64,000 nucleotides of DNA from Jannaschia seohaensis (GTDB taxonomy: Bacteria > Pseudomonadota > Alphaproteobacteria > Rhodobacterales > Rhodobacteraceae). Below, piece after piece: positions 1 to 64,000 of the stretch. The notes below the pieces were generated by a model that saw only the letters and a program-made list of their open reading frames with translations, was not told the origin of the DNA and ran no database searches. Made by a program: the position numbers and the translations under genes. Each line of letters starts with the position of its first letter. The first letter of the stretch is position 1. The stretch covers positions 1-64,000 of the forward strand of contig NZ_UETC01000007.1 in the NCBI RefSeq assembly GCF_900116765.1, read 5' to 3'.

Positions 1-194
1 TCAGGGCGCGGCAGAGGGACGGTCTTCGGCATCGGCCTTCCTCGCGACTGGATTCTGCAATCCAACCAACCCTCACCCAATCCCCATTAAAACCAGGTGA
101 ACAAACACAGGATTCCGAGACGACGCGGCATCGGGATGGAGAGAGTTTTAAGGAGACCGCGGGCCGCGAGCTTGGGTCGGCGCAGCGCCGCGAC

Positions 195-1877
195 CTAGAA
201 GAGAATAGAGGCGAGTGGATCATCGTCTTCCACATCCCCGGTCGCATCGGCTTCCGGATCCGCGTCTGACGCGGGGAGGCCGAGGGCTGCGCGATGGACC
301 TCGCGCTCCCGCTCGATGGTGTAGTGGCCATATGCCCGAGCGATCTGGTCCGGATCGGCCTCGCCGTCCTCCATTGCTCGTCCCGAGCCCTCCAGGGTTC
401 CCCCTATGCGTTCCAGCATTTCGAGCGTCAGGCTGTTGGAGGCGATGCGCGCTTCGGCGGCGCGGGCATTAGAAACAAGGTCTTGCAGCGTCGCGGCACA
501 GGCGGCTTGGGCGGCGCGGAGCGCCTCGACCTCGGCACTGAGCCGGACGATATCCGAGCCCGCACTGTCGATATGGTCGCAGACCTGCGTCAGCAGGTTC
601 CCCAACTCGTCTCGCCGGGCGCTGGAGAACACCGTCTCCAAGCCGCCGAAAACGATCTTCAACTCCTCGATGGCGTCGCCGTAGGATTTGGCACACTCCC
701 CGATGGCCTTGGTAACCGAGCGCATTTCGGGCGATTTCCGCTCCGCCCGCTGTTCCGACAGGTCGGCGTTGAGCGAGGACAGGCGGACGGCCAGCCGCAT
801 CCGGTTCAGGCGCTCGAACGCGCCGGAAATCTCGGCGAACACCGCCTGGCAGGTCTCCAGATCGGCGAGCGCCCCATCCGATTCGCGTTTGATTTCTTCG
901 ACCGAGCGGCGGGCGTCGTCCAGCCGTGCCCGTCGGGCCCGCATCCGAGCGAGGCGGGTATCGGCGCGCAGCGCCTCCTGGAAGGCGAGGATCGTGCGGT
1001 CGCAGGCCGCGGCCACCTGGCCCAGGGCGGCCCGCGTGTCCGTCTGCACGCGGTCGAGTTCGCCGCGCATGTCCTGAATCTGTGCGTGCGCCAGCCGCGA
1101 CAGGGCTGCGCGCGTGGCGCCGGAGACCGTCTCTTCGTTACGCATCGCTAAGATGCGGGCGACGTGATCGCAGCGTTGGCAGAACGCGTCCGGATGCTGC
1201 ATGCAGGCGACGATTCGCGGCATGAACTCCGCCACGGACGCGGAGAGCGCCTTGGCCATCGCCGAAAGGTCGCGCGAGGCGCCTGCCGCCGCCGATCCGC
1301 GCGCCGCGACGTCGGCTTGGCCCGCTTCGCCGGTCAGATGCGCGTGGGCCAGATCATGCGCCTGACGCAACGAGCGCACGGAGGTGACGCGGACCCGATG
1401 GACCTGTGCGACCACGTCCACGATCGTCGCGCTTTCGCTCAGCAGGCGGTCTGAGAGCTGTCGCAGATCGGCGACCAGCCCCTCGACCGAAACCTCGCCG
1501 CGGGCGTTCGCCGCGGTGATCAGCATGAAGGAGGAAAGCGCGTTCAACTCCCTGCCATTGTTGTTGAAACGCTGGCAGAGCGCTTCGAGTTGACGAAGGC
1601 GCCGATCCGTCTCAGGGGCGCTGATCGCGCCGATTGCGGCGCCGATCGTGTCGCGTAGGGCGGCGATGGTGGCGATAGCCTGGTCCGCGTCGTCCCGGAC
1701 TGCGCGCCCCTGCACACCGTCCTGCGTTTCGTCCAGCGTTCCGATCCCTTCCTCGAAATCCCGCGCCAGTTTCCGGACCTGGGCCAGGCAATCGACGACT
1801 GGTTCGTAGATCGCTGTGACTTTGCGGCCGACGGCCTCGATATCCAGGCCCCGCGTCGTCCCCTCGCTTTCCGCCAT
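195..1877 (-). CDS. Coiled-coil, chemotaxis-transducer-like cytoplasmic protein
   Basis: A 560-residue protein without signal peptide or membrane segments, rich in Ala, Arg and Glu heptads, so largely helical and coiled coil. A stretch near residues 100-150 (NNNGRELNALSSFMLITAAN and on) loosely resembles the signalling hairpin of methyl-accepting chemotaxis proteins, but the canonical hairpin motif is not intact. The tail is acidic and ends DDDPLASILF. It is divergent from a single-domain CheY gene across about 155 bp, which supports a chemotaxis or signal-relay role. I infer a soluble transducer-like protein; a general coiled-coil scaffold is the alternative. No homology search was possible, so the family assignment is tentative. 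Confidence 0.6.
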   Translation of the reverse strand: MAESEGTTRGLDIEAVGRKVTAIYEPVVDCLAQVRKLARDFEEGIGTLDETQDGVQGRAVRDDADQAIATIAALRDTIGAAIGAISAPETDRRLRQLEALCQRFNNNGRELNALSSFMLITAANARGEVSVEGLVADLRQLSDRLLSESATIVDVVAQVHRVRVTSVRSLRQAHDLAHAHLTGEAGQADVAARGSAAAGASRDLSAMAKALSASVAEFMPRIVACMQHPDAFCQRCDHVARILAMRNEETVSGATRAALSRLAHAQIQDMRGELDRVQTDTRAALGQVAAACDRTILAFQEALRADTRLARMRARRARLDDARRSVEEIKRESDGALADLETCQAVFAEISGAFERLNRMRLAVRLSSLNADLSEQRAERKSPEMRSVTKAIGECAKSYGDAIEELKIVFGGLETVFSSARRDELGNLLTQVCDHIDSAGSDIVRLSAEVEALRAAQAACAATLQDLVSNARAAEARIASNSLTLEMLERIGGTLEGSGRAMEDGEADPDQIARAYGHYTIEREREVHRAALGLPASDADPEADATGDVEDDDPLASILF

Positions 1878-2033
1878 GTTACGTCTCCGGGCCGGCCATG
1901 CGTTCAGCCCGCGATAGACGGAAAGTCTTAGGCTTTCCTTAAGTCCGCATCCGCGTGTCGGAAGCGCTTTGTTAAGCTTTACCCGCTAGCCCAGCCCCGA
2001 GTGCCGCAGCCAGAGCCGCAGATAGGGGATGAC

Positions 2034-2399
2034 ATGGGCTATACGATCTTGACCGTCGACGATGCCAAGGCCGTCCGGTCGATGGTGACTTTCGCGCTTG
2101 AGCCGCATGGCTACACGGTGATCGAGGCCGAGAACGGGCGCGAGGGGCTTGAGAAACTGTCCCAAGCCAAGGTCGACCTGATCATCACCGATTTGAACAT
2201 GCCCGTTATGGATGGGTTCGACTTCATCCGCTCAGTTCGTGCGGATCCGGCTCAGACAGGCGTTCCGATCATCATGCTCACCACCGAATCCGCGCCCGAG
2301 AAGAAGGCCATCGGCAAGGAGGCCGGGGCGACCGGCTGGTTGAACAAGCCCTTCGACGAGGGGCAACTGATCGCGATCGCAAAGAAGCTCGCCGGCTAG
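2034..2399 (+). CDS. cheY: Single-domain response regulator, CheY-like
   Basis: A 121-residue receiver domain with no output domain, the usual length of CheY. The acidic pair is Asp9-Asp10, the phosphoacceptor is Asp53 in LIITDLNMPVMDG, and the conserved Lys lies in the late NKPFDEG motif. I chose ATG at 2034 because the purine-rich stretch GATAGGGGAT precedes it and the product MGYTILTVDD starts like other CheY proteins; a GTG at 2001 would add 11 unlikely residues. It presumably relays phosphate from a CheA-type kinase encoded elsewhere. The divergent coiled-coil gene is its only signalling neighbour here. Confidence 0.9.
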   Translation: MGYTILTVDDAKAVRSMVTFALEPHGYTVIEAENGREGLEKLSQAKVDLIITDLNMPVMDGFDFIRSVRADPAQTGVPIIMLTTESAPEKKAIGKEAGATGWLNKPFDEGQLIAIAKKLAG

Positions 2400-2508
2400 G
2401 GAAGCGCGCGCGTCCGGATCGGATCGGGGCGATTAGGCCACAGAAGACGCGCGTCGGTCGCGCCGGGGCAGGCGCCGTGCGAAACCTCGGCTCGGTGCGG
2501 GCAGACCA

Positions 2509-3399
2509 TCAGCGAAAGGTGCTCGGCGCGGCGCCGAAGCAGCGCCGCATCGCCCGGGCGAAGGCGCTGGCGTCGGCATAGCCCGCGCGCGCGGCTGCCT
2601 CGGTGACGCCCTCTCCCGCTTCCATGGCGCGCCGCCCGGCCTCCAGGCGGAGGCGGCCGTAGACGGCGCGCGGGGTCTCCCCCAGGGACCGGGCAAATCG
2701 GCGGGCGAGGCCCCGAGGCGAGGCCCCCGTCCGTCGGGCGATCTCTGCGACAGGCAGAGGGGCCTCCACATGCGCCTCCATCACCGCGAGCGCCCGCGCG
2801 ACCAGCCGGTCCGACGGCCCGCTCTCCGGACCTGCGAGGAACAGCGCGGCGATGTCTTGCGCCAGCGCGCCTCCATGGCGCCGGCGGATCAGGTGCAGCA
2901 CCAGTTCGAAGGCCGCCGTGGCGCCCCCGGCGGTGAGTCGCGGCCCATCCTCGATCCAGCGCGCAGGCAGGACCGTCAGGTCTGGAAAGCGCGCCTCGAA
3001 CGGGCGCTGCAACTCGGCGTGGATCGTTGCGCGGCGCCCGGTCAACAGCCCGGCCTGCGCCATCAGCCAGGCCCCCGCATCCAGCCCCGCGACGGTCCCA
3101 TAGCGGAACGCGGCCCGCCGCAGGTCCGCCCCATGCCGTGTGAACGCCTCATGCCCGTAGCCCGGCATCAGCATCAGCAGATCGCCCCCCGGCGCCGCCC
3201 CGAGCCGGCCCTCCGCCGCCACCGGCAGCCCGGAAGAGGACAGGACCGACCCGCCCTCCGGCGTCAGCAGGTGCCAGCGATAGAGCGCCCGCCCGGACAG
3301 GTCGTTGGCCGCGCGCAAGGGCTCCAGCGCGTTGGCCAGGCAATGGTTCGAGAAGCGGGGGTAGAGGCAGATCCCCACAATTTCTGTCTTGTTCGGCAT
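2509..3399 (-). CDS. GlxA-type AraC-family regulator, probable carnitine catabolism activator (CdhR-like)
   Basis: A 296-residue protein with an N-terminal DJ-1/PfpI-like (GATase1-like) domain, about residues 1-165, and a C-terminal AraC-type double helix-turn-helix, about 200-296 (VAEIARRTGASPRGLARRF, then AAARAGYADASAFARAMRRC). This architecture is shared with CdhR of Pseudomonas, which controls carnitine dehydrogenase genes. The start MPNKTEIVGICLYP at 3399 was chosen because a longer reading would run across the divergent promoter and into the next gene. It is divergent from the carnitine genes at 3470, so the 70-bp gap should hold its binding site. The ligand is inferred from the neighbours. 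Confidence 0.85.
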   Translation of the reverse strand: MPNKTEIVGICLYPRFSNHCLANALEPLRAANDLSGRALYRWHLLTPEGGSVLSSSGLPVAAEGRLGAAPGGDLLMLMPGYGHEAFTRHGADLRRAAFRYGTVAGLDAGAWLMAQAGLLTGRRATIHAELQRPFEARFPDLTVLPARWIEDGPRLTAGGATAAFELVLHLIRRRHGGALAQDIAALFLAGPESGPSDRLVARALAVMEAHVEAPLPVAEIARRTGASPRGLARRFARSLGETPRAVYGRLRLEAGRRAMEAGEGVTEAAARAGYADASAFARAMRRCFGAAPSTFR

Positions 3400-3469
3400 G
3401 ATTTTGACTATTTCGGCACGGCGCATCCGGGACAACCCCTCGTAGACCGGAGACAAGGAGGGACGGACC
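3400..3469. promoter_or_regulatory. Divergent promoter region of the carnitine cluster
   Basis: This 70-bp gap separates the AraC-type regulator from the carnitine genes and must carry both promoters. A strong ribosome-binding site, AAGGAGGG at 3455-3462, sits 7 bases before the ATG at 3470. I could not pick out a convincing -35/-10 pair or regulator half-sites by eye. Confidence 0.5.
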
Positions 3470-4378
3470 ATGCCACTCGAAATGAACCGCGAGGTCTTCG
3501 TGACCTGCGCCGTGACCGGCTCCGGTGCCACGCAGGACCGCAGCCCCCACGTGCCCCGCTCCCCCAAGGAGATCGCCGAGAGCGCCATCGCCGCCGCCCG
3601 GGCGGGGGCCGCCATCGTCCATTGCCATGTCCGCGACCCGGAAACGGGCGCGCCGTCGCGCCGCCTCGACCTCTACCGCGAAGTGACGGAGCGGATCCGG
3701 GACGCCGAGATCGACATGGTGCTGAACCTCACCGCCGGCATGGGCGGCGATCTGGTGCTGGGCGGCACGGAGACGCCGTTGCCGCCCGGCGCCGGCACCG
3801 ACCTGATCGGCACGGAGGACCGGGTCGCGCATCTCGCCGAGTGCCTCCCGGAGATCGCGACGCTCGATTGCGGCACGATGAACTTCGCGGAAGCCGACTA
3901 CGTCATGACCAACACGCCCGGCATGCTGCGCACCATGGGCGCGGCGATGACCGAGATGGGCGTGCGACCCGAAATCGAGGCCTTCGATACCGGTCATCTC
4001 TGGTTCGCAAAGCAGCTGGTGGCGGAGGGCGTGCTGGACGCGCCCGCGCTGGTGCAACTCTGCATGGGGGTGCCCTGGGGCGCGCCCGACGATCTGAACA
4101 CGTTCCTGGCGATGCGGAACGCCGTGCCCGAGGATTGGACCTGGTCGGCCTTCTCGCTGGGTCGCCACCAGATGCCCTATGTGACCGCCGCCGTGCTGGC
4201 CGGGGGCAATGTGCGCGTCGGACTGGAGGACAACCTGATGCTGGGCCGCGGGCAACTCGCGACGAACGCGCAGCTGGTGGAGCGGGCGGTCACGCTGATC
4301 GAAGGAATGGGTGCGACCGTGATCGGGCCGGAGGCGGTGCGCGCGAAGCTGGGCCTGACCAAGCGCGCCCCGGCGTGA
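3470..4378 (+). CDS. Beta-keto acid cleavage enzyme (BKACE), probable 3-dehydrocarnitine:acetyl-CoA trimethylamine transferase
   Basis: A 302-residue BKACE (DUF849) protein. Family features are the opening strand EVFVTCAVTGSG, the metal-binding IVHCHVRDPETG with two His residues (about 45-55), and MVLNLTAGMGG. BKACE enzymes condense a 3-keto acid with acetyl-CoA and release acetoacetate plus a new CoA ester. Because it lies next to a carnitine dehydrogenase fused to a thioesterase and under a CdhR-like regulator, the substrate is most likely 3-dehydrocarnitine and the products betainyl-CoA and acetoacetate (the CdhC step). The ribosome-binding site AAGGAGGG fixes the start. The substrate is inferred from context. 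Confidence 0.88.
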   Translation: MPLEMNREVFVTCAVTGSGATQDRSPHVPRSPKEIAESAIAAARAGAAIVHCHVRDPETGAPSRRLDLYREVTERIRDAEIDMVLNLTAGMGGDLVLGGTETPLPPGAGTDLIGTEDRVAHLAECLPEIATLDCGTMNFAEADYVMTNTPGMLRTMGAAMTEMGVRPEIEAFDTGHLWFAKQLVAEGVLDAPALVQLCMGVPWGAPDDLNTFLAMRNAVPEDWTWSAFSLGRHQMPYVTAAVLAGGNVRVGLEDNLMLGRGQLATNAQLVERAVTLIEGMGATVIGPEAVRAKLGLTKRAPA

Positions 4379-4390
4379 GCGGAGCATGAC

Positions 4391-4711
4391 GTGACGGCCT
4401 ATGTGATCGGACAGATCGAAATTCACGACTGCGACGGGTATCAGGTGTATCTGGACGGTTTTCTGGAGACCTTCACGCCTTTCGGCGGCACGGTCCTGGC
4501 GACGAGCTTTCAGGAAATGACCGTGCTGGAGGGGAGCTGGGCGACCTCTCGCAGCGTCTTGCTGCGGTTTCCCGCGCGGGCGGCGGCGCAGGCCTGGTTC
4601 GACAGCGCCGCCTATCAGGACCTCGCGCGGATCCGCCGCGCGACGGCGGTGGCGAATCTCGTGCTCCTGGACGGCGATCCAGACGGGCGCGCATGGACGG
4701 AGAGGGCGTGA
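4391..4711 (+). CDS. DUF1330 family protein in the carnitine operon
   Basis: A 106-residue DUF1330 protein (YVIGQIEIHDCDGYQVYLDGF then FGGTVLATSFQEMTVLEGSW), a small ferredoxin-like fold of unknown reaction. It starts at GTG 4391, 12 bases after the BKACE stop, and ends one base before the dehydrogenase start at 4713, so it is cotranscribed with the carnitine genes. An accessory role in carnitine use is inference only. No in-frame ATG gives a better start. Confidence 0.8.
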   Translation: MTAYVIGQIEIHDCDGYQVYLDGFLETFTPFGGTVLATSFQEMTVLEGSWATSRSVLLRFPARAAAQAWFDSAAYQDLARIRRATAVANLVLLDGDPDGRAWTERA

Positions 4712-4712
4712 G

Positions 4713-6110
4713 ATGAAGGCAGCGATCATTGGCGGCGGCGTGATCGGCGGCGGCTGGGCCGCGCGGTTCCTGCTGAACGGGCATGACGTGGCGGTCTACG
4801 ACCCCGCGCCGGATGCGGCCCGCCGCATCGAGGCGGTGCTCGCGGGCGCGCGCCGGGCGTTTCCGATGCTCTACGACGTGGCGCTGCCGCCCGAGGGGCG
4901 GCTCAGCTTCCACGACCGGCTGGAGGACGCCGTCCAAGGCGCAGCCTGGGTGCAGGAGAGCGTGCCCGAGCAGCTCGACCTCAAGCACCGCGTGATCGCC
5001 CAGGTCCAGGAGGCCTCCGCCGCGCCGCTCGGCTCCTCCACCTCGGGCTTCACGCCCAGCGAGCTGTCGCAGAGCGCCGCAGACCCCGCGCGCATCGTCG
5101 TCACTCATCCCTTCAACCCCGTCTACCTGCTGCCCCTGGTGGAGCTGGTCGGTCATCCGGGCACCGATGCGGCTCTGCTGGATGGGGCCGAGACGATGCT
5201 CCGCGGCCTCGGCATGTATCCCCTGCGCATCCGCGCCGAGATCCCCGCCCATATCGCCGACCGTCTGCTGGAGGCGGTCTGGCGCGAGGCGCTATGGCTG
5301 GTGCGCGACGGACAGGCGACCACGGCGGAGATCGACGAGGCGATCCGCATGGGCTTTGGCCTCCGCTGGGCCCAGATGGGCCTGTTCGAGACCTACAGAA
5401 TCGCGGGCGGCGAGGCGGGGATGGCGCATTTCATCGCACAGTTCGGCCCCGCCCTGGCCTGGCCTTGGACCCGCCTGACCGACGTGCCGGAGCTGACCGA
5501 CGACCTGATCGCCACCATCGCCGGGCAGTCGGACGCGCAATCCGGCCAGCTGTCGATCCGCGAGCTGGAGCGGGTTCGCGACGACAACCTCGTCGGCATC
5601 CTGCGGGGCCTCAAGGCGCGCGGCCAGGCCGCGGGCGCGGTGATCGGCGCCCATGAGGCGGCGCTGGCGCCGCCGCTTCCGTCCGGGCCCGTGATGCGGA
5701 GCCAGGACCGGATCGTGCCGATCGACTGGACCGACTATAACGGCCACATGAACGAGGGCCGCTATGGGCAAGTCTTCTCCGACGCGTCCGAATGGGTGCT
5801 GGCCGCGATCGGCACGCCGCCCGCTGCGGTCGCGGAGACCGGGCTGACTTGGTTCACGGTCTCCTCTTCGGTCGAATACCGGCATGAGACCATGGCCGGG
5901 GAGCGGTTCGTGGTCGACACGCGCGTCGTTGAGGGCGGAGGCAAGAAGCTGCGGCTCGCCCATGAGATGCGACGCGCGGAGGACGGGACGCTGCTCGCCG
6001 AAGGGCAGCAGCTGCTCCTCCATGTCGACCTGTCCACCCGCCGCTCTTCGCCGCCGCCCGCAGAGGTGGCCGCGGCGATTGAGGCGCTTTGTCAGATCGG
6101 CGCCCCCTGA
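4713..6110 (+). CDS. Bifunctional L-carnitine 3-dehydrogenase / betainyl-CoA thioesterase
   Basis: A 465-residue fusion. Residues 1 to about 310 form a 3-hydroxyacyl-CoA-dehydrogenase-type NAD-binding protein: glycine-rich loop AAIIGGGVIGGGWAARF, SSTSGFTPSEL, and catalytic THPFNPVYLLPLVELVGH. From about residue 328 a hot-dog thioesterase follows, with active-site region IDWTDYNGHMNEGRY. The first part should oxidise L-carnitine to 3-dehydrocarnitine; the second should hydrolyse betainyl-CoA to glycine betaine. In Pseudomonas these are separate genes (cdhA, cdhB); fused forms are known in rhizobia. With the BKACE this completes carnitine to betaine plus acetoacetate. The start overlaps the operon spacing closely (one base after the upstream stop). 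Confidence 0.9.
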   Translation: MKAAIIGGGVIGGGWAARFLLNGHDVAVYDPAPDAARRIEAVLAGARRAFPMLYDVALPPEGRLSFHDRLEDAVQGAAWVQESVPEQLDLKHRVIAQVQEASAAPLGSSTSGFTPSELSQSAADPARIVVTHPFNPVYLLPLVELVGHPGTDAALLDGAETMLRGLGMYPLRIRAEIPAHIADRLLEAVWREALWLVRDGQATTAEIDEAIRMGFGLRWAQMGLFETYRIAGGEAGMAHFIAQFGPALAWPWTRLTDVPELTDDLIATIAGQSDAQSGQLSIRELERVRDDNLVGILRGLKARGQAAGAVIGAHEAALAPPLPSGPVMRSQDRIVPIDWTDYNGHMNEGRYGQVFSDASEWVLAAIGTPPAAVAETGLTWFTVSSSVEYRHETMAGERFVVDTRVVEGGGKKLRLAHEMRRAEDGTLLAEGQQLLLHVDLSTRRSSPPPAEVAAAIEALCQIGAP

Positions 6111-6148
6111 CGCGCCCTCCGCAGCAGCCACGCCCAAGCGCCACGCTC

Positions 6149-6198
6149 CTTCTTCCCTGTTCAAATATCCCGGGGGTCCGGGGGCGGGCCCCCGGTCC
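6149..6198 (-). repeat. Intergenic repeat, reverse copy, with GC-rich hairpin
   Basis: Read on the minus strand this is a run of C and G (CCCCCGGACCCCCGG) followed by GATATTTGAACAGGGAAGAAG, the same arrangement as the repeats at 10282 and 14199. The inverted repeat CCGGGGGCGGGCCCCCGG lies at its inner end. It sits between the convergent carnitine fusion gene and the metallo-hydrolase and could act as a transcription barrier. Confidence 0.6.
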
Positions 6199-6242
6199 CG
6201 TCCTTACAGCCCGCGCGAACGCGCGCGGGGGCGCATGACGGC

Positions 6243-7097
6243 CTATACCGCGATCCGCAGCCCGTCGGCCGCCAGGAAAAAGGGCCCGTCCCAATGCCCG
6301 GCGATCGCCCGGCTCCAATCCTCCGGCCCATAGGCGGGGTCGTCTGCGGGGATCAGGTGGCAGAGCGCCAGCCGCTTGACCCCGGCCCGCGTCGCGATGC
6401 GGGCGGCGTCCTGGGCAGGCGTGTGGGAGCGCAGCAGATGCGTCATCAGCTTCTCCGACCCGTTACCGACCCGCGCGGTCAGGGAAGGCAGCGCCTGTTC
6501 CAGCATCGCCTCGTGGATCAGCAGATCGGCGCCTCGGGCAAAGGTCTCCAGCGCGGCCAGGGGGGCCGTGTCGCCGGAGAAGACGACATGGCGCTCGGCC
6601 GTTCGGAACGACAAAGCGAAGCAGTCGACCAGGGGCGGGTGGATCGTGCGCAGAGCTCTGATGGTCAGCCCCCCATCGGACAGGACCTCGCCCTCGGCGA
6701 TGGGGTGGATCCGCACCAGAGGGCGCAGGTCGGGGCGGCCCTCGTCGGCGATGCGCAGGTCGATATCGGCCTGCATCGAGGCCAGGAACCCGGCCCAGGC
6801 GGTCTCCAGTCCGGGCGGTCCGTAGACATCCACCGGCGTCTTCAGGCCAGCCGTCCAGGCGGTGTGGAGCAGCGGGCCGAGCTCTAGGTAGTGGTCGGAA
6901 TGCAGATGGGTGACGAAGATCAGCGACAGGTCCTTCAGCTCCATCCCCTGGTCCACCAGCCCCCGCGTCACCCCCAGCCCGCAATCAACCACGATCCGCC
7001 GCCCGCCCATCGAAACCAGCAGCGAGGTCGGCATCGACGAGCCCGGGCGGATCGCCGGCCCGCCCTTGGCGCCGAGAATCGCGACGTAATCGCTCAT
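6243..7097 (-). CDS. Metallo-beta-lactamase-fold hydrolase (ribonuclease Z / arylsulfatase-like)
   Basis: A 284-residue metallo-beta-lactamase-fold protein with the dinuclear zinc motif THLHSDHYLELGPLL near residue 70, a later FSGDTAP aspartate, an HEAM motif and a C-terminal LCHL histidine. The pattern follows the COG1234 ribonuclease Z-like group, which also contains many small-molecule esterases. Start MSDYVAILGAKGG at 7097 is preceded by GGGGAGCGGGGG; a GTG further upstream would add 18 residues. It is convergent with the carnitine fusion gene. No substrate can be assigned from sequence. Confidence 0.82.
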   Translation of the reverse strand: MSDYVAILGAKGGPAIRPGSSMPTSLLVSMGGRRIVVDCGLGVTRGLVDQGMELKDLSLIFVTHLHSDHYLELGPLLHTAWTAGLKTPVDVYGPPGLETAWAGFLASMQADIDLRIADEGRPDLRPLVRIHPIAEGEVLSDGGLTIRALRTIHPPLVDCFALSFRTAERHVVFSGDTAPLAALETFARGADLLIHEAMLEQALPSLTARVGNGSEKLMTHLLRSHTPAQDAARIATRAGVKRLALCHLIPADDPAYGPEDWSRAIAGHWDGPFFLAADGLRIAV

Positions 7098-7459
7098 CCC
7101 CCGCTCCCCGGTCGGCGCGACTTTGCGCCCCTCAGGCGTCCCCATTTCCACTCTGTCCCGGTCATCGCTTTTGCGCTCCTGACGGTCTGGAGGCCCATAG
7201 GGCGTGGATTCCCACGCCGCGCGAGGGGATGCCGGTGCCGATCGGGTCTGCGGTCAAGCCGCGTCCCATGGTGCCGGAAACCGGGCCGGCGGCGGTTGTC
7301 GTGTCGGGCATGAAGTCTCCGGAGGTCAGCGAAATCGAGGGCTCTGGCGGCATCTTGACCGGGCCGCCATCCGAGAACAACGCAGGCGCGCCTGCCGTGC
7401 CGATTGATCTCGCGGCCTTGGCGGGCTAGGCCGCAGCGGCATCAAACGGAGACTTGGCG
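7098..7459. other. Stretch without a convincing gene upstream of purS
   Basis: About 360 bases. Two short overlapping open frames exist on opposite strands (7229-7429 forward, 66 codons; 7162-7380 reverse, 72 codons). Both have GC-biased third positions, but neither has a recognisable domain or a clear ribosome-binding site. I see no terminator with a T-run. GGAG at 7448 is the purS ribosome-binding site. Confidence 0.4.
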
Positions 7460-7687
7460 ATGAAAGCGCGCGTGACGGTCATGCTGAAAGATGGCGTTCT
7501 GGACCCCCAGGGCGAGGCGGTGCGCCACGCGCTGGGCGCGCTTGGCTTCGGCGGCGTTGAGGGGGTGCGGCAGGGCAAGCTGATCGAGCTGGACCTGGCC
7601 GAGGGCACCACCGAAGACGAGGTCCGCGCCATGTGCGACCAGTTGCTCGCCAACACGGTGATCGAGAGCTACCGCATCGAGATGTGA
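7460..7687 (+). CDS. purS: Phosphoribosylformylglycinamidine synthase, PurS subunit
   Basis: A 75-residue PurS (MKARVTVMLKDGVLDPQGEA, ALGFGGVEGVRQGKLIELDL, ending VIESYRIEM), the small dimeric subunit that bridges PurL and PurQ in the fourth step of purine synthesis. Length matches the family. ATG at 7460 is chosen over TTG at 7454 because GGAG at 7448-7451 lies 8 bases before the ATG. PurQ, its usual downstream partner, is not next to it: the following 400 bases hold only a reverse-strand hypothetical frame. Confidence 0.92.
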   Translation: MKARVTVMLKDGVLDPQGEAVRHALGALGFGGVEGVRQGKLIELDLAEGTTEDEVRAMCDQLLANTVIESYRIEM

Positions 7688-8031
7688 CCGCTCGTCAGGA
7701 TGGGGTTTCCGTCCGGGCCCCTGGTGACAAAGCGCGCCGGGGCTGACCCCCCGGTGCCGCAGTCCTGGTCGCGTGTGTGGCCCGCCGCCTGCGGCCGGAC
7801 CATGATCGCGCGGAGGGCTTCGAGTGCGCCGCCGACCGGCTGCGCGTCCTGAGACGGGCCCGGGCTGAAGGCGAGTCGGTCGGTCTCGATCAAGCCTCCG
7901 AACCCGCTCAGGGCCGTCGGCCCGTCCCGAAGGAACATCCGGCGCTTGTCCGAGAGGTCGTCCGCGACCTCGGCCCCCAGCGTCTCGGAGAAGGCGCAGG
8001 ACGTGGCGCAGCCGCGGACGCTCCGGCTCAT
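7669..8031 (-). CDS. Possible small hypothetical protein, tail-to-tail with purS
   Basis: A 120-codon frame starting MSRSVRGCATSCAFSETLGA. I list it because about nine in ten of its third codon positions are G or C, as in real genes here. No domain is recognised; it has four cysteines and a low-complexity middle. It overlaps the last 19 bases of purS on the opposite strand and lies downstream of the oxidoreductase gene at 8102. There is no good ribosome-binding site before the chosen ATG, so it may be spurious. Confidence 0.3.
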   Translation of the reverse strand: MSRSVRGCATSCAFSETLGAEVADDLSDKRRMFLRDGPTALSGFGGLIETDRLAFSPGPSQDAQPVGGALEALRAIMVRPQAAGHTRDQDCGTGGSAPARFVTRGPDGNPILTSGHISMR

Positions 8032-8060
8032 GGAAAAGACGCCGGATCGCATCGAGACCC

Positions 8061-8088
8061 CCATCCTTGCGCCCCCATCCTTGCGCCC
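8061..8088. repeat. Two tandem copies of a 14-base unit
   Basis: CCATCCTTGCGCCC occurs twice without a gap at 8061-8074 and 8075-8088, just beyond the stop of the oxidoreductase gene. The copies are identical, suggesting recent slippage. Confidence 0.75.
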
Positions 8089-8101
8089 CCAGCCTCGCAA
8101 G

Positions 8102-9130
8102 TCAGCCCACGCGCACCGCCACCTTGCCGAAATTCCGCCCGGCCAGCACGTCGCGTAGCGCATGGGGCGCGGCCTCTAGCCCCTCGACCACCTGCTCGGT
8201 ATAGTGGACGGAGCCATCGGCCAGCCATCCGGTCATCTCGGCCAGGAAGGCGTCATAGGCGCTGGGCGGGAACGAGTCGTAGACGATGAAGCCCTGCATC
8301 TTCACCTTCATCCTCAAGATCGTCGCCATGATCTGCGGCCCGCGATCCGGCCCTTCGGGCAGGCTTTGGAGGTTATACCAGCCCGCAACGCCGCAAACGG
8401 GGACGCGCGCGAACGGGTTGAGCAGCGGCAGCACCGCATAGAGCGGCCGCGCGCCCGTATTGTCCCAATAGACATCCACGCCGTCGGGGCAGGCGGCGCG
8501 CAGCTCAGCCTCGAAATCCTCGGCCCGGTGGTCGATGCAGGTGTCGAAGCCTTGGACCTCGACCGCGTGGCGGCATTTCTCCGGCCCGCCCGCGACGCCG
8601 ACCACGCGGCAGCCGCGCAGCCGCGCGATCTGCCCGACCGTGGCGCCGACCGGCCCGGTCGCGGCGCTGACCACCAGGGTCTCGCCCGCTTTGGGCTCTC
8701 CGATATAGGCGAGCCCCGCATGGGCCGTCAGGCCCGGCATCCCCAGGATGCCCAGCGCCCAGGCGGGCCGCTCCAAGCCTTTGGGCAGGCGCATCACGCC
8801 GGTTCCATCCGAGACCGCCCAATCCTGCCAGCCGCTCAGGGCCAGCACCCGGTCGCCAGGGGCGTAGCCGTCGACGCCGGAGGTCACGACCTCCGCCACG
8901 ACCTGGCCCGTCATCACGCCGCCGATCGGCACCGGCTCCGCGTAGGATTTCGCGTCGTTCATGCGGCCCCGCATATAGGGGTCGATGGAGAGCCATTCGG
9001 TGCGCAGCAGCATCTCGCCCGCGCCAGCCTGCGGCATAGGCCGCGTCTCCAGCCGCAGCGTGTCGTCGTCGGGTTCGCCCACGGGGCGCTGGGCCAGCAC
9101 CCAGGCGCGGTTCTGGTCTCGTGATTGCAT
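8102..9130 (-). CDS. NADP-dependent MDR oxidoreductase (CurA / leukotriene B4 dehydrogenase-like)
   Basis: A 342-residue zinc-free medium-chain reductase of the COG2130 group. Typical features are LRTEWLSIDPYMRGRM near residue 45-60, the VMTGQVV loop, and the nucleotide-binding VSAATGPVGATVGQIARLRG with VVGVAGGPEKC around residues 150-185. These enzymes reduce activated alkenes and enones such as alkenals or curcumin with NADPH; the substrate here is unknown. It is divergent from the alcohol dehydrogenase at 9197, so the 66-bp gap carries both promoters. Confidence 0.85.
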   Translation of the reverse strand: MQSRDQNRAWVLAQRPVGEPDDDTLRLETRPMPQAGAGEMLLRTEWLSIDPYMRGRMNDAKSYAEPVPIGGVMTGQVVAEVVTSGVDGYAPGDRVLALSGWQDWAVSDGTGVMRLPKGLERPAWALGILGMPGLTAHAGLAYIGEPKAGETLVVSAATGPVGATVGQIARLRGCRVVGVAGGPEKCRHAVEVQGFDTCIDHRAEDFEAELRAACPDGVDVYWDNTGARPLYAVLPLLNPFARVPVCGVAGWYNLQSLPEGPDRGPQIMATILRMKVKMQGFIVYDSFPPSAYDAFLAEMTGWLADGSVHYTEQVVEGLEAAPHALRDVLAGRNFGKVAVRVG

Positions 9131-9196
9131 GGTGTTTCTCCGGCTTGCGTTTCGACGCTAGCGCGGGCCAACTCCGCCCGAAAGGGAGAGACCACC

Positions 9197-10234
9197 ATGC
9201 GCGCAGCCGTCCTGAAGGAATACCGCCAGCCCCTCGCAATCGAGGAGGTGCCCGACCCGGAAGTCCCGCGCGACGGCGTGGTTCTGAAGGTCATCGCCTG
9301 TGGCGTTTGCCGGTCCGACTGGCATGGCTGGGTGGGGGAGCACCCGCGGGTGAAGCCGGGCCAGATCGGCGGGCATGAATATTGCGGCGAGGTGATCGCG
9401 GCGGGGCCCGACGCGCAATACGCGGTGGGCGACCGGCTGGTCGCGCCCTTCATCCTGAGCTGCGGGACCTGCCCGCAATGCCGCTCGGGCGCGTCGAATA
9501 CCTGCCTGGATCAGCGTCTGCCCGGCTTCGTCGAGCCGGGCGCCTTCGCCGAATACGTGGCCGTGCCCCGCGACCACAATCTGGCCCGCCTGCCCGAGGG
9601 GCTGTCGCCCACGGTGGCGGCGGGGCTAGGCTGCCGGGTGACGACCTCCTGGCACGCGCTGACCGACCGCGCCGCGCTCAAGGGCGGCGAGTGGCTGGCC
9701 GTGCATGGGACCGGAGGCATCGGCCTCTCGGCGGCGCTGCTGGGCAAGGCGCTGGGCGCGCGCGTGGTCGTTGTCGATGTGGTCCAGGAAAAGCTGGATC
9801 ACGCGCTCAGCCTCGGCATCGACGCGGCGGTGATGGCGGGCGACGATGTGGGCGCGCGCATCAAGGACCTGACCGGCGGCGGCGCCCATGTCTCGGTCGA
9901 GGCGCTGGGCATCCCGGCCACGGTCAACGGCTCGCTGCAATGCCTGCGCCCGCTGGGCCGCCACGTGCAGGTCGGCCTGCCCACCGGCCACACCGCCCGG
10001 ATGGAGGTCGACATGTCCGCCGTCTACCAGGGCAACCTCGCCCTGTTCGGCACACGGGGCATGCCCGCCTGGCGCTATCCGTCGCTGCTCTCGATGATCA
10101 CCTCGGGCGCGGTCGACATGTCGCCGATGATCGCGCGGGAGGTGGGGCTGTCCGATGTCTCAGCCGAACTCGCCGCCTTCGACGGCCCCACCACGCCGCC
10201 GGGGGTGGCGATCGTGACGGACTTCGCGGCCTGA
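9197..10234 (+). CDS. Zinc-dependent alcohol dehydrogenase (MDR family)
   Basis: A 345-residue zinc MDR. Catalytic zinc ligands lie in CGVCRSDWHGW and GGHEYCGEV; the four structural-zinc cysteines lie in CGTCPQCRSGASNTC near residues 92-106. The Rossmann loop is VHGTGGIGLSAALLGKALG, with an Asp in VVVDVV that favours NAD(H). Start MRAAVLKEYRQPL at 9197 follows AAAGGGAGAG, and an upstream in-frame ATG at 9125 would overlap the divergent gene. The transcript appears to end at the terminator at 10306. The alcohol substrate is not determinable. Confidence 0.9.
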   Translation: MRAAVLKEYRQPLAIEEVPDPEVPRDGVVLKVIACGVCRSDWHGWVGEHPRVKPGQIGGHEYCGEVIAAGPDAQYAVGDRLVAPFILSCGTCPQCRSGASNTCLDQRLPGFVEPGAFAEYVAVPRDHNLARLPEGLSPTVAAGLGCRVTTSWHALTDRAALKGGEWLAVHGTGGIGLSAALLGKALGARVVVVDVVQEKLDHALSLGIDAAVMAGDDVGARIKDLTGGGAHVSVEALGIPATVNGSLQCLRPLGRHVQVGLPTGHTARMEVDMSAVYQGNLALFGTRGMPAWRYPSLLSMITSGAVDMSPMIAREVGLSDVSAELAAFDGPTTPPGVAIVTDFAA

Positions 10235-10281
10235 GGGCGCGCCCGATCTCCGGCGTCCATCGCGGCTGAGAGCGCGCGATC

Positions 10282-10303
10282 GAGTATTTTTGGCCAGAAG
10301 AAG
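10282..10303 (+). repeat. GAGTATTTTTGGCCAGAAG-type intergenic repeat
   Basis: Forward copy of a repeat family also seen at 14199-14222 and, reversed, at 6149-6198. Here it directly precedes a terminator hairpin. Repeats of this consensus are common between genes in Rhodobacteraceae (from memory). Confidence 0.65.
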
Positions 10304-10305
10304 AG

Positions 10306-10339
10306 GGGCGCGCGCCTGTGGTCCGGCGCGCCCTTTTTT
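10306..10339 (+). terminator. Rho-independent terminator after the alcohol dehydrogenase
   Basis: GGGCGCGC at 10306-10313 pairs with GCGCGCCC at 10326-10333 across a 12-base loop and is followed by six T residues (10334-10339). It isolates the oxidoreductase from the LacI-controlled sugar operon. Confidence 0.85.
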
Positions 10340-10357
10340 GCGCAAATTTAGGTGTTG

Positions 10358-10373
10358 CCGAAACCGGTTTCGG
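10358..10373. promoter_or_regulatory. LacI-family operator upstream of the sugar operon
   Basis: CCGAAACCGGTTTCGG is a perfect 16-bp palindrome with the central CG typical of LacI-family operators. It lies 18 bases before the LacI gene start at 10391, so the regulator probably represses its own operon. Its position also argues against translation starting at GTG 10352. Confidence 0.8.
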
Positions 10374-10390
10374 AAATCACGCTTGCCGTC

Positions 10391-11479
10391 ATGGAGGAGA
10401 TCACGGCACCGCGAGGGCCAGGGCGGAGAGCGACGATTACCGACGTCGCGCGCGACATCGGCGTGTCGAAAGGCACGGTCAGCCGGGCGCTCAATGGCCA
10501 TCCCGATATCTCGGACGCGACGCGTTTGCGGGCGCAGAAGGCGGCTGCGCGGCTGGGCTACCGGCCGCTGGGCTCCGCCCAGGCGATCCGCACCGGGCGC
10601 TGCCGCGCGCTGGGCCTTGTGATCGAGACCGGCGAGCACGACGCGCACCGTCCCTTTCTGGCCGCCTTCCTCGCGGGGCTCTCCGATGGCGCGGCGCTGG
10701 AGGGCTGGACGCTGACGGTCGCGACCGCGCCCGAGGGCGATACGCTGGCCACCTATCAACGCCTGATCGACGACCGGAAAGCCGACGGGTTCGTATTGCC
10801 GCGCACGCGGTTGCGCGACCCGAGGGTCGAGATGCTGCGCGGGGCGGGGGTGCCCTTCGTCCTGTTCGGCCGCCATGGCGACCCAGAGGGATGCGCGTGG
10901 TTCGACATCGAGATGGAGGCGGCGATGCGGGCCTCGGTCGCGCGGCTGGCCGCGGCGGGCCATCGGCGGATCGCCTTCGTCGGCGGCAGCGCGTTGCATA
11001 CCTACGCCCAGTTGCGGGCCGAGGGGTTCCGGGCCGGCATGGCCGAGGCGGGGCTGCGCGCCGACCTGATGCGGTTTGGCGCCGTGGACCGGGCGGGCGG
11101 CGCGCGGGCGGCGGCGGCCTTGCTGGACGCGCCCGACCCGCCCAGCGCCTTCGTCTATGCGGTCGATGCGGCCGCTCTCGGCCTCTGGCAGGCTGCCCGC
11201 GCGCGTGGGCTGACCGTGGGCCGCGACCTGGCCGTGATCGGCTATGACGGCACGCCCGAGGGTGCCCATGCGGAGCCGCCGCTGGCCACCTGGGCCGTCG
11301 ACACCCATGCCGCCGGCCTCCGCCTCGCCGACCTCTTGATCCGGCGCATCCGCGGGGAGGCGCCCGAGGCGCTCCGCGAAGTGGGGCAGGCCCGCTATCT
11401 CGACCGCGGCTCCGCCGCCTGTGCGGGCCCGGGCGGGGCCGCGCCATCAGACGACGACACACCAATGGGAGGACGATAA
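10391..11479 (+). CDS. LacI-family transcriptional repressor of the sugar ABC operon
   Basis: A 362-residue LacI protein. The helix-turn-helix is at about residues 14-40 (TITDVARDIGVSKGTVSRALN) and the hinge helix region at about 50-62; a periplasmic-binding-like effector domain fills the rest (VAVIGYDGTPEGAHAEPPLATW near the C-terminus). ATG 10391 is preferred because an upstream GTG would place the operator inside the coding region. Its TAA overlaps the next ATG by one base (TAATG), so regulator and transporter are cotranscribed and probably translationally coupled. The inducer should be the imported glycoside or a hydrolysis product. Confidence 0.92.
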   Translation: MEEITAPRGPGRRATITDVARDIGVSKGTVSRALNGHPDISDATRLRAQKAAARLGYRPLGSAQAIRTGRCRALGLVIETGEHDAHRPFLAAFLAGLSDGAALEGWTLTVATAPEGDTLATYQRLIDDRKADGFVLPRTRLRDPRVEMLRGAGVPFVLFGRHGDPEGCAWFDIEMEAAMRASVARLAAAGHRRIAFVGGSALHTYAQLRAEGFRAGMAEAGLRADLMRFGAVDRAGGARAAAALLDAPDPPSAFVYAVDAAALGLWQAARARGLTVGRDLAVIGYDGTPEGAHAEPPLATWAVDTHAAGLRLADLLIRRIRGEAPEALREVGQARYLDRGSAACAGPGGAAPSDDDTPMGGR

Positions 11480-12819
11480 TGACAACCAAGACCATGCTTC
11501 TGGCCGGCACCGCGCTGGCGCTGATGACCGGCACCGCGCTGGCGGAGAACCTGCGCTTCTGGACCACGGAGGAGCAGCCCGAGCGTCTGGCCAAGCAGGA
11601 AGAGATGGCCGCCGCCTTCGCCGAGGCCACGGGCCATACCGTCGAGGTGATCCCCGTCACGGAGAGCGACCTGGGCACCCGCGCCACCGCCGCCTTCGCG
11701 GCGGGAGACCTGCCGGACGTGATCTATCACACGCTGCAATACGCACTGCCCTGGGCCGAGGCGGGCATTCTGGACATCGACGCGGCCACCGACGTGATCG
11801 AGGATTTGGGCGAGGGCACCTTCGCCTCCGGTGCGCTGACGCTCGCGGCCTTCGAGTACGGCTACGCCTCCGTTCCTGTCGATGGCTGGACGCAGATGAT
11901 CGTCTACCGCAAGGACTTGTTCGAGGACGCCGGGCTGGAGCCGCCCACCTCCTACGCCAATGTGCTGGCCGCCATCGAGGCGCTGCATAACCCGCCCGAG
12001 ATGTATGGCTTCGTCGCCGCCACCAAGGTCGACGAGAACTTCATGTCCCAGGTGTTGGAGCATGTCTTCCTCGCCAATGGCGTCAGCATCGTCGACGAGG
12101 ACGGCGCAGCGACCCTGGAGGAAGGGCCGACGCTGGAGGTGCTGGACTTCTACAAGGCCATCGCCGAGGCCTCGCCCCCGGGGGAGCTCTACTGGGACCA
12201 GTCGCGCACGCTCTACTTCTCGGGCAACGCGGCGATGATCATCTGGTCGCCCTTCATCCTCGACGAGCTGGCGGGCCTGCGCGACAGCGCGCCACCCACC
12301 ATCACCGACGACCCGACCTCGCCTGAGCTCGCGTCGCGCACCGGGATCGTGACCAACTTCTCCGGTCCCTCGAACCCGGATGGCGCGGCCTGGGGCGATA
12401 TCCGCTATTTCGGGATCACCACCGACGCGGCCACAGACGCGGCGATGGAGTTCGTCGCCTATTCGATGGGCGAGGGCTATGGCCAGACGCTGTCGATTGC
12501 GCCCGAAGGGAAGTTCCCGGTCCGCCGTGGCACGACCGAGAACCCGACCGAGTTCACCGAGCTCTGGTCCACGCTGCCCGTGGGTGTGGACCGCAAGGCG
12601 CCGCTGGGCGACCTCTACGCCGCGTCGATGATCGACGAGATCGTCGGCGGGCTCGACGTGGCGCAGCGCTGGGGCGTGGATGAGGGGCAGTTGGCCACTG
12701 CTTCCAAGATCATCAACAGCCAGGTGATCAACCGGATCGTGCGTCAGTATATCGACGGCGAGATCGAGGGCGCGGCCGCTGTCGCCTCGCTCAACGAGGC
12801 CATCGCCGGGGTCGAGTGA
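11479..12819 (+). CDS. ABC transporter extracellular sugar-binding protein
   Basis: A 446-residue family-1 solute-binding protein. A cleavable signal peptide (MTTKTMLLAGTALALMTGTALA, about 22 residues) precedes ENLRFWTTEEQPE. The GGAGG before the ATG is strong. Later motifs VDGWTQMIVYRKDLFEDAG and YWDQSRTLYFSGNAAMIIW fit the carbohydrate uptake 1 family. The following genes encode two permeases, a GH63-type glycosidase and an MsmK-type ATPase. The context suggests a glycoside ligand such as glucosylglycerate, which I infer from the hydrolase, not from binding residues. Confidence 0.92.
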   Translation: MTTKTMLLAGTALALMTGTALAENLRFWTTEEQPERLAKQEEMAAAFAEATGHTVEVIPVTESDLGTRATAAFAAGDLPDVIYHTLQYALPWAEAGILDIDAATDVIEDLGEGTFASGALTLAAFEYGYASVPVDGWTQMIVYRKDLFEDAGLEPPTSYANVLAAIEALHNPPEMYGFVAATKVDENFMSQVLEHVFLANGVSIVDEDGAATLEEGPTLEVLDFYKAIAEASPPGELYWDQSRTLYFSGNAAMIIWSPFILDELAGLRDSAPPTITDDPTSPELASRTGIVTNFSGPSNPDGAAWGDIRYFGITTDAATDAAMEFVAYSMGEGYGQTLSIAPEGKFPVRRGTTENPTEFTELWSTLPVGVDRKAPLGDLYAASMIDEIVGGLDVAQRWGVDEGQLATASKIINSQVINRIVRQYIDGEIEGAAAVASLNEAIAGVE

Positions 12820-12881
12820 GACCCGCCGCCGGGGCGCGCGCGCGCGCCCCGGCTCCTGCCGACTGCGAGAGGAGGCGCGGC

Positions 12882-14144
12882 ATGGCCCATCCGTCCGAGA
12901 CCGGCACGCCGTCGACGGCCCCCCCCACCGGCCGCGGCGCCCTGGCGCGCGGCGAGGCGCGGCTGGCCTGGGGCCTGTTGGCCCCGACGATCGCTATCGT
13001 CGCCGCCGTGGTCATTCTGCCTCTGCTGGCGATCTTCTGGATCAGCGTGAAGCCGGTGAAGCTGTCGGATCTGCGCGCGCCCGAATTGGTGCTGCGCGAG
13101 GATCTGCGCGGCCTGGACGCGCCCGGCGATGCGGGCATTTGGCGGTTCCGTTTGCGCAATTCCTCCCCCGACCGCGCGCTGCGCGGCGTGAGCTTTTCCG
13201 ATACCGTGCCCCCCGGACTGACCTTGAGCGCGGTGCCCGAGCCCTGCGCCCTGGAAGGCGCCACCCTCACCTGCGCCTTTGGCGAGGTCGAGGGCGGCTG
13301 GCGCGAGCGGATCGAGATCCCGGCCACCGCCGCCGCCGCTTTCGACCCGGATCTCGACCCCGACGACGTGCCGGCGCGCATCACCGCCCAGGCGAGTTCG
13401 GTTCTGACGGACGCGACCTTCACGCTCGACAATTTCGCCCGCATCTTCGACGGAGAAGAGTTCTGGTCCGTTCTCTACGCCACGATCTTCTACACCGTCT
13501 TCGGCACGGTCGGCGCCATCGTGATGGGCCTCTTCGCCGCGCTGCTTCTGGACAAGTCGTTCAAGGGGCAGGGCATCCTGCGGGGACTCTACCTGTTTCC
13601 CTACGTGGCGCCGGTGATCGCGGTGGCCTTTGCCTGGATCATCCTATTCGACCCGTTCTCCGGCTCGGCCAATGCGCTGCTGATCCAGATGGGCGTGACT
13701 TCGGAGGCCATCAACTTCTTCGGAGAACGGCCGCTCGCGCTCATCATGGTCACGGTGTTCGAGATCTGGCGCTATTTCCCGCTCAGCTTCCTCTTCATCC
13801 TCGCCCGGATGCAGAGCATCGACAGCGATATGTACGAGGCCGCCGACATGGACGGGGCCTCGCCCTTTCAGCAATTCGCCTGGCTTTCGCTGCCCCAGCT
13901 CCTAGGGATCCTGTCGGTCCTGTTCCTGCTGCGCTTCATCTGGACCTTCAACAAGTTCGACGACATCTTCCTGCTCACCGGCGGGAATGCCGGCACCCGC
14001 ACCCTGACCGTCAATGTCTACGAGCAAGCCTTCGCCATCTCGAATATCGGGGCGGGCGCGGCGGTCGCCGTGGTGATCTTCGGATGTCTGCTGCTGTTCT
14101 CGGCCTTCTTCTTCCGGTTCATCTCGCAGGAGGAGGGGCTGTGA
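12882..14144 (+). CDS. ABC sugar permease with a large periplasmic insertion
   Basis: A 420-residue MalF-type permease. The first membrane helix (about residues 28-52) is followed by some 130 extra residues before the conserved six-helix core begins near residue 200. The insertion contains FRLRNSSPDRALRGVSFSDT and VPPGLTLSAVPE, which look like a DUF11-type beta-sandwich. The EAA loop for the ATPase is DMYEAADMDGASPFQQFAWL. Start MAHPSETG at 12882 has GAGGAGG 8 bases upstream; reading from 12816 would overlap the previous gene. It belongs to the operon, pairs with the permease at 14233, and acts in the inner membrane. Confidence 0.92.
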   Translation: MAHPSETGTPSTAPPTGRGALARGEARLAWGLLAPTIAIVAAVVILPLLAIFWISVKPVKLSDLRAPELVLREDLRGLDAPGDAGIWRFRLRNSSPDRALRGVSFSDTVPPGLTLSAVPEPCALEGATLTCAFGEVEGGWRERIEIPATAAAAFDPDLDPDDVPARITAQASSVLTDATFTLDNFARIFDGEEFWSVLYATIFYTVFGTVGAIVMGLFAALLLDKSFKGQGILRGLYLFPYVAPVIAVAFAWIILFDPFSGSANALLIQMGVTSEAINFFGERPLALIMVTVFEIWRYFPLSFLFILARMQSIDSDMYEAADMDGASPFQQFAWLSLPQLLGILSVLFLLRFIWTFNKFDDIFLLTGGNAGTRTLTVNVYEQAFAISNIGAGAAVAVVIFGCLLLFSAFFFRFISQEEGL

Positions 14145-14173
14145 TCGGGTTCGCCGCCTTGGGCGGCGAACCG

Positions 14174-14222
14174 CTGGGGGCTCTGCCCCCAGACCCCCGG
14201 AGTATTTTCGGCCAGAAGAAGG
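14174..14222 (+). repeat. Hairpin plus GAGTATTTTCGGCCAGAAG-type repeat inside the operon
   Basis: CTGGGGGCTCTGCCCCCAG (14174-14192) is a perfect 8-bp stem with a 3-base loop, followed by GGAGTATTTTCGGCCAGAAG and on at 14199-14222. The unit lies in the 88-bp gap between the two permease genes. It may limit or stabilise the downstream message, and its last bases supply part of the next ribosome-binding site (AAGGGG). Confidence 0.7.
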
Positions 14223-14232
14223 GGATGCGGGC

Positions 14233-15441
14233 ATGACGATCCGATCGGGTCTCGTGACGGGGGCGCTTCTTGGAGCGGCCTGGATGGTCACGCTTTCGGT
14301 CACGGTCGCCGTGGCGTTGTCCTTCGCGACCGGGGGCGCGTTCCGGCCGTCGATCCTGCTCTCGGTCCTCTGGGGCGCCGTAGCGGGGGCGGGGCTGGTG
14401 GCGCGGCCGGGGCGGGAGGCGCTTGGCGCGGTCGGAGCGGCGGTGCTCGTTCTGTGTCTGACGCCGCTGGGCCCGATGCGCGCGGGGCCGGAGGTCGGCT
14501 GGCTCGCGTCTGGTCTGGGCGCGGCGATTCTGGCGCTGTCCTTCGCCGTGGCGAAGCGGCCCACCTTGACCGACCTCGTGCCGGGCGAGAACGACCGCCA
14601 CGCCTTTGAGGCGGCGGTCATCCGCTTCCTCACCGGCTTCGGCTACATCTTCTTCACCGCCATCGTCGCGATCCCGTTCTGGGTGATGCTGGTCACCTCG
14701 ACCAAGAACCGGGCGGAGCTGGTGTCGAACCCGCTCGACCTGTCGGTCGATCTGTCCAAGGGGACCGAGCTGTTCCGCAGCTATGTCGAGCTCTTCGCCG
14801 ATTTCAACTTCGGCACCTACCTGGTGAATTCGGCCTTCATCTCGGTGGTCACGGTCCTTGTCACGCTCGCCTTCGCGATTCCGGGCGCCTATGCCGTGGC
14901 GCGCCTGCGCTTCCGGGGGCGGGCGGCATTCTCGCGGTCGATCCTGCTGATCTACATGGTGCCGATGATCGTGCTGGCGCTGCCGATCTACATCACCTTC
15001 TCGGTGACGGGCCTGCGCAACTCGATGATCGGCATCCTGCTGATCTACCCGGTCACGACCATCCCCGTCGCGCTCTACATGCTTCAGGGCTATTTCCGGG
15101 GCCTGCCCGCCGAGGTCGAGGAGGCGGGGCTGATGGACGGGCTGAACCGGCTTCAGGTGATCTGGAAGATCACGTTGCCGCTGTCGCTGCCCGCGCTCGC
15201 CTCGGTCAGTCTCTACGTCTTCATGATCGCCTGGAACGAGTTCCTCCTGGCGTTCATGCTGCTCGACGATCCGTCGAAATTCACCCTGACGCGGGGGATC
15301 GCCTCGCTCAATTCGTCCGAGATCCCGCGCCAGCACCTGATGGCGGGCTCGGTCATTGCCACGGTGCCGATCATGGCGCTGTTCCTTGGATTGGAGAAGT
15401 TCATGACGAAAGGTCTCGCAGCCGGGTCGGTCAAGGGATGA
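14233..15441 (+). CDS. ABC sugar permease, MalG-type, with extra N-terminal helices
   Basis: A 402-residue permease. Roughly residues 1-100 hold three to four extra hydrophobic helices absent from standard MalG. The core begins near residue 130 (FGYIFFTAIVAIPFWVMLVT). The EAA loop is EVEEAGLMDGLNRLQVIWKI near residue 295-315, and WNEFLLAF follows, as in the family. The stop overlaps the next start (ATGA), indicating translational coupling with the hydrolase. It forms the membrane channel with the permease at 12882. Confidence 0.92.
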   Translation: MTIRSGLVTGALLGAAWMVTLSVTVAVALSFATGGAFRPSILLSVLWGAVAGAGLVARPGREALGAVGAAVLVLCLTPLGPMRAGPEVGWLASGLGAAILALSFAVAKRPTLTDLVPGENDRHAFEAAVIRFLTGFGYIFFTAIVAIPFWVMLVTSTKNRAELVSNPLDLSVDLSKGTELFRSYVELFADFNFGTYLVNSAFISVVTVLVTLAFAIPGAYAVARLRFRGRAAFSRSILLIYMVPMIVLALPIYITFSVTGLRNSMIGILLIYPVTTIPVALYMLQGYFRGLPAEVEEAGLMDGLNRLQVIWKITLPLSLPALASVSLYVFMIAWNEFLLAFMLLDDPSKFTLTRGIASLNSSEIPRQHLMAGSVIATVPIMALFLGLEKFMTKGLAAGSVKG

Positions 15442-16685
15442 GTGCCGATCTCGACGCCCGCGCCCGCGCCATCCTGACCGGCAACGACCGGGGCGGCTAC
15501 ACCGTGCCCACCGCTGGGCTCTACCCGTTCCAGTGGAACTGGGATTCGGCCTTCGCGGCCTGGGGGTTCTCGACCTTCGATGCGGACCGCGCCTGGACCG
15601 AGCTGGAGACGCTGACGGCGCATCAATGGCCCGACGGGATGATCCCGCATATCGTGTTCCACCGCGACGACGAGGGCTATTTCCCCGGTCCCGGCGTCTG
15701 GGGCACCGGGCGGCCGACGCCGACCTCCGGCATCTCCCAGCCGCCGGTGGCGGCGACGATGGCGCGGATGATCCTGGAGGCGGACAGGAGCAAGGCGCCT
15801 CGCGCGGCGGCCCTCGTGCCGAAGCTCGCCGCCTGGCACCGCTGGTGGATCCGCGCGCGCGTCCGCGAGGGCGTGGTCGGCATCGTGCACCCATGGGAGT
15901 CGGGGCGCGACAACGCCTTCGACTGGGACGGGGGCATGGCCAATGTGGACGGCTCGAATGTCGGCGCCTATCAGCGGCGCGATACCAGCCATGTCGATGC
16001 CTCGATGCGGCCCACCAAGGCGGAATACGACCGCTATCTCGCGCAGGTGCAATGGGGCAAGGCGCATGGCTGGGACCAGGTGAAGATGGCCGACGAAGGG
16101 CCGTTTCTGGTCGCCGATCCGGGCACTACGTTCATCCTGATCCGTGCCTGCGACGACCTTGCGGCCTTGGCCGCGGCAGCGGGCGTCGCCGATGAGGGCG
16201 CGGCCGAGATGGCCGAGACGCTGCGCGGCGGGCTCGGCACGATCTGGAACCCCGATGGCTACTGGGACAGCCGCGATCTGCGCACGGGGGTCTTTACCGG
16301 GATCCTCTCGGCGGGGGCGTGGCTGTGCTGGCTGGCCGGGGCCGGGCGGCCGGAGATGGACGCGCATCTGGCGCGGGCGCTCGGGGGCGTGCGCTATGCC
16401 ATGCCGACCGTCGACCCGACGCTCCCGGCCTTCGACGCGCGGCGATACTGGCGGGGGCCGACATGGCCCTTCTACAACGCGCTGATCGCGCTGGGCCTGC
16501 GCGACGCCGGCAAGGCGGCCGAGGCCGAGCGGCTGCGCGTCGATACCGCCGATCTGATCCGGGGCGGCGGGTTCTATGAATATTTCGACCCGACCGACGG
16601 CACGCCCTGCGGCGGCAAGGACTTCACCTGGACGGCGGCCATCTGGCTGGCCTGGATCCGGTCGGGCGCGGGGAGAGACGCATGA
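15438..16685 (+). CDS. GH63-type glycosidase, resembling glucosylglycerate/mannosylglycerate hydrolases
   Basis: A 415-residue (alpha/alpha)6-barrel glycosidase without signal peptide, so cytoplasmic. Motifs such as [46 protein letters not shown] and [14 protein letters not shown] match, from memory, the bacterial glucosylglycerate hydrolase group. The Asp of ESGRDN is the likely general acid and the Glu of GFYEYFDP the likely base. It would split the imported glycoside after uptake. It overlaps both neighbours by four bases (ATGA). Mannosylglycerate, glucosylglycerate, or a related alpha-glycoside are the alternatives; trehalose is less likely from these motifs. Confidence 0.8.
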
Positions 16686-17701
16686 ACGCGCAGGTCGAAT
16701 TGAAGGCGGTCGAAAAGTGGTTCGGCGAGGCGCAGGTGATCAAGGGCGTCGATCTGGCGGTCGCGCCGGGGGAGTTCGTGGTCTTCGTCGGGCCCTCGGG
16801 CTGTGGCAAGTCCACTCTGCTGCGGATGATCGCGGGCCTGGAGGAGACCTCGCGTGGGCAGATCCTGGTCGAGGGCCGGGACGCCACCGCCGAGCCGCCG
16901 TCGAAGCGCGGACTGGCGATGGTGTTCCAGTCCTACGCGCTCTACCCGCATCTGACGGTGCGGGAGAATGTCGGTTTTCCGCTGAAGGCGGCGGGCATGC
17001 CCAAGGACGAGATCGCCCGCCGCGTGGACGAGGCGGCCCGCGCTTTGCGGCTCGACGCCTATCTCGACCGGCGGCCTCGCGACCTGTCGGGCGGGCAGCG
17101 GCAGCGGGTGGCCATCGGCCGATCGATCGTGCGGCAACCCACGGCTTTTCTGTTCGACGAACCGCTCTCCAATCTCGACGCGGCGCTCCGGGTCGAGATG
17201 CGCTACGAGATCGCCAAGCTGCACCAGCAGCTCGGGACCGCGATGATCTACGTCACCCACGACCAGATCGAAGCGATGACCCTGGCCGACCGGATCGTCG
17301 TGCTGGAATTCGGCAAGATCGCCCAAGTCGGCACCCCGCGGGAGCTTTATACCGCGCCCGCCAACCTGTTCGTCGCGCAGTTCATCGGCAGCCCCAAGAT
17401 GAACGTCTTCGACGCCTCCGCCGTCCCGGCCATCCCGACGCCTGCGGGCACCGACAAGATCGGCCTGCGGCCCGAGCATCTGACGATCCATGAAGCGGGC
17501 GAGGCGCCCATCGCAGGGCAGGTGGACGTGCTGGAATATCTCGGCGCCGACACGTTCGTGATCGTCGATTGCGCGGCCGCGGGGCGGATCACGGCGCGGG
17601 TGCAGGGCGAGGTCGACCTGGCCCCCGGTACGCCGATCTCCCTGGGCTTCGACCCGGCCGATCTGCGCGCCTTCGGGGCGGACGGTCTGGCGATCCGCTA
17701 G
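16682..17701 (+). CDS. Sugar ABC transporter ATPase, MsmK/UgpC type
   Basis: A 339-residue ATPase. Walker A is GPSGCGKST near residue 38-46, the signature LSGGQRQR near 136, Walker [13 protein letters not shown], and the switch His is in [11 protein letters not shown]. The C-terminal TOBE/MalK regulatory domain starts about residue 240 ([10 protein letters not shown]). It energises the two permeases encoded just upstream and closes the operon that begins with the LacI gene. The stop at 17701 is six bases before the convergent SLC13 gene. Confidence 0.95.
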
Positions 17702-17707
17702 GCGCTC

Positions 17708-19489
17708 TCAGAGCGGCCAGAACACCAGGATCGCAGGCACCCCCACGGCAACCACGAGAATCTCCAGCGGCAGGCCCATGCGCCAGTAGTCGCTGAACCG
17801 GTAGCCACCCGGTCCCAGGATCAGCGTGTTGTTCTTGTGCCCGATCGGCGTGAGGAACGCGCAGGAGGCTGCGACGGCGACCGCCATCAGGAATGGGTCC
17901 GGCGAGACCTCCAGCGTGCGCGCCATCTCGATGCCCACCGGCGCGGCCACGATGGCCGTGGCGGTGTTGTTGAGCACGTCCGATAGCGTCATCGTCACCA
18001 CCATCAGGACGAGCAGTGCGACCCAGGCCGGTTGCCCTTTCGTCAGCCCCGTCAGCCCATCGGCGATCAGCCGCGTGCCGCCCGCTGCCTCCAGCGCGGC
18101 CCCCAGCGGGATCATCGAGCCCAGCAGTACGACGACCGGCCATTCGATATGGTCGTAGAGCTCCCGCAGGGGCAGGATCCGGAGCAGCACATAGGCGACG
18201 ACGACGACGCCGAGCGCCACGGTCAGGTCCACCAGCCCCAGGCTCGCCGCGATGACGGCCAGGAGGAAGACGCCGCTCGCCGGCCAGATCTTGCCCTTCT
18301 CGGTCACCGCGAGGCCGCGATCCGCCAGGGGCAGCGCGTCGAGCCAGCGGACCACGTCCTCCGCCTGCTCCGAGGGGGCCAGCAGCAGCAGCAGGTCGCC
18401 CTCGCGGATGGTCTCCCGGCGGAGCCGTTCGGTGATGTGCCGGCCCCGGCGCGAGATGCCCATCAGCACCGTGCGCTGCCGCCAGGCGAGGCCGATGGAC
18501 TGGGCGGTCTTGCCCCGGATGCGGCTGTTCTCGCGCACCACCACTTCCAGCAGGGTCAGGCCCTGCTCGGCCGCGTCGAGCACCGTCATGCGCCGGTCAT
18601 CGGCGAAGGTCAGGTTCTCGCCCGCGCGGAACTCGTCCAGGTCCTCGGGCCGGGCCTCCAGCACCAGCGTGTCGCCCGCCTTGAGCGGCACGTCCCGGGC
18701 CGAGCCGAACATGCGCCGCCCGTCGCGGATGAGGCCCACGACCTGCACCCCGGCCTCGTCGGCGGCGTCGATCAGATCGCGCAAGGGCGCGCCGATACGG
18801 TCGCTTTTCTCCGGCACGGTCAGCTCGGCCAGGTAACGGGTGATCTCGTCCGCTTCGGCCCCGCCCTGGGCCATGCCCTCGCCCAGCGGGATCAGCCGCC
18901 AGCCCAGCAGGGCCACGAAGAGCAGCCCCGCCAGGGCGACCGTCGCGCCCACCGGCGCGAAGTCGAACATCGTGAAGCTCTCGCCCAGCTGGTCCTGGCG
19001 GATGCCCGCGATGATGATGTTCGGCGGCGTCCCGATCAGGGTGATCATGCCTCCCAGGATCGTCGCGAAACTGAGCGGCATCAGCGTCTGCGCGGGCAGG
19101 CGGCCCGCCTTTCGCGCCGTCGCGATATCGACCGGCATCAGCAGCGCCAGGGCCGCGACGTTGTTCATAAAGGCCGAGAGCACCGCGCCCACGCCCCCCA
19201 TGATCGCAATATGCGCGCCAACCCGGCGCCCGCTATCGATCAGAGTCCGGGTGATCATCAGCACCGCGCCCGAGCGCACCAGCCCCGCCGAGACCACGAG
19301 GACCAGCGCCACCACGATGGTCGCCGGATGGCCGAAGCCGGAAAACGCCTCCTCCTTGGGCACGACCCCCAGGATGACGCCGAGCAGCAGGGCGGAGAAC
19401 GCGACGATGTCGTAGCGGAACCGCCCCCAGAGCAGCAGGACGAAGACGCCTCCGAAAAGCGCGAAGAGGATGATCTGGTCAGCGGTCAT
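17708..19489 (-). CDS. SLC13/DASS-family permease with two TrkA-C domains
   Basis: A 593-residue inner-membrane transporter. Six or so helices lead to about residue 210, two RCK_C/TrkA_C regulatory domains follow (about residues 215-380, e.g. [20 protein letters not shown] and [20 protein letters not shown]), and the second half-transporter completes it. The family signatures PPNIIIAG and [18 protein letters not shown] are visible. Members carry dicarboxylates, sulfate or other anions, often with Na+. It converges on the sugar operon with almost no spacing. The substrate is not resolved by sequence alone. Confidence 0.88.
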
Positions 19490-19783
19490 GGAGCGGCGCG
19501 TCTCACGTCTGTTGCCGAAGGACGCTTGGGCCTGCGTCCTTGTTCCATGAATTCACGGTCAGGCCGCACATTTCAACGTGGGTTCGGCCGGCCGCGCCCC
19601 GTCGCTCCCGCAGCGACGGACCCCAGGGCCCCGATCCCGATCGCACCGGGCGCAGGCCGAGCCCGGCCTCTCGGGGACGGCTGCGAGGGAGGGACCGCAT
19701 CCAAGGCGGGCATTGGACCGGGCCTTGCGAAGCGACCGGTGCCTCGCCTATATCGCCGCGTCCGACGAGCGAGGAGACATTCC
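19490..19783. other. Intergenic stretch between the SLC13 gene and yebC
   Basis: About 294 bases carrying the divergent promoters of the two genes. I see a small hairpin (GTCGCTCCCGCAGCGAC near 19601) and no supported coding frame. The yebC ribosome-binding site GAGGAG lies at its right end. Confidence 0.4.
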
Positions 19784-20524
19784 ATGGCCGGCCACAGCAA
19801 ATGGGCGAACATCCAGCACCGCAAGGGCCGGCAGGATAAGCTGCGGGCCAAGATCTTCAGCCGTCTCTCCAAGGAGATCACGGTCGCCGCCAAGATGGGC
19901 GACCCGGACCCCGACAAGAACCCGCGTCTGCGCCTGGCCGTGAAAGAGGCCAAGTCCAACTCGATGCCCAAGGACAACATCGAACGGGCCATCAGCAAGG
20001 CCACCGGCGGCGACGCGGAGAATTACGACGAAATCCGCTATGAGGGCTACGGGCCGAACGGCGTCGCCATCATCGTCGAGACGATGACCGACAACCGCAA
20101 CCGGACGGCGTCCAACGTCCGGTCCACCTTCTCGAAGAACGGCGGCAATCTGGGCGAGACCGGCTCGGTCGGATTCATGTTCGATCGCAAGGGCCAGGTG
20201 ATCTACCCGGCGAGTGTGGGCTCCGAGGACGATGTGATGATGGCCGCCATCGAGGCGGGCGCGGAGGATGTCGAATCCGACGAGGAAAGCCACGTCATCT
20301 GGTGCGCCGACACCGACCTGAACGCCGTCTCCACCGCCTTGGAAGAGCAGTTGGGCGAGGCCGAAACCACCAAACTGGTCTGGCGCCCCCAGACCACGAC
20401 CGAGCTGGACCTGGAGGGCATGCAGGCCCTTATGAAGCTGATCGAGGCGCTGGAGGACGACGACGACGTCCAGACCGTCACCGCCAATTTCGAGGCCAGC
20501 GACGAGGTCATGGCCCAGCTCTGA
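19784..20524 (+). CDS. yebC: YebC/PmpR family protein (TACO1 family)
   Basis: A 246-residue YebC-family protein that starts with the near-invariant [18 protein letters not shown]. Other family blocks are [22 protein letters not shown] and NRTASNVRS. YebC/TACO1 proteins have been described as transcription regulators and, more recently, as factors that ease ribosome stalling at proline stretches. GAGGAG lies 7 bases before the ATG. A hairpin follows the stop at 20530-20570. Confidence 0.97.
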
Positions 20525-20529
20525 CCGCC

Positions 20530-20570
20530 ATGGCGGAACCCGGGCGGCGTCGCCCCGGTTCTTCCGCCAT
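20530..20570 (+). terminator. Strong hairpin after yebC
   Basis: ATGGCGGAACC (20530-20540) pairs with the inverse sequence ending TCCGCCAT at 20570, with the GC-rich CCCGGGC/GCCCCGG part extending the stem. No T-run follows, so termination is plausible but not certain. Confidence 0.5.
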
Positions 20571-20630
20571 AACAGCTTGCGATCCGCCGACGGATCCCGG
20601 TGGCCGGAGCGTCCCCATATTTTCGCGGGC

Positions 20631-21104
20631 ATGGCCCGGCTCGGCTTCGCCGGGCCCTCGGTTTTCGCCCACTCGCTCCTGATGGCGGATCTCGTTGTGC
20701 CGCATCCCGACGCTATCGCCGACACGATCAGCGATCTGGGGGCCGGGCGCCATGAGATGATCGTCGATATCGGGATCTATGCTTATGCTCTGTCGCTGAT
20801 CGCCTTGGCGGTCGGGGCGTCCCACGCACATCTGGGCGGGTTGGGCTGGACCCTGGGCATCTATGGGCTGATCTTGACCGGGCCGATCGTCTTCCTCGTG
20901 GGGGCGCGCAACGAACACGGGGACGGGGATCATGACGGGCCGGTGATTCAGGTCTATCTCGTCTCGGCGTTGGACTTGGCCTTCAGCGTCATCCCCTGGG
21001 CCATGTCCGCCCGGGGCAGGGGGGATCCGGGCGCGCTACCGCTGGATTTGGCGGGCGACGACACCCGTCTGGGTGCCCGCCGCGCCGGTTTTCTGGATGC
21101 ATGA
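20631..21104 (+). CDS. DUF998 family membrane protein
   Basis: A 157-residue integral membrane protein with about four helices. The segment HPDAIADTISDLGAGRHEMI is characteristic of DUF998, and the following helices are YAYALSLIALAVGASHAHLG and LGIYGLILTGPIVFLVGA. Start ATG 20631 (MARLGFAGPSVFAHSLLM) was chosen because it begins with the first helix; an earlier in-frame start at 20577 adds a charged leader that crosses the yebC hairpin region. Function is unknown. Confidence 0.75.
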   Translation: MARLGFAGPSVFAHSLLMADLVVPHPDAIADTISDLGAGRHEMIVDIGIYAYALSLIALAVGASHAHLGGLGWTLGIYGLILTGPIVFLVGARNEHGDGDHDGPVIQVYLVSALDLAFSVIPWAMSARGRGDPGALPLDLAGDDTRLGARRAGFLDA

Positions 21105-21291
21105 CGGCAAGGACGGATCTTAGGAGCGCGGCTGAGGAGCGCGGCTGAGGTCGTGTGACCTTCGTCTACGCCCTGGCCTTCACACTGCGGGCCCGGGCCC
21201 GCGCGCTGACCGTGCCGCCCGCCCGGGCCGATGCGGGCTGAGACATCGCAGCCGGCTTGCGCCCATCCCCCGGGCAGGCGATGCGGCGCGC

Positions 21292-21885
21292 ATGACCGCC
21301 TATCTCTCCGGCTTCGGCCTGGGCCTGTCCCTGATCCTCGCCATTGGCGCGCAGAACGCCTTCGTCCTGCGCCAGGGCCTGCGCGGGGAGCACGTGCTTC
21401 CGGTGGTCCTGACCTGCGCCGTCTCGGATGCGCTGCTGATCGCGGCGGGCGTGGCAGGATTCGGCGTGCTGGTGGAGGCCATGCCCTGGATCGTGCCCGT
21501 CTTGCGCTGGGGCGCCGCCGCCTTTTTGCTGGCCTATGGCGCGCGCGCCTTCCGGTCCGCCTGGCAGGGAGGTGCCGCGTTGCAGACTGGCGAGGCCGCA
21601 GGGAGCCGGAGGCGTGCCGTCGCCATTTGCCTCGCGCTGACCTGGCTCAACCCCCATGTCTATCTCGATACGCTGGTGCTCCTGGGCTCGATCTCGACTC
21701 AATCGCCGGACCCGGCGCTCTTCGGGGCCGGAGCGATAACCGCCTCCTTCACCTTCTTCTTTTCGCTGGGCTTCGGAGCGACGCTGCTGCGCCCGGTCTT
21801 CGCGAAGCCCTCGGCCTGGCGCGCCCTGGATTTCGCGATTGGGCTGGTGATGTGGGCCCTCGCACTGAGCCTCGTCCTCGGCTGA
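21292..21885 (+). CDS. LysE/ArgO-type amino acid exporter
   Basis: A 197-residue LysE-superfamily exporter. It opens with GLGLSLILAIGAQNAFVLRQG, the ArgO/LysE signature with conserved GAQNAF, and has the second-half motif ALTWLNPHVYLDTLVLLG. Six membrane segments are expected. Members export arginine, lysine or related basic amino acids. Their usual LysR-type regulator is not adjacent; the 187 bases upstream contain only a short direct repeat (GAGCGCGGCTGAG twice near 21123-21150). Confidence 0.88.
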   Translation: MTAYLSGFGLGLSLILAIGAQNAFVLRQGLRGEHVLPVVLTCAVSDALLIAAGVAGFGVLVEAMPWIVPVLRWGAAAFLLAYGARAFRSAWQGGAALQTGEAAGSRRRAVAICLALTWLNPHVYLDTLVLLGSISTQSPDPALFGAGAITASFTFFFSLGFGATLLRPVFAKPSAWRALDFAIGLVMWALALSLVLG

Positions 21886-21940
21886 CCGGCGCATCTCGCT
21901 GGCTCTTGCGCTTCCCCCGGGAAGGGCGCATGCCGCTGCC

Positions 21941-22834
21941 ATGTCCGAGACCCCGCGCCCCCTGATCGGCATCCTCTGGATGGTCGTGACGGGCCTGTGC
22001 TTCATCGCCGTCACCGCCACCGTCAAGCATGCCGCGCAGGAGCTACCCGCCGCGCAGGCGGCCTTCCTGCGCTATCTGCTGGGGCTGGTCTTTCTGATCC
22101 CCGCCATGGGCGCGATCCGGGCAGCGCGGATCGACCGCAGGGATCTCGCCATTTTCGGCATCCGGGGCTTGTGCCACACGCTGGCGGTGATCCTGTGGTT
22201 CTACGCGATGACACAGATCTCGATCGCCGAGGTGACGGCGATGAACTACCTCACGCCGGTCTATGTGACGCTCGGCGCCGCGCTTTTGCTGGGGGAGCGC
22301 TTGGCTGCCCGGCGCATCACGGCGGTGCTGGCGGCGCTGCTCGGCGTGGTGGTGATCCTGCGGCCCGGGTTCCGCGAGGTCGAGACCGGCCATTTCGCGA
22401 TGATGGGCACGGCGCTCCTGTTCGGGGTGTCCTACCTGTCGGCCAAGCCGCTCTCGGGGCGGCATTCGGCGGCGCTGGTGGTGGCGGTGCTGTCGATCAC
22501 GGTGACGATCGGGCTCGCGCCTTTCGCCTATGCCGTCTGGGTTCCGCCCAGCATGACCGAGGTCGCCTGGATGTTCCTGGTGGCCAGCTTCGCGACGGCG
22601 GGCCACTATTCCATGACGCGGGCCTTCGCGGCGGCGCCCATCGCGGTGACGCAGCCGGTGACCTTCCTTCAGATGGTCTGGGCGGTCCTGCTGGGCTGGG
22701 CCTTGTTCGACGAGGCGCCCGATGGCTGGGTGATCCTGGGCGCGACCATCATCATCGCCTCGGTCAGCTTCATCGCCTGGCGCGAGGCAAGGCTGCGGCG
22801 CGAGGTCGTGCGGCCACAGGTCGTCATAAAGTAA
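21941..22834 (+). CDS. DMT superfamily (EamA) transporter
   Basis: A 297-residue transporter with ten predicted helices arranged as two EamA repeats: first repeat about residues 8-140 (FLRYLLGLVFLIPAMGAI, YAMTQISIAEVTAMNYLTPV), second about 150-285 (HYSMTRAFAAAPIAVTQPVT, FLQMVWAVLLGWALFDE). Members move small metabolites, often outward; the substrate is unknown. It starts 55 bases after the LysE-type exporter and may share its transcript. Confidence 0.88.
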   Translation: MSETPRPLIGILWMVVTGLCFIAVTATVKHAAQELPAAQAAFLRYLLGLVFLIPAMGAIRAARIDRRDLAIFGIRGLCHTLAVILWFYAMTQISIAEVTAMNYLTPVYVTLGAALLLGERLAARRITAVLAALLGVVVILRPGFREVETGHFAMMGTALLFGVSYLSAKPLSGRHSAALVVAVLSITVTIGLAPFAYAVWVPPSMTEVAWMFLVASFATAGHYSMTRAFAAAPIAVTQPVTFLQMVWAVLLGWALFDEAPDGWVILGATIIIASVSFIAWREARLRREVVRPQVVIK

Positions 22835-22900
22835 AGCCGACGTTAATCATTTCTTAAGGACTCCCTGGAAGGCTCTGCGCCCGTCGCCCATTTTGGGGGG

Positions 22901-23554
22901 ATGCTTCGTGTCTGGACCCTCCTCCTCTGCCTCCTCGCCGCGCCGGTTTCGGCCGATATCCTCACCGGCTCCGTGCGCGTGATCGACGCCGACACAATCG
23001 ATATCGGCGCGGACCGCACGATGCGCCTCAAGGGGATCGACGCCGCCGAGGACGGGCAGGACTGCGCCGACGGGGCGCGGCTTCTGCCTTGTGGGCGCAT
23101 GGCGACCGAGGCGGCGCGGGCGCTCTACGAGGGCCGCACCGCGCGCTGCGCCATCCATGGGATTGACCGTTTCGACCGCGCTCTGGCGGTCTGTGAGGTC
23201 GCTGGTCGGGAGATGAATGCAGAGCTCGTGGCCCGTGGCCTCGCTCGCGCCTATCGCCGCGATCCCACCTATCTGCCGTATCAGCAGGCGGCGCAGCGCG
23301 CGGGTCACGGGCTCTGGGCCTATGAGATGCAGAATCCGGCCGCCTGGCGCGCCGCCCGCCGGGCCGCGCAGCCATCGGACCCGGCGCCCGAGGGCTGCCG
23401 GATCAAGGGCAATGTCAGCGCTTCGGGACGCATCTACCACAAGCCGGGCGACAGCAGCTACGCGGCTACGCGCATCGACACCGGCGCGGGCGAGCGGTGG
23501 TTCTGCACCGAGGCCGAGGCCCGCCGCGCGGGCTGGCGCCCGCCGCGGCGGTGA
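22901..23554 (+). CDS. Secreted thermonuclease-like protein
   Basis: A 217-residue protein with a signal peptide (MLRVWTLLLCLLAAPVSA) and a staphylococcal-nuclease fold, about residues 20-145. Family residues appear in VRVIDADTIDIGADRTMRLK (metal-binding Asp), LKGIDAAE (Arg-equivalent region), and DRFDRALAVCEV. The C-terminal module (GCRIKGNVSASGRIYHKPGD then AGERWFCTEAEARRAGWRP) resembles the short domain that often follows these nucleases. It probably cleaves nucleic acids outside the inner membrane. Six or more cysteines suggest disulfides in the periplasm. Confidence 0.88.
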   Translation: MLRVWTLLLCLLAAPVSADILTGSVRVIDADTIDIGADRTMRLKGIDAAEDGQDCADGARLLPCGRMATEAARALYEGRTARCAIHGIDRFDRALAVCEVAGREMNAELVARGLARAYRRDPTYLPYQQAAQRAGHGLWAYEMQNPAAWRAARRAAQPSDPAPEGCRIKGNVSASGRIYHKPGDSSYAATRIDTGAGERWFCTEAEARRAGWRPPRR

Positions 23555-23575
23555 CCCCGGCTTGGGGAGCGGCCC

Positions 23576-24031
23576 TTAGGAGCTCTGCTCGCCCCCCTCG
23601 ACCTGGTCCTTGAACGTCTCGAAAAACTGGTCGGCCATCTTCGCGGCAAAGCCGCCGATGATCCGGGAGCCGAGCTGGGCCAGCTTTCCGCCCACCTTGG
23701 CGTCCACCGCATAAGTCAGCTCCGTCCCCTCGGGGACCTCGGCCAGCGTCACGTCCGCGGCGCCCTTGGCAAAGCCCGCGACCCCGCCCTTGCCCTCGCC
23801 GACGATGCGGTAACTCTCGGGCGCGTTCACATCCTCCAGCGTCACCGCGCCCTTGAACGTCGCCTTCACGGGGCCGACCTTCTGCTTGACGACGGCTTCG
23901 AACCCCTCCTCGGGCGAGCCGGTCAGCTCTTCGCAGCCCGGGATGCAGGCCTTGAGCACTTCGGGGTCGTTCAGCTTGGCCCAGACTGTCTCGCGCGGGG
24001 CGGCGATGGTGCGGGTTCCGTTCAGTTCCAT
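23576..24031 (-). CDS. CoxG-like SRPBCC protein
   Basis: A 151-residue START/SRPBCC-fold protein of the CoxG group (carbon monoxide dehydrogenase subunit G): MELNGTRTIAAPRETVWAKL, NDPEVLKACIPGCEEL, and the late LAQLGSRIIGGFAAKMADQF. No carbon monoxide dehydrogenase genes are present in the window, so it may serve another molybdenum hydroxylase or be an orphan. GGAGAG precedes the ATG. It converges on the nuclease gene with a 21-bp gap. Confidence 0.88.
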   Translation of the reverse strand: MELNGTRTIAAPRETVWAKLNDPEVLKACIPGCEELTGSPEEGFEAVVKQKVGPVKATFKGAVTLEDVNAPESYRIVGEGKGGVAGFAKGAADVTLAEVPEGTELTYAVDAKVGGKLAQLGSRIIGGFAAKMADQFFETFKDQVEGGEQSS

Positions 24032-24089
24032 GTGGCTCTCTCCTCGGCTGCGCCTGTCATCGCAGAGCCGCGCGACGCCGCCAAGGCCC

Positions 24090-25466
24090 TCAGAGATCGT
24101 AGGGCAGCACGCCCCGGTCGTCGGCGTCGATGCGCAGCGGGCGCTCCAGCGGCGGCACGGCCCGTTGCGGGCAGGTGGCGCGCTCGCAGATGCGGCAGGA
24201 GACGCCGATCGGATCGAAGGCGCCGGTCAGGTCCAGCCCGTCGGCATAGACGATCCGCCCCGCATGGCGCAGCTCGCAGCCCAGCGCGATGGCATGGCGC
24301 CGCATCGGCGCCCGCCACGCCCCGCCCGAGCGCGAGACGTCCCGCGCAAGGCAGAAATAGCGCATCCCGTCCGGCGTCTCGGCCAACTGCCGCAGGAAGC
24401 GGCCCGGCGTCTCGAAGGCCGCGTGGACGTTCCAGAGCGGGCATGCGCCGCCAAAGCGCGCGAATTGCAGCCGCGTGGCGGAGTGCCGCTTGGTGATCTG
24501 CCCCGCCGGATCGACGCGCACGAAGAAGAAGGGCACGCCCTTTTCGCCGGGCCGCTGAAGCGTGGAGAGGCGATGCGCCACCTGCTCCAGCGAGGCACCG
24601 AAGCGGCGGGCCAGGGCCTCCAGGTCGTGGCGCGTCTCCTCGGCGGCGGTGCGGAAGGCGCCATAGGGCATCAGCGCCGCCCCCGCGAAATAGTTGGCGA
24701 GCCCCGTGCGCGCGATGGCCCGCGCGTCGTCCGAGGAAAAGCGCGCGAGGTCCAGCGTGGCGTCCAGCAGCTTGGCCTGGGACAGGAGCGCGACCTGGTG
24801 GAGCTGCTGGAACCGCTGCGTCGCCGCTTCGGTGCGACGGGACAGAACCAGCGTGCCCTCGCGCGGGTCGAAGACGCGGAGGCGCTCGGTCTCGTCGAGC
24901 CGGACGCGGATGTTGCGGTCGTTCCAGAACGCGGCGAGCCCCGCGTCGATATCCGGCCAGCCCTGGGCCAGCCGCTCGGCGGCGCGGTCGATCGCGTCGA
25001 GATAGTTGTCGCAATAATGGAAGAAGTCGCGCACCTCCTCCCACGGAGACGGCGCGGCCATGCCCGACGAGCCCAACGCGGCGTCCAGCGAAGCGAGCCG
25101 TTCATGCCCGTCGCGATAGGCGCGGTGCAGCGTCAGGAAGGCGCGGGCGAGGGCCGGGGCGTTGCCCGCCGCCAGCCGCAGGTCGGCCAGGGGCACCGCA
25201 TCGGCGAAGACCGGATCGGCCAGCGCCTCGCGCATGTCCGAGACGAGCCGGGCCTCGTCGCCTCCGCCCAGTTCGGTCACGTCAAAGCCGAACTCGCGGG
25301 CGAGGGCCAGCACCACCGTGGTCGAGACCGGGCGGTTATTGTTCTCCATTTGATTGAGATAGGGCAGCGAGATGCCCAGCCGGGCGGCGAACTCGGTCTG
25401 GGTCAGCGCGATCCGGGTGCGGACCTCGCGCAGCTTCGCGCCGGCATAGAGCTTCTGGGTGGCCAT
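24090..25466 (-). CDS. ScfR/PccR-type regulator of short-chain acyl-CoA metabolism
   Basis: A 458-residue regulator. The N-terminal XRE helix-turn-helix (about residues 10-65, LREVRTRIALTQTEFAARLG then SLPYLNQMENNNRPVS) is followed by an IrrE-like peptidase-fold domain and a C-terminal DUF2083 region with clustered cysteines (CPQRAVPP, CRICERATC). This architecture is that of RamB and of PccR, which regulates propionyl-CoA carboxylase in Rhodobacter sphaeroides. Propionyl-CoA carboxylase genes begin 1.5 kb away, so I predict it controls them. TTTGCAAA just upstream at 25494 suggests autoregulation. Confidence 0.88.
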   Translation of the reverse strand: MATQKLYAGAKLREVRTRIALTQTEFAARLGISLPYLNQMENNNRPVSTTVVLALAREFGFDVTELGGGDEARLVSDMREALADPVFADAVPLADLRLAAGNAPALARAFLTLHRAYRDGHERLASLDAALGSSGMAAPSPWEEVRDFFHYCDNYLDAIDRAAERLAQGWPDIDAGLAAFWNDRNIRVRLDETERLRVFDPREGTLVLSRRTEAATQRFQQLHQVALLSQAKLLDATLDLARFSSDDARAIARTGLANYFAGAALMPYGAFRTAAEETRHDLEALARRFGASLEQVAHRLSTLQRPGEKGVPFFFVRVDPAGQITKRHSATRLQFARFGGACPLWNVHAAFETPGRFLRQLAETPDGMRYFCLARDVSRSGGAWRAPMRRHAIALGCELRHAGRIVYADGLDLTGAFDPIGVSCRICERATCPQRAVPPLERPLRIDADDRGVLPYDL

Positions 25467-25493
25467 GGCCGAGGGGTGCCATGGCCGCGCAGG

Positions 25494-25519
25494 TTTGCAA
25501 AGCCCGTTCGCGTCTTTGC
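25494..25519. promoter_or_regulatory. Possible ScfR-type binding sequences upstream of the regulator gene
   Basis: TTTGCAAA at 25494-25501 and a TTTGC half-site at 25515-25519 lie 28-53 bases upstream of the regulator start. TTTGCAAA-N4-TTTGCAAA is, from memory, the motif reported for PccR. The spacing here differs from N4, so this is a weaker candidate than the pccB site. Confidence 0.4.
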
Positions 25520-25530
25520 GGGTCCGCGGC

Positions 25531-26745
25531 TCAGGCGCCCAACTGGCGGTTGCGCCGGATCGTCAGCACGATCGCCACGACCGCAGCATAGGCCGAGACG
25601 ACCATCAGCAGCTCCAGCGGCAGCGGCGTGGCTGCGCCCTCCAGCATCTTGCCCGCAAAGCCCGAGAGCGCCGCGCCGCCGCCGATCATCATCGCGCCGC
25701 CCAGACCGCTCGCCGTGCCTGCCAGATGCGGTCGGACCGACAGCATGCCCGCCGTGGCGTTGGGGATCACCATCCCGTTGCCCAGCCCCAGGAAGGACAT
25801 AAAGCCGAAGAACAGGTAAGGCCCGCTGAAGCCAGACAGCGTCAGGACCATGAGCACGGTCAGCCCCGCCGCCTGCAGCAGCGACCCGCCAAGGATCATC
25901 CGGTCGACGCCCAGCCGCTGCGAATACCGGCCGGAGACGAAATTGCCCAGGAAATAGCCCGCCGCCGGGGCGCCGAAGAAGAAGCCCAGCGTCGCCGGGT
26001 CCATTCCGAACAGCACCGCGCCGACATAGGGCGATCCGCCCAGATAGGCGAAGAACGTGCCCGAGGCGAGCGCCGAGGCCCCGCAGTAGCCCCAGAAACG
26101 TTGGGAGGTCAGCAGTTCGGGATAATCGCGGACCTGGTCGCGGAAGGATCCGCCCGACCGCGGCGCCGTCTCGCCCAGGTCGTGCCAGGTCCAGGCCAGG
26201 ATCGCCGCGCCCGCCGCCAGCAGCAGCCAGAAATTGGATTGCCAGCCGAACAGGCTCTCCAGCCAGCCGCCCAGGACCGGGCCCAACATCGGCACGACGG
26301 ACATGCCCATGGTGACATAGCCCAGCATCGAGGCCGCCTTGTCCTGCGGGTAGAGGTCGCGGACGACGGCCCGGCTCAGTACCATGGCGGTCACGATGGC
26401 CGCTTGCCCCATGCGGAAGGCGAGAAAGACTTCGATCGTCTCGGCCATGAGGCAGCCGATCGTGGCCAGCATGAACAGGGCGATCCCGCCCATGATGACG
26501 GGCCGCCGTCCGTAGCGGTCCGAGAGCGGGCCGACCACCAGTTGCAGCACCGCGTTCATCCCCAGATAGAGGCCGACCGACAGCTGCATAGTGCCGTAAT
26601 CGGTGGCGAAATACTCGGCCATCGTGGGCAGCGACGGCAGGAAGACGTTCATCGACAGGGTCGACACGCCGACCAGCGCGACAAGCGTCAGAATGTGTGG
26701 GGGCGTGCGTTCGGGACGCACAGGAAAATCTGTCATCGTTGTCAT
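25531..26745 (-). CDS. Bcr/CflA-type MFS efflux transporter
   Basis: A 404-residue MFS protein with twelve helices. It follows the Bcr/CflA drug-resistance subfamily: ILTLVALVGVSTLSMNVFLP, SLPTMAEYFATDYGTMQLSV, GPLSDRYGRRPVI (loop 2-3 motif), and SRAVVRDLYPQDKAASMLGY. Members export chloramphenicol, bicyclomycin or sulfonamides, but chromosomal copies often have other substrates. It lies between the ScfR-like regulator and pccB on the minus strand, and shares a divergent control region with pccB. Confidence 0.88.
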   Translation of the reverse strand: MTTMTDFPVRPERTPPHILTLVALVGVSTLSMNVFLPSLPTMAEYFATDYGTMQLSVGLYLGMNAVLQLVVGPLSDRYGRRPVIMGGIALFMLATIGCLMAETIEVFLAFRMGQAAIVTAMVLSRAVVRDLYPQDKAASMLGYVTMGMSVVPMLGPVLGGWLESLFGWQSNFWLLLAAGAAILAWTWHDLGETAPRSGGSFRDQVRDYPELLTSQRFWGYCGASALASGTFFAYLGGSPYVGAVLFGMDPATLGFFFGAPAAGYFLGNFVSGRYSQRLGVDRMILGGSLLQAAGLTVLMVLTLSGFSGPYLFFGFMSFLGLGNGMVIPNATAGMLSVRPHLAGTASGLGGAMMIGGGAALSGFAGKMLEGAATPLPLELLMVVSAYAAVVAIVLTIRRNRQLGA

Positions 26746-26824
26746 GTCGAGGCGCTACGCCTCCGTGTCCATCCTGTCCATTCCGCTCGGCGCACAGGTG
26801 CGTGTGCGAAGCGCGGTGCGGTGC

Positions 26825-26881
26825 GCAAAAGAATTTGCCGTTTTGCCAAAAAGAGAAGCTGAATATTCCGGGCTTTGCAAA
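26825..26881. promoter_or_regulatory. Candidate ScfR/PccR binding region upstream of pccB
   Basis: GCAAA at 26825-26829 and TTTGC at 26834-26838 are inverted half-sites separated by exactly four bases. A further TTTTGCCAAAA lies at 26841-26851 and a full TTTGCAAA at 26874-26881. The cluster lies in the 205-bp divergent gap before pccB and fits the reported PccR core (TTTGCAAA halves spaced by four). Confidence 0.55.
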
Positions 26882-26950
26882 TATTCCGAATGACGCTTCC
26901 ACCGCGCGCTCCGAGCGCGTAACCCATTTGGAAGGGAAGCGGAGGGCGTC

Positions 26951-28479
<1,529 letters not shown>

Positions 28480-28483
<4 letters not shown>

Positions 28484-28842
28484 GCGACTGGCGCCCAGAT
28501 GGCCGCGGCTGGTGGGAGCGGCGGGACGGCGCGGCCTATGCGCTGACCCGCCGGATGCCGCCGCGCTGGGACGTGATGGCCCGGACCTGCCTGCCGGATC
28601 TCGGACGGCGGCGGCTGGCGCATGCGGTCCGTCAGGATATGTGGCGTGCCTTGCAACGGGTCCGTGGGTTCTCGCCCTTGGTGGAGGTCGTGAGGGAGGA
28701 CGGTCTTTGCCACCTGCGCGCGGGCGGTCGTGTGGAGGGCCCGCGCCCGCCCGACCTGCCCGCGCGCATCCAGTCCCTGCTGGACGACCCGCGCAGGCGG
28801 GCGGCCTGGGCGCGGGCCGCGGCGCATCGGGGGGCGGCATGA
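28480..28842 (+). CDS. Conserved hypothetical protein translationally coupled to pccB
   Basis: A 120-residue basic protein, rich in Arg and Trp ([20 protein letters not shown]), with no signal peptide or known domain. Its GTG start overlaps the pccB stop (GTGA). I believe a similar frame follows pccB in other Rhodobacteraceae, which would suggest a role with the carboxylase, but I cannot check this. It reads well in codon use. Confidence 0.65.
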
Positions 28843-28893
28843 CGGGAACGCGCGACCGGGGTCGGGGCGTTGGGATGGCGGAAGGAGACCGCC

Positions 28894-29157
28894 ATGACCA
28901 AGGACCACGGGCCGAGTATCAAGGACGACGAGACCTACGAAGCGCTCCGCGAGGACGGCGCCTCCAAGGAGAAAGCCGCGCGGATCGCCAATGCGCAGGC
29001 CGCGCCGGAGCAGTCCCCGGGGAAGGCCGGCGGAAACTCGCCGCCCTACGAGGCGTGGTCGAAGGATGCGCTCTACGAGCGCGCGCAGGAGCTTGGGATC
29101 GAGGGCCGCTCGGACATGGCCAAGGACGCGTTGATCGCCGCCTTGCGCGCAGGTTGA
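28894..29157 (+). CDS. Small DUF7218-like protein with Rho_N-type C-terminus
   Basis: An 87-residue hydrophilic protein. The first half (MTKDHGPSIKDDETYEALRE, then DGASKEKAARIANAQAA) resembles DUF7218; the second (YEAWSKDALYERAQELGIEG through LIAALRAG) resembles the Rho termination factor N-terminal helix-extended-loop-helix motif, which binds nucleic acid. GAAGGAG lies 7 bases before ATG 28894. Function is unknown; a stress or nucleic-acid role is a guess. Confidence 0.75.
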   Translation: MTKDHGPSIKDDETYEALREDGASKEKAARIANAQAAPEQSPGKAGGNSPPYEAWSKDALYERAQELGIEGRSDMAKDALIAALRAG

Positions 29158-29531
29158 GCGCGGGGCTGCTGGCGCTGGCCTGCGCCGCGCCCGCCTGGGC
29201 GCAGGGCGTGCCTTCGGGGCAGGCCGTCGTGTTGTGGCAAGTTCTCTGGGAGCGGGTGGAAGGCCAAGGAACTCAAGCGGTTCTGCGCTTCATTGCGCCC
29301 GGGGTCGGCGCCGAGGGCGGCGTCGATTTCGAGGCGGCCCAGGCGGATATGGACTGGCTCTGCGAGACCCATGGCGTGCCGGTCGCGGCGCTGCCTTATG
29401 CCAGATCCGACGATGTGGTCGTCGAGATCACCGACCGCGCGGTTCCCCGCGGGGAGACCGATCCGGAGGCGGTGCGCTACTTTTCCGTCTATCGAATCGA
29501 TGGCGAGACCTGTCTCTCGGAGGGCTTTTGA
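29154..29531 (+). CDS. Small secreted protein, DUF6497-like
   Basis: About 125 residues. A hydrophobic leader ends AACAAPAWAQ-like (LLALACAAPAWAQ), followed by GVPSGQAVVLWQVLWERVEG and a mature domain with two cysteines (WLCETHGVP and GETCLSEGF). I placed the start at TTG 29154, which overlaps the previous stop (TTGA); a GTG near 29053 is the alternative and would add a long basic leader. The family name is from memory. It is probably periplasmic. No function is known. Confidence 0.6.
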   Translation: MSAGLLALACAAPAWAQGVPSGQAVVLWQVLWERVEGQGTQAVLRFIAPGVGAEGGVDFEAAQADMDWLCETHGVPVAALPYARSDDVVVEITDRAVPRGETDPEAVRYFSVYRIDGETCLSEGF

Positions 29532-29640
29532 TGCAACGCGGCAACAAACTCTTGCGGCGAGTCGCGAATCCGTCGCAGCCTGCCGGCAGCGGCGGTGCGT
29601 CCTGCGCGCGCCGCTTTGTCTGCCAAAGAAGGAGAGAGAC

Positions 29641-29766
29641 ATGCGTAATTTCTTTAAGCTGGCCGCCGTTCTCGGCGTCACCGTTACCCTGGCCGCCTGT
29701 GGCGCCCCCGAGGAAGAAGAGCCCGTCATCATCGTCGAGCCCGAGCCCGTCAGCACGAAGTACTGA
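29641..29766 (+). CDS. 41-residue lipoprotein
   Basis: MRNFFKLAAVLGVTVTLAAC is a type II signal peptide with lipobox LAAC at residues 17-20. The mature part is only about 21 residues and acidic: EEEEPVIIVEPEPVSTKY. AAGGAG precedes the ATG. The neighbouring lipoprotein at 30004 has the same plan and a similar tail, so the pair look like paralogues. Too short for automatic gene callers in many cases. Confidence 0.75.
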   Translation: MRNFFKLAAVLGVTVTLAACGAPEEEEPVIIVEPEPVSTKY

Positions 29767-30003
29767 CCGCAGGGCGGCGGCGGCCCCCGCGCCGTCGCCA
29801 ATTCCGCATCAATCTGGTCATCGGGCCGGGTTTGGTGCGGCACGGACACGGCGCGGCAACGCAATCGGGGCCATTTTGGGGCACCCGTATCGCGGCCAAA
29901 TCCCGCGCGGTAACCTTCTGACAGATCGCGGCAGAGCGATCCCAATCTCGGGCGGCGTCGTAGGGGACACCCTGGCGCCGCCCGTCAACGTCAGGAGACT
30001 GGA

Positions 30004-30150
30004 ATGTCGACCATCCTCAAGGCCTGCGCCGGCCTCGCCGCCCTCTCGCTGCTGGGAGGCTGCCTGCTGCCCAACCCGCAGGCCGAAGAAATCGTTATCG
30101 TCGAGCCTGCCCCCGTTGTGGCCGAACCCGTGGGCGGCAAGTACGACTGA
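30004..30150 (+). CDS. 48-residue lipoprotein, paralogue of the one at 29641
   Basis: MSTILKACAGLAALSLLGGC carries a lipobox (LGGC, Cys20). The mature tail reads [21 protein letters not shown], which aligns with EEPVIIVEPEPVSTKY of the neighbour around the shared VIVEP core and C-terminal Lys-Tyr. AGGAG lies in TCAGGAGACTGGA before the ATG. Function unknown; presumably anchored to the outer or inner membrane with a short periplasmic tail. Confidence 0.75.
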   Translation: MSTILKACAGLAALSLLGGCLLPNPQAEEIVIVEPAPVVAEPVGGKYD

Positions 30151-30231
30151 TCACGCTTCGGGGCGGGGGATCTCTCCCGCCCCGACCCAGACGCCCGCCG
30201 CCGCGTGCGCCCCGTTCCGTCGGGGGGCCTC

Positions 30232-30624
30232 ATGCTGAAACATCGCGGCTTTCCCGGGCGGCTCCCCTCCACCGACCTGCAATTCACGATCCGGCGGGCC
30301 AATCCGAAAGGCGCGACGCCCCTCACCCGCCGGGAGCGCTTTCGGGACCGGAAAGCGCTGGATCGCCGCGCGGACGCGGCCTTCCTCGCCGCGCTCTGGG
30401 AGCATTTCGGCGACGAACCCTTCGAACGCGGCAATCTCGACGCCGGACGCCTGTCCTGGCTGCTGGGGCGGGAGGTCGTGGCCGTCGACGATCCGTTCGA
30501 CCCGACATCCTACGAGGCACGGCTGCGCGTGGACGAGGCCGCCGCCCGCGCGGCCTTCCCGGAGGTGTTCGAGCAGCCCGATGACGCGGATTGGGACGAC
30601 ATATGGGACGAGGACTCGGCATGA
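30232..30624 (+). CDS. Hypothetical protein, 130 residues
   Basis: A soluble protein with a basic N-terminal third (MLKHRGFPGRLPSTDLQFTI, then RRERFRDRKALDRRADAAFL) and a strongly acidic C-terminus (PDDADWDDIWDEDSA). No domain is recognised. ATG 30232 follows GGGGGG; a GTG/ATG further upstream at 30205 would add nine residues. Codon use agrees with the neighbours, so it is probably a real gene between the lipoproteins and pccA. Confidence 0.6.
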   Translation: MLKHRGFPGRLPSTDLQFTIRRANPKGATPLTRRERFRDRKALDRRADAAFLAALWEHFGDEPFERGNLDAGRLSWLLGREVVAVDDPFDPTSYEARLRVDEAAARAAFPEVFEQPDDADWDDIWDEDSA

Positions 30625-30928
30625 TCCCGCCCATCTCGAGCGCCTTTGGGCCATGTGCCGCCGATTCGGTGCCGCGCGGGACGGTGCCCTTTCGTGCCGA
30701 AGAGCCTCGGGTCACCCCTGTCTTGCACGCCCCGTCCGACAGGCCGCGCCAGCGGTCCGACCCCGGGCCGACGTGCAACCGTACCCCTTCCCTGTCCGGG
30801 CGGCGGTCGGCTTCCCCAGGTCGCCCGCTGCCCGGAATTTTTCCGGGTTCGGGCGCTCTCGTCTCACCGATTGAAACCGTCGCGCCGGTCGCCGCGTTGA
30901 AAGGGACACTGCAAACAGGAGTGATCCC
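30625..30928. other. Non-coding gap with one hairpin before the glycine-zipper lipoprotein
   Basis: About 304 bases without a supported gene. The only structure I see is CCCGGAATTTTTCCGGG at 30831-30847, a 7-bp stem with a 3-base loop. Its upstream side lacks a T-run, so it is not a classical terminator. The downstream gene has AGGAG at its start. Confidence 0.4.
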
Positions 30929-31135
30929 ATGTTCCGCGCGATCCTTGCCCTGTCCACGACTCTTGCCCTCGCGGCCTGCAACACCGGCGCCATCGACACC
31001 GATGCGGAACGCGGTCTTGCCGGCGCCGCGATCGGGGCGGGCACGTCCGCCGTGCTCGACGGCAGCGTGGCCGGGGGCGCCGTGGCCGGTGCGGCCGCGG
31101 GCGTGTTCTGCGACGATGTCGGCGCCTGCCGCTGA
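30929..31135 (+). CDS. Glycine-zipper lipoprotein, 68 residues
   Basis: MFRAILALSTTLALAACNTG has a lipobox LAAC (Cys17). The rest is a glycine-zipper segment, GLAGAAIGAGTSAVLDGSVA and GGAVAGAAAGVF, similar to small outer-membrane YMGG-type proteins, ending in CDDVGACR with two cysteines. CAGGAG precedes the ATG. It probably inserts in or coats a membrane. It is followed by a terminator at 31180, so it is separate from pccA. Confidence 0.75.
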   Translation: MFRAILALSTTLALAACNTGAIDTDAERGLAGAAIGAGTSAVLDGSVAGGAVAGAAAGVFCDDVGACR

Positions 31136-31179
31136 CCTGACCGACCTTTCGCGCGCCCCGCGGCGCGCCATCGCCATGG

Positions 31180-31210
31180 GCCGCTTCCCGACCGGGAGGC
31201 GGCTCTTTTT
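31180..31210 (+). terminator. Rho-independent terminator before pccA
   Basis: GCCGCTTCCC (31180-31189) pairs with GGGAGGCGGC (31194-31203), one G-T wobble, four-base loop, then TCTTTTT. It ends the lipoprotein transcript 48 bases before pccA, implying that pccA has its own promoter or depends on read-through. Confidence 0.75.
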
Positions 31211-31258
31211 GCAGTCCGGGCGCGGGGACGCCCGAGGGATACGACCGAAGGGGACCCG

Positions 31259-33277
31259 ATGTTCGACAAGATCCTGATCGCCAACCGGGGCGAGATCGCC
31301 TGCCGCGTCATCAAGACCGCCCGGCGGATGGGCATCGAGACGGTGGCCGTCTATTCCGATGCCGACCGCAACGCGCTGCACGTCAAGATGGCCGACGAGG
31401 CCGTGCATATCGGCCCGCCCCCGGCCGCGCAGTCCTATATCGTGATCGACAAGATCATGGACGCCATCGAGCAGACCGGGGCGCAGGCGGTGCATCCGGG
31501 CTATGGCTTTCTCAGCGAGAACGCCAAGTTCGCCGAGGCGCTCGCTGCGGCGGGCGTCGCCTTCATCGGCCCGCCCAAGGGGGCGATCGAGGCGATGGGC
31601 GACAAGATCACCTCCAAGAAGATCGCCGCCGAGGCCGGGGTCAACACCGTGCCTGGCCATATGGGTCTGATCGAGGATGCCGAGGAGGCCGTGCGCATCA
31701 GCCGTTTCATCGGCTATCCGGTTATGCTGAAGGCCAGCGCCGGCGGCGGCGGCAAGGGGATGCGGATCGCCTGGAACGACGAGGACGCGCGCGAGGGCTT
31801 CCAGGCCTCCAAGAACGAAGCGGCGGCGAGCTTCGGCGACGATCGCATGTTCATCGAGAAATTCGTCACCCAGCCCCGTCACATCGAGATCCAGGTTCTC
31901 TGCGACCAGCACGGGAACGGCGTCTATCTGGGCGAGCGGGAATGCTCGATCCAGCGCCGCAACCAGAAGGTCGTGGAGGAGGCGCCTTCGCCCTTCCTCG
32001 ACGAGGCCACGCGGCGGGCGATGGGCGAGCAGGCGCTCGCGCTGGCTCATGCGGTCGGCTACGCCTCGGCGGGCACGGTCGAGTTCATCGTCGACGGCGA
32101 CCGCGATTTCTACTTCCTGGAGATGAACACCCGGCTTCAGGTCGAGCATCCGGTGACCGAACTCATCACCGGCGTCGATCTGGTCGAGCACATGATCCGG
32201 GTCGCGAGCGGCGAAAAGCTGAGCCTGACCCAGGACGACATCAAGCTGAACGGCTGGGCGATGGAATCGCGCCTCTATGCGGAGGATCCCTATCGCGGCT
32301 TCCTGCCCTCCATCGGCCGTCTGACCCGGTACCGCCCGCCCGCCGAGACCGAGGGCTACCTGCCCGGCGTCACCCCGGACGCGCCCGTCGTGCGCAACGA
32401 CACGGGCGTCTACGAGGGCGGCGAGATCAGCATGTTCTACGACCCGATGATCGCCAAGCTCTGCACCTGGGGTCCGGATCGTCAGGCCGCCATCGAAGGG
32501 ATGCGTGTCGCGCTCGACAGCTTCGAGGTGGAGGGGATCGGCCATAACCTGCCCTTCCTTTCGGCGGTCATGGACCATCCGAAATTCGTCGCGGGCGACA
32601 TGACGACGGCTTTCATCGCCGAGGAATATCCTGACGGGTTCGAGGGGGTGGAGCTGCCCGAGGCCGAATTGACCCGCATCGCCGCCGCCTGCGCCGCGAT
32701 GCACCGGGTGGCCGAGATCCGGCGTACCCGCGTCTCAGGCCGGATGGATAATCACGAGCGGGTCGTCGGCTCCGACTGGGTGGTGACGCTGGACGGCCAT
32801 CGCTTCGACGCGTCGATGACCGCCGACAAGGCGGGTGCCGACGTCACCATCGGCGGCAAGACCCTGCGCGTCGAAGGGGATTGGACCCCCGGCGACAGGC
32901 TGGCGGCGATGACGGTCGATGGCGCGCCGCTGGTGCTCAAGGTCGGAAAGGTCAGCGGCGGCTTCCGTATCCGGTCGCGCGGGGCGGATTTGATCGTGCA
33001 TGTCCGCTCGCCGCGCCATGCGGAATTGGCCGAACTGATGCCGGTGAAGGAGGCGCCGGATACCTCCAAGCTGCTGCTCTGCCCGATGCCGGGCTTGGTC
33101 GTTCGCATCAACGTGGCCGAGGGCGACGAGGTGCAGGAGGGCCAGGCCCTGGCCGTGGTCGAGGCGATGAAGATGGAGAACGTGCTGCGCGCCGAGCGCA
33201 AGGGCACCGTCTCCAAGGTCAACGCGGCGGCGGGCGACAGCCTGGCCGTGGACGACGTCATCCTTGAGTTCGAGTGA
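31259..33277 (+). CDS. pccA: Propionyl-CoA carboxylase, alpha (biotin carboxylase) subunit
   Basis: A 672-residue protein. Biotin carboxylase fills residues 1-450: FDKILIANRGEIACRVIKTA, ATP-grasp glycine loop KASAGGGGKGMRIAW, and EMNTRLQVEHPVTE. A linker (BT) domain follows, then the biotinyl domain with EAMKMEN; Lys638 is the biotinylation site, 35 residues from the end as usual. It carboxylates biotin with ATP and bicarbonate and works with PccB. ACCGAAGGGG precedes the ATG. The pccB and pccA genes are separated by 2.8 kb of small genes, as in relatives. Confidence 0.96.
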   Translation: MFDKILIANRGEIACRVIKTARRMGIETVAVYSDADRNALHVKMADEAVHIGPPPAAQSYIVIDKIMDAIEQTGAQAVHPGYGFLSENAKFAEALAAAGVAFIGPPKGAIEAMGDKITSKKIAAEAGVNTVPGHMGLIEDAEEAVRISRFIGYPVMLKASAGGGGKGMRIAWNDEDAREGFQASKNEAAASFGDDRMFIEKFVTQPRHIEIQVLCDQHGNGVYLGERECSIQRRNQKVVEEAPSPFLDEATRRAMGEQALALAHAVGYASAGTVEFIVDGDRDFYFLEMNTRLQVEHPVTELITGVDLVEHMIRVASGEKLSLTQDDIKLNGWAMESRLYAEDPYRGFLPSIGRLTRYRPPAETEGYLPGVTPDAPVVRNDTGVYEGGEISMFYDPMIAKLCTWGPDRQAAIEGMRVALDSFEVEGIGHNLPFLSAVMDHPKFVAGDMTTAFIAEEYPDGFEGVELPEAELTRIAAACAAMHRVAEIRRTRVSGRMDNHERVVGSDWVVTLDGHRFDASMTADKAGADVTIGGKTLRVEGDWTPGDRLAAMTVDGAPLVLKVGKVSGGFRIRSRGADLIVHVRSPRHAELAELMPVKEAPDTSKLLLCPMPGLVVRINVAEGDEVQEGQALAVVEAMKMENVLRAERKGTVSKVNAAAGDSLAVDDVILEFE

Positions 33278-33391
33278 CGGCGGATCAACATATCGTGTGC
33301 CGGGCGGGCGTCCGGTCGCAGGGGTCTTTCCTCCGGGCCGGGCGCGCTCCTGTCTCAGGGCAGACAGCGTTCCGCTTTGAGGGAGACCGCC

Positions 33392-33592
33392 ATGACCGCC
33401 GATCAGGCCGACGTCCCCCACCGCATCCTCTCCTTTGCCGCCCAGATCGGGCGCTGCGCCTTGCCGCCGGAGGTCAAGGCCCGGCGGCGGGGCTGGCTCG
33501 ACGGGACGGGGGCGCACACCCCCGAAGGCCACGAGCTTTTGGACCACATCGGCGAGCGGGTGCGGACGCGCACCGTGTTCCGGGGGCTCTGA
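33392..33592 (+). CDS. Hypothetical protein, 66 residues
   Basis: A small basic soluble protein (MTADQADVPHRILSFAAQIG, then RCALPPEVKARRRGWLDGTG). GAGGGAGA lies 6-7 bases before ATG 33392, which supports translation; a TTG at 33377 would add five residues. No domain is recognised. It sits between pccA and the convergent DUF4174 gene. Confidence 0.5.
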   Translation: MTADQADVPHRILSFAAQIGRCALPPEVKARRRGWLDGTGAHTPEGHELLDHIGERVRTRTVFRGL

Positions 33593-33599
33593 GCCCCGC

Positions 33600-34082
33600 T
33601 CAGCCGTCGATCCGGCCGTCGCGGCCCTCGGCTTGCTCGCGTTGCCGCATCGGCATCTTGTCGATCGAACGGGAGATTTCGCGCACGCTCCAGGGCAGGG
33701 GCTTGCGCAGTTTGACTTGGCCGTCCTTGCCGATCAGCGTCAGCATGAAACCGCGGGGGCGCAGCCGTTCCCGCAGCGCGCTGTCGCCGGCGGGGTCGGT
33801 GTCGACGATCACAATCACATCGCGCTCCACCAGCTGGTCGAACTCCCCCGCGATCTCCTCCATCTGCTGGATGAAGGCCGGGTCGCGCGGGGAATTGGCG
33901 AAAACCACGAGGGGCCGCGCGATCCATTGGAGCGCGTCCAGGTCGACCTCCTGCGCGTTGAAAACCCGGGTCGGGTCGGCCAGCCAGGCGGCCTCCAAGC
34001 TGTCGGTATCCTGCGCGAGGGCGGGCAGGGCGGTCAGGCTCAGGGTGGCCAAGAGAGCGGTCGCTTTCAGCATGTCGGTCAT
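33600..34082 (-). CDS. DUF4174 family secreted protein
   Basis: A 160-residue protein. Signal peptide MLKATALLATLSLTALPALA is followed by a thioredoxin-like DUF4174 domain: LDALQWIARPLVVFANSPRD, then VERDVIVIVDTDPAGDSALR and RPRGFMLTLIGKDGQVKLRK. No redox CxxC is present. Start ATG 34082 follows GAAGGAC, and reading further upstream is not supported. It is divergent from the sulfotransferase-like gene. Function unknown; probably periplasmic. Confidence 0.85.
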   Translation of the reverse strand: MTDMLKATALLATLSLTALPALAQDTDSLEAAWLADPTRVFNAQEVDLDALQWIARPLVVFANSPRDPAFIQQMEEIAGEFDQLVERDVIVIVDTDPAGDSALRERLRPRGFMLTLIGKDGQVKLRKPLPWSVREISRSIDKMPMRQREQAEGRDGRIDG

Positions 34083-35145
34083 TGTCCTTCGTTCCTTCAG
34101 GAACATAGGGGCGGGCGCACGCAGGGCGAAGGGCGGTGCGGCGATTTCGGCCCAATTGACGTTCAATTCTCCGCTTAACCTGCTGGGAAGGGAGGCGGGG
34201 CTAGGCCCGGCTGTCCCCCAATCAGCCGCGCCGGAGACGACCTCATGACGCCGAAAGACATGCCCCCCATCACGCTGCATCTCGGGGCCCACCGGACGGG
34301 GACTTCCTCGCTCCAGCGCCTGCTCAACCGGGAGCGGGCGGGCCTGGAGGCGCGGGGCATCGCGCTCTGGTCGCCCAAGCAGACCCGCGCGGGGCTGTTC
34401 ACCGGGCTGCTGGGCGATCCCGGACGGCGCACGCCCAAGCGCGAGATCCACGCCCATCGCGCAGCGGGCCGCATCGCGATGCGGCGCCGCGCTCTGGCCG
34501 CCGACGGGATCACGCGGTTGATCGTCTCGGACGAGAACATGCTAGGCGGCCTGCGCGAGAACCTCCTGATGGCGCGCATCTATCCGACGGTGACGGCGCG
34601 GATGGCGCGGATCGGACCCGCCTTGCCCGGGACTGACCGGGTCTGTCTGTCGATCCGCTCGCCCGACGCGTGGTGGACCTCGACCTTCGCCTTTCTCATG
34701 AGCCGTGGCTTCGCCCCCCCCGATCGCGCGACGCTGGACGCGATTTTGCGGTCGCGCCGTGGCTGGCGCGGCGTGGTCGAGGATCTGGCCCGCGCCTTCC
34801 CCGCCGCCCGCCTGACCGTCTGGACCCACGAGGAGATGGCCGCGCGCCCCGCGGCGGGCTTTGCGCTGCTGACAGGGGCACCGCCGCCCGACGGGCCGGT
34901 GCCGCATCTCCAGGCGTCCCTGACCGCCGAGGACCTGCGTGCGCGGCTGCGCGACGAGGGCTGCATGGCCGACCTGCCCGAATTGGCGGGCGCCTATTCC
35001 CCTTTCACCCCCGACGAGCGGGCTGCGCTGCGCGACGCCCATGCCGAAGACTTGGCCTGGCTGCGCGGCGGCGCGGACGGGCTGGCCGATTTCGTGACGC
35101 GGCGCCCCGAAGAGGCGCCCCCCCGCGACAGGAAAGGACTCAGAG

Positions 35146-37284
<2,139 letters not shown>

Positions 37285-37315
37285 AGATCGTCGGCGTCGC
37301 GCGGCCCGAAAGGGC

Positions 37316-37350
37316 AAAGGCCCACCGCATGCGGTGGGCCTTTCGTTTTT
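37316..37350 (+). terminator. Rho-independent terminator after the mutase gene
   Basis: AAAGGCCCACCGC (37316-37328) pairs with GCGGTGGGCCTTT (37331-37343) and is followed by CGTTTTT. The symmetrical A and T flanks mean it can also act for the convergent PhoX-like gene. Confidence 0.9.
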
Positions 37351-37405
37351 GGTCTCTCCGCGCGGCTCGGGGCTTTCCGGGCCGCGCCGATCGCGCGGGT
37401 CCGGG

Positions 37406-39430
37406 TCAGACGGCGATAACGCCGCCATCTTCTTTCGTGACGACCACGACCGAGGGGCGCGGCGGCATGGCCGGGTGGAAATCGGGCCAACGCGTCGCCG
37501 GATCCTCGAAGGTCGAGTTCCGCTCGAAGCCGACCATCGCGCTCACGCCATCGGTGCCGGGATGCTGCACCGCCAGGAACAGCGTCCGGCTCTCGTCGGC
37601 AAAATACGGCCCGCAAAGCTCCCCACCGACGGGGCAGCGGAAGAACAGCTTGGAATGGCCGCGCAGATCGCCTTCTGTCTCCAGCCCGTAGAGGCCGTCC
37701 GACTTGCCCGTGCGCCCCCAGCCGGAGCCCTGGTCCGTCGAGATCCAGAGCCGTCCGGCACTGTCGATGGCGCAGTTGTCCGGCGAGGCGAACCAGCCCG
37801 CATCCGAGGTCTCTGGGTTCCACATCGCCCCGACCTCTTCGACGTCCGGGTCGCCGCAGAGGACCAGGATCGACCATGTGCCGGTCGTGGCGGAGTGGTT
37901 GCCGCCCTCTTCCTTGATCTCGATGATATGGCCGAAATTCGACTCGGGCCGGGGGTTGGCGGCGTCGACCTGATCGGGCTGACGGCGCGAGTTGTTCGTC
38001 AGCATGATGTAGGCCGTCCCATCGCCGCGCGGCTGCGCGTCTTCGGGGCGGTCCATCGGCGTGGCGCCCAGGAGATCGGCGGCCAGCCGCGTGTCGATCG
38101 AGACGTCGGCCTGGCTGTTGAAGCCGTTCTCGACCGTCAGCGGCCCTTCGCCATGGACGAGCGGCAGCCAATCGACCGTTCCGTCATCATTAAAACGCGC
38201 CACATAGAGCGTCCCCTCGGACAGAAGCGACGAGCCGAAGACGGCGTTCTCCTCGGTGACGGCCTCGGCCGAGACCCATTTGTACTGGTAGTCGAAGCGG
38301 TTGTCGTCGCCCGAATAGATCACCAGCTTGCCGTCCGAGGCCACGGTCGTCTCCGCGCCCTCATGGCGGAAGCGGCCCAGCGCCGTGTGCTTGATCGGCG
38401 GCGCGTCCGGGTTCATCGGATCGACCTCGACGATGTAGCCGAAGCGGTTGGGCTCGTTCGGTTCCAGGTCGATGTTGAAGCGGTCGTGATACTTGCCCCA
38501 GGCATACCAGCGGCCCGGCACGCCATAGCGCTTCATCGACGCGGCCTCGGGCTGTTCCGAGATGTCCGGGTCGCCATCGGCGTCCAGCTTGTCCGTCCAG
38601 AAGTAGCCGTGGAAGTTCTCCTCGGCCATCAGGTAGGTGCCCCAGGGCGTCATGCCGCCGGCGCAGTTGTTGATCGTGCCGAGCACCCTCATGCCCTCGG
38701 GGTCGGCACTGGTCTTGAGGCGATCATGGCCGGCGGCCGGGCCGGAGAAGGTCATCGGCGTCTCGGCGGTGATCCGGCGGTTGGCGGGGTTGTCGCGATT
38801 GATCGACCACTTGCCGTCGGCGCCCTTGACGATCTCGAAGACGGACCCGCCATGGGCGGCCATCTCGATGTCGACCAACTCCTTGGTCATGCCCGCGAAG
38901 TCCTGGTTGTCCTGACGGCCCAGGCCCGGGAACATGACTTCTTCGTTGGTGTATTCGTGATTGACGCAGAGCATCCCGCGGCCGGGCTCGATCTCCGCGA
39001 ATCCGACATAGTCGTTGTTGTAGCCAAACTGCTTGGCCTGGGCCGCGGCGGTCTGGTTCATGACGTCGAAATCGGGGGCGTCGGCGGTGATCGGGTCGCC
39101 CCAGCGGACCAGGATGTCGGCGTTATAGCCATCGGCGATGTGGTGGGTCGTGTCGTTGCCCCACTGGAGTTCGTCGAACGCGTAGCGGCTGGCGGCGGCG
39201 CCTTGGGCCTTGGCGGATTTCGGCGCGGTCAGAGCGGTCGTCCCGAACAGGGCGGTGGTCGCCGCCACGCCGAGCGAGCCGCGCAGGACGTCGCGGCGGC
39301 CATAGCGCCGCGCGATCACATCGCCGATCGTATTGCCGAGATTCGGATTGGTCGGAATGTCGTCGAAGGCTTCGAAGGCTTCGGCCTTGTTGCCATACTC
39401 CTGATTATTCAAAATTTCTCTACGGTTCAT
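37406..39430 (-). CDS. PhoX-family (DUF839) alkaline phosphatase, Tat exported
   Basis: A 674-residue protein with a twin-arginine leader (YGRRDVLRGSLGVAATTALF near residues 43-62, then AKAQGAA), so it is exported folded. The DUF839/PhoX domain follows: YVGFAEIEPGRGMLCVNHEY, FSGPAAGHDRLKTSADPEG, NNCAGGMTPWGTYLMAEENF. PhoX enzymes bind calcium and iron and cleave phosphomonoesters. The start at 39430 is set by GGGAG six bases upstream; an ATG two codons earlier overlaps that site. No convincing Pho box was seen in the 385 bases before it, which otherwise hold no gene. Confidence 0.92.
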   Translation of the reverse strand: MNRREILNNQEYGNKAEAFEAFDDIPTNPNLGNTIGDVIARRYGRRDVLRGSLGVAATTALFGTTALTAPKSAKAQGAAASRYAFDELQWGNDTTHHIADGYNADILVRWGDPITADAPDFDVMNQTAAAQAKQFGYNNDYVGFAEIEPGRGMLCVNHEYTNEEVMFPGLGRQDNQDFAGMTKELVDIEMAAHGGSVFEIVKGADGKWSINRDNPANRRITAETPMTFSGPAAGHDRLKTSADPEGMRVLGTINNCAGGMTPWGTYLMAEENFHGYFWTDKLDADGDPDISEQPEAASMKRYGVPGRWYAWGKYHDRFNIDLEPNEPNRFGYIVEVDPMNPDAPPIKHTALGRFRHEGAETTVASDGKLVIYSGDDNRFDYQYKWVSAEAVTEENAVFGSSLLSEGTLYVARFNDDGTVDWLPLVHGEGPLTVENGFNSQADVSIDTRLAADLLGATPMDRPEDAQPRGDGTAYIMLTNNSRRQPDQVDAANPRPESNFGHIIEIKEEGGNHSATTGTWSILVLCGDPDVEEVGAMWNPETSDAGWFASPDNCAIDSAGRLWISTDQGSGWGRTGKSDGLYGLETEGDLRGHSKLFFRCPVGGELCGPYFADESRTLFLAVQHPGTDGVSAMVGFERNSTFEDPATRWPDFHPAMPPRPSVVVVTKEDGGVIAV

Positions 39431-39815
39431 CCTCATCTCCCTTTGGCGATCCGCTTGCGGAACTGGCGCTCCACGCCACCTCACGGCGCCCTAATGCACA
39501 TGCTCCACGACGGTTTTGCGAAGCTTCCATGCCTTTTCACCTTACCGGGCCGCCGAAATGACTCAACGATCTTGAGCACCGGCCGGTCTGGCGGGCCATT
39601 TCCGCCAGCCCCCGTCGAACTCAGCGCCCGGGGAACCGGCCACTGCCCCGGCGCGGGCCTTGATCCGGTGCCGTGGCCAAGCTGTCTCCGCCACCGAACC
39701 GCGCCGCGGATGCGGCCCTGCGGCGACCCATCCGGCTCGGGTCATCGACCGGGCAAGAACCGCACTTTTTTGCCTTGCGAGCCCGCGAGCGCTGTCCTAA
39801 GACCCGCGGCACGGT
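39431..39815. other. Gap between phoX-like gene and tRNA-Gln
   Basis: About 385 bases. The left part should hold the phosphatase promoter, the right part the tRNA promoter. The sequence is GC-rich with several short open frames but none has a start site or domain that I can support. Confidence 0.4.
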
Positions 39816-39890
39816 TGGGGTGTGGCGCAGTGGTAGCGCAACGGTTTTTGGTACCGCAGGTCGTAGGTTCGAATCCTACCACCCCAGCCA
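39816..39890 (+). tRNA. tRNA-Gln (anticodon TTG)
   Basis: A full cloverleaf can be drawn: acceptor TGGGGTG/CACCCCA, D arm GCGC-AGTGGTA-GCGC, anticodon loop TTTTGGT with TTG, T arm GTAGG-TTCGAAT-CCTAC, discriminator G and encoded CCA. It decodes CAA. Its 3' end is shared with the last codons of the recombinase gene on the other strand, making it the probable attachment site. Confidence 0.95.
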
Positions 39891-40739
39891 AATCTCATTC
39901 TTTGCGGATGTCGCCTGACCTGCCGTCGCTGCGCGCGCGGCGATAGCCGTAGTTTCCGCCAAAATATCAAAGGGTTGGCGGAAGGTGGCGACCACCTCCC
40001 CATCCTCCCAGGTGCATTTCGATAGCACGATTTTCAGAAGCCGCCGCTTCTCGCGGGCCGGCTGGCGTTCGAACAGGGCCTGCGCGTTCCGGGCGATTTC
40101 GAGAATCCGCAAACCCTCATCCATGTAGGACTGCTCGGCCTCCTCGTGGCGCTCGATGTCCCGTTGCAGGCGGCGCTGCTCCTCGCGCCACTTGCCCGAC
40201 ATCTCCTCGAAGAACGCGCCGGTGATCTTCCCGTCGAGCTTGTCGACATACATCGCGCTGATCCGCTCGCCGAGACGGGCGTGCTCAGCCTGAAGCCGGG
40301 CGATCGCCTCCTGATGCTCGCGGCGCTCGTCGGCGTCGCTGGCGTGCAGGGCCTCGCGCACCCACTCCAGCACCTCGTCGTCGAAGCGAAGCCGGCCGAG
40401 CATGGCGGTGAACTGCTGCTCCAGCACCTCCTCGCGCACATACTTCCGGCGGCACGAGGCAGGCTCGCCCCGGCATTTGTCCGCGTAGCCGGTGCAGTGA
40501 TAGTAGATGCATTTATGCCTTTTGATCTCGCCGACCACCGAACAGCCGCATCGCGCGCAGGCGATCAGGCCCGAGAAGGCGAAGTCGTGCGTCATGCGGC
40601 AGTGCTTGCTGGCGTTCCGGCCGTCCATCACGCCCTGCACCCGCTCCCACAACTCGACCGGCACCAGCGCCTCGTGCTTGCCCTGATAGAGCTTGCCGTT
40701 CCACTGGCGTTGGTGCACGAAGCCGGTCCTGGAATTCAC
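39876..40739 (-). pseudogene. Large serine recombinase, truncated at the N-terminus
   Basis: About 287 residues of the C-terminal half: part of the recombinase domain (YQGKHEALVPVELWERVQGV), the zinc ribbon (ACARCGCSVVG, CTGYADKCRGEPASCRR) and the long coiled coil. The catalytic resolvase domain is missing; the sequence breaks at about 40740, where the IS5-family element begins. The final codons, reading Trp-Leu-Gly-Trp-stop, come from the tRNA-Gln 3' end. It was probably the integrase that brought in the neighbouring DNA and is now inactive. Confidence 0.85.
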
Positions 40740-40740
40740 A

Positions 40741-41838
40741 GCGTGAGTTCAGCGACCTAGCTGGGGGGCATGTCCAAGCCTGCGCCCACCCGCTCCCGTA
40801 CCCTGAACTGGTCCAGCTACAACGCCGCGTTGCGTAAGCGCGGCTCGCTGACGGTCTGGTTCGATCCGTCGACGCCGTGGCATGCGGCCCCTTCGAGCAA
40901 GCGCGGCGCGCAGCCGGTCTACAGCGACGCCGCGATCCAGGCCTGTCTGACGGTGAAGGGTGAGGGGCGTCTCGGGATCGGTCCAGTGGACAGATCCAGC
41001 CCCGAACGGGCGGAGCCCTGGGACGGTTCGGCTTGCCGCTGCGCCAGACGACGGGCTTCGTGGCGAGTTTGCTCAAGCTTGCAGGCCTGAACTGGCCGGT
41101 GCCGGACGTCTCGACCTTGTGCCGCCGTCAGAAGACGCTGGCCGTGCAGCTGCCCTACCGCGGCTCGGGCGGCCTGCTGCATCTTCTGGTCGACAGCACC
41201 GGGATCAAGGTCAGGGGCGAGGGCGAATGGCATGCTCGCAAGCATGGCGGGGCCAAGCGACGCGTGTGGCGCAAGGTGCATCTGGCGGTGGACGCGGCGA
41301 CGCTTGAGGGTGAGCCCCGCGAACGCCGTCGAGTTCACCGACAGCAACATAGGCGACGCGCCCATGCTGCCCGGCCTGCTATCGCAGATCCCGGAGAGCG
41401 AGCCGATCGCCTCCGGCGAGCCCGCGAGCGCCGATGGTGCCTATGACGGCCGCGCCTGCCGCGACGCCGTCGCGTCCCGAGGCGCCGATGCGATCATCCC
41501 GCCGCGCCGCAACGCCAAGCCGTGGACGACAGACAGCCCCGGCGCGGGGACCCCGCAACGAAGCCTTGCGTGCCATCAAGCGCTTCGGCCGGACGCTCTG
41601 GCGGAAGTGGTCCGGCTACCACCGCAGAAGCCGCGTCGAGGCCAAGATGAACTGCATGAAGCTGCTGGGTCCGAAGCTCATGTCCCGCAACTTCGACCGC
41701 CAGACGGCCGAACTCCAGGTCCGGATCGCCATCCTCAACCGCTTCACCGCGCTCGGCATCCCCGTCACGCAGCCCATCGGCTGAACCCCGCGGCGGAAGG
41801 GGGGAACTCGCCTTTGCGATGCTTCGTGCAACAGAGCC
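40741..41838 (+). mobile_element. Degenerate IS5-family insertion sequence
   Basis: The right end is GCTTCGTGCAACAGAGCC (41821-41838), the reverse of the GGCTCTGTTGCAC-type terminal repeat of this group. No matching left terminal repeat is visible at about 40741, where the sequence joins the recombinase fragment, so the left end appears deleted. The transposase is frameshifted and carries a foreign palindromic insert. The element looks immobile. Confidence 0.75.
40770..41784 (+). pseudogene. IS5-family transposase, frameshifted
   Basis: The protein is recognisable in pieces across three frames: NWSSYNAALRKRGSLTVWFD and DAAIQACLTVK (40770-40958), LRQTTGFVASLLKLAGLNWP to HLLVDSTGIKVRGEGEWHAR (41033-41305; contains a catalytic Asp), EFTDSNIGDAPMLPGLLSQI and DGAYDGRACRDAV (41330-41535; second Asp), and YHRRSRVEAKMNCMKLLG to the stop (41560-41784; catalytic Glu). 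About 70 bases between 40958 and 41025 interrupt the gene with an inverted repeat. At least three frame breaks make it non-functional. Confidence 0.85.
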
Positions 41839-41857
41839 GCGTCGGCCCGGTTGTTGT

Positions 41858-42211
41858 TCAGTCGCCTCTGGCCTTTCTTGCCTCCGCCGCGAGCCGGGCG
41901 ATCTCGTCGCGGGTCATGCCGCTGGTCGTCCGAAGAAGCGCCGACACCTCGACCGGCGCTCGCTTGATGATGTCGGCCAGGTCCGAGGGCATTCGCCCCG
42001 CCAAAGCCAGCAGCTCGTCGGGATCGCATTCGATGATCTGCGCGATGGCCCTGACCTTGTCCTCGGTCGGTGGCGTGAACTCGTCGCGCTCGACCTTGGA
42101 CAAGTAAGTCGGGCTCACCCCAATCTTTTGGGCCATTTGGCGCAAACCGATCTCCCTTGCCTCGCGTTCCCGGCGAACGAATGCGCCGAACTTCAGACCC
42201 TCAGCGGTCAT
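41858..42211 (-). CDS. XRE-family regulator, likely antitoxin-type, partner lost
   Basis: A 117-residue protein with an N-terminal helix-turn-helix (about residues 18-75: RQMAQKIGVSPTYLSKVERD, then TPPTEDKVRAIAQIIECDPD) and a helical tail. Regulators like this are usually followed by an ImmA/IrrE-type peptidase gene (from general knowledge), but downstream here lies the IS right end, 20 bases away. The IS or the rearrangement probably removed the partner. GAGAGGA lies before the ATG. It is predicted to bind its own promoter between 42212 and 42370. Confidence 0.8.
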   Translation of the reverse strand: MTAEGLKFGAFVRREREAREIGLRQMAQKIGVSPTYLSKVERDEFTPPTEDKVRAIAQIIECDPDELLALAGRMPSDLADIIKRAPVEVSALLRTTSGMTRDEIARLAAEARKARGD

Positions 42212-42369
42212 GGCTTCCTCTCCTGTTTAGTGGATAGATAACACGCGAGTCGCCCAACATCCAGATGCTGCGTATCGATAGGGAACGCTCCTCTATATCT
42301 AGCGCATTTGCGCGGCGGCGCTCGGCGATGCGCTGTGCTGCGGGACGGGCGTCTCGCCAATGCAGGCCC

Positions 42370-42462
42370 TCACGCAGTGAGGTCCAGCCACCGGATTTCC
42401 TCCAAAACCTGCCGAATTCCGGCTCTGGCGATACGCACATGGTTTCGTATAGCTGCTGGACG
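42370..42462 (-). pseudogene. C-terminal remnant of an unknown gene, copy 1
   Basis: Read on the minus strand it encodes YETMCVSPEPEF, then after a one-base deletion QVLEEIRWLDLTA and a TGA at 42370. The fragment at 52700 encodes the same end (YRTMCLAPEPEFRQ and on, ending TLDLAA). The parent gene is not recognised. The rest of the 454-bp gap (42212-42665) holds no supported gene. Confidence 0.55.
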
Positions 42463-42665
42463 TTTGCCACATCAGCCCACGTCAACAAGGAACCCGCGCA
42501 GCGCGAGCCCTTCTTCAAGAACAATCCCGGGTTTTCGCGCGGCGACGGGTCTGCCATCGGTCTTCGTTACGCAAGGAAACCATCGCATGCAGGTCCGGCT
42601 AACCGTGTGCGATTGGCCGATACTCGACGGCGTGCCGCCAGATAGACGGCGGTGCGGCGATACTG

Positions 42666-43709
42666 TCACCCGTGCGGCCTGCCGTATGCCACTTCCAGAG
42701 CCCGGATCGCGAACCGTCGTGCCAGCGGCGCAAGCGCCGCGGCCTCCGGATCGCTGGCCGTTCCCGACTGCGCCCGGTCGGAGATGCCGACGAAGATCAC
42801 CGCAAATCGGTAGAGGGCGAAGGCCTCGTGGAACGGCAGGAGCGGGGCCTCGAACGCCACCTGCGCGCGGTAGCGGTCAACGAATGTGCGCTGCGACGGG
42901 AGGCCTGTGGTTTCGAGGTCGTATCCGAGAAGCCCCCCGTACTCGTCGGGCGAGGTGTGCCAGGGCATGACGCAGAAGCCGAGGTCGGCAAGCGGGTGGC
43001 CCAAGGTCGAAAGCTCCCAGTCGAGGATCGCGACGACGCGGGGTTCCTCCGGGTGAAACAGGAGGTTCCCGAGGCGGAAGTCACCGTGGCAGAGCGCGAT
43101 GAGCCCGTCGTCGGGCGGCATGTTCGCGACGAGCCAGGCATGGAGGCTCTCGATCTCGGCAACGCTCCCGGAGGGCGAGGTGCGATATTGCCGGTCCCAT
43201 CGGGCGATCTGCCGCTCGAAATAGTTGCCGGGTCTGCCGTAATCGCCGAGGCCCACCTCGTCCGGCCGGATATGGTGCATCGCCGCAAGCGCGTCGGCCA
43301 CCGCCATCCAGATCGCATGCCTCTCCGAACGCGGCAGCTCGGCCAGCGAGGTGTCGGTGAACACGCGGCCCTCCACGCGCTCCATCAGGTAGAAGGGCGT
43401 GCCGATCAGCCTGGGGTCTTCGTGGTAGAGAACCGGCCGCGGAACCGGCACGCCGGTGGGGTGGAGCGCGTCGAGGACGCGGTATTCGCGGTCGACCGCG
43501 TGCGCCCCGCGCAGGATCGGGCCGCCGGGCTGCTTTCGGAGGACCAGCCGACGGTCGGCCCAGTCGAGGAAATAGGTCGGGTTCGACTGACCGCCGCCGA
43601 TCCGGGAGAGCGCGAAGCGCCCGCCGTCCGGCCCAAGGTGCCGGTGCAAGACCCCCGCCAGCGCCTCGGGATCGAAATCGAGGGGACTCTCGGTCTGCGC
43701 TGCGGTCAC
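42666..43709 (-). CDS. APH-family kinase, LvaA/ACAD10-type hydroxyacyl-CoA phosphotransferase
   Basis: A 347-residue aminoglycoside-phosphotransferase-fold protein: SRIGGGQSNPTYFLDWADRR (nucleotide loop), VLRKQPGGPIL (ATP Lys), catalytic CHGDFRLGNLLFH (Asp and Asn), and metal-binding ILDWELSTLGHPLADLG. The GTG start overlaps the stop of the acyl-CoA dehydrogenase (GTGA), so the two are coupled. In mammalian ACAD10/11 and in Pseudomonas LvaA this kind of kinase, paired with such a dehydrogenase, phosphorylates 4-hydroxyacyl-CoA. I infer the same role. Choline kinase-like activity is unlikely in this context. Confidence 0.85.
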   Translation of the reverse strand: MTAAQTESPLDFDPEALAGVLHRHLGPDGGRFALSRIGGGQSNPTYFLDWADRRLVLRKQPGGPILRGAHAVDREYRVLDALHPTGVPVPRPVLYHEDPRLIGTPFYLMERVEGRVFTDTSLAELPRSERHAIWMAVADALAAMHHIRPDEVGLGDYGRPGNYFERQIARWDRQYRTSPSGSVAEIESLHAWLVANMPPDDGLIALCHGDFRLGNLLFHPEEPRVVAILDWELSTLGHPLADLGFCVMPWHTSPDEYGGLLGYDLETTGLPSQRTFVDRYRAQVAFEAPLLPFHEAFALYRFAVIFVGISDRAQSGTASDPEAAALAPLARRFAIRALEVAYGRPHG

Positions 43710-44911
43710 GGTGCGGTCTCCCACCGGTAAAAGCCCGTCCCCTGGTCGGCGAGGTGGCGGTTGATGACCATCTTGTGGACCTCGTCCGCCCCATCCACCA
43801 GCCGCGCCTGACGGGCGTAGCGGTAGATCCACTCCAGCACCGTGTCGGTCGAATATCCCCGTGCGCCGTTGATCTGGATCGCCGTGTCGGCAGCCTTGTG
43901 GAGAAGGTTCGCGACGTGGATCTTCGCCATCGACACCTCCTTTTGCGCGTAGCCGCCGCGATCGATCTCCCAGGCCGCCTTCATCACGAGGAGCCGGCCG
44001 ACCTCGACCTGCATGGCGAGATCGCCCAGCATGACCTGTACGCTTTCGCGATCTGCGAGACGCACGCCAAAGCCCTCGCGGCGTGCGGCGTAGTCGCGCG
44101 CGATCTCGATGCAGCGCTTCGCGAGCCCGAGCCACCGCATGCAATGGGTCAGCCGCGCGGGTCCCAGCCGCGTCTGCGTGACCTTGAGCCCGCGTCCCTC
44201 CTCCAAGAGCACGTTCTCGGCCGGGATACGCAGCCCGTCGTAGACGATCTCGCAATGGCCGCCGTGCTCCTCGGGCCCCATGATCGGAATACGGCGGACG
44301 ATCTCCCAGCCCGGGTCGTCGCGGTGATGGAGGAACGCCGTGAGGCCGCGCCGCGGATCGTCGGAGGTGCGCGCCATGAGGATGAAGTGCTCCGCCGCGC
44401 CGGCGCCGGTGATGAACCACTTTCGGCCGCGGATCACGTAGGCGTCACCGTCTCGCGTCGCGGTCGTCCGCATCATGCCGGGATCCGATCCGCCGCCGGG
44501 CGCGGGCTCGGTCATGGCGAAGGCCGAGCGGACCTCGCCCCGCACGATCGGGGCGAGCCACCGTTCCCTCTGCGCCTCGGTTCCAAGGGCCTCAAGCACC
44601 ATCATGTTGCCGTCGTCTGGCGCGGCGGCGTTGAACACCACGGGACCGAAGATCGAGCGGTTCATCGTCTCATAGGTGACGGCCATGCCGATCTTGCCGA
44701 TGCCGAGGCCGCCGTTCTCGGGCGAGACCTGCGGGCACCAGAGCCCCTCGGCGCGCGCCTTGGCGCGCAGCGCCTGCAGCGGCTCCTCGGCGATGTTGTC
44801 GTGCGCGTCCCAGGCGGAGCGGTCCGCCTCGACCGGCAGGATGTGGGCTTCGACGAAGGTCTCTATCCGGTCCCGGAGCGCGGCGAGGTCGGGCGAAATG
44901 GAGAAGTCCAT
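43706..44911 (-). CDS. Acyl-CoA dehydrogenase of the ACAD10/11 (LvaC-like) type
   Basis: A 401-residue flavoprotein with the usual alpha-beta-alpha plan: SAFAMTEPAPGGGSDPGMMR and YVIRGRKWFITGAGAAEHFI (FAD-binding), ARREGFGVRLADRESVQVML and the C-terminal QINGARGYSTDTVLEWIYRY. Where ordinary acyl-CoA dehydrogenases have the catalytic Glu in YEGT, this protein has RLVDGADEVHK with Asp, a feature I associate with ACAD10/11. Those enzymes remove phosphate from 4-phosphoacyl-CoA. The chosen start ATG 44911 (MDFSISPDLAALRDRIETFV) fits the family. It is coupled to the kinase. Confidence 0.88.
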   Translation of the reverse strand: MDFSISPDLAALRDRIETFVEAHILPVEADRSAWDAHDNIAEEPLQALRAKARAEGLWCPQVSPENGGLGIGKIGMAVTYETMNRSIFGPVVFNAAAPDDGNMMVLEALGTEAQRERWLAPIVRGEVRSAFAMTEPAPGGGSDPGMMRTTATRDGDAYVIRGRKWFITGAGAAEHFILMARTSDDPRRGLTAFLHHRDDPGWEIVRRIPIMGPEEHGGHCEIVYDGLRIPAENVLLEEGRGLKVTQTRLGPARLTHCMRWLGLAKRCIEIARDYAARREGFGVRLADRESVQVMLGDLAMQVEVGRLLVMKAAWEIDRGGYAQKEVSMAKIHVANLLHKAADTAIQINGARGYSTDTVLEWIYRYARQARLVDGADEVHKMVINRHLADQGTGFYRWETAP

Positions 44912-44919
44912 GATGCGAC

Positions 44920-45666
44920 TCACAATCCTGAAACGAGGTGCCCGCCATCGACGGCGACGATAGAGCCGGTCATGTAGGCCGAATGCTCGGACGCGAGCAG
45001 AAGGAGCGGGCCGTCGAGGTCGCTCAGCCGTCCGAGGCGTCGTTGGGGGATGCGCTTGATCAGCGCGCGACCCGCGTCGGTCTCGAAGAAGGCCCTGTTG
45101 ATCGGCGTCTCGACGTAGCCGGGGCAGAGCGCGTTGACGCGGATGCCGTACCGCGCCCATTCGAGCGCGAGCGCCTTCGTCAACTGCACGACGGCCGCCT
45201 TCGAGGCCGTGTAGGCGGGGACGTGCCCGGCGACGCGAAGCCCGAGGATGGAGGCAATGTTCACGATGCTGCCGCCACCCGCGTCGCGCATTGCGCGCGC
45301 GGCGGCCTGGGCGACGCCGAAGATGCCAGTCAGGTTCGTGTCGACGACGCTGCGGAACGCTTCGGTCTCCATGTCCATCGCGGCGCCGTCCCCGGCGACG
45401 CCGGCATTGTTAATGACGATGTCGAACGCCGGGCGCCCGCCGAAAAAGGCTGCGATGCTGGCGGGCCCGGTCACGTCGAGCGCGCCCGCGTCCGCCGCGT
45501 GCCCAGCCTTGCGCAGTGCGTCGGCCTCCGCCTCGACTCGCTCCTGTCGGCGCGCAGCCAGCGTGACCTCCGCCCCTGCCGCTGCAAGAACGCCCGCGAA
45601 ATGCAGGCCGAGCCCGCTGGATGCGCCGGTGACGAGGGCGCGCTTGCCGTCCAGTGAGATCCCCAT
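44920..45666 (-). CDS. Short-chain dehydrogenase/reductase, 3-ketoacyl-reductase type
   Basis: A 248-residue SDR: NADP loop [29 protein letters not shown], Ser in IASILGL, and Tyr/Lys in YTASKAAVVQL; the C-terminal YMTGSIVAVDGGHLVSGL is canonical. Its ATG shares one base with the upstream TPP-enzyme stop (TGATG), so the genes are coupled. In an lva-like scheme it would reduce a 4-keto acyl-CoA to the 4-hydroxy form before phosphorylation. A truncated paralogue is at 52960. Confidence 0.9.
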   Translation of the reverse strand: MGISLDGKRALVTGASSGLGLHFAGVLAAAGAEVTLAARRQERVEAEADALRKAGHAADAGALDVTGPASIAAFFGGRPAFDIVINNAGVAGDGAAMDMETEAFRSVVDTNLTGIFGVAQAAARAMRDAGGGSIVNIASILGLRVAGHVPAYTASKAAVVQLTKALALEWARYGIRVNALCPGYVETPINRAFFETDAGRALIKRIPQRRLGRLSDLDGPLLLLASEHSAYMTGSIVAVDGGHLVSGL

Positions 45667-47396
45667 CACGCCATCTCACGACGCTTGCGCTCGGCGTCGT
45701 CCCAGGCTGTGAGCGGCTGGTAATCCGGCACGAAGCCCAGCCCTTTCTGTGCGTCCGACGACACCGCATCCTGCGAGGTGACCACGTCGATCACGGCGGG
45801 CGCATTGGCGAGACCCCGGCGGATCGCATCGGCCAGTTCCGAGGGGGTCTCGACCCGCTCGCCATGCGCGCCGAGGGCGCGGGCCATGCCCGCATAGTCG
45901 GAGTGGCGCAGCGTGGTGCCGACGACGCGTCCGCCGTAGTTGAATTCCTGGTCGTAGCGCTCGATGTTCCAGGCGGCGTTGTTCGACACGATGAAGACCG
46001 CCTTCGCGCCATGCCTGACGGCCGTGTCGATCTCCATCGCGTTGATCCCGTAGGCGCCGTCGCCGTTGACCGAAATGACTTGCCGATCCGGGAAGGCGAG
46101 GGCGGCGGCGACGGCGAACGGCACCCCGACGCCAAGGCAGCCGAAAGCGCCCGCGTCCATGTAGGTGCTCGCCGTCAGTCCGATGCGGGCGAAGCTCAGC
46201 AGGTCTCCGCCATCCGCGATCGCGATGTGATCCGGGTCCGCGACCTCGCGCAGCGCCTCGAAGATGGCGAGCGGGTGGATCTTGCCGTCGCCGCCCGTCT
46301 GGGGCGCGGACGTGTCGTTGCCCTTGGCGATCCGTTCGCGATGCTTGGCGCGAAGGCCCGAGAGCCAGCCTTCGTCGCGGACGCCTGCGTCGTTGCCGAG
46401 CGCCTCCGTGATGGCGTCCAGCGTCGCGCCGACAGGGGCGAGGATCTCGGTGCCGCGCCGGTTGTCGATCAGCTCACCCGCCGTATCGGAGATGCGCAGG
46501 AAATGTGCCTCGGGGAAGACCGCCGGAGATCCGAAACCAAGTTGGTAGTCGAGCTTCCTACCGAGCGTGACCACAAGATCGGCCTGCGCCATGGCCGCGG
46601 CGCGCACGGCGCCCACGACCGCGGGATGCTCCGCCGCCACGAGGCCCCGGCTCTCTTGTGTATCGAGGTAAAGGGCGTCGACGGCATCGAGAAACGCCGT
46701 GACCGAAGCGCCGGCACCGCGTGCACCGCGTCCGCTGACGACAAGCGGGCGCTTCGCCTCGCGGATCGCCGCAACGGCTGCCGTCACGCTCTCGGGGGCC
46801 GGGCTTACCCGGCGCGGCGGTTTCGGCGCGATCCAATCCCTTGGGACCAGCGATGGACCTACGCGGCTGCGCAGCACGTCCGTCGGCACCTCGATGTAGG
46901 ATGGTCCCGGTTCTCCCATGTCGCCCATGGCGCGCGCGATCGCCTCGTCGAGTTCGCGGATGACCTGCTCGGCCACCCGGGCGGTGCGGCTGTAGCGTGT
47001 GACGGGTCGCATGATGTCGACATGCGGAATGTCCTGGAGCGGCCCCATGTTGGCCTGGTGACGGGATGTGCAGCCGCCGATCAGCAGGACCGGCACCCGC
47101 GCGAGGGAGGCGTTTGCCACGCCGGTCACGCAGTTCGTGACGCCCGGCCCGGCCGTCGCCATGGCCACACCAAGCTCGCCGGTGAGCTCGGCATGGGCGT
47201 GGGCCATGTGGACCGCCGCCCCCTCGTCGCGCACGTCGACGATGGCGATCCCGCGCTGGGCGAGATGGTCCCAGACAGGCTGGATGTGGCCGCCCTGAAG
47301 CCCGAAGACGCGCGTGACGCCGCGCGCCTCGAGCAGTGTCGCGATCCAGGCCGCGACACTTTCGGGATTGCTGTTGAGGTCCTGCCGATCGGTCAT
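45666..47396 (-). CDS. Thiamine-diphosphate enzyme, acetolactate synthase-like
   Basis: A 576-residue TPP enzyme with three domains: PYR (residues 1-180, catalytic Glu in [18 protein letters not shown]), central (190-330, [11 protein letters not shown]) and PP (360-550) with [14 protein letters not shown] and NNAAWNI binding the diphosphate through magnesium. It is a large-subunit-like protein without a regulatory small subunit nearby. Candidate reactions are benzaldehyde-type decarboxylation, acyloin formation or 2-hydroxyacyl-CoA cleavage; the neighbouring CoA ligase favours the last. Coupled to the SDR. Confidence 0.85.
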
Positions 47397-47430
47397 GCGA
47401 AGTCTCCCTTTCGTGTTCGTCCCACGGGCG

Positions 47431-48990
47431 TCAGGCGACGCGAGCAGCCATCATGTCCCGCAGAACGCGGTGGAGGATCTTGCCTGTGGCGTTGCGCGGC
47501 ATCTCGTCCGGCCCGAGGAAAAGGATTTCGCGGGGTCGCTTGTACCCGGCGAGCCGTTCCTTCGACCACGCGATGAGGTCTTCGGCCGTCAGTGTCGCGC
47601 TCTTGCGCAAGACCACCGCGGCGGCGACGCGCTCGCCCCACTTGTCGTCAGGGCGGCCGACCACGGCCACGTCCTTGACGTCCGGGTGCTGCCCGAGGAT
47701 CGCTTCCACCTCGGTCGGGTACACGTTCTCGCCGCCAGAGATGATCATGTTCTTCTTTCGATCGATGAGACGAATGAAGCCGTTCTCATCGCGCAAAGCC
47801 ATGTCGCCGACGGAGAGATACGGGCCGCGAAACGCCTCGGCCGTCTTTTCCGGCAGGTTCCAGTAGCCCTCGAAGGCGTAGGGCCCGCAGGAGAACAACT
47901 CGCCCGGCTCACCGTCGGGCACCTCGTTGCCATTGTCGTCGAGCAGCAGGATCGGTGCCGATCCCACCACCTCGCGGCCGACCGTGCCGAGATGGTCGAA
48001 CTGTTCGTTGGGATGAAGAAAGGTCACCCAGCCTGCCTCGGTCGAGCCGTAGAGTTCGTAGAGGCCGGAATTCGGGAACATCTCCATGATCGCGCGCTTT
48101 GTCTCAACCCGCGCGGGTGCGGACGACACCATGAGCTTTTCAACTGAGCCGTAATCCGCCGTGCCGCGCTCGGCTTCCGGGACATCCAGCATCATCGTGT
48201 AATGGGTCGGCACGAGCGAGGTGAACGTGATGCCCATGTCTCCGATCGTGCTCAGGCAGAGGCCGGCGTCGAAGCTGGGCCGCGAGAAGATCGTGACGCA
48301 GGCGCCGATCAACAGAAAGGACGTGAAGAAATTGAGCGAGTTGGCATGGCACATCGGCATGACGAGCAACGCATTGTCACGGCGTTTCAGGCTCAGTTCG
48401 ACCTGCGTCATCAGCGCGAGCATGGCCATCCCGCGGTGAGACCGGATCGCGCCCTTGGGATTGCCGGTGGTGCCAGACGTATACATCAGACACCACGGAT
48501 CATCGGGCGACACCGACGCCTCCGGTTCCGATGCAGGCGCGGACGCGATCAGCGCCTCGTAGCAGCGCCATCCTTGGGTCGTTTCGCCGTCGAGCAGGAT
48601 AAAGCGGTCGCTGTCGACGGCGATCTCGGAGCGGAACGCCTCGGCGATGCCCGCCAGCGAGGGCTCAGCGATTACCGCGCGCACGTCGCAATCTTCGCAG
48701 ATGAAGCGAGCCTCGGGCGCGGTCAGCCGGAAGTTGACCGGCACGGCGACAAGGCCGACCTTCGCGACTGCGGCGTAGATTTCTGCCCATTCGAGGCGGT
48801 TGTAGGCGAGCACGGCCACCCGGTCGCCCTTTGCGAGGCCGAGGTCCAGAAGACCGTTCGCGAGGCGGCAGGCGCGCGCGTTCCACTCCCGGAAGGTGAG
48901 CGCACGCTCCAGATCCCGGGCGCCGATGCGCTCGGGCTGAAGGCGCGCCTGCGCGCTCAGCATCTCGCCAACGGTAAGCATCCTGGTCAT
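47431..48990 (-). CDS. AMP-forming acyl-CoA ligase
   Basis: A 519-residue adenylate-forming enzyme. The P-loop is [17 protein letters not shown], further cores are [37 protein letters not shown] and the C-terminal lysine in [14 protein letters not shown]. It activates a carboxylic acid to its CoA ester with ATP and probably feeds the pathway. Its ATG overlaps the GntR stop (ATGA). A close paralogue of identical length at 54808 has a nonsense codon. The substrate is unknown; an LvaE-like keto-acid ligase is one hypothesis. Confidence 0.92.
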
Positions 48991-49694
48991 GCGCGTGCCT
49001 CCGGGGTTTGCTCGGCTTGCCTGCTGGCGACGAGCGCCGAATGCAGCGTCCGCGCCGCGCCGAGATCGTGCTCGGCCATGAGCCGCTCTGCCGTGTCGGG
49101 ATCTCCCGCCGCGATGGCGTCCGCGATCTCGGCATGCTGGCGCCAGATCTCCTTGGGCAGCGTCGCCTGGCGCAGCACCTCTCCCATCGCGCGCTGCAGA
49201 AACCGCCAGTGCGGCTCGGCCGTGCGCGCCAATAACGGGTTGCCCGACATTTCGTAGACGAGTTCATGGAGCGCCCGGTCTTGCCGCACCTGCTCGGCCG
49301 TGTCGTCGGTTTCGACCGCCTGCGTGCCGGCCGAAAGGATCGCGTCAGCACGGTGCCTGAAGATCTCGCCCGCTCCCGCCTCGGCGCGCACGCGGTCCGC
49401 CGTAAGCCGTGCCGCCAGTCCATCCAGTACGGCGCGGATGTCGTAATGGTGCTGCATCAGGTCCGGGTCGAGCGGCGCGACCCACAGCCCGCGGCGGCCG
49501 ATCTCCTCAACGACTCCGTCAGCCTTGAGGCGGGCCATAGCTTGTTGAACCGGCTGCCGTGAAACGCCCAGCCGCTCGGCGATCTGTTCTTGAACCAAGT
49601 GCGATCCGGCCGGCAGCGTGCCGCCGCAGATCTCGTCGACGAGGGCATCGTAGACCTGATCGGCAAGGTTTGGATTGGGTTTCAGGAGCGTCAT
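48987..49694 (-). CDS. GntR-family regulator, FCD type
   Basis: A 235-residue regulator: winged helix (residues 10-75, SHLVQEQIAERLGVSRQPVQ, then QAMARLKADGVVEE) and FCD ligand domain (85-225). FCD regulators sense organic acids. It is the first gene of a six-gene minus-strand operon, coupled to the ligase, and the perfect palindrome ATTCTGAATTCAGAAT lies 13 bases before it, most likely its own operator. A frameshifted paralogue is at 56364. Confidence 0.9.
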   Translation of the reverse strand: MTLLKPNPNLADQVYDALVDEICGGTLPAGSHLVQEQIAERLGVSRQPVQQAMARLKADGVVEEIGRRGLWVAPLDPDLMQHHYDIRAVLDGLAARLTADRVRAEAGAGEIFRHRADAILSAGTQAVETDDTAEQVRQDRALHELVYEMSGNPLLARTAEPHWRFLQRAMGEVLRQATLPKEIWRQHAEIADAIAAGDPDTAERLMAEHDLGAARTLHSALVASRQAEQTPEARA

Positions 49695-49706
49695 TTTGAA
49701 CTCCGA

Positions 49707-49722
49707 ATTCTGAATTCAGAAT
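49707..49722. promoter_or_regulatory. Palindromic operator of the GntR-led operon (cluster A)
   Basis: ATTCTGAATTCAGAAT is a perfect 16-bp palindrome 13 bases upstream of the GntR start. The matching position in cluster B holds GTTCTGAATTAAGAAT (57074-57089), which differs at two bases. Conservation at the same distance from two GntR genes supports its role. Confidence 0.75.
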
Positions 49723-49760
49723 GCAATAAGGTGCGCCAATCGCCGAGTCAAGCGGTCGCG

Positions 49761-50672
49761 TCAGCCCTCCCAGGCGGGCGAGCGGAAGGCGGCGACGAGA
49801 AAACCCACGAAGGTTCGGATGCGCGGGACCATGTCACGGTCGGGCAGGAAAACGGCATGAATGGCGGTGTCGTCGCTTGGCGCATGATCGCGCAGAAGCT
49901 CGACAAGCCTTCCGTCGCGGATGGCGGGGCGCGCGAGATGCTCGGCAACCCGCATTACGCCTACGCCCGCAAGGCACATCGCGAAAAGCGACATGCCCTG
50001 GTTGCCGCGAAAACGGCTTTGCGCGTGAAAACTCGCCTTCTCTCCGTCGCGGACGAAGCTCCAGCGGTTCAGATGTTCGCGGCTGCCATCCCACGCAATG
50101 CAGGGCATCCGCGCGAGATCGGCGACGCTTTCGGGCGCTCCGTGGCGCTCGACGAGACCGGGGGCTGCGACGACGATCCGGCGCAGCCGGCAGAGCCGCC
50201 GGTGAATGAGGCCCGAATCCGACAGCCGGCCCATGCGGATCGCGACGTCGATGCCATCGGCGATCAGGTTCTCGTGGTCGTCGGTCAGGCGCAGGTCGAG
50301 AGAAAGGTTTGGATGCCGCGCGAGGAACTCGGGCATCAGCGGCGTGACCCGGTCGAGCCCAAAGGCGATGGGCGCGGACACGCGCAACTGCCCCTCGATC
50401 TGCGCCTCCTCCCTCTGCCAGAGCGCCTCGGCCTGCTCGACCGCGCCGATGACCGTCCGCGCGGCGCCGAGGAACCTCTCTCCCTCGGGCGTCAGGCGCT
50501 GTCCACGCGTGGTGCGATGCAGGAGCTTGGCGCCCAGCCGCGTTTCGAGCCTGCGGATTGTCTGGCTGACGAAGGACTGGCTTGCCCCGAGCATGTTGGC
50601 GGCCGCAGAAAAGCCGCCCGTGTCGATCACCGCGCGGAACACCCGCATTTCCAGTAGCCGGTCGTCCCTCAT
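49761..50672 (-). CDS. LysR-family regulator (cluster A)
   Basis: A 303-residue LysR protein: winged helix-turn-helix (residues 5-60: FRAVIDTGGFSAAANMLGAS, then QSFVSQTIRRLETRLGAKLL) and a periplasmic-binding-like effector domain. It is divergent from the class II aldolase gene at 50809. Its counterpart at 57128 has the same length. It lies downstream of the GntR gene on the same strand but has its own promoter region. Confidence 0.92.
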   Translation of the reverse strand: MRDDRLLEMRVFRAVIDTGGFSAAANMLGASQSFVSQTIRRLETRLGAKLLHRTTRGQRLTPEGERFLGAARTVIGAVEQAEALWQREEAQIEGQLRVSAPIAFGLDRVTPLMPEFLARHPNLSLDLRLTDDHENLIADGIDVAIRMGRLSDSGLIHRRLCRLRRIVVAAPGLVERHGAPESVADLARMPCIAWDGSREHLNRWSFVRDGEKASFHAQSRFRGNQGMSLFAMCLAGVGVMRVAEHLARPAIRDGRLVELLRDHAPSDDTAIHAVFLPDRDMVPRIRTFVGFLVAAFRSPAWEG

Positions 50673-50689
50673 CCCGCCTCCTGATCGTA

Positions 50690-50700
50690 ATAACTGTTAT
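50690..50700. promoter_or_regulatory. LysR-type inverted repeat between LysR and aldolase genes (cluster A)
   Basis: ATAACTGTTAT (5+1+5) lies in the 136-bp gap between the divergent LysR and aldolase genes. The B cluster has a longer version, TGCAATAACAGTTATTGCA, at the same place. Confidence 0.6.
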
Positions 50701-50808
50701 CGCGTTTGGATGATTGCGTGTCATGGGCCCGTTACTCAATACCCGCGACCAAGGTGCGGGCCTGCGAACGGCGGGCCCGCCGCGACAGTGCAAATGGGAG
50801 GTCTCGCC

Positions 50809-51621
50809 ATGCTCGATCTTGGAAACCGCGTCTCGATCTACCAGCCCGAGCAGGACGGGCTCATCTTCCCGGAAATCCCGGAGTTCGCCTCGGTCGAGGA
50901 CGAGCGGCGGCACCGCAAGGAGCGTCTCGTCGCCGCCTGCCGCGCCTTCGCGCAGCAGGGCTTCGACTACGGGTTCGCCGGCCATCTCACCGTGCGCGAC
51001 CCCGAACGGCCCGAGCTTTACTGGACCAATCCGATGTGCGTGCACTTCGATAAGGTGAAGATGTCGAACCTGATCCTCGTCGATCACGACGGCAAGGTGA
51101 TCGAAGGCAGCTACGCCGTGAACCGCGCCGGCTTTGTTCTGCACGCCAACGTGCACGAAGCGCATCCCGACATCATCGCCATGTGCCACGCCCACACCAC
51201 CTACGGCACGGCATGGTGCGCGACCGGGCGGCCCATCGACCCGATCACGCAGGATGCCTGCGCCTTTTTCGAGGATCACGTGGTGATTGGCGAGCAGGGC
51301 GGTGCCGTGGCCGTCGAGAACCACGCCGGAAGCGACGTGGCGAAGGCGTTCAAGGGCGTGAAGGCCGCGCTTCACCAGAACCATGGCTTGCTGACCGCGT
51401 CGCGTCATTCAATCGAAAGTGCCGCCTTCTGGTTCATCGCGCTCGAGCGCTGCTGCCAGCAACAGCTCGCCATCGCGGCCTCGGACGTCGAGCCTATCCG
51501 CATTCCCTCCGAGCGGGCGCGCTACAGCCGCGAGCATGTGGGCAGCGAGTATATCGGCTGGCTGCATTTCCAGACGATCTGGAACCAGCTGGTCGAGGAC
51601 CAGCCCGACATGTTCGACTGA
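50809..51621 (+). CDS. Class II aldolase/adducin family protein (cluster A)
   Basis: A 270-residue class II aldolase-fold protein. Zinc ligands are in MCHAHTTYG (HxH) and LHQNHGLLT, and the catalytic acid should lie in the GFAGHLTVRDPE loop or near VHEAHPD. Members are aldolases, epimerases or decarboxylases on sugar-like acids and phosphates. GGGAGG lies 8 bases before ATG 50809. The cupin and peroxiredoxin genes follow. The paralogue at 58180 has the same length and only scattered changes. Confidence 0.88.
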   Translation: MLDLGNRVSIYQPEQDGLIFPEIPEFASVEDERRHRKERLVAACRAFAQQGFDYGFAGHLTVRDPERPELYWTNPMCVHFDKVKMSNLILVDHDGKVIEGSYAVNRAGFVLHANVHEAHPDIIAMCHAHTTYGTAWCATGRPIDPITQDACAFFEDHVVIGEQGGAVAVENHAGSDVAKAFKGVKAALHQNHGLLTASRHSIESAAFWFIALERCCQQQLAIAASDVEPIRIPSERARYSREHVGSEYIGWLHFQTIWNQLVEDQPDMFD

Positions 51622-51666
51622 GTCCACCGAAACCTTCAGCACCGAAATACATTGAGAGCGGCGGGA

Positions 51667-51933
51667 ATGACTTCGGAAGAATTCAAGGCGATCTGCAGAG
51701 GCAAAGGCTACGCCTTGCCGAAACAAGTGTCGTTCGAAGCGCTATCCCGCAGCGTTTCCCACACGCATGATCAGGTATCGTTTGTCTACGTGCTGGAGGG
51801 CGAGTTTATTCTCAACACTCCCGCCGGAAGAACATGCTACGGTGCGGGGGAGACCTGCTTGCTCGATGCAGATGTCGAACACGCAGAGGAGGCAGGCCCC
51901 TCCGGTGCAGTGATCTTGGTGGCAAGGAAATAG
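51667..51933 (+). CDS. Small cupin protein
   Basis: An 88-residue single cupin domain: SRSVSHTHDQVSFVYVLEGE, then GAGETCLLDADVEHAEEAG (two His-containing motifs). It may bind a metal or a sugar-like ligand. It follows the aldolase by 45 bases; a TTG at 51652 is an alternative start. Its GC content is lower than that of the flanking genes, suggesting a different origin. Confidence 0.75.
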   Translation: MTSEEFKAICRGKGYALPKQVSFEALSRSVSHTHDQVSFVYVLEGEFILNTPAGRTCYGAGETCLLDADVEHAEEAGPSGAVILVARK

Positions 51934-51964
51934 TGGTGCGGCTCGTGAAGGAGGTTCTGTCGAA

Positions 51965-52495
51965 ATGACACTCAAGGCCGTACCCGATGTCGTTTTTCAT
52001 ACTCGTGTGCGAAACGATGCGCTTGAGGGTCCAAATCCCTTCGAATGGAAGGACATGACCACAAGCGACCTGTTCGGCGGAAAGCGCGTCGTGCTATTTG
52101 CGGTGCCGGGTGCATTCACGCCTGCCTGCTCGGAGAGCCATCTTCCGGGGTATGAGGCAAATTTCGATGCGTTCAAGGCGCTTGGCGTTACTCATGTCTA
52201 CTGTCTGTCCGTCAATGACGCTTTCGTCCTGCGCCAGTGGGCTCTGTCTCGGAACATCGAAAGAGTCATCATGTTGCCGGATGGAAATGGCGATTTTAGC
52301 CGCATGATGGGTATGCTGGTGAAGCGAACCGCGCAAGGCATGGGGTACCGCAGTTGGCGCTACTCCATGTTTGCGGTCGACGGCATGATCGAAAAGCTCT
52401 TTATCGAGCCCGGACTCCAAGACAACCCCGGCGGCGTGCCTGTAGATCGATCCGACGCGGAAACGATGCTCGGCTACCTGCGCTCAAGCCATTAG
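51965..52495 (+). CDS. Peroxiredoxin, Prx5 type
   Basis: A 176-residue peroxiredoxin. The active-site block is PGAFTPACSESHLPGYEANF, with peroxidatic Cys about residue 51; the fold continues through LSVNDAFVLRQWALSRNIER. It reduces peroxides, perhaps linked to a flavin oxidase in the cluster. Base composition is lower in GC than cluster genes on either side. It ends the plus-strand transcript of cluster A; 200 bases then precede the remnant at 52700 with no gene. Confidence 0.9.
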   Translation: MTLKAVPDVVFHTRVRNDALEGPNPFEWKDMTTSDLFGGKRVVLFAVPGAFTPACSESHLPGYEANFDAFKALGVTHVYCLSVNDAFVLRQWALSRNIERVIMLPDGNGDFSRMMGMLVKRTAQGMGYRSWRYSMFAVDGMIEKLFIEPGLQDNPGGVPVDRSDAETMLGYLRSSH

Positions 52496-52699
52496 AAAAT
52501 GGAATGCGCAGTGTTTGCGCAGGGAATTTTCGATGTCATGCTCTCTCATCCTATCTTGACCGAGAGCAAGCGAGACAGTCAGCCCTGAGAGAGCGGCCGC
52601 GTTGGGAACGACAATGCCGGGTTGTCGCTCAGCGCGAAGCGACGGACGGGAATTTCAGGCCACGGAGCTATGATCGCCGTAATTAACCACGACCGTCGA

Positions 52700-52857
52700 C
52701 TATGCGGCGAGGTCGAGGGTGCGAATGTCCTTGAGGAGCTGCCGAAATTCCGGCTCCGGCGCCAAACACATTGTTCGATACGTGTTCAGGAACGGCAGCC
52801 AAATCTTTCGAAGTTCGGATCCCGCTTCACGGGCGATCGCGGCGCTAGGCAAGGCGT
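52700..52857 (-). pseudogene. C-terminal remnant of an unknown gene, copy 2
   Basis: In one minus-strand frame this reads ALPSAAIAREAGSELRKIWL, PFLNTYRTMCLAPEPEFRQL and LKDIRTLDLAA, then TAG at 52700. The end matches the fragment at 42370. It has no start and the frame runs into the decayed SDR region. The parent gene is not recognised. Confidence 0.55.
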
Positions 52858-52959
52858 CTCCTGTGCCGGCAGTCGTTCGCCTGGCAAGTGAGAGCAGATG
52901 GATTCCGCGTCTCGATCCCGCCGATCTCTCGGGGCAAAGGCAGCGCGCACACGCCGCAG

Positions 52960-53272
52960 GCGCCGGTCAGGTTGGTGTCGACGACGCTTCGGGAGGCATC
53001 CACCTCCATGTCCAGCGCGCTCTGTTCGCCCGCGACACTCGCGTTGTTCCAAAGATGTCGAAGGCGGGCCGCCCCGCGAAGAAGGGCGCGATGCCGTCGG
53101 GAGACGTCACGTCGATCGCTCCCGCTTCCGCCGCGCGTCCGGCCGATCGCAGGGTCTTCGCCTCAACGGCGTCGGTCCGTCGCGCCGCCAGCGTGACCTC
53201 CGCCCCAGCCTCGGCGAGAATATGCGGAAAATGCAGGCCCAGTCCGCTCGACGCGCCGCTGATGAGGGCGCG
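52960..53272 (-). pseudogene. Truncated SDR (cluster B), fused to the TPP enzyme
   Basis: Only the N-terminal half is left: [37 protein letters not shown], then GRPAFDI. A frame break follows at about 53055, after which [20 protein letters not shown] and SVVDTNLTG are readable in a second frame before the sequence degenerates. The Tyr/Lys catalytic part is absent. Upstream it joins the TPP gene through a 9-base GAGGGCGCG shared with the intact copies. Confidence 0.8.
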
Positions 53273-54773
53273 CGCCATGCCCGCGTAATCGAAATGGCGG
53301 AGCGTCGTGCCCACCACCGGGCCGCCATAGTTGAACTCCTGGTCGTAGCGGTCGATGTTCCACGCCGCGTTGTTGGACACGATGAAGGCGGCCTTCGCTC
53401 CATGCCGGACGGCGGTTTCGATCTCCATCGCGTTGATCCCATAGGCCCCGTCGCAATTGACCAAGATCATCTGCCGGTCTGGGAAGGCCAGCGCGGCGGC
53501 AACGGCGAAGGGCACGCCGACGGCGCCCGCGTCCATATAGGTCGTCGCCGTCAGCCCGATGCGCGCGAAGCCCAGAAGATCGCCCCCGTCCGCGATGGCG
53601 ATGTGGTCGGCATCGGCCACGACGTTGAGCGCCTCGAAGATCGCGAGGGCATGGATCTTGCCATCGCCGCCCCGTTTTCGGGGCGGTCCTCTCCTTGCCC
53701 TTCCCGATCCGGGCGCGATGCTTGGCGCGAAGGTCGGACAGCCAGTCCTCGTCCCGCGCGCCCGCATCGTTGCCGAGCGCCGCCGTGATCGCGTCGAACG
53801 CCGCGCCGACGGAGGCGAGGATCTCCGTGCCGCGCCGGTTGTCGATCACTTCGCCGGACGTGTCCGAGATGCGCAGGAACCGCGCCTCTGGAAACACCGC
53901 CGGAGAGCCGAATCCGAGCTGGTAGTCGAGCTTGCGCCCCAGCGTTACGACGAGATCGGCCTGCGCCATGGCCGCCGCGCGAACGGCGCCGACGACGGGG
54001 GGATGATCGGCGCGCACGAGCTCCCGGCTTTCCTGCGTGTCGGGATAGAGCGCATCCACCGCGTCGAGAAAGGCCGCAACCGACGCGCCGGACCCGCGCG
54101 CCCCGCGTCCAGTGACCACGAGCGGACGCTTCGCGGCCCGGAGGGCGGCGACGGCTTGGGCGACGTCCGCCGGGTCGGGCGAGATGCGCCGGGCGGGCTT
54201 TGGCGCAATCCAATCCTCCGGGATCAGCGACGGTCCGACCCGAGTGCGCAGCACGTCGGTCGGCACCTCGATATAGGACGGGCCGGGCTCGCCCATATCG
54301 CCCTTGGCCCGGGCAATGGCCTCGTCGATCTCGCGGATGACTTGCTCGGCCACACGCGCCGTCCGACTGTAGCGCGTGCCGGGCCGCAGGATATCGACAT
54401 GCGGAATGTCCTGAAGCGGTCCCATATTGGCCTGGTGACGTGACGTGCATCCTCCGATCAGCAGCAACGGCACCCGCGCGAGCGAGGCGTTCGCCATGCC
54501 GGTCACACAGTTCGTCACACCCGGCCCGGCCGTGGCCAGCGCGACCCCAAGCTCGCCCGTCAACTCCGCATGGGCATGCGCCATGTGAACCGCCGCGCCG
54601 TCGTCACGCACGTCCACGATGCGGATGCCGCGCTGCGCGAGGTGGTCCCAGATCGGTTGGATATGACCGCCCTGAAGCCCGAAGACGCGGCTCACGCCGC
54701 GCGCTTCGAGCAGTCTCGCGATCCAGTTGGCGACGCTTTCGGGGGCGCTGTTGAGGTCCTGACGGTCGGTCAT
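53264..54773 (-). pseudogene. TPP enzyme (cluster B), frameshifted and 3' truncated
   Basis: The start [20 protein letters not shown] and the first 370 residues match the cluster A enzyme throughout ([40 protein letters not shown]). Near 53667-53686 a run of Gs in a perfect hairpin (CCGCCCCG-TTTT-CGGGGCGG) breaks the frame. The remaining PP domain continues in the next frame ([40 protein letters not shown]) and stops at [11 protein letters not shown], where it is joined to the SDR remnant. About 75 C-terminal residues are gone. Confidence 0.88.
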
Positions 54774-54807
54774 CTGCCGTCTCCCATGTCAGTTCGGACC
54801 GGCCGCG

Positions 54808-56367
54808 TCAGAAGACGCACGCGGCCATCATGTCCCTGAGGACACGGTGAAGGATCTTGCCCGTCGCGTTGCGGGGCATCCTTTCGGGGCTGAGGAACAG
54901 GATCTCGTGCGGGCGCTTGTCGCCGGCGAGCCGGTCCTTCGACCACACGATGAGATCCTCCGCCGAAAGCGCCGCGCCGGCCCGAAGGGCGACCGCGGCC
55001 GAAACGCGCTCGCCCCATTTCGGGTCCGGGCAGCCGACCACGGCCACGTCCTTGACGTCGGGATGCTGTGCGATCACGGCATCCACCTCGGTCGGATAGA
55101 CGTTCTCGCCGCCCGAGATGATCATGTTCTTCTTGCGGTCGATGAGGCGGATGAAGCCGTGTTCGTCGCGGATCGCCATGTCTCCGACCGAGAGATATGG
55201 ACCGCGGAACGCCTCGGCCGTCTTCTCGGGCAGGTTCCAGTAGCCCTCGAAGGCGTAGGGCCCACAGGAGAAAAGCTCCCCGGGCTGTCCGTCGGGAACC
55301 TCGCACCCCTCGTCGTCCAGAAGGCGGATCGGCGCCGAGCCCACGACCTCGCGACCGACCGTTCCGAGGTGGTCGAACAGCTCGTCCGGGTGGAGGAAGG
55401 TTACTCATCCGGCCTCGGTCGAGCCGTAGAGTTCGTAAAGCCCTGAATTCGGGAACATATCCATGATGGCGCGCTTCGTTTCGACCCGAGCCGGCGCGGA
55501 GGAGATGATCAGATTCTCGACCGCGCCGTATGCTCCCGCGCCGCGATCGGCCTCCGGGACATCGAGCATCATCATGTAATGTGTCGGCAGGATCGACGTG
55601 AAGGTGATGCCCATCTCCCCGATGGTGCGCAAACAGTGAGCCGCGTCGCAACTCGGCCGCGAAAAGATCGTGACGCGCGCGCCGATGCAGAGGAAGGAGG
55701 TGAAGAAGTTCAGCGAGTTCGCGTGACACATCGGCATGACGAGAAGGGCGTCGTCGCGGCGCTTCAGGCCCAGCTTGACCTCGGTCATGAGCGCGAGCAT
55801 CGCCATCTCCCGGTGCGACGGGATCGCGCCCTTGGGATTGCCGGTCGTGCCGGACGTGTACATCAGGCACCATGGGTCGTCCGGGGTCACGGGGACGTCG
55901 GGTTCCTCCTCCGATCCGGCCGCGATCAGGTCCTCGTATCCGCGCCAGCCGGGCACGGCGCCCTCGCCGATCAGGATGTGACGGTCCGCACCGATCCCGA
56001 GCACCTCGCGGAACGCATCCGCGAGAGGAGCGAGCGCAGCCTCCGCGATCAGCGCCCGCACGCCGCTGTCGGCGCAGATGAACCGGGCCTCGGGGGCCGT
56101 CACGCGGAAGTTGACCGGAATGGCGATCAGCCCGGCCTTGGCGACGGCGGCGTAGATCTCGGCCCACTCGACGCGATTATGGGCCAGCACGGCGACCCGG
56201 TCGCCTTTCTCCAACCCGAGATCGAGCAGGCCGTTCGCGAGGCGGCAGGCCCGGCAATTCCACTCCCGGAAGGTCAGCGCCCTCGCAAGGTCGCGCGCGC
56301 CGATCCGGCCGGGTTGCAGGCGCGCCTGGGCGCTCAGCACCTCGCCCATGGTGAGCGTCCTTGTCAT
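54808..56367 (-). pseudogene. Acyl-CoA ligase (cluster B), one in-frame nonsense codon
   Basis: Length and order are the same as the cluster A ligase (1560 bp). The frame is open except for a TGA at 55405-55407, at the position of TGG in cluster A ([13 protein letters not shown]). Downstream the frame is intact (LVVWS-like core [34 protein letters not shown]). The active Lys lies after the stop, so the truncated product should be inactive. Selenocysteine is not expected there. It overlaps the GntR pseudogene by ATGA as in cluster A. Confidence 0.9.
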
Positions 56368-57062
56368 GCGCGTGCGTCCTTGTCCGTGCTGGCGTCGAGG
56401 CTGGCCACGAGCGCCGCCGCGAGCGTCCGGGCCGCATCGAGGTCGTGCTCGGTCATGAGCCGTTCTGCCCGGTCCGGGTCGCCCGCTGCGATTGCGTCCG
56501 CGATCTCGGCATGCTGGCGCCAGATCTCCTTCGGCAGCTTGGCCCGGCGCAGCACTTCGCCCATCGCGCGTTGCAGGAACTGCCAATGTGGCTCCGCCGT
56601 ACTCGCCAGGAGCGGGTTGCCCGACGTCTCGTAGACGAGCGCATGGAGGGCCCGGTCCTGCCGGACCTGCTCGGCCGTGTCGCCGGTCTCGTCAGCATGG
56701 GTTCCGGCCGCGAGGATCTCGTCGGCACGGCGGCGGAACGCCCCCCGCGCCGGCGCGCACCCGCTCCGCAGCTAACCGCGCCGCGAGCCCGTCGAGCACG
56801 GCGCGAATGTCGTAGTGGTGACGCATTAGATCGGGGTCGAGCGACGCGACCCAGAGCCCCCGTCGCCCGAGCTCCTCGACGATCCCGTCGGCCTTGAGAC
56901 GCGCCATGGCCTGTTGCACCGGCTGTCGCGAGACGACGAGCCGCTCGGCGATCTGTTCTTGAACGAGATGCGATCCGGCGGGCAGGGCGCCGTTACATAT
57001 CTCGTCGACGAGCGCGTCATAGACCTGTTCGGCGAGGTGCGGATTAGGTTGAGCACCTTCAT
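56364..57062 (-). pseudogene. GntR-family regulator (cluster B), two frameshifts
   Basis: The winged-helix and FCD parts are recognisable but in three frames. A one-base loss at about codon 4 (ATGAAGGTGCT then CAACCTAATCC) shifts the start; a second break near 56740, in a run of C, shifts the FCD domain (RRADEILAAGTHADETGDTA is then in a third frame). The end, MGEVLRRAKLPKEIWRQHAE to DKDARA, matches cluster A. Not expected to be functional. Confidence 0.85.
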
Positions 57063-57073
57063 TTGAATTCCGA

Positions 57074-57089
57074 GTTCTGAATTAAGAAT
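57074..57089. promoter_or_regulatory. Operator-like palindrome of cluster B
   Basis: GTTCTGAATTAAGAAT, 12 bases upstream of the pseudogene start, differs at two positions from the perfect operator of cluster A. If the intact GntR protein still binds here, both clusters could be co-regulated. Confidence 0.6.
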
Positions 57090-57127
57090 TCAATGAGCCT
57101 TTGACCCGGTCGAGCCAAGCGAAGGCG

Positions 57128-58039
57128 TCAGTCTTCCCAGTCGGGGGTCCGAAACGCGGCGGCGAGAAAGTCGATGAGTGTCCTGATGCGCGGGACCACG
57201 TCGCGGTCGGGGAGAAAGACGGCATGGATCGCGGTGTCCTCCGCCGGGGCGTGATCCCCGAGGAGTTGCACGAGCCGACCCTCCCGGATGGCAGGTCGCG
57301 CCAAATGCTCGGCGGCCCGCATCACGCCCACCCCGGCGAGGCACATCCCGAACAGCGACATGCCCTGGTTGCTCCGAAACCGGCTGCGCGCGTGGAACGT
57401 AAGGCCCTCGCCGTTCCGCAGGAAGGACCAGCGGTTCAGGTGCTCTCGGCTTGCGTCCCACGCGATGCAGGGCATGCGGGAAAGATCCTCCACCGTCTGG
57501 GGCGTTCCGTGTCGCGCCACGAGATCGGGCGCGGCGACGACGATTCGGCGCAACCGGCAGAGCTTCCTGTGCATCAGCCCCGAATCCGTCAGCCGCCCCA
57601 TTCGGATGGCGACATCGATCCCGTCGGCGATCAGGTTCTCGGTGTCGTCGGTCAGCCGCAAGTCGAGCGAGAGGTTCGGGTGCCGTGCAAGGAACTCCGG
57701 AACAACCGGCGTGATGCGGTCCAGCCCGAAGGCGATCGGCGTCGAGACGCGCAGTTGCCCTTCGATCTGCGCCTCCTTCCGCTGCCAGAGGGCTTCGGCC
57801 TCCTCGACCGCGCCGATGACACGGTGCGCGGCGTCAAGAAAGCGCTCGCCCTCCGGCGTCAGACGCTGGCCGCGCGTCGTCCGGTGAATGAGTTGCGCAC
57901 GCAGCCGCGCCTCGAGCCTGCGGATCGTCTGGCTCACGAACGGCTGGCTTACGCCGAGCGCGTGGGCGGCCGAGGAGAAGCTGCCGGTCTCCACCACAGC
58001 GCGGAAGATCCGCATCTCGACAAGGCGATCGTCCTTCAT
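57128..58039 (-). CDS. LysR-family regulator (cluster B)
   Basis: A 303-residue LysR protein, the same length as its cluster A counterpart, with the same N-terminal helix-turn-helix (FRAVVETGSFSSAAHALGVS, then QPFVSQTIRRLEARLRAQLI) and intact effector domain. ATG 58039 (MKDDRLVEMRIF) is chosen over an earlier ATG at 58060, which lies inside the inverted repeat. It is divergent from the aldolase gene at 58180. Confidence 0.9.
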   Translation of the reverse strand: MKDDRLVEMRIFRAVVETGSFSSAAHALGVSQPFVSQTIRRLEARLRAQLIHRTTRGQRLTPEGERFLDAAHRVIGAVEEAEALWQRKEAQIEGQLRVSTPIAFGLDRITPVVPEFLARHPNLSLDLRLTDDTENLIADGIDVAIRMGRLTDSGLMHRKLCRLRRIVVAAPDLVARHGTPQTVEDLSRMPCIAWDASREHLNRWSFLRNGEGLTFHARSRFRSNQGMSLFGMCLAGVGVMRAAEHLARPAIREGRLVQLLGDHAPAEDTAIHAVFLPDRDVVPRIRTLIDFLAAAFRTPDWED

Positions 58040-58055
58040 CGCGCACCTCTGTTGC

Positions 58056-58074
58056 TGCAATAACAGTTATTGCA
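58056..58074. promoter_or_regulatory. LysR-type inverted repeat (cluster B)
   Basis: TGCAATAACAGTTATTGCA, 9+1+9, is a perfect inverted repeat with a one-base centre. It lies between the divergent LysR and aldolase genes and shares ATAAC-N-GTTAT with the cluster A site. The T-N11-A pattern of LysR sites fits inside it. Confidence 0.75.
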
Positions 58075-58179
58075 ATCGCAACGTTGCATGAAAGCGGGCT
58101 GCGCTCGCAATATCCGACCCCATAAATGAGGTCCGCGACCGTCGGCCCCGCCTCGATCATGCAAGCAGAGGATCTCCCC

Positions 58180-58992
58180 ATGCTCGACCTTGGAAACCGT
58201 GTCTCGATCTACCAGCCGGAGCAGGAAGGTCTGATCTTCCCGGAGCTTCCGGAGTTCGCCTCAGTCGAGGAGGAGCGGCGCCACCGCAAGGAACGCCTGG
58301 TCGCCGCGTGCCGCGCCTTCGCGCAGCAGGGCTTCGACTACGGCTTTGCCGGCCACCTGACGGTGCGCGACCCCGAGCGGCCGGAGCTCTACTGGACCAA
58401 CCCGATGTGCGTGCATTTCGACAAGGTGAAGATGTCGAACCTGATCCTCGTGGATCACGCGGGCAAGGTCATCGAAGGGGACTACGCCGTCAACCGCGCG
58501 GGTTTCGTGCTGCACGCGAACGTGCACGAGGAGCACCCGGACATCATCGCCATGTGTCACGCGCACACGACCTATGGCACGGCCTGGTGTGCGACGGGGC
58601 GACCGATCGACCCGATCACCCAGGATGCCTGCGCCTTTTTCGAGGATCACGTCGTGATCGGCGAACAGGGCGGCCAAGTGGCCGTCGAGAACCACGCGGG
58701 GTCGGACGTCGCCAAGGCCTTCAAGGGCGTGAAGGCCGCGCTGCATCAGAACCACGGACTGCTGACTGCCAGCCGCCACTCCATCGAGTCGGCCGCGTTC
58801 TGGTTCATCGCGCTTGAGCGGTGCTGCCAGCAGCAGCTCGACATCGCCGCATCCGGCATCGAGCCGATCCGCATCCCGGCCGAGCGCGCCCGCTACTCGC
58901 GCGAACATGTCGGCAGCGAATATATCGGCTGGCTGCATTTCCAGACGATCTGGAACCAGCTCGTCGAGGATCAGCCGGACATGTTCGACTGA
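58180..58992 (+). CDS. Class II aldolase/adducin family protein (cluster B)
   Basis: A 270-residue protein almost identical in layout to the cluster A copy, with the same zinc motif MCHAHTTYG and LHQNHGLLT and no frame break. Codon differences are mostly silent, so both are under selection. Start MLDLGNRVSIYQPEQEG at 58180 follows GAGGATCTCCCC; the earlier ATG at 58126 gives an unlikely leader. It overlaps in transcript with the oxidoreductase 16 bases later. Confidence 0.9.
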   Translation: MLDLGNRVSIYQPEQEGLIFPELPEFASVEEERRHRKERLVAACRAFAQQGFDYGFAGHLTVRDPERPELYWTNPMCVHFDKVKMSNLILVDHAGKVIEGDYAVNRAGFVLHANVHEEHPDIIAMCHAHTTYGTAWCATGRPIDPITQDACAFFEDHVVIGEQGGQVAVENHAGSDVAKAFKGVKAALHQNHGLLTASRHSIESAAFWFIALERCCQQQLDIAASGIEPIRIPAERARYSREHVGSEYIGWLHFQTIWNQLVEDQPDMFD

Positions 58993-59008
58993 GCCAGGGC
59001 GGGGCGGC

Positions 59009-60340
59009 ATGAACCTTGCATCTCTCGCCAGCGCGCGGGCGGAGGCGGGTCGCCCCGTCCGCGTGGCGCTGATCGGAGCCGGCAAGTTCGGCTCCATGTT
59101 CCTCTCTCAGGTCCCGACCATTCCCGGGCTCGAGGTCGCCGCGATTGCGGATCTCGACCCGGAGAAGGCGCGCGCCGCCTGCCGGGAAGTCGGCTGGGAC
59201 GAAGCGCGCATCGCCGCGACGCTCTTCACCGATGACGCCGTTTCGGCCCTCGACCGTGGAATCGAGGTCATGGTGGAAGCTACCGGCCATCCCGAGGCCG
59301 GCATCTCCCATGCGCTCGCCGCCATCGAGGCGGGCCTCCACGTCGTCATGGTTAATGTCGAAGCCGACGTCCTCGCAGGCCCCGTCCTGGCGGAAAAGGC
59401 GGGCGAAAAGGGTGTCGTCTATTCCATGGCCTATGGCGACCAGCCCGCGCTTGTGGCCGAGATGGTGGATTGGGCGCGGGCGACGGGCTTCACTGTCGCC
59501 GCGGCAGGGAAGGGCACGAAGTATCTGCCGCACTATCACCAGGTCACGCCGGACGACGTCTGGAGCCATTACGGACTCACGCCCGAGCAGGCGGCGGACG
59601 CGGGCATGAACCCGCAGATGTTCAATTCCTTCCTCGACGGCACGAAGTCCGCCCTCGAGATGGCGGCCATCGCCAATGCCTGCGGGCTCGACGTGCCCGA
59701 GCATGGCCTCGGCTTCCCGCCCTGCGGGGTCGACGACCTTGCCCATGTGCTGCGCCCGCGCGCGATCGGCGGCTGCCTGGAACGCGATGGCATGGTCGAG
59801 GTCGTCTCGTCGCTCGAACGAGACGGTCGGCCCGTTTTTCGGGATCTGCGCTGGGGCGTCTATGTGGTCCTCAAGGCCCCGAACGACTACGCCGCGTCCT
59901 GCTTTCGCCAATACGGCCTGCCGACGGATGTGACGGGGCGCTATGCGGCGATGTACAAGCCCTTCCATCTGATCGGAATGGAGCTGTCGATCTCGATCCT
60001 GAGCGCGGCGCTGCGTGGCGAGCCCACGGGGACGACGCGCGAATGGCGCGGTGACGTGGCCGCCGTGGCCAAGCGCGATCTCGACACCGGCGAGACGCTC
60101 GACGGCGAGGGCGGATACACCGTCTACGGACGCCTCTCCCCCGCTTCAGAAAGTGCGCGCGCCCGGCTCCTGCCCATCGGGCTGGCGCATGGGGTTCGGC
60201 TCGCCCGCCCGGTGGCGGCGGGCCAGGCGCTGTCGATGGACGATGTGGATCTTGACTCGACGCGCCACGCCGTCCGGTTGCGGGGCGAAATGATCGCACG
60301 GGCTGTTCCCGATGCGCAGCCGATGCGCCAGGAGTCCTGA
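59009..60340 (+). CDS. NAD(P)-binding oxidoreductase with C-terminal SAF domain
   Basis: A 443-residue protein. The N-terminal Rossmann domain is VRVALIGAGKFGSMFLSQVP, with later motifs YSMAYGDQPALVAEMVDWAR and AAGKGTKYLPHYHQVTPDDV; the middle resembles homoserine-dehydrogenase-like folds. Residues about 355-430 form a SAF domain (LPIGLAHGVRLARPVAAGQA). The substrate is not known. It is found only in cluster B, directly after the aldolase, so the two may act together on the same intermediate. ATG 59009 has GGGCGGGGCGG upstream. Confidence 0.8.
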   Translation: MNLASLASARAEAGRPVRVALIGAGKFGSMFLSQVPTIPGLEVAAIADLDPEKARAACREVGWDEARIAATLFTDDAVSALDRGIEVMVEATGHPEAGISHALAAIEAGLHVVMVNVEADVLAGPVLAEKAGEKGVVYSMAYGDQPALVAEMVDWARATGFTVAAAGKGTKYLPHYHQVTPDDVWSHYGLTPEQAADAGMNPQMFNSFLDGTKSALEMAAIANACGLDVPEHGLGFPPCGVDDLAHVLRPRAIGGCLERDGMVEVVSSLERDGRPVFRDLRWGVYVVLKAPNDYAASCFRQYGLPTDVTGRYAAMYKPFHLIGMELSISILSAALRGEPTGTTREWRGDVAAVAKRDLDTGETLDGEGGYTVYGRLSPASESARARLLPIGLAHGVRLARPVAAGQALSMDDVDLDSTRHAVRLRGEMIARAVPDAQPMRQES

Positions 60341-60980
60341 AGAGCACGATCAGTCCGACCGTTGCGGTGATCCCCTCGGCGGCTGGGGGCGCTCCTCTCG
60401 CGACGTCTTCGAGGAGGGTTGGTTTCTTGCGGAACCCGGCGCGATAGGCACGGACCTGACCGGATCGGTGGCCTCCGGGGCGGAGCAGCCGGCGAGGCCC
60501 GGCGGCAGAGATCTCCGCTTCGAATGGCGAGGGTCGATCATGGGCGCTATCGAGATGCGGTTGCCACGGCCCTGTGGCGGTCACGCCTCACGTCAATCGA
60601 GAGCATCGGCAGACGGTCGCGCCGACCGCCGGCCGCGTCCCGCGCAAAGACGGCCGCCGCCCTTGCCATCTGTCACGCGCCGTCGGCAGCGTGGCGGCCG
60701 CTTGCTTCAAAGCCCTTGATCCCGGCCAGTTCGGCGCGCGGCTGCGTGTCCGGCTCCCCAGTCCGACCCGACCGGTCCAAGGTCACGGCCCTCTCGTCCA
60801 GTCCCCGGAACCTCCAACAGGCCAGGGCCCGACGGGCCGGGCTCTGTCGGTGCCGGACATCGCCGGGCGGTTGGCGCTGTGCCTCTGGCCCGGCGCGCCC
60901 GCAAGCACCCCGCCGAGCGAGGCGGCATACTCGCCGCCGACTCGTCGCGCTCTCGTGGAGGCGGGGCCGGGCCGTGGAGG
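60341..60980. other. 640-base stretch with no supported gene
   Basis: Open frames exist on both strands because of GC content, but none has a start site, recognisable domain or consistent third-position bias. It marks the right edge of the two catabolic clusters and may hold remnants of a rearranged gene. I see no tRNA or terminator in it. Confidence 0.4.
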
Positions 60981-62177
60981 TCACTTCGCGGTTTTTCTTC
61001 CGCCCGCGTCTCGGTCTGTGGCTGCCTTGGCCGCAGACCGTCGGAGCGCGGCCAGGGTGATCGGCGGCCCGATCAGTTCGAACACGACCGTCGCCGCGAT
61101 CACGAGCGGCACGATCTGAGTTTCCCAGGCAGGCAACATCTCCGCCGCGACCAGCGCCATTCCGACCGCCACGCCGGCCTGCGGCAGGAGCGCGGGTCCG
61201 TAAAGATGCCGCTCCACCCCGCGTACGCCGCTCAGCCGCGCGCCCAACGCGCCGCTGATCAGCCGGGCGAGGATCCGAAGCGTGATGTAGGCGATCGCCA
61301 CCCAACCCATTTCCGACAGGACGGAGAGGTGCAGCGAGGCTCCGGCCAGAAGGAAGAACAGGATCATGAAGGGCAGTTCGATACGCTCGATCTCGTTGAA
61401 GGCGTGGTCGTGATGGCGCGCGAGATTGGCGATGACCGCGCCCGCGGTCATCCCCGCGACGAGGAACGAGACCTCCAGCCAAAGCGCCAGCCCCGCTGTC
61501 AGGAACGCGATGCCGAACGCCTCGATCTGCAACGGCTCGCCGGGCTTCAGCCGCCCCGAGAGGAAGGCCGCGGGCGCGCCGATGATCAGGCCAAGCACCA
61601 TCGCCCCGCCGATATCGAAGAGGGCCGTCAGGACCGGACCGCTCCAATGGCCGGATTGATGTAGGAAGGCGAGACAGAGACTGAAGACGATCAGGCCCCA
61701 GACATCGTCGATCGCGACGATCCCCGTAATCGTCTCGACGAAGGCGTTCCTGATGCCGGATTGACGGATCACATCGGCAATCGCGGCCGGTGCGGTTGCG
61801 CTTGCGATCGCCCCGAGGATCAGGGCGAGGCCAGGATCGACGCCGAGGGCCGAGAGGCCCAGCCCGACGATCGCGGTCGTTCCCCCGACGATAAACAGAG
61901 AGATCGTGAAGATCGTCCGCCCGTGGCCGGAGAGGTTCTCCCGCGTCAGATCCGCGCCCAGCAGGAACGCGACCATCGTCAGCGCCACGACCGAGATTGG
62001 CTCGAACCAGCCATAGGCCTCCTCGGGGAGGAGCCCCAGACCCGATTGCCCGACGAGCAGCCCCAGCAGCAACAGGATCGTCACCCGCGGCAGCCGCGTC
62101 GTTCGGCCGATGTAATCGGCCGCCAAGCCGCCGAGAAAGAGCACGCCGAGCGCGATCAGGAGAACGGCCTGATCCAC
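60981..62177 (-). CDS. CPA2-family cation:proton antiporter
   Basis: A 398-residue membrane protein with about 12 helices. The N-terminal RVTILLLLGLLVGQSGLGLL, the ASATAPAAIADVI helix (unwound membrane motif), IVAIDDVWGLIVF (the buried Asp pair of the transport site) and the C-terminal helix AGVAVGMALVAAEML fit Na+/H+ or K+/H+ exchangers. There is no RCK domain. It lies 46 bases downstream of the cytochrome gene on the same strand and may be cotranscribed. Confidence 0.88.
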   Translation of the reverse strand: MDQAVLLIALGVLFLGGLAADYIGRTTRLPRVTILLLLGLLVGQSGLGLLPEEAYGWFEPISVVALTMVAFLLGADLTRENLSGHGRTIFTISLFIVGGTTAIVGLGLSALGVDPGLALILGAIASATAPAAIADVIRQSGIRNAFVETITGIVAIDDVWGLIVFSLCLAFLHQSGHWSGPVLTALFDIGGAMVLGLIIGAPAAFLSGRLKPGEPLQIEAFGIAFLTAGLALWLEVSFLVAGMTAGAVIANLARHHDHAFNEIERIELPFMILFFLLAGASLHLSVLSEMGWVAIAYITLRILARLISGALGARLSGVRGVERHLYGPALLPQAGVAVGMALVAAEMLPAWETQIVPLVIAATVVFELIGPPITLAALRRSAAKAATDRDAGGRKTAK

Positions 62178-62223
62178 GCCCTCAGACCGCGCCGTTCGTG
62201 GACGAATATGGCATCGCGCCGCG

Positions 62224-63399
62224 CTATCTCAGAAGGTCGAGAGCTTCGATGTCGACGCCCAGAGGGTCGCTCAGGTCCTCGATCGAGTCATAGAGCAATT
62301 CGAGCGCATAATGGGGATTGTGGGCGAAGTTCCCGGGGTCGGCGGTGACCAGCTTCCAGTTGAAGGCCGTCCGCAGGCTTCTCGGGGTCCAGGCGACATA
62401 GGCAACTGGGCGCCCGTCGGCCATGTCGATCGCCCCGTCGCCATTGGCGTCGGCGAAGAAGTAGGGGTAGCGCGTCCCGTCATAGATCACCGGCGATCCG
62501 ACGACGTCATCGGTATAGGCCCGGATCATCGCCAGCAGCCGGTCCGCATTGGCGTCGATATCGGACTTGATCCCGACCGAGGTATTCCCGCTGCCGTCAT
62601 AGCTCTGCCGGGCGATGCGGATGTCGTCGGGGCTGTCGGCCAAGTGGCAGGTCAGGCAGGGCTCGAACTCGACCTCTAGCGTGTGCGGCTCGTGGCAGGA
62701 ATTGCAGCTTGCGACGGGGCGGGCATGGAAGAAACGCCCGGAATAGTCTTGACCCTCGTAGTGATAGCCCGCGGCCCCATACCCTCCGAGCCATGTGGCC
62801 GCGGCGGTCGCGTAATGAGGGTTGATGAAGCGGAGCTCCGGGTTCGGCTCGTCCGCGGGGAGGCCGGCGATGGCCGCCTCGACGGTCGTGCCGGCGGTCC
62901 GGCCCTGGTGGCAGGTCAGGCAGGAGGCTTCGACACCGGTGACCGGATGCACGACCCCGCTGGGCATCGTGATCTCGGTGATTTCCGACAGGCCCGCATT
63001 GTGGCAGGTTCCGCAATCGACCACGCCGCCCGTGTTGATCGGGCCGTCGACGACCCCGGCCGGCGTCCCGTCGAGCCCGTGGAAATCCCGGAACCCTTCG
63101 CCCGAATGGCAGGTGGCGCAGGCGGCGCGAATCTCGCCATCGTCGTCCCAGTGACTGAAGGCTTCCGAGGCCGCGTTCGCATGGGAGGACCGAAACCAAT
63201 CCGCGATCGCCTTGTCGTTGTCGATATTGATGTCGGCGGGAGTGAAGGGCCCGGATTTGGGCAGGGCGAAGGGAACGGAGGCGTCCCCGCTCTCGGGCTC
63301 GGATGCCGTCTGGGCATAGGCGACCCCGCCCGCGAAGAGAGCGCCCGAGGTTGCAGCGCAGGCAAGCAAGCGCGCCGCGATCCGGCCAAGAGTGGACAT
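62224..63399 (-). CDS. Secreted five-heme cytochrome c
   Basis: A 391-residue protein with a signal peptide (ARLLACAATSGALFAGGVAYA) and five CXXCH sites: CATCH, CGTCH, CLTCH, CNSCH and CLTCH between about residues 95 and 275. Spacing and histidine-rich linkers resemble periplasmic multiheme electron carriers. A calcium-binding-like DANGDGAID lies near residue 330. AAAGGTGA precedes ATG 63399. It faces an NqrA-like gene across 163 bases, so it may carry electrons to or from that complex. Terminal acceptor unknown. Confidence 0.88.
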   Translation of the reverse strand: MSTLGRIAARLLACAATSGALFAGGVAYAQTASEPESGDASVPFALPKSGPFTPADINIDNDKAIADWFRSSHANAASEAFSHWDDDGEIRAACATCHSGEGFRDFHGLDGTPAGVVDGPINTGGVVDCGTCHNAGLSEITEITMPSGVVHPVTGVEASCLTCHQGRTAGTTVEAAIAGLPADEPNPELRFINPHYATAAATWLGGYGAAGYHYEGQDYSGRFFHARPVASCNSCHEPHTLEVEFEPCLTCHLADSPDDIRIARQSYDGSGNTSVGIKSDIDANADRLLAMIRAYTDDVVGSPVIYDGTRYPYFFADANGDGAIDMADGRPVAYVAWTPRSLRTAFNWKLVTADPGNFAHNPHYALELLYDSIEDLSDPLGVDIEALDLLR

Positions 63400-63464
63400 G
63401 GCAATCACCTTTCCCTTGTCTCGTTCAATCCTCCGATCCCTAAACCGCGCCCTCCGACGAAACA

Positions 63465-63478
63465 TTGATCTTGCTCAT
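63465..63478. promoter_or_regulatory. Possible FNR/CRP-family site
   Basis: TTGATCTTGCTCAT has a perfect left half-site (TTGAT) and a partial right half (TCA at the expected spacing) of the FNR consensus TTGAT-N4-ATCAA. It lies between the divergent cytochrome and NqrA-like genes, where redox control would be reasonable. A single imperfect site is weak evidence. Confidence 0.35.
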
Positions 63479-63562
63479 GTTTGGCTTTGCGCGGGGTCGC
63501 TAGCCTCCAGTCAGTGCCGTCCGAGGCGGAGTGCCGTGGCGGAGGATACGACCGGAGGCAGA

Positions 63563-64000
63563 ATGACGTTTTTTCGTTCCGGAGTGGGGCTGATCCCGGA
63601 ATTCCCCTCTCCGGTTGAAGGCAAGGATCTCGTCGACGAGATCACCGAGGAAGCCGGACTCCGCCCGCCCTCGGATCGGAACCTTCACCTGACCGCCCTC
63701 GTGAAGGAGGGCGAGCATGTGGCCCGTGGCGCGGTCGTCGCCTGCGTTCGGCAGGATCCCGACATCTGTCTCGTCGCGCCCATCGCCGGGCAGGTGGGAC
63801 GGATTTCGCGTCTGCCCGGCCGGAGATTGTCCGAGATCGTCTTCTTCCGCGAAGAGAGCGGCGGAACGCAACGCCACGATACCGCGGTCGCGGAGACGGA
63901 GCGCGGGCTCCGGCGCTTGCTGCAAACCGCCGGGTTCTGGCCACGGATCACACGGCGCCCCTTCGGCGGCATGCCAGCCTCGCGGGAGGTGCCGGCCGCG
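63563..64000 (+). CDS. NqrA-like protein, N-terminal part (runs off the window)
   Basis: The first 146 codons. The pattern LTALVKEGEHVARGAVVACV, VAPIAGQVGRISRLPGRRLS and LLQTAGFWPRITRRPFGGMP matches the N-terminal biotinyl-like domain shared by NqrA and RnfC (KEGDRVKKGQ, P.SG.V, LL..GLW.ALRTRPF). GGAGG lies 5 bases before ATG 63563. NqrA is a subunit of Na+-translocating NADH:quinone reductase. The reading frame continues past the right edge. Confidence 0.75.
   Translation, partial: MTFFRSGVGLIPEFPSPVEGKDLVDEITEEAGLRPPSDRNLHLTALVKEGEHVARGAVVACVRQDPDICLVAPIAGQVGRISRLPGRRLSEIVFFREESGGTQRHDTAVAETERGLRRLLQTAGFWPRITRRPFGGMPASREVPAA

Follow-up and report, generated by a model that had tools for sequence, protein, structure and literature searches.

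In mycobacteriophage BPs and its kin, attP lies inside the repressor gene and integration alters the C-terminus of the repressor. Some tyrosine phage integrases likewise have attP in the end of their own gene. An integration-dependent system and its attachment site are named in excerpts of PMC4557955. According to passages of PMC8371274, self-disrupting integrases are exclusively archaeal and of the tyrosine type; in these suicidal SSV-type enzymes the att site lies inside the integrase gene, which is disrupted on integration.

At tRNA genes, the signature used by Islander combines an intact tRNA gene with a displaced tRNA 3' fragment and a tyrosine integrase, and the authors of Islander stated in 2014 that serine recombinases were not known to target tRNA genes (both from passages of PMC4383910). 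Serine recombinases at tRNA genes were described in 2011 for the AICEs of Mycobacterium (tRNA-Leu) and for phiRSM1 (tRNA-Ser), according to a section of PMC3218068, and a third case, the Paracoccus phage Pami6 in tRNA-Met, is given for 2019 in a section of PMC6536676. tRNA-targeting serine integrases are already in print, and they are rare. An earlier note on the DNA studied here had remarked that large serine recombinases are not the classic users of tRNA genes, and their rarity in the relevant parts of the printed record bears this out (PMC6536676, PMC4383910, PMC3218068). Our searches among open-licence papers turned up no serine integrase with attP in its own coding sequence and no self-severing one.

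Here we analyse a tRNA-Gln locus that we consider likely to be the attL of a decayed integrative element, belonging to a family in which attP would lie within the recombinase gene and the tail of the enzyme would be severed on integration. This degree of confidence applies to the architecture of the family; we are less sure of the boundary of the element at the locus itself, 39886-52801.

Results

The tRNA-Gln junction

The window, i.e. the whole 64-kb stretch of Jannaschia seohaensis DNA under analysis, holds a single tRNA gene, a tRNA-Gln (TTG) identified by ARAGORN. The features at and beyond its 3' end are the following.

39816-39890, plus strand: tRNA-Gln (TTG), the putative integration target, with the core at its 3' end (ARAGORN)
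39885-39890, plus strand: putative attL core CAGCCA, which reads TGGCTG on the recombinase strand (all 12 junction pairs agree at offsets 0-5)
39876-40706, minus strand: C-terminal fragment of a large serine recombinase, its last codons and stop within the tRNA gene (ORF, Pfam, alignment of relatives)
40706-41840, no strand assigned: IS remnant with broken DDE transposase ORFs, beyond which the N-terminal half of the recombinase is missing; the right edge is approximate (Pfam, genome repeat)

The minus-strand ORF at 39876-40739 encodes 287 aa, ends in ...EIWLGW and has its stop codon within the tRNA-Gln gene. The tRNA call and the translation thus confirm what the earlier note had described, a recombinase antisense to tRNA-Gln that stops inside it. 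Pfam recognised only a recombinase zinc ribbon in this ORF (PF13408, E 4e-11). Alignment to a full relative matched residues 244-529 of 530, so the catalytic half is absent, and no N-terminal half of the recombinase was found elsewhere in the window's genome. With the zinc ribbon alone left of its domains, the gene is a remnant, and judged from its sequence the window copy is dead. Approximately the first 11 residues of the ORF, the part above 40706, are not recombinase: the alignment starts at residue 12 or 13 in 23 of 34 relatives and at residue 7 in 4, being partial in the remaining 7. In addition, 40706 marks the start of a repeat of which the genome contains other, diverged copies (79-87% identical), and we therefore assign the part of the ORF above this position to an IS remnant.

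Relatives and their tRNA targets

One scan of named genomes with six peptide patterns yielded 34 relatives. ARAGORN and the sequence following the recombinase end identified an intact antisense tRNA gene there in 23 of them (L091 after a separate check), tRNA-Gln in 19 and tRNA-Asn in 4. With such a gene at the recombinase end in 23 of 34 relatives, the arrangement exceeds chance, supporting the earlier proposal that the tRNA junction is one attachment junction of a serine-recombinase element. Intact relatives overlap the tRNA as well, and the overlap is therefore not confined to the truncated gene, to which it had been tied. In five relatives the recombinase end leads into a tRNA 3' fragment (L062, L071, L081, L087, L088), in four no tRNA follows it (L060, L065, L083, L085), and two were not classified, L073 having lost its end and L089 ending with its contig.

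Two of the four relatives without a tRNA, L060 (at ~1393) and L085 (at ~8816), have a non-tRNA flank in common, with ~65 nt shared and CAGGGAA repeats beyond. This flank is a possible second type of target. It was also considered as a P' arm and rejected, as it is absent from the ends of other elements.

The intact relative L061 carries the Resolvase, Recombinase and zinc-ribbon domains (PF00239, PF07508, PF13408) in one protein, which identifies it as a large serine recombinase, and 15 relatives aligned over its length. A predicted structure of an integrated-form relative (mean pLDDT 76.5; pTM 0.38, which is low) shows long helices after the zinc ribbon. Among PDB entries, complexes of serine integrases match it best (E 8e-18; TM only about 0.25). 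The last 14 residues have a pLDDT below 50, and in this model the core would therefore fall in a flexible end.

Among 385 genomes of the class, 12 matched at E 1e-60 or better, including those of the window and of L059 (L156 lies at the same place as L059). The new loci of this draw lie at tRNA-Asn (L157, L158, L161) and tRNA-Gln (L159, L160, L163, L164), with L168 lacking a tRNA and L166 ending with its contig. The recombinase end plus tail, used as query at E 1e-5, matched 12 of 397 genomes of G062's order and 3 of 390 of the window's order, from which we conclude that the family is rare. The loci in G062's order comprise tRNA-Asn (L180, L192) and tRNA-Gln (L182, L183, L184, L186), one locus without a tRNA (L187) and one without the core (L185). 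On a quick tree of the recombinase C-terminal sequence (56 rows, 52 of them different) the Asn label requires 5 changes, at least 4 of which are forced by starred branches, indicating that target switches recur.

Two distant relatives from the class draw end in other tRNA genes, L165 (~45% identical) in tRNA-Met and L167 (~28%) in tRNA-Glu. Targeting of tRNA genes may reach beyond the present recombinase family.

Downstream of tRNA-Gln, nearly every one of 20 genomes of the genus (L029-L048) differs, and in 15 of 19 relatives the tRNA has DNA of the upstream gene (window 35146-37284) no more than 1.5 kb away. By this comparison of sequences, the 3' side of tRNA-Gln is a strong integration hotspot in the genus. 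In the window, the conserved upstream gene is separated from the tRNA by a PhoX-type phosphatase gene (37406-39484); a distance of no more than 1.5 kb, as in the 15 relatives, leaves no room for it. The check for an empty site in relatives, which the earlier note had proposed, yielded flanks beyond the tRNA that differ in nearly all 20 genomes and no clean empty site in the genus. Gene order beyond the tRNA in relatives was dropped as empty-site evidence, being too variable.

The far end of the element

A copy of the tRNA 3' segment, proposed earlier as the attR to look for, is absent: the 3' 25-mer has no second copy in the window's genome at up to 3 mismatches, and a tRNA 3' duplicate was dropped as a candidate. 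The Islander-type combination of an intact tRNA gene, a displaced 3' fragment and a tyrosine integrase is not present at the window.

In the relatives, the far end was approached from an XRE gene and from the peptide encoded at the end itself, hereafter the tail. The XRE gene occurred in 10 of 25 stretches searched and in 15 of 34 once more upstream DNA was fetched; many others hold little upstream DNA. In 7 of the first 10 relatives (the exceptions being G068, G070 and G073) the DNA before this gene has a common sequence from TGGCT onward. Searching with the tail peptide located the far end in 12 of 34 stretches; its distance to the XRE gene was ~200 nt in 9 of them and 2.1, 2.6 and 12.1 kb in the other 3. 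No tail was found in 3 of the 15 XRE-bearing stretches (G070, L151, L152), and neither XRE gene nor tail turned up in ~20 kb of upstream sequence at either G135 (L159) or G321, or in 4 kb at G045. An nhmmer profile built from the far ends of the 12 relatives located two such ends in the window.

41858-42211, minus strand: XRE/Cro-type regulator, a conserved marker of the family (HTH by Pfam; in 12 of 12 two-ended elements)
42370-42451, minus strand: decayed second P' arm (orphan tail), lacking the first 19 bases of the model and the core (nhmmer E 1.6e-11)
42666-52495, no strand assigned: cargo between the two ends, comprising an APH-like kinase, acyl-CoA dehydrogenase, SDR, TPP enzyme, AMP-ligase, GntR, LysR, class II aldolase and redoxin
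52700-52801, minus strand: putative far end, a P' arm encoding the orphan recombinase tail WLPFLNTYRTMCLAPEPEFRQLLKDIRTLDLAA followed by a stop (nhmmer E 8e-23, translation)
52796-52801, plus strand: putative attR core CAGCCA (profile match, junction pairs)

Over 66 pairs of the 12 far ends, the 60 nt inside the core are 75% identical on average and the 60 nt outside 25%, which is chance level. Twelve junction pairs were compared, from 11 relatives and the window (G068, which has no tRNA junction, was omitted; in G071 and G074 the element has been displaced from its tRNA, and that tRNA was used in the comparison). All 12 pairs agree at every offset from 0 to 5, and 3 of the 12 agree at offset 6; the tRNA junction and the far end have only this 6-bp core in common. 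It reads TGGCTG at tRNA-Gln and TGGCTC at tRNA-Asn. In the loci compared, both tRNAs end in AGCCA, the complement of TGGCT, and the sixth base tracks the target, being G in all 9 of the tRNA-Gln pairs and C in all 3 of the tRNA-Asn pairs; both codons specify Leu.

The hypervariable 3' side of tRNA-Gln in the genus, together with the other element that L088 has at the T-loop, would also fit an ordinary tRNA hotspot, at which tyrosine integrases did the integration and the serine-recombinase piece is a bystander. We regard this as very improbable, as one and the same recombinase leads precisely into tRNA-Gln or tRNA-Asn at 23 of the 34 loci and the junctions share a 6-bp core, not a long tRNA fragment, with no tRNA 3' copy in the window's genome.

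A crossover in the tRNA T-loop had been hinted at by L062, L081, L087 and L088, in which the tRNA-like sequence breaks off at GGATTC or close to it. It was ruled out, since genomes with an intact junction show no second copy of their own 20-mer among the matches listed, and since in L087 and L088 another 2-3 kb of different DNA intervenes before the tRNA. This DNA (8421-10603 in L087 and 8827-11928 in L088) lies at the T-loop between the serine element and the intact tRNA, and a tRNA fragment of 17-20 nt is left beside the recombinase end. An ORF in the DNA inserted in L088 looks integrase-like by reading, and Pfam finds only DUF6538 in it. At L189 (1470-2462) the distance between the far-end tail and the recombinase end at tRNA-Asn is under 1 kb, and a deletion may have produced a mini-element here.

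Elements in the relatives measure about 11.8 to 28.0 kb (overlaps subtracted; G064 by coordinates). In the window, the unit between intact cores runs from 39886 to 52801, is 12.9 kb long and is possibly composite. The earlier note had treated the region of 40-61 kb as the unit; with the intact far end at 52801, the shorter interval replaces it. A remnant of a recombinase end to the right of 52801 was considered and rejected: a joined query matched across the core, but the peptide on that side, taken alone, scored within the range of shuffled sequences (209 of 500 did as well), and a search with the DNA model gave no match.

The orphan recombinase tail

Read in the recombinase frame through the core, the far end encodes W-L-P-(F/V)-x-x-x-Y-R-T-M-C..., 33 residues and then a stop. 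The stop stands at codon 34 in 11 of 12 far ends and is lost in G062. Over 66 pairs the pN/pS of the tail is 0.31, compared with 1.23 and 2.45 in the other frames. It is 0.29 in codons 1-10, which precede the only early Met, and 0.30 in the remainder. Because the constraint includes the codons before the Met, the tail appears to have been selected as part of a longer protein. G064 has a second, incomplete recombinase end upstream in tandem that runs through TGGCT into far-end sequence, recombinase end and tail being open in one frame of 105 residues. The junction is also joined in G450, where stops break it. Integrated copies have tRNA-antisense codons, of varying length and sequence, in place of the tail. 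With the tail in frame across the core, constrained, and joined to the recombinase in G064, the att site would fall inside the recombinase coding sequence. The two junctions and their core can be read directly from the DNA, as can the constraint on the codons of the tail and the single tandem copy that is joined in frame.

As the ATG at codon 11 could start translation and, in 9 of 12 elements, the XRE gene follows at a distance of ~200 nt, the tail might instead be a separate small protein or leader peptide beginning at Met 11, unconnected to the C-terminus of the recombinase, with the in-frame core a coincidence of ancestry. We consider this unlikely: codons 1-10 are constrained like the rest, the other frames are not, and G064 has a recombinase end that continues in frame into the tail. 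For the tail as the native C-terminus of the recombinase, we searched plasmids and viral contigs for a circular or plasmid form with recombinase and tail joined and found none; phage records, searched with the window fragment only, gave no joined form.

Recognition of the tRNA

For the A118 integrase, a passage of PMC3783163 places the zinc-ribbon motif at positions 16-24 of the half-sites of attP; in attB it lies 5 bp closer to the centre. When the tRNA T-loop 9-mer ATTCGAACC (offsets 16-24) was compared with the P' arms, the best match was at shift +5, with a mean identity of 0.70 that was the best of 41 shifts (the next being 0.55); the 12 arms are homologous and amount to about one observation. 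A short core and a putative ZD motif shifted by 5 bp between attB and attP are thus both found here, by comparison of sequences from homologous arms. In the tail, the bases TATnGAAC are fixed despite the availability of synonymous codons, in the window too. We infer that the zinc ribbon may read the tRNA T-loop. The chromosomal half of attB has no common sequence and looks unconstrained, which is odd for a serine integrase.

Cargo of the window element

The XRE gene and an ImmA/IrrE-like peptidase gene are present in 12 of 12 two-ended relatives. In 9 of the 12 there is also a type I restriction system (hsdM), and on this ground we count these elements as mobile type I restriction islands, a class defined by hsdR, hsdM and hsdS. 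Five element-gene queries, type I restriction among them, had no match in the first 80 kb of the window's contig, and the window carries a catabolic cluster instead of the relatives' restriction cargo. Whether this cluster moved with the recombinase element is uncertain, as the presence of a decayed far end at 42.4 kb hints at a composite origin.

The window element could also be a 2.6-kb remnant that reaches only to the decayed P' arm at ~42.45 kb, the arm at 52801 stemming from another copy and the DNA of 42.5-52.8 kb having come separately. Such a reading would shift the boundary and leave the mechanism untouched. The decayed arm sits beside the XRE gene, where 9 of 12 relatives end, and the relatives G068, G071 and G073, whose intact far ends are 2.1 to 12.1 kb further out than the XRE gene, were counted in favour of it as well. 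We take it seriously and still doubt it, as the decayed arm has lost its first 19 bases and the core and the arm at 52801 is intact with its core. We therefore keep to 39886-52801 as the extent of the element.

The catabolic cluster occurs twice in the window, at 45873-51626 and 53264-58996, the two copies being 80.1% identical over 5.8 kb. One copy is inside and the other just outside the end at 52801.

Discussion

Our data point to a family of large serine recombinases that would use the 3' ends of tRNA-Gln and tRNA-Asn genes as insertion sites. In the proposed mechanism, attP lies inside the recombinase gene, 33 codons before the native stop. Recombination would take place within the 6-bp core TGGCTG/TGGCTC, the complement of the last tRNA bases including CCA, and would leave the tRNA intact. 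Integration would join the last Trp-Leu codons of the recombinase to tRNA-antisense codons and leave the native tail stranded at the opposite end. That attP lies inside the gene in the mobile state we infer from the arrangement of the integrated ends.

The family resembles the large serine integrases (A118/LI, Bxb1, phiC31) in the order of Resolvase, Recombinase and zinc-ribbon domains, in the helices that follow in the model and in the 5-bp shift of the putative ZD motif. Unlike them, it targets the 3' end of tRNA-Gln and tRNA-Asn genes, and its attP appears to lie inside the recombinase ORF, the C-terminus changing on integration. With the AICEs of Mycobacterium, phiRSM1 and Pami6 it has a serine recombinase and a tRNA target in common; the excerpts that describe those elements leave a severed tail unmentioned, and the comparison is one of descriptions only. 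As in the archaeal suicidal integrases of the SSV type, the att site would be inside the integrase gene and integration would disrupt it (passages of PMC8371274). Those enzymes are tyrosine integrases from which the catalytic part is split off, whereas the present family is of the serine type, keeps the catalytic part whole and loses only the tail. Indeed, the catalytic domain is whole in the integrated L061, a serine recombinase from a bacterium, which sets it apart from the archaeal tyrosine type. The integration-dependent immunity of BPs offers another parallel, with attP in a gene and a protein whose C-terminus is changed by integration, but the gene that changes is the repressor there and the recombinase here.

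Loss of the tail may affect the direction of recombination. It is quite possible, if somewhat short of an even chance, that this is a bacterial self-severing serine integrase, in which integration swaps the C-terminal tail for tRNA-antisense codons and so helps to fix the direction: the long form would integrate, the short form would be silent or need a partner, and the tRNA sequence would be part of the switch.

The core TGGCTG or TGGCTC together with the tail provides a search rule that maps both ends of an element where a search for tRNA fragments fails. The family also suggests a route by which a serine integrase may come to use tRNA genes, with the zinc ribbon placed on the nearly invariant T-loop and the core made of the last tRNA bases that tRNA-Gln and tRNA-Asn have in common. 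Serine integrases are widely used as one-way tools for DNA insertion, and the control of integration versus excision is under active study. Since integration would rewrite the C-terminus of the enzyme, the present family offers a natural test of whether the tail controls direction.
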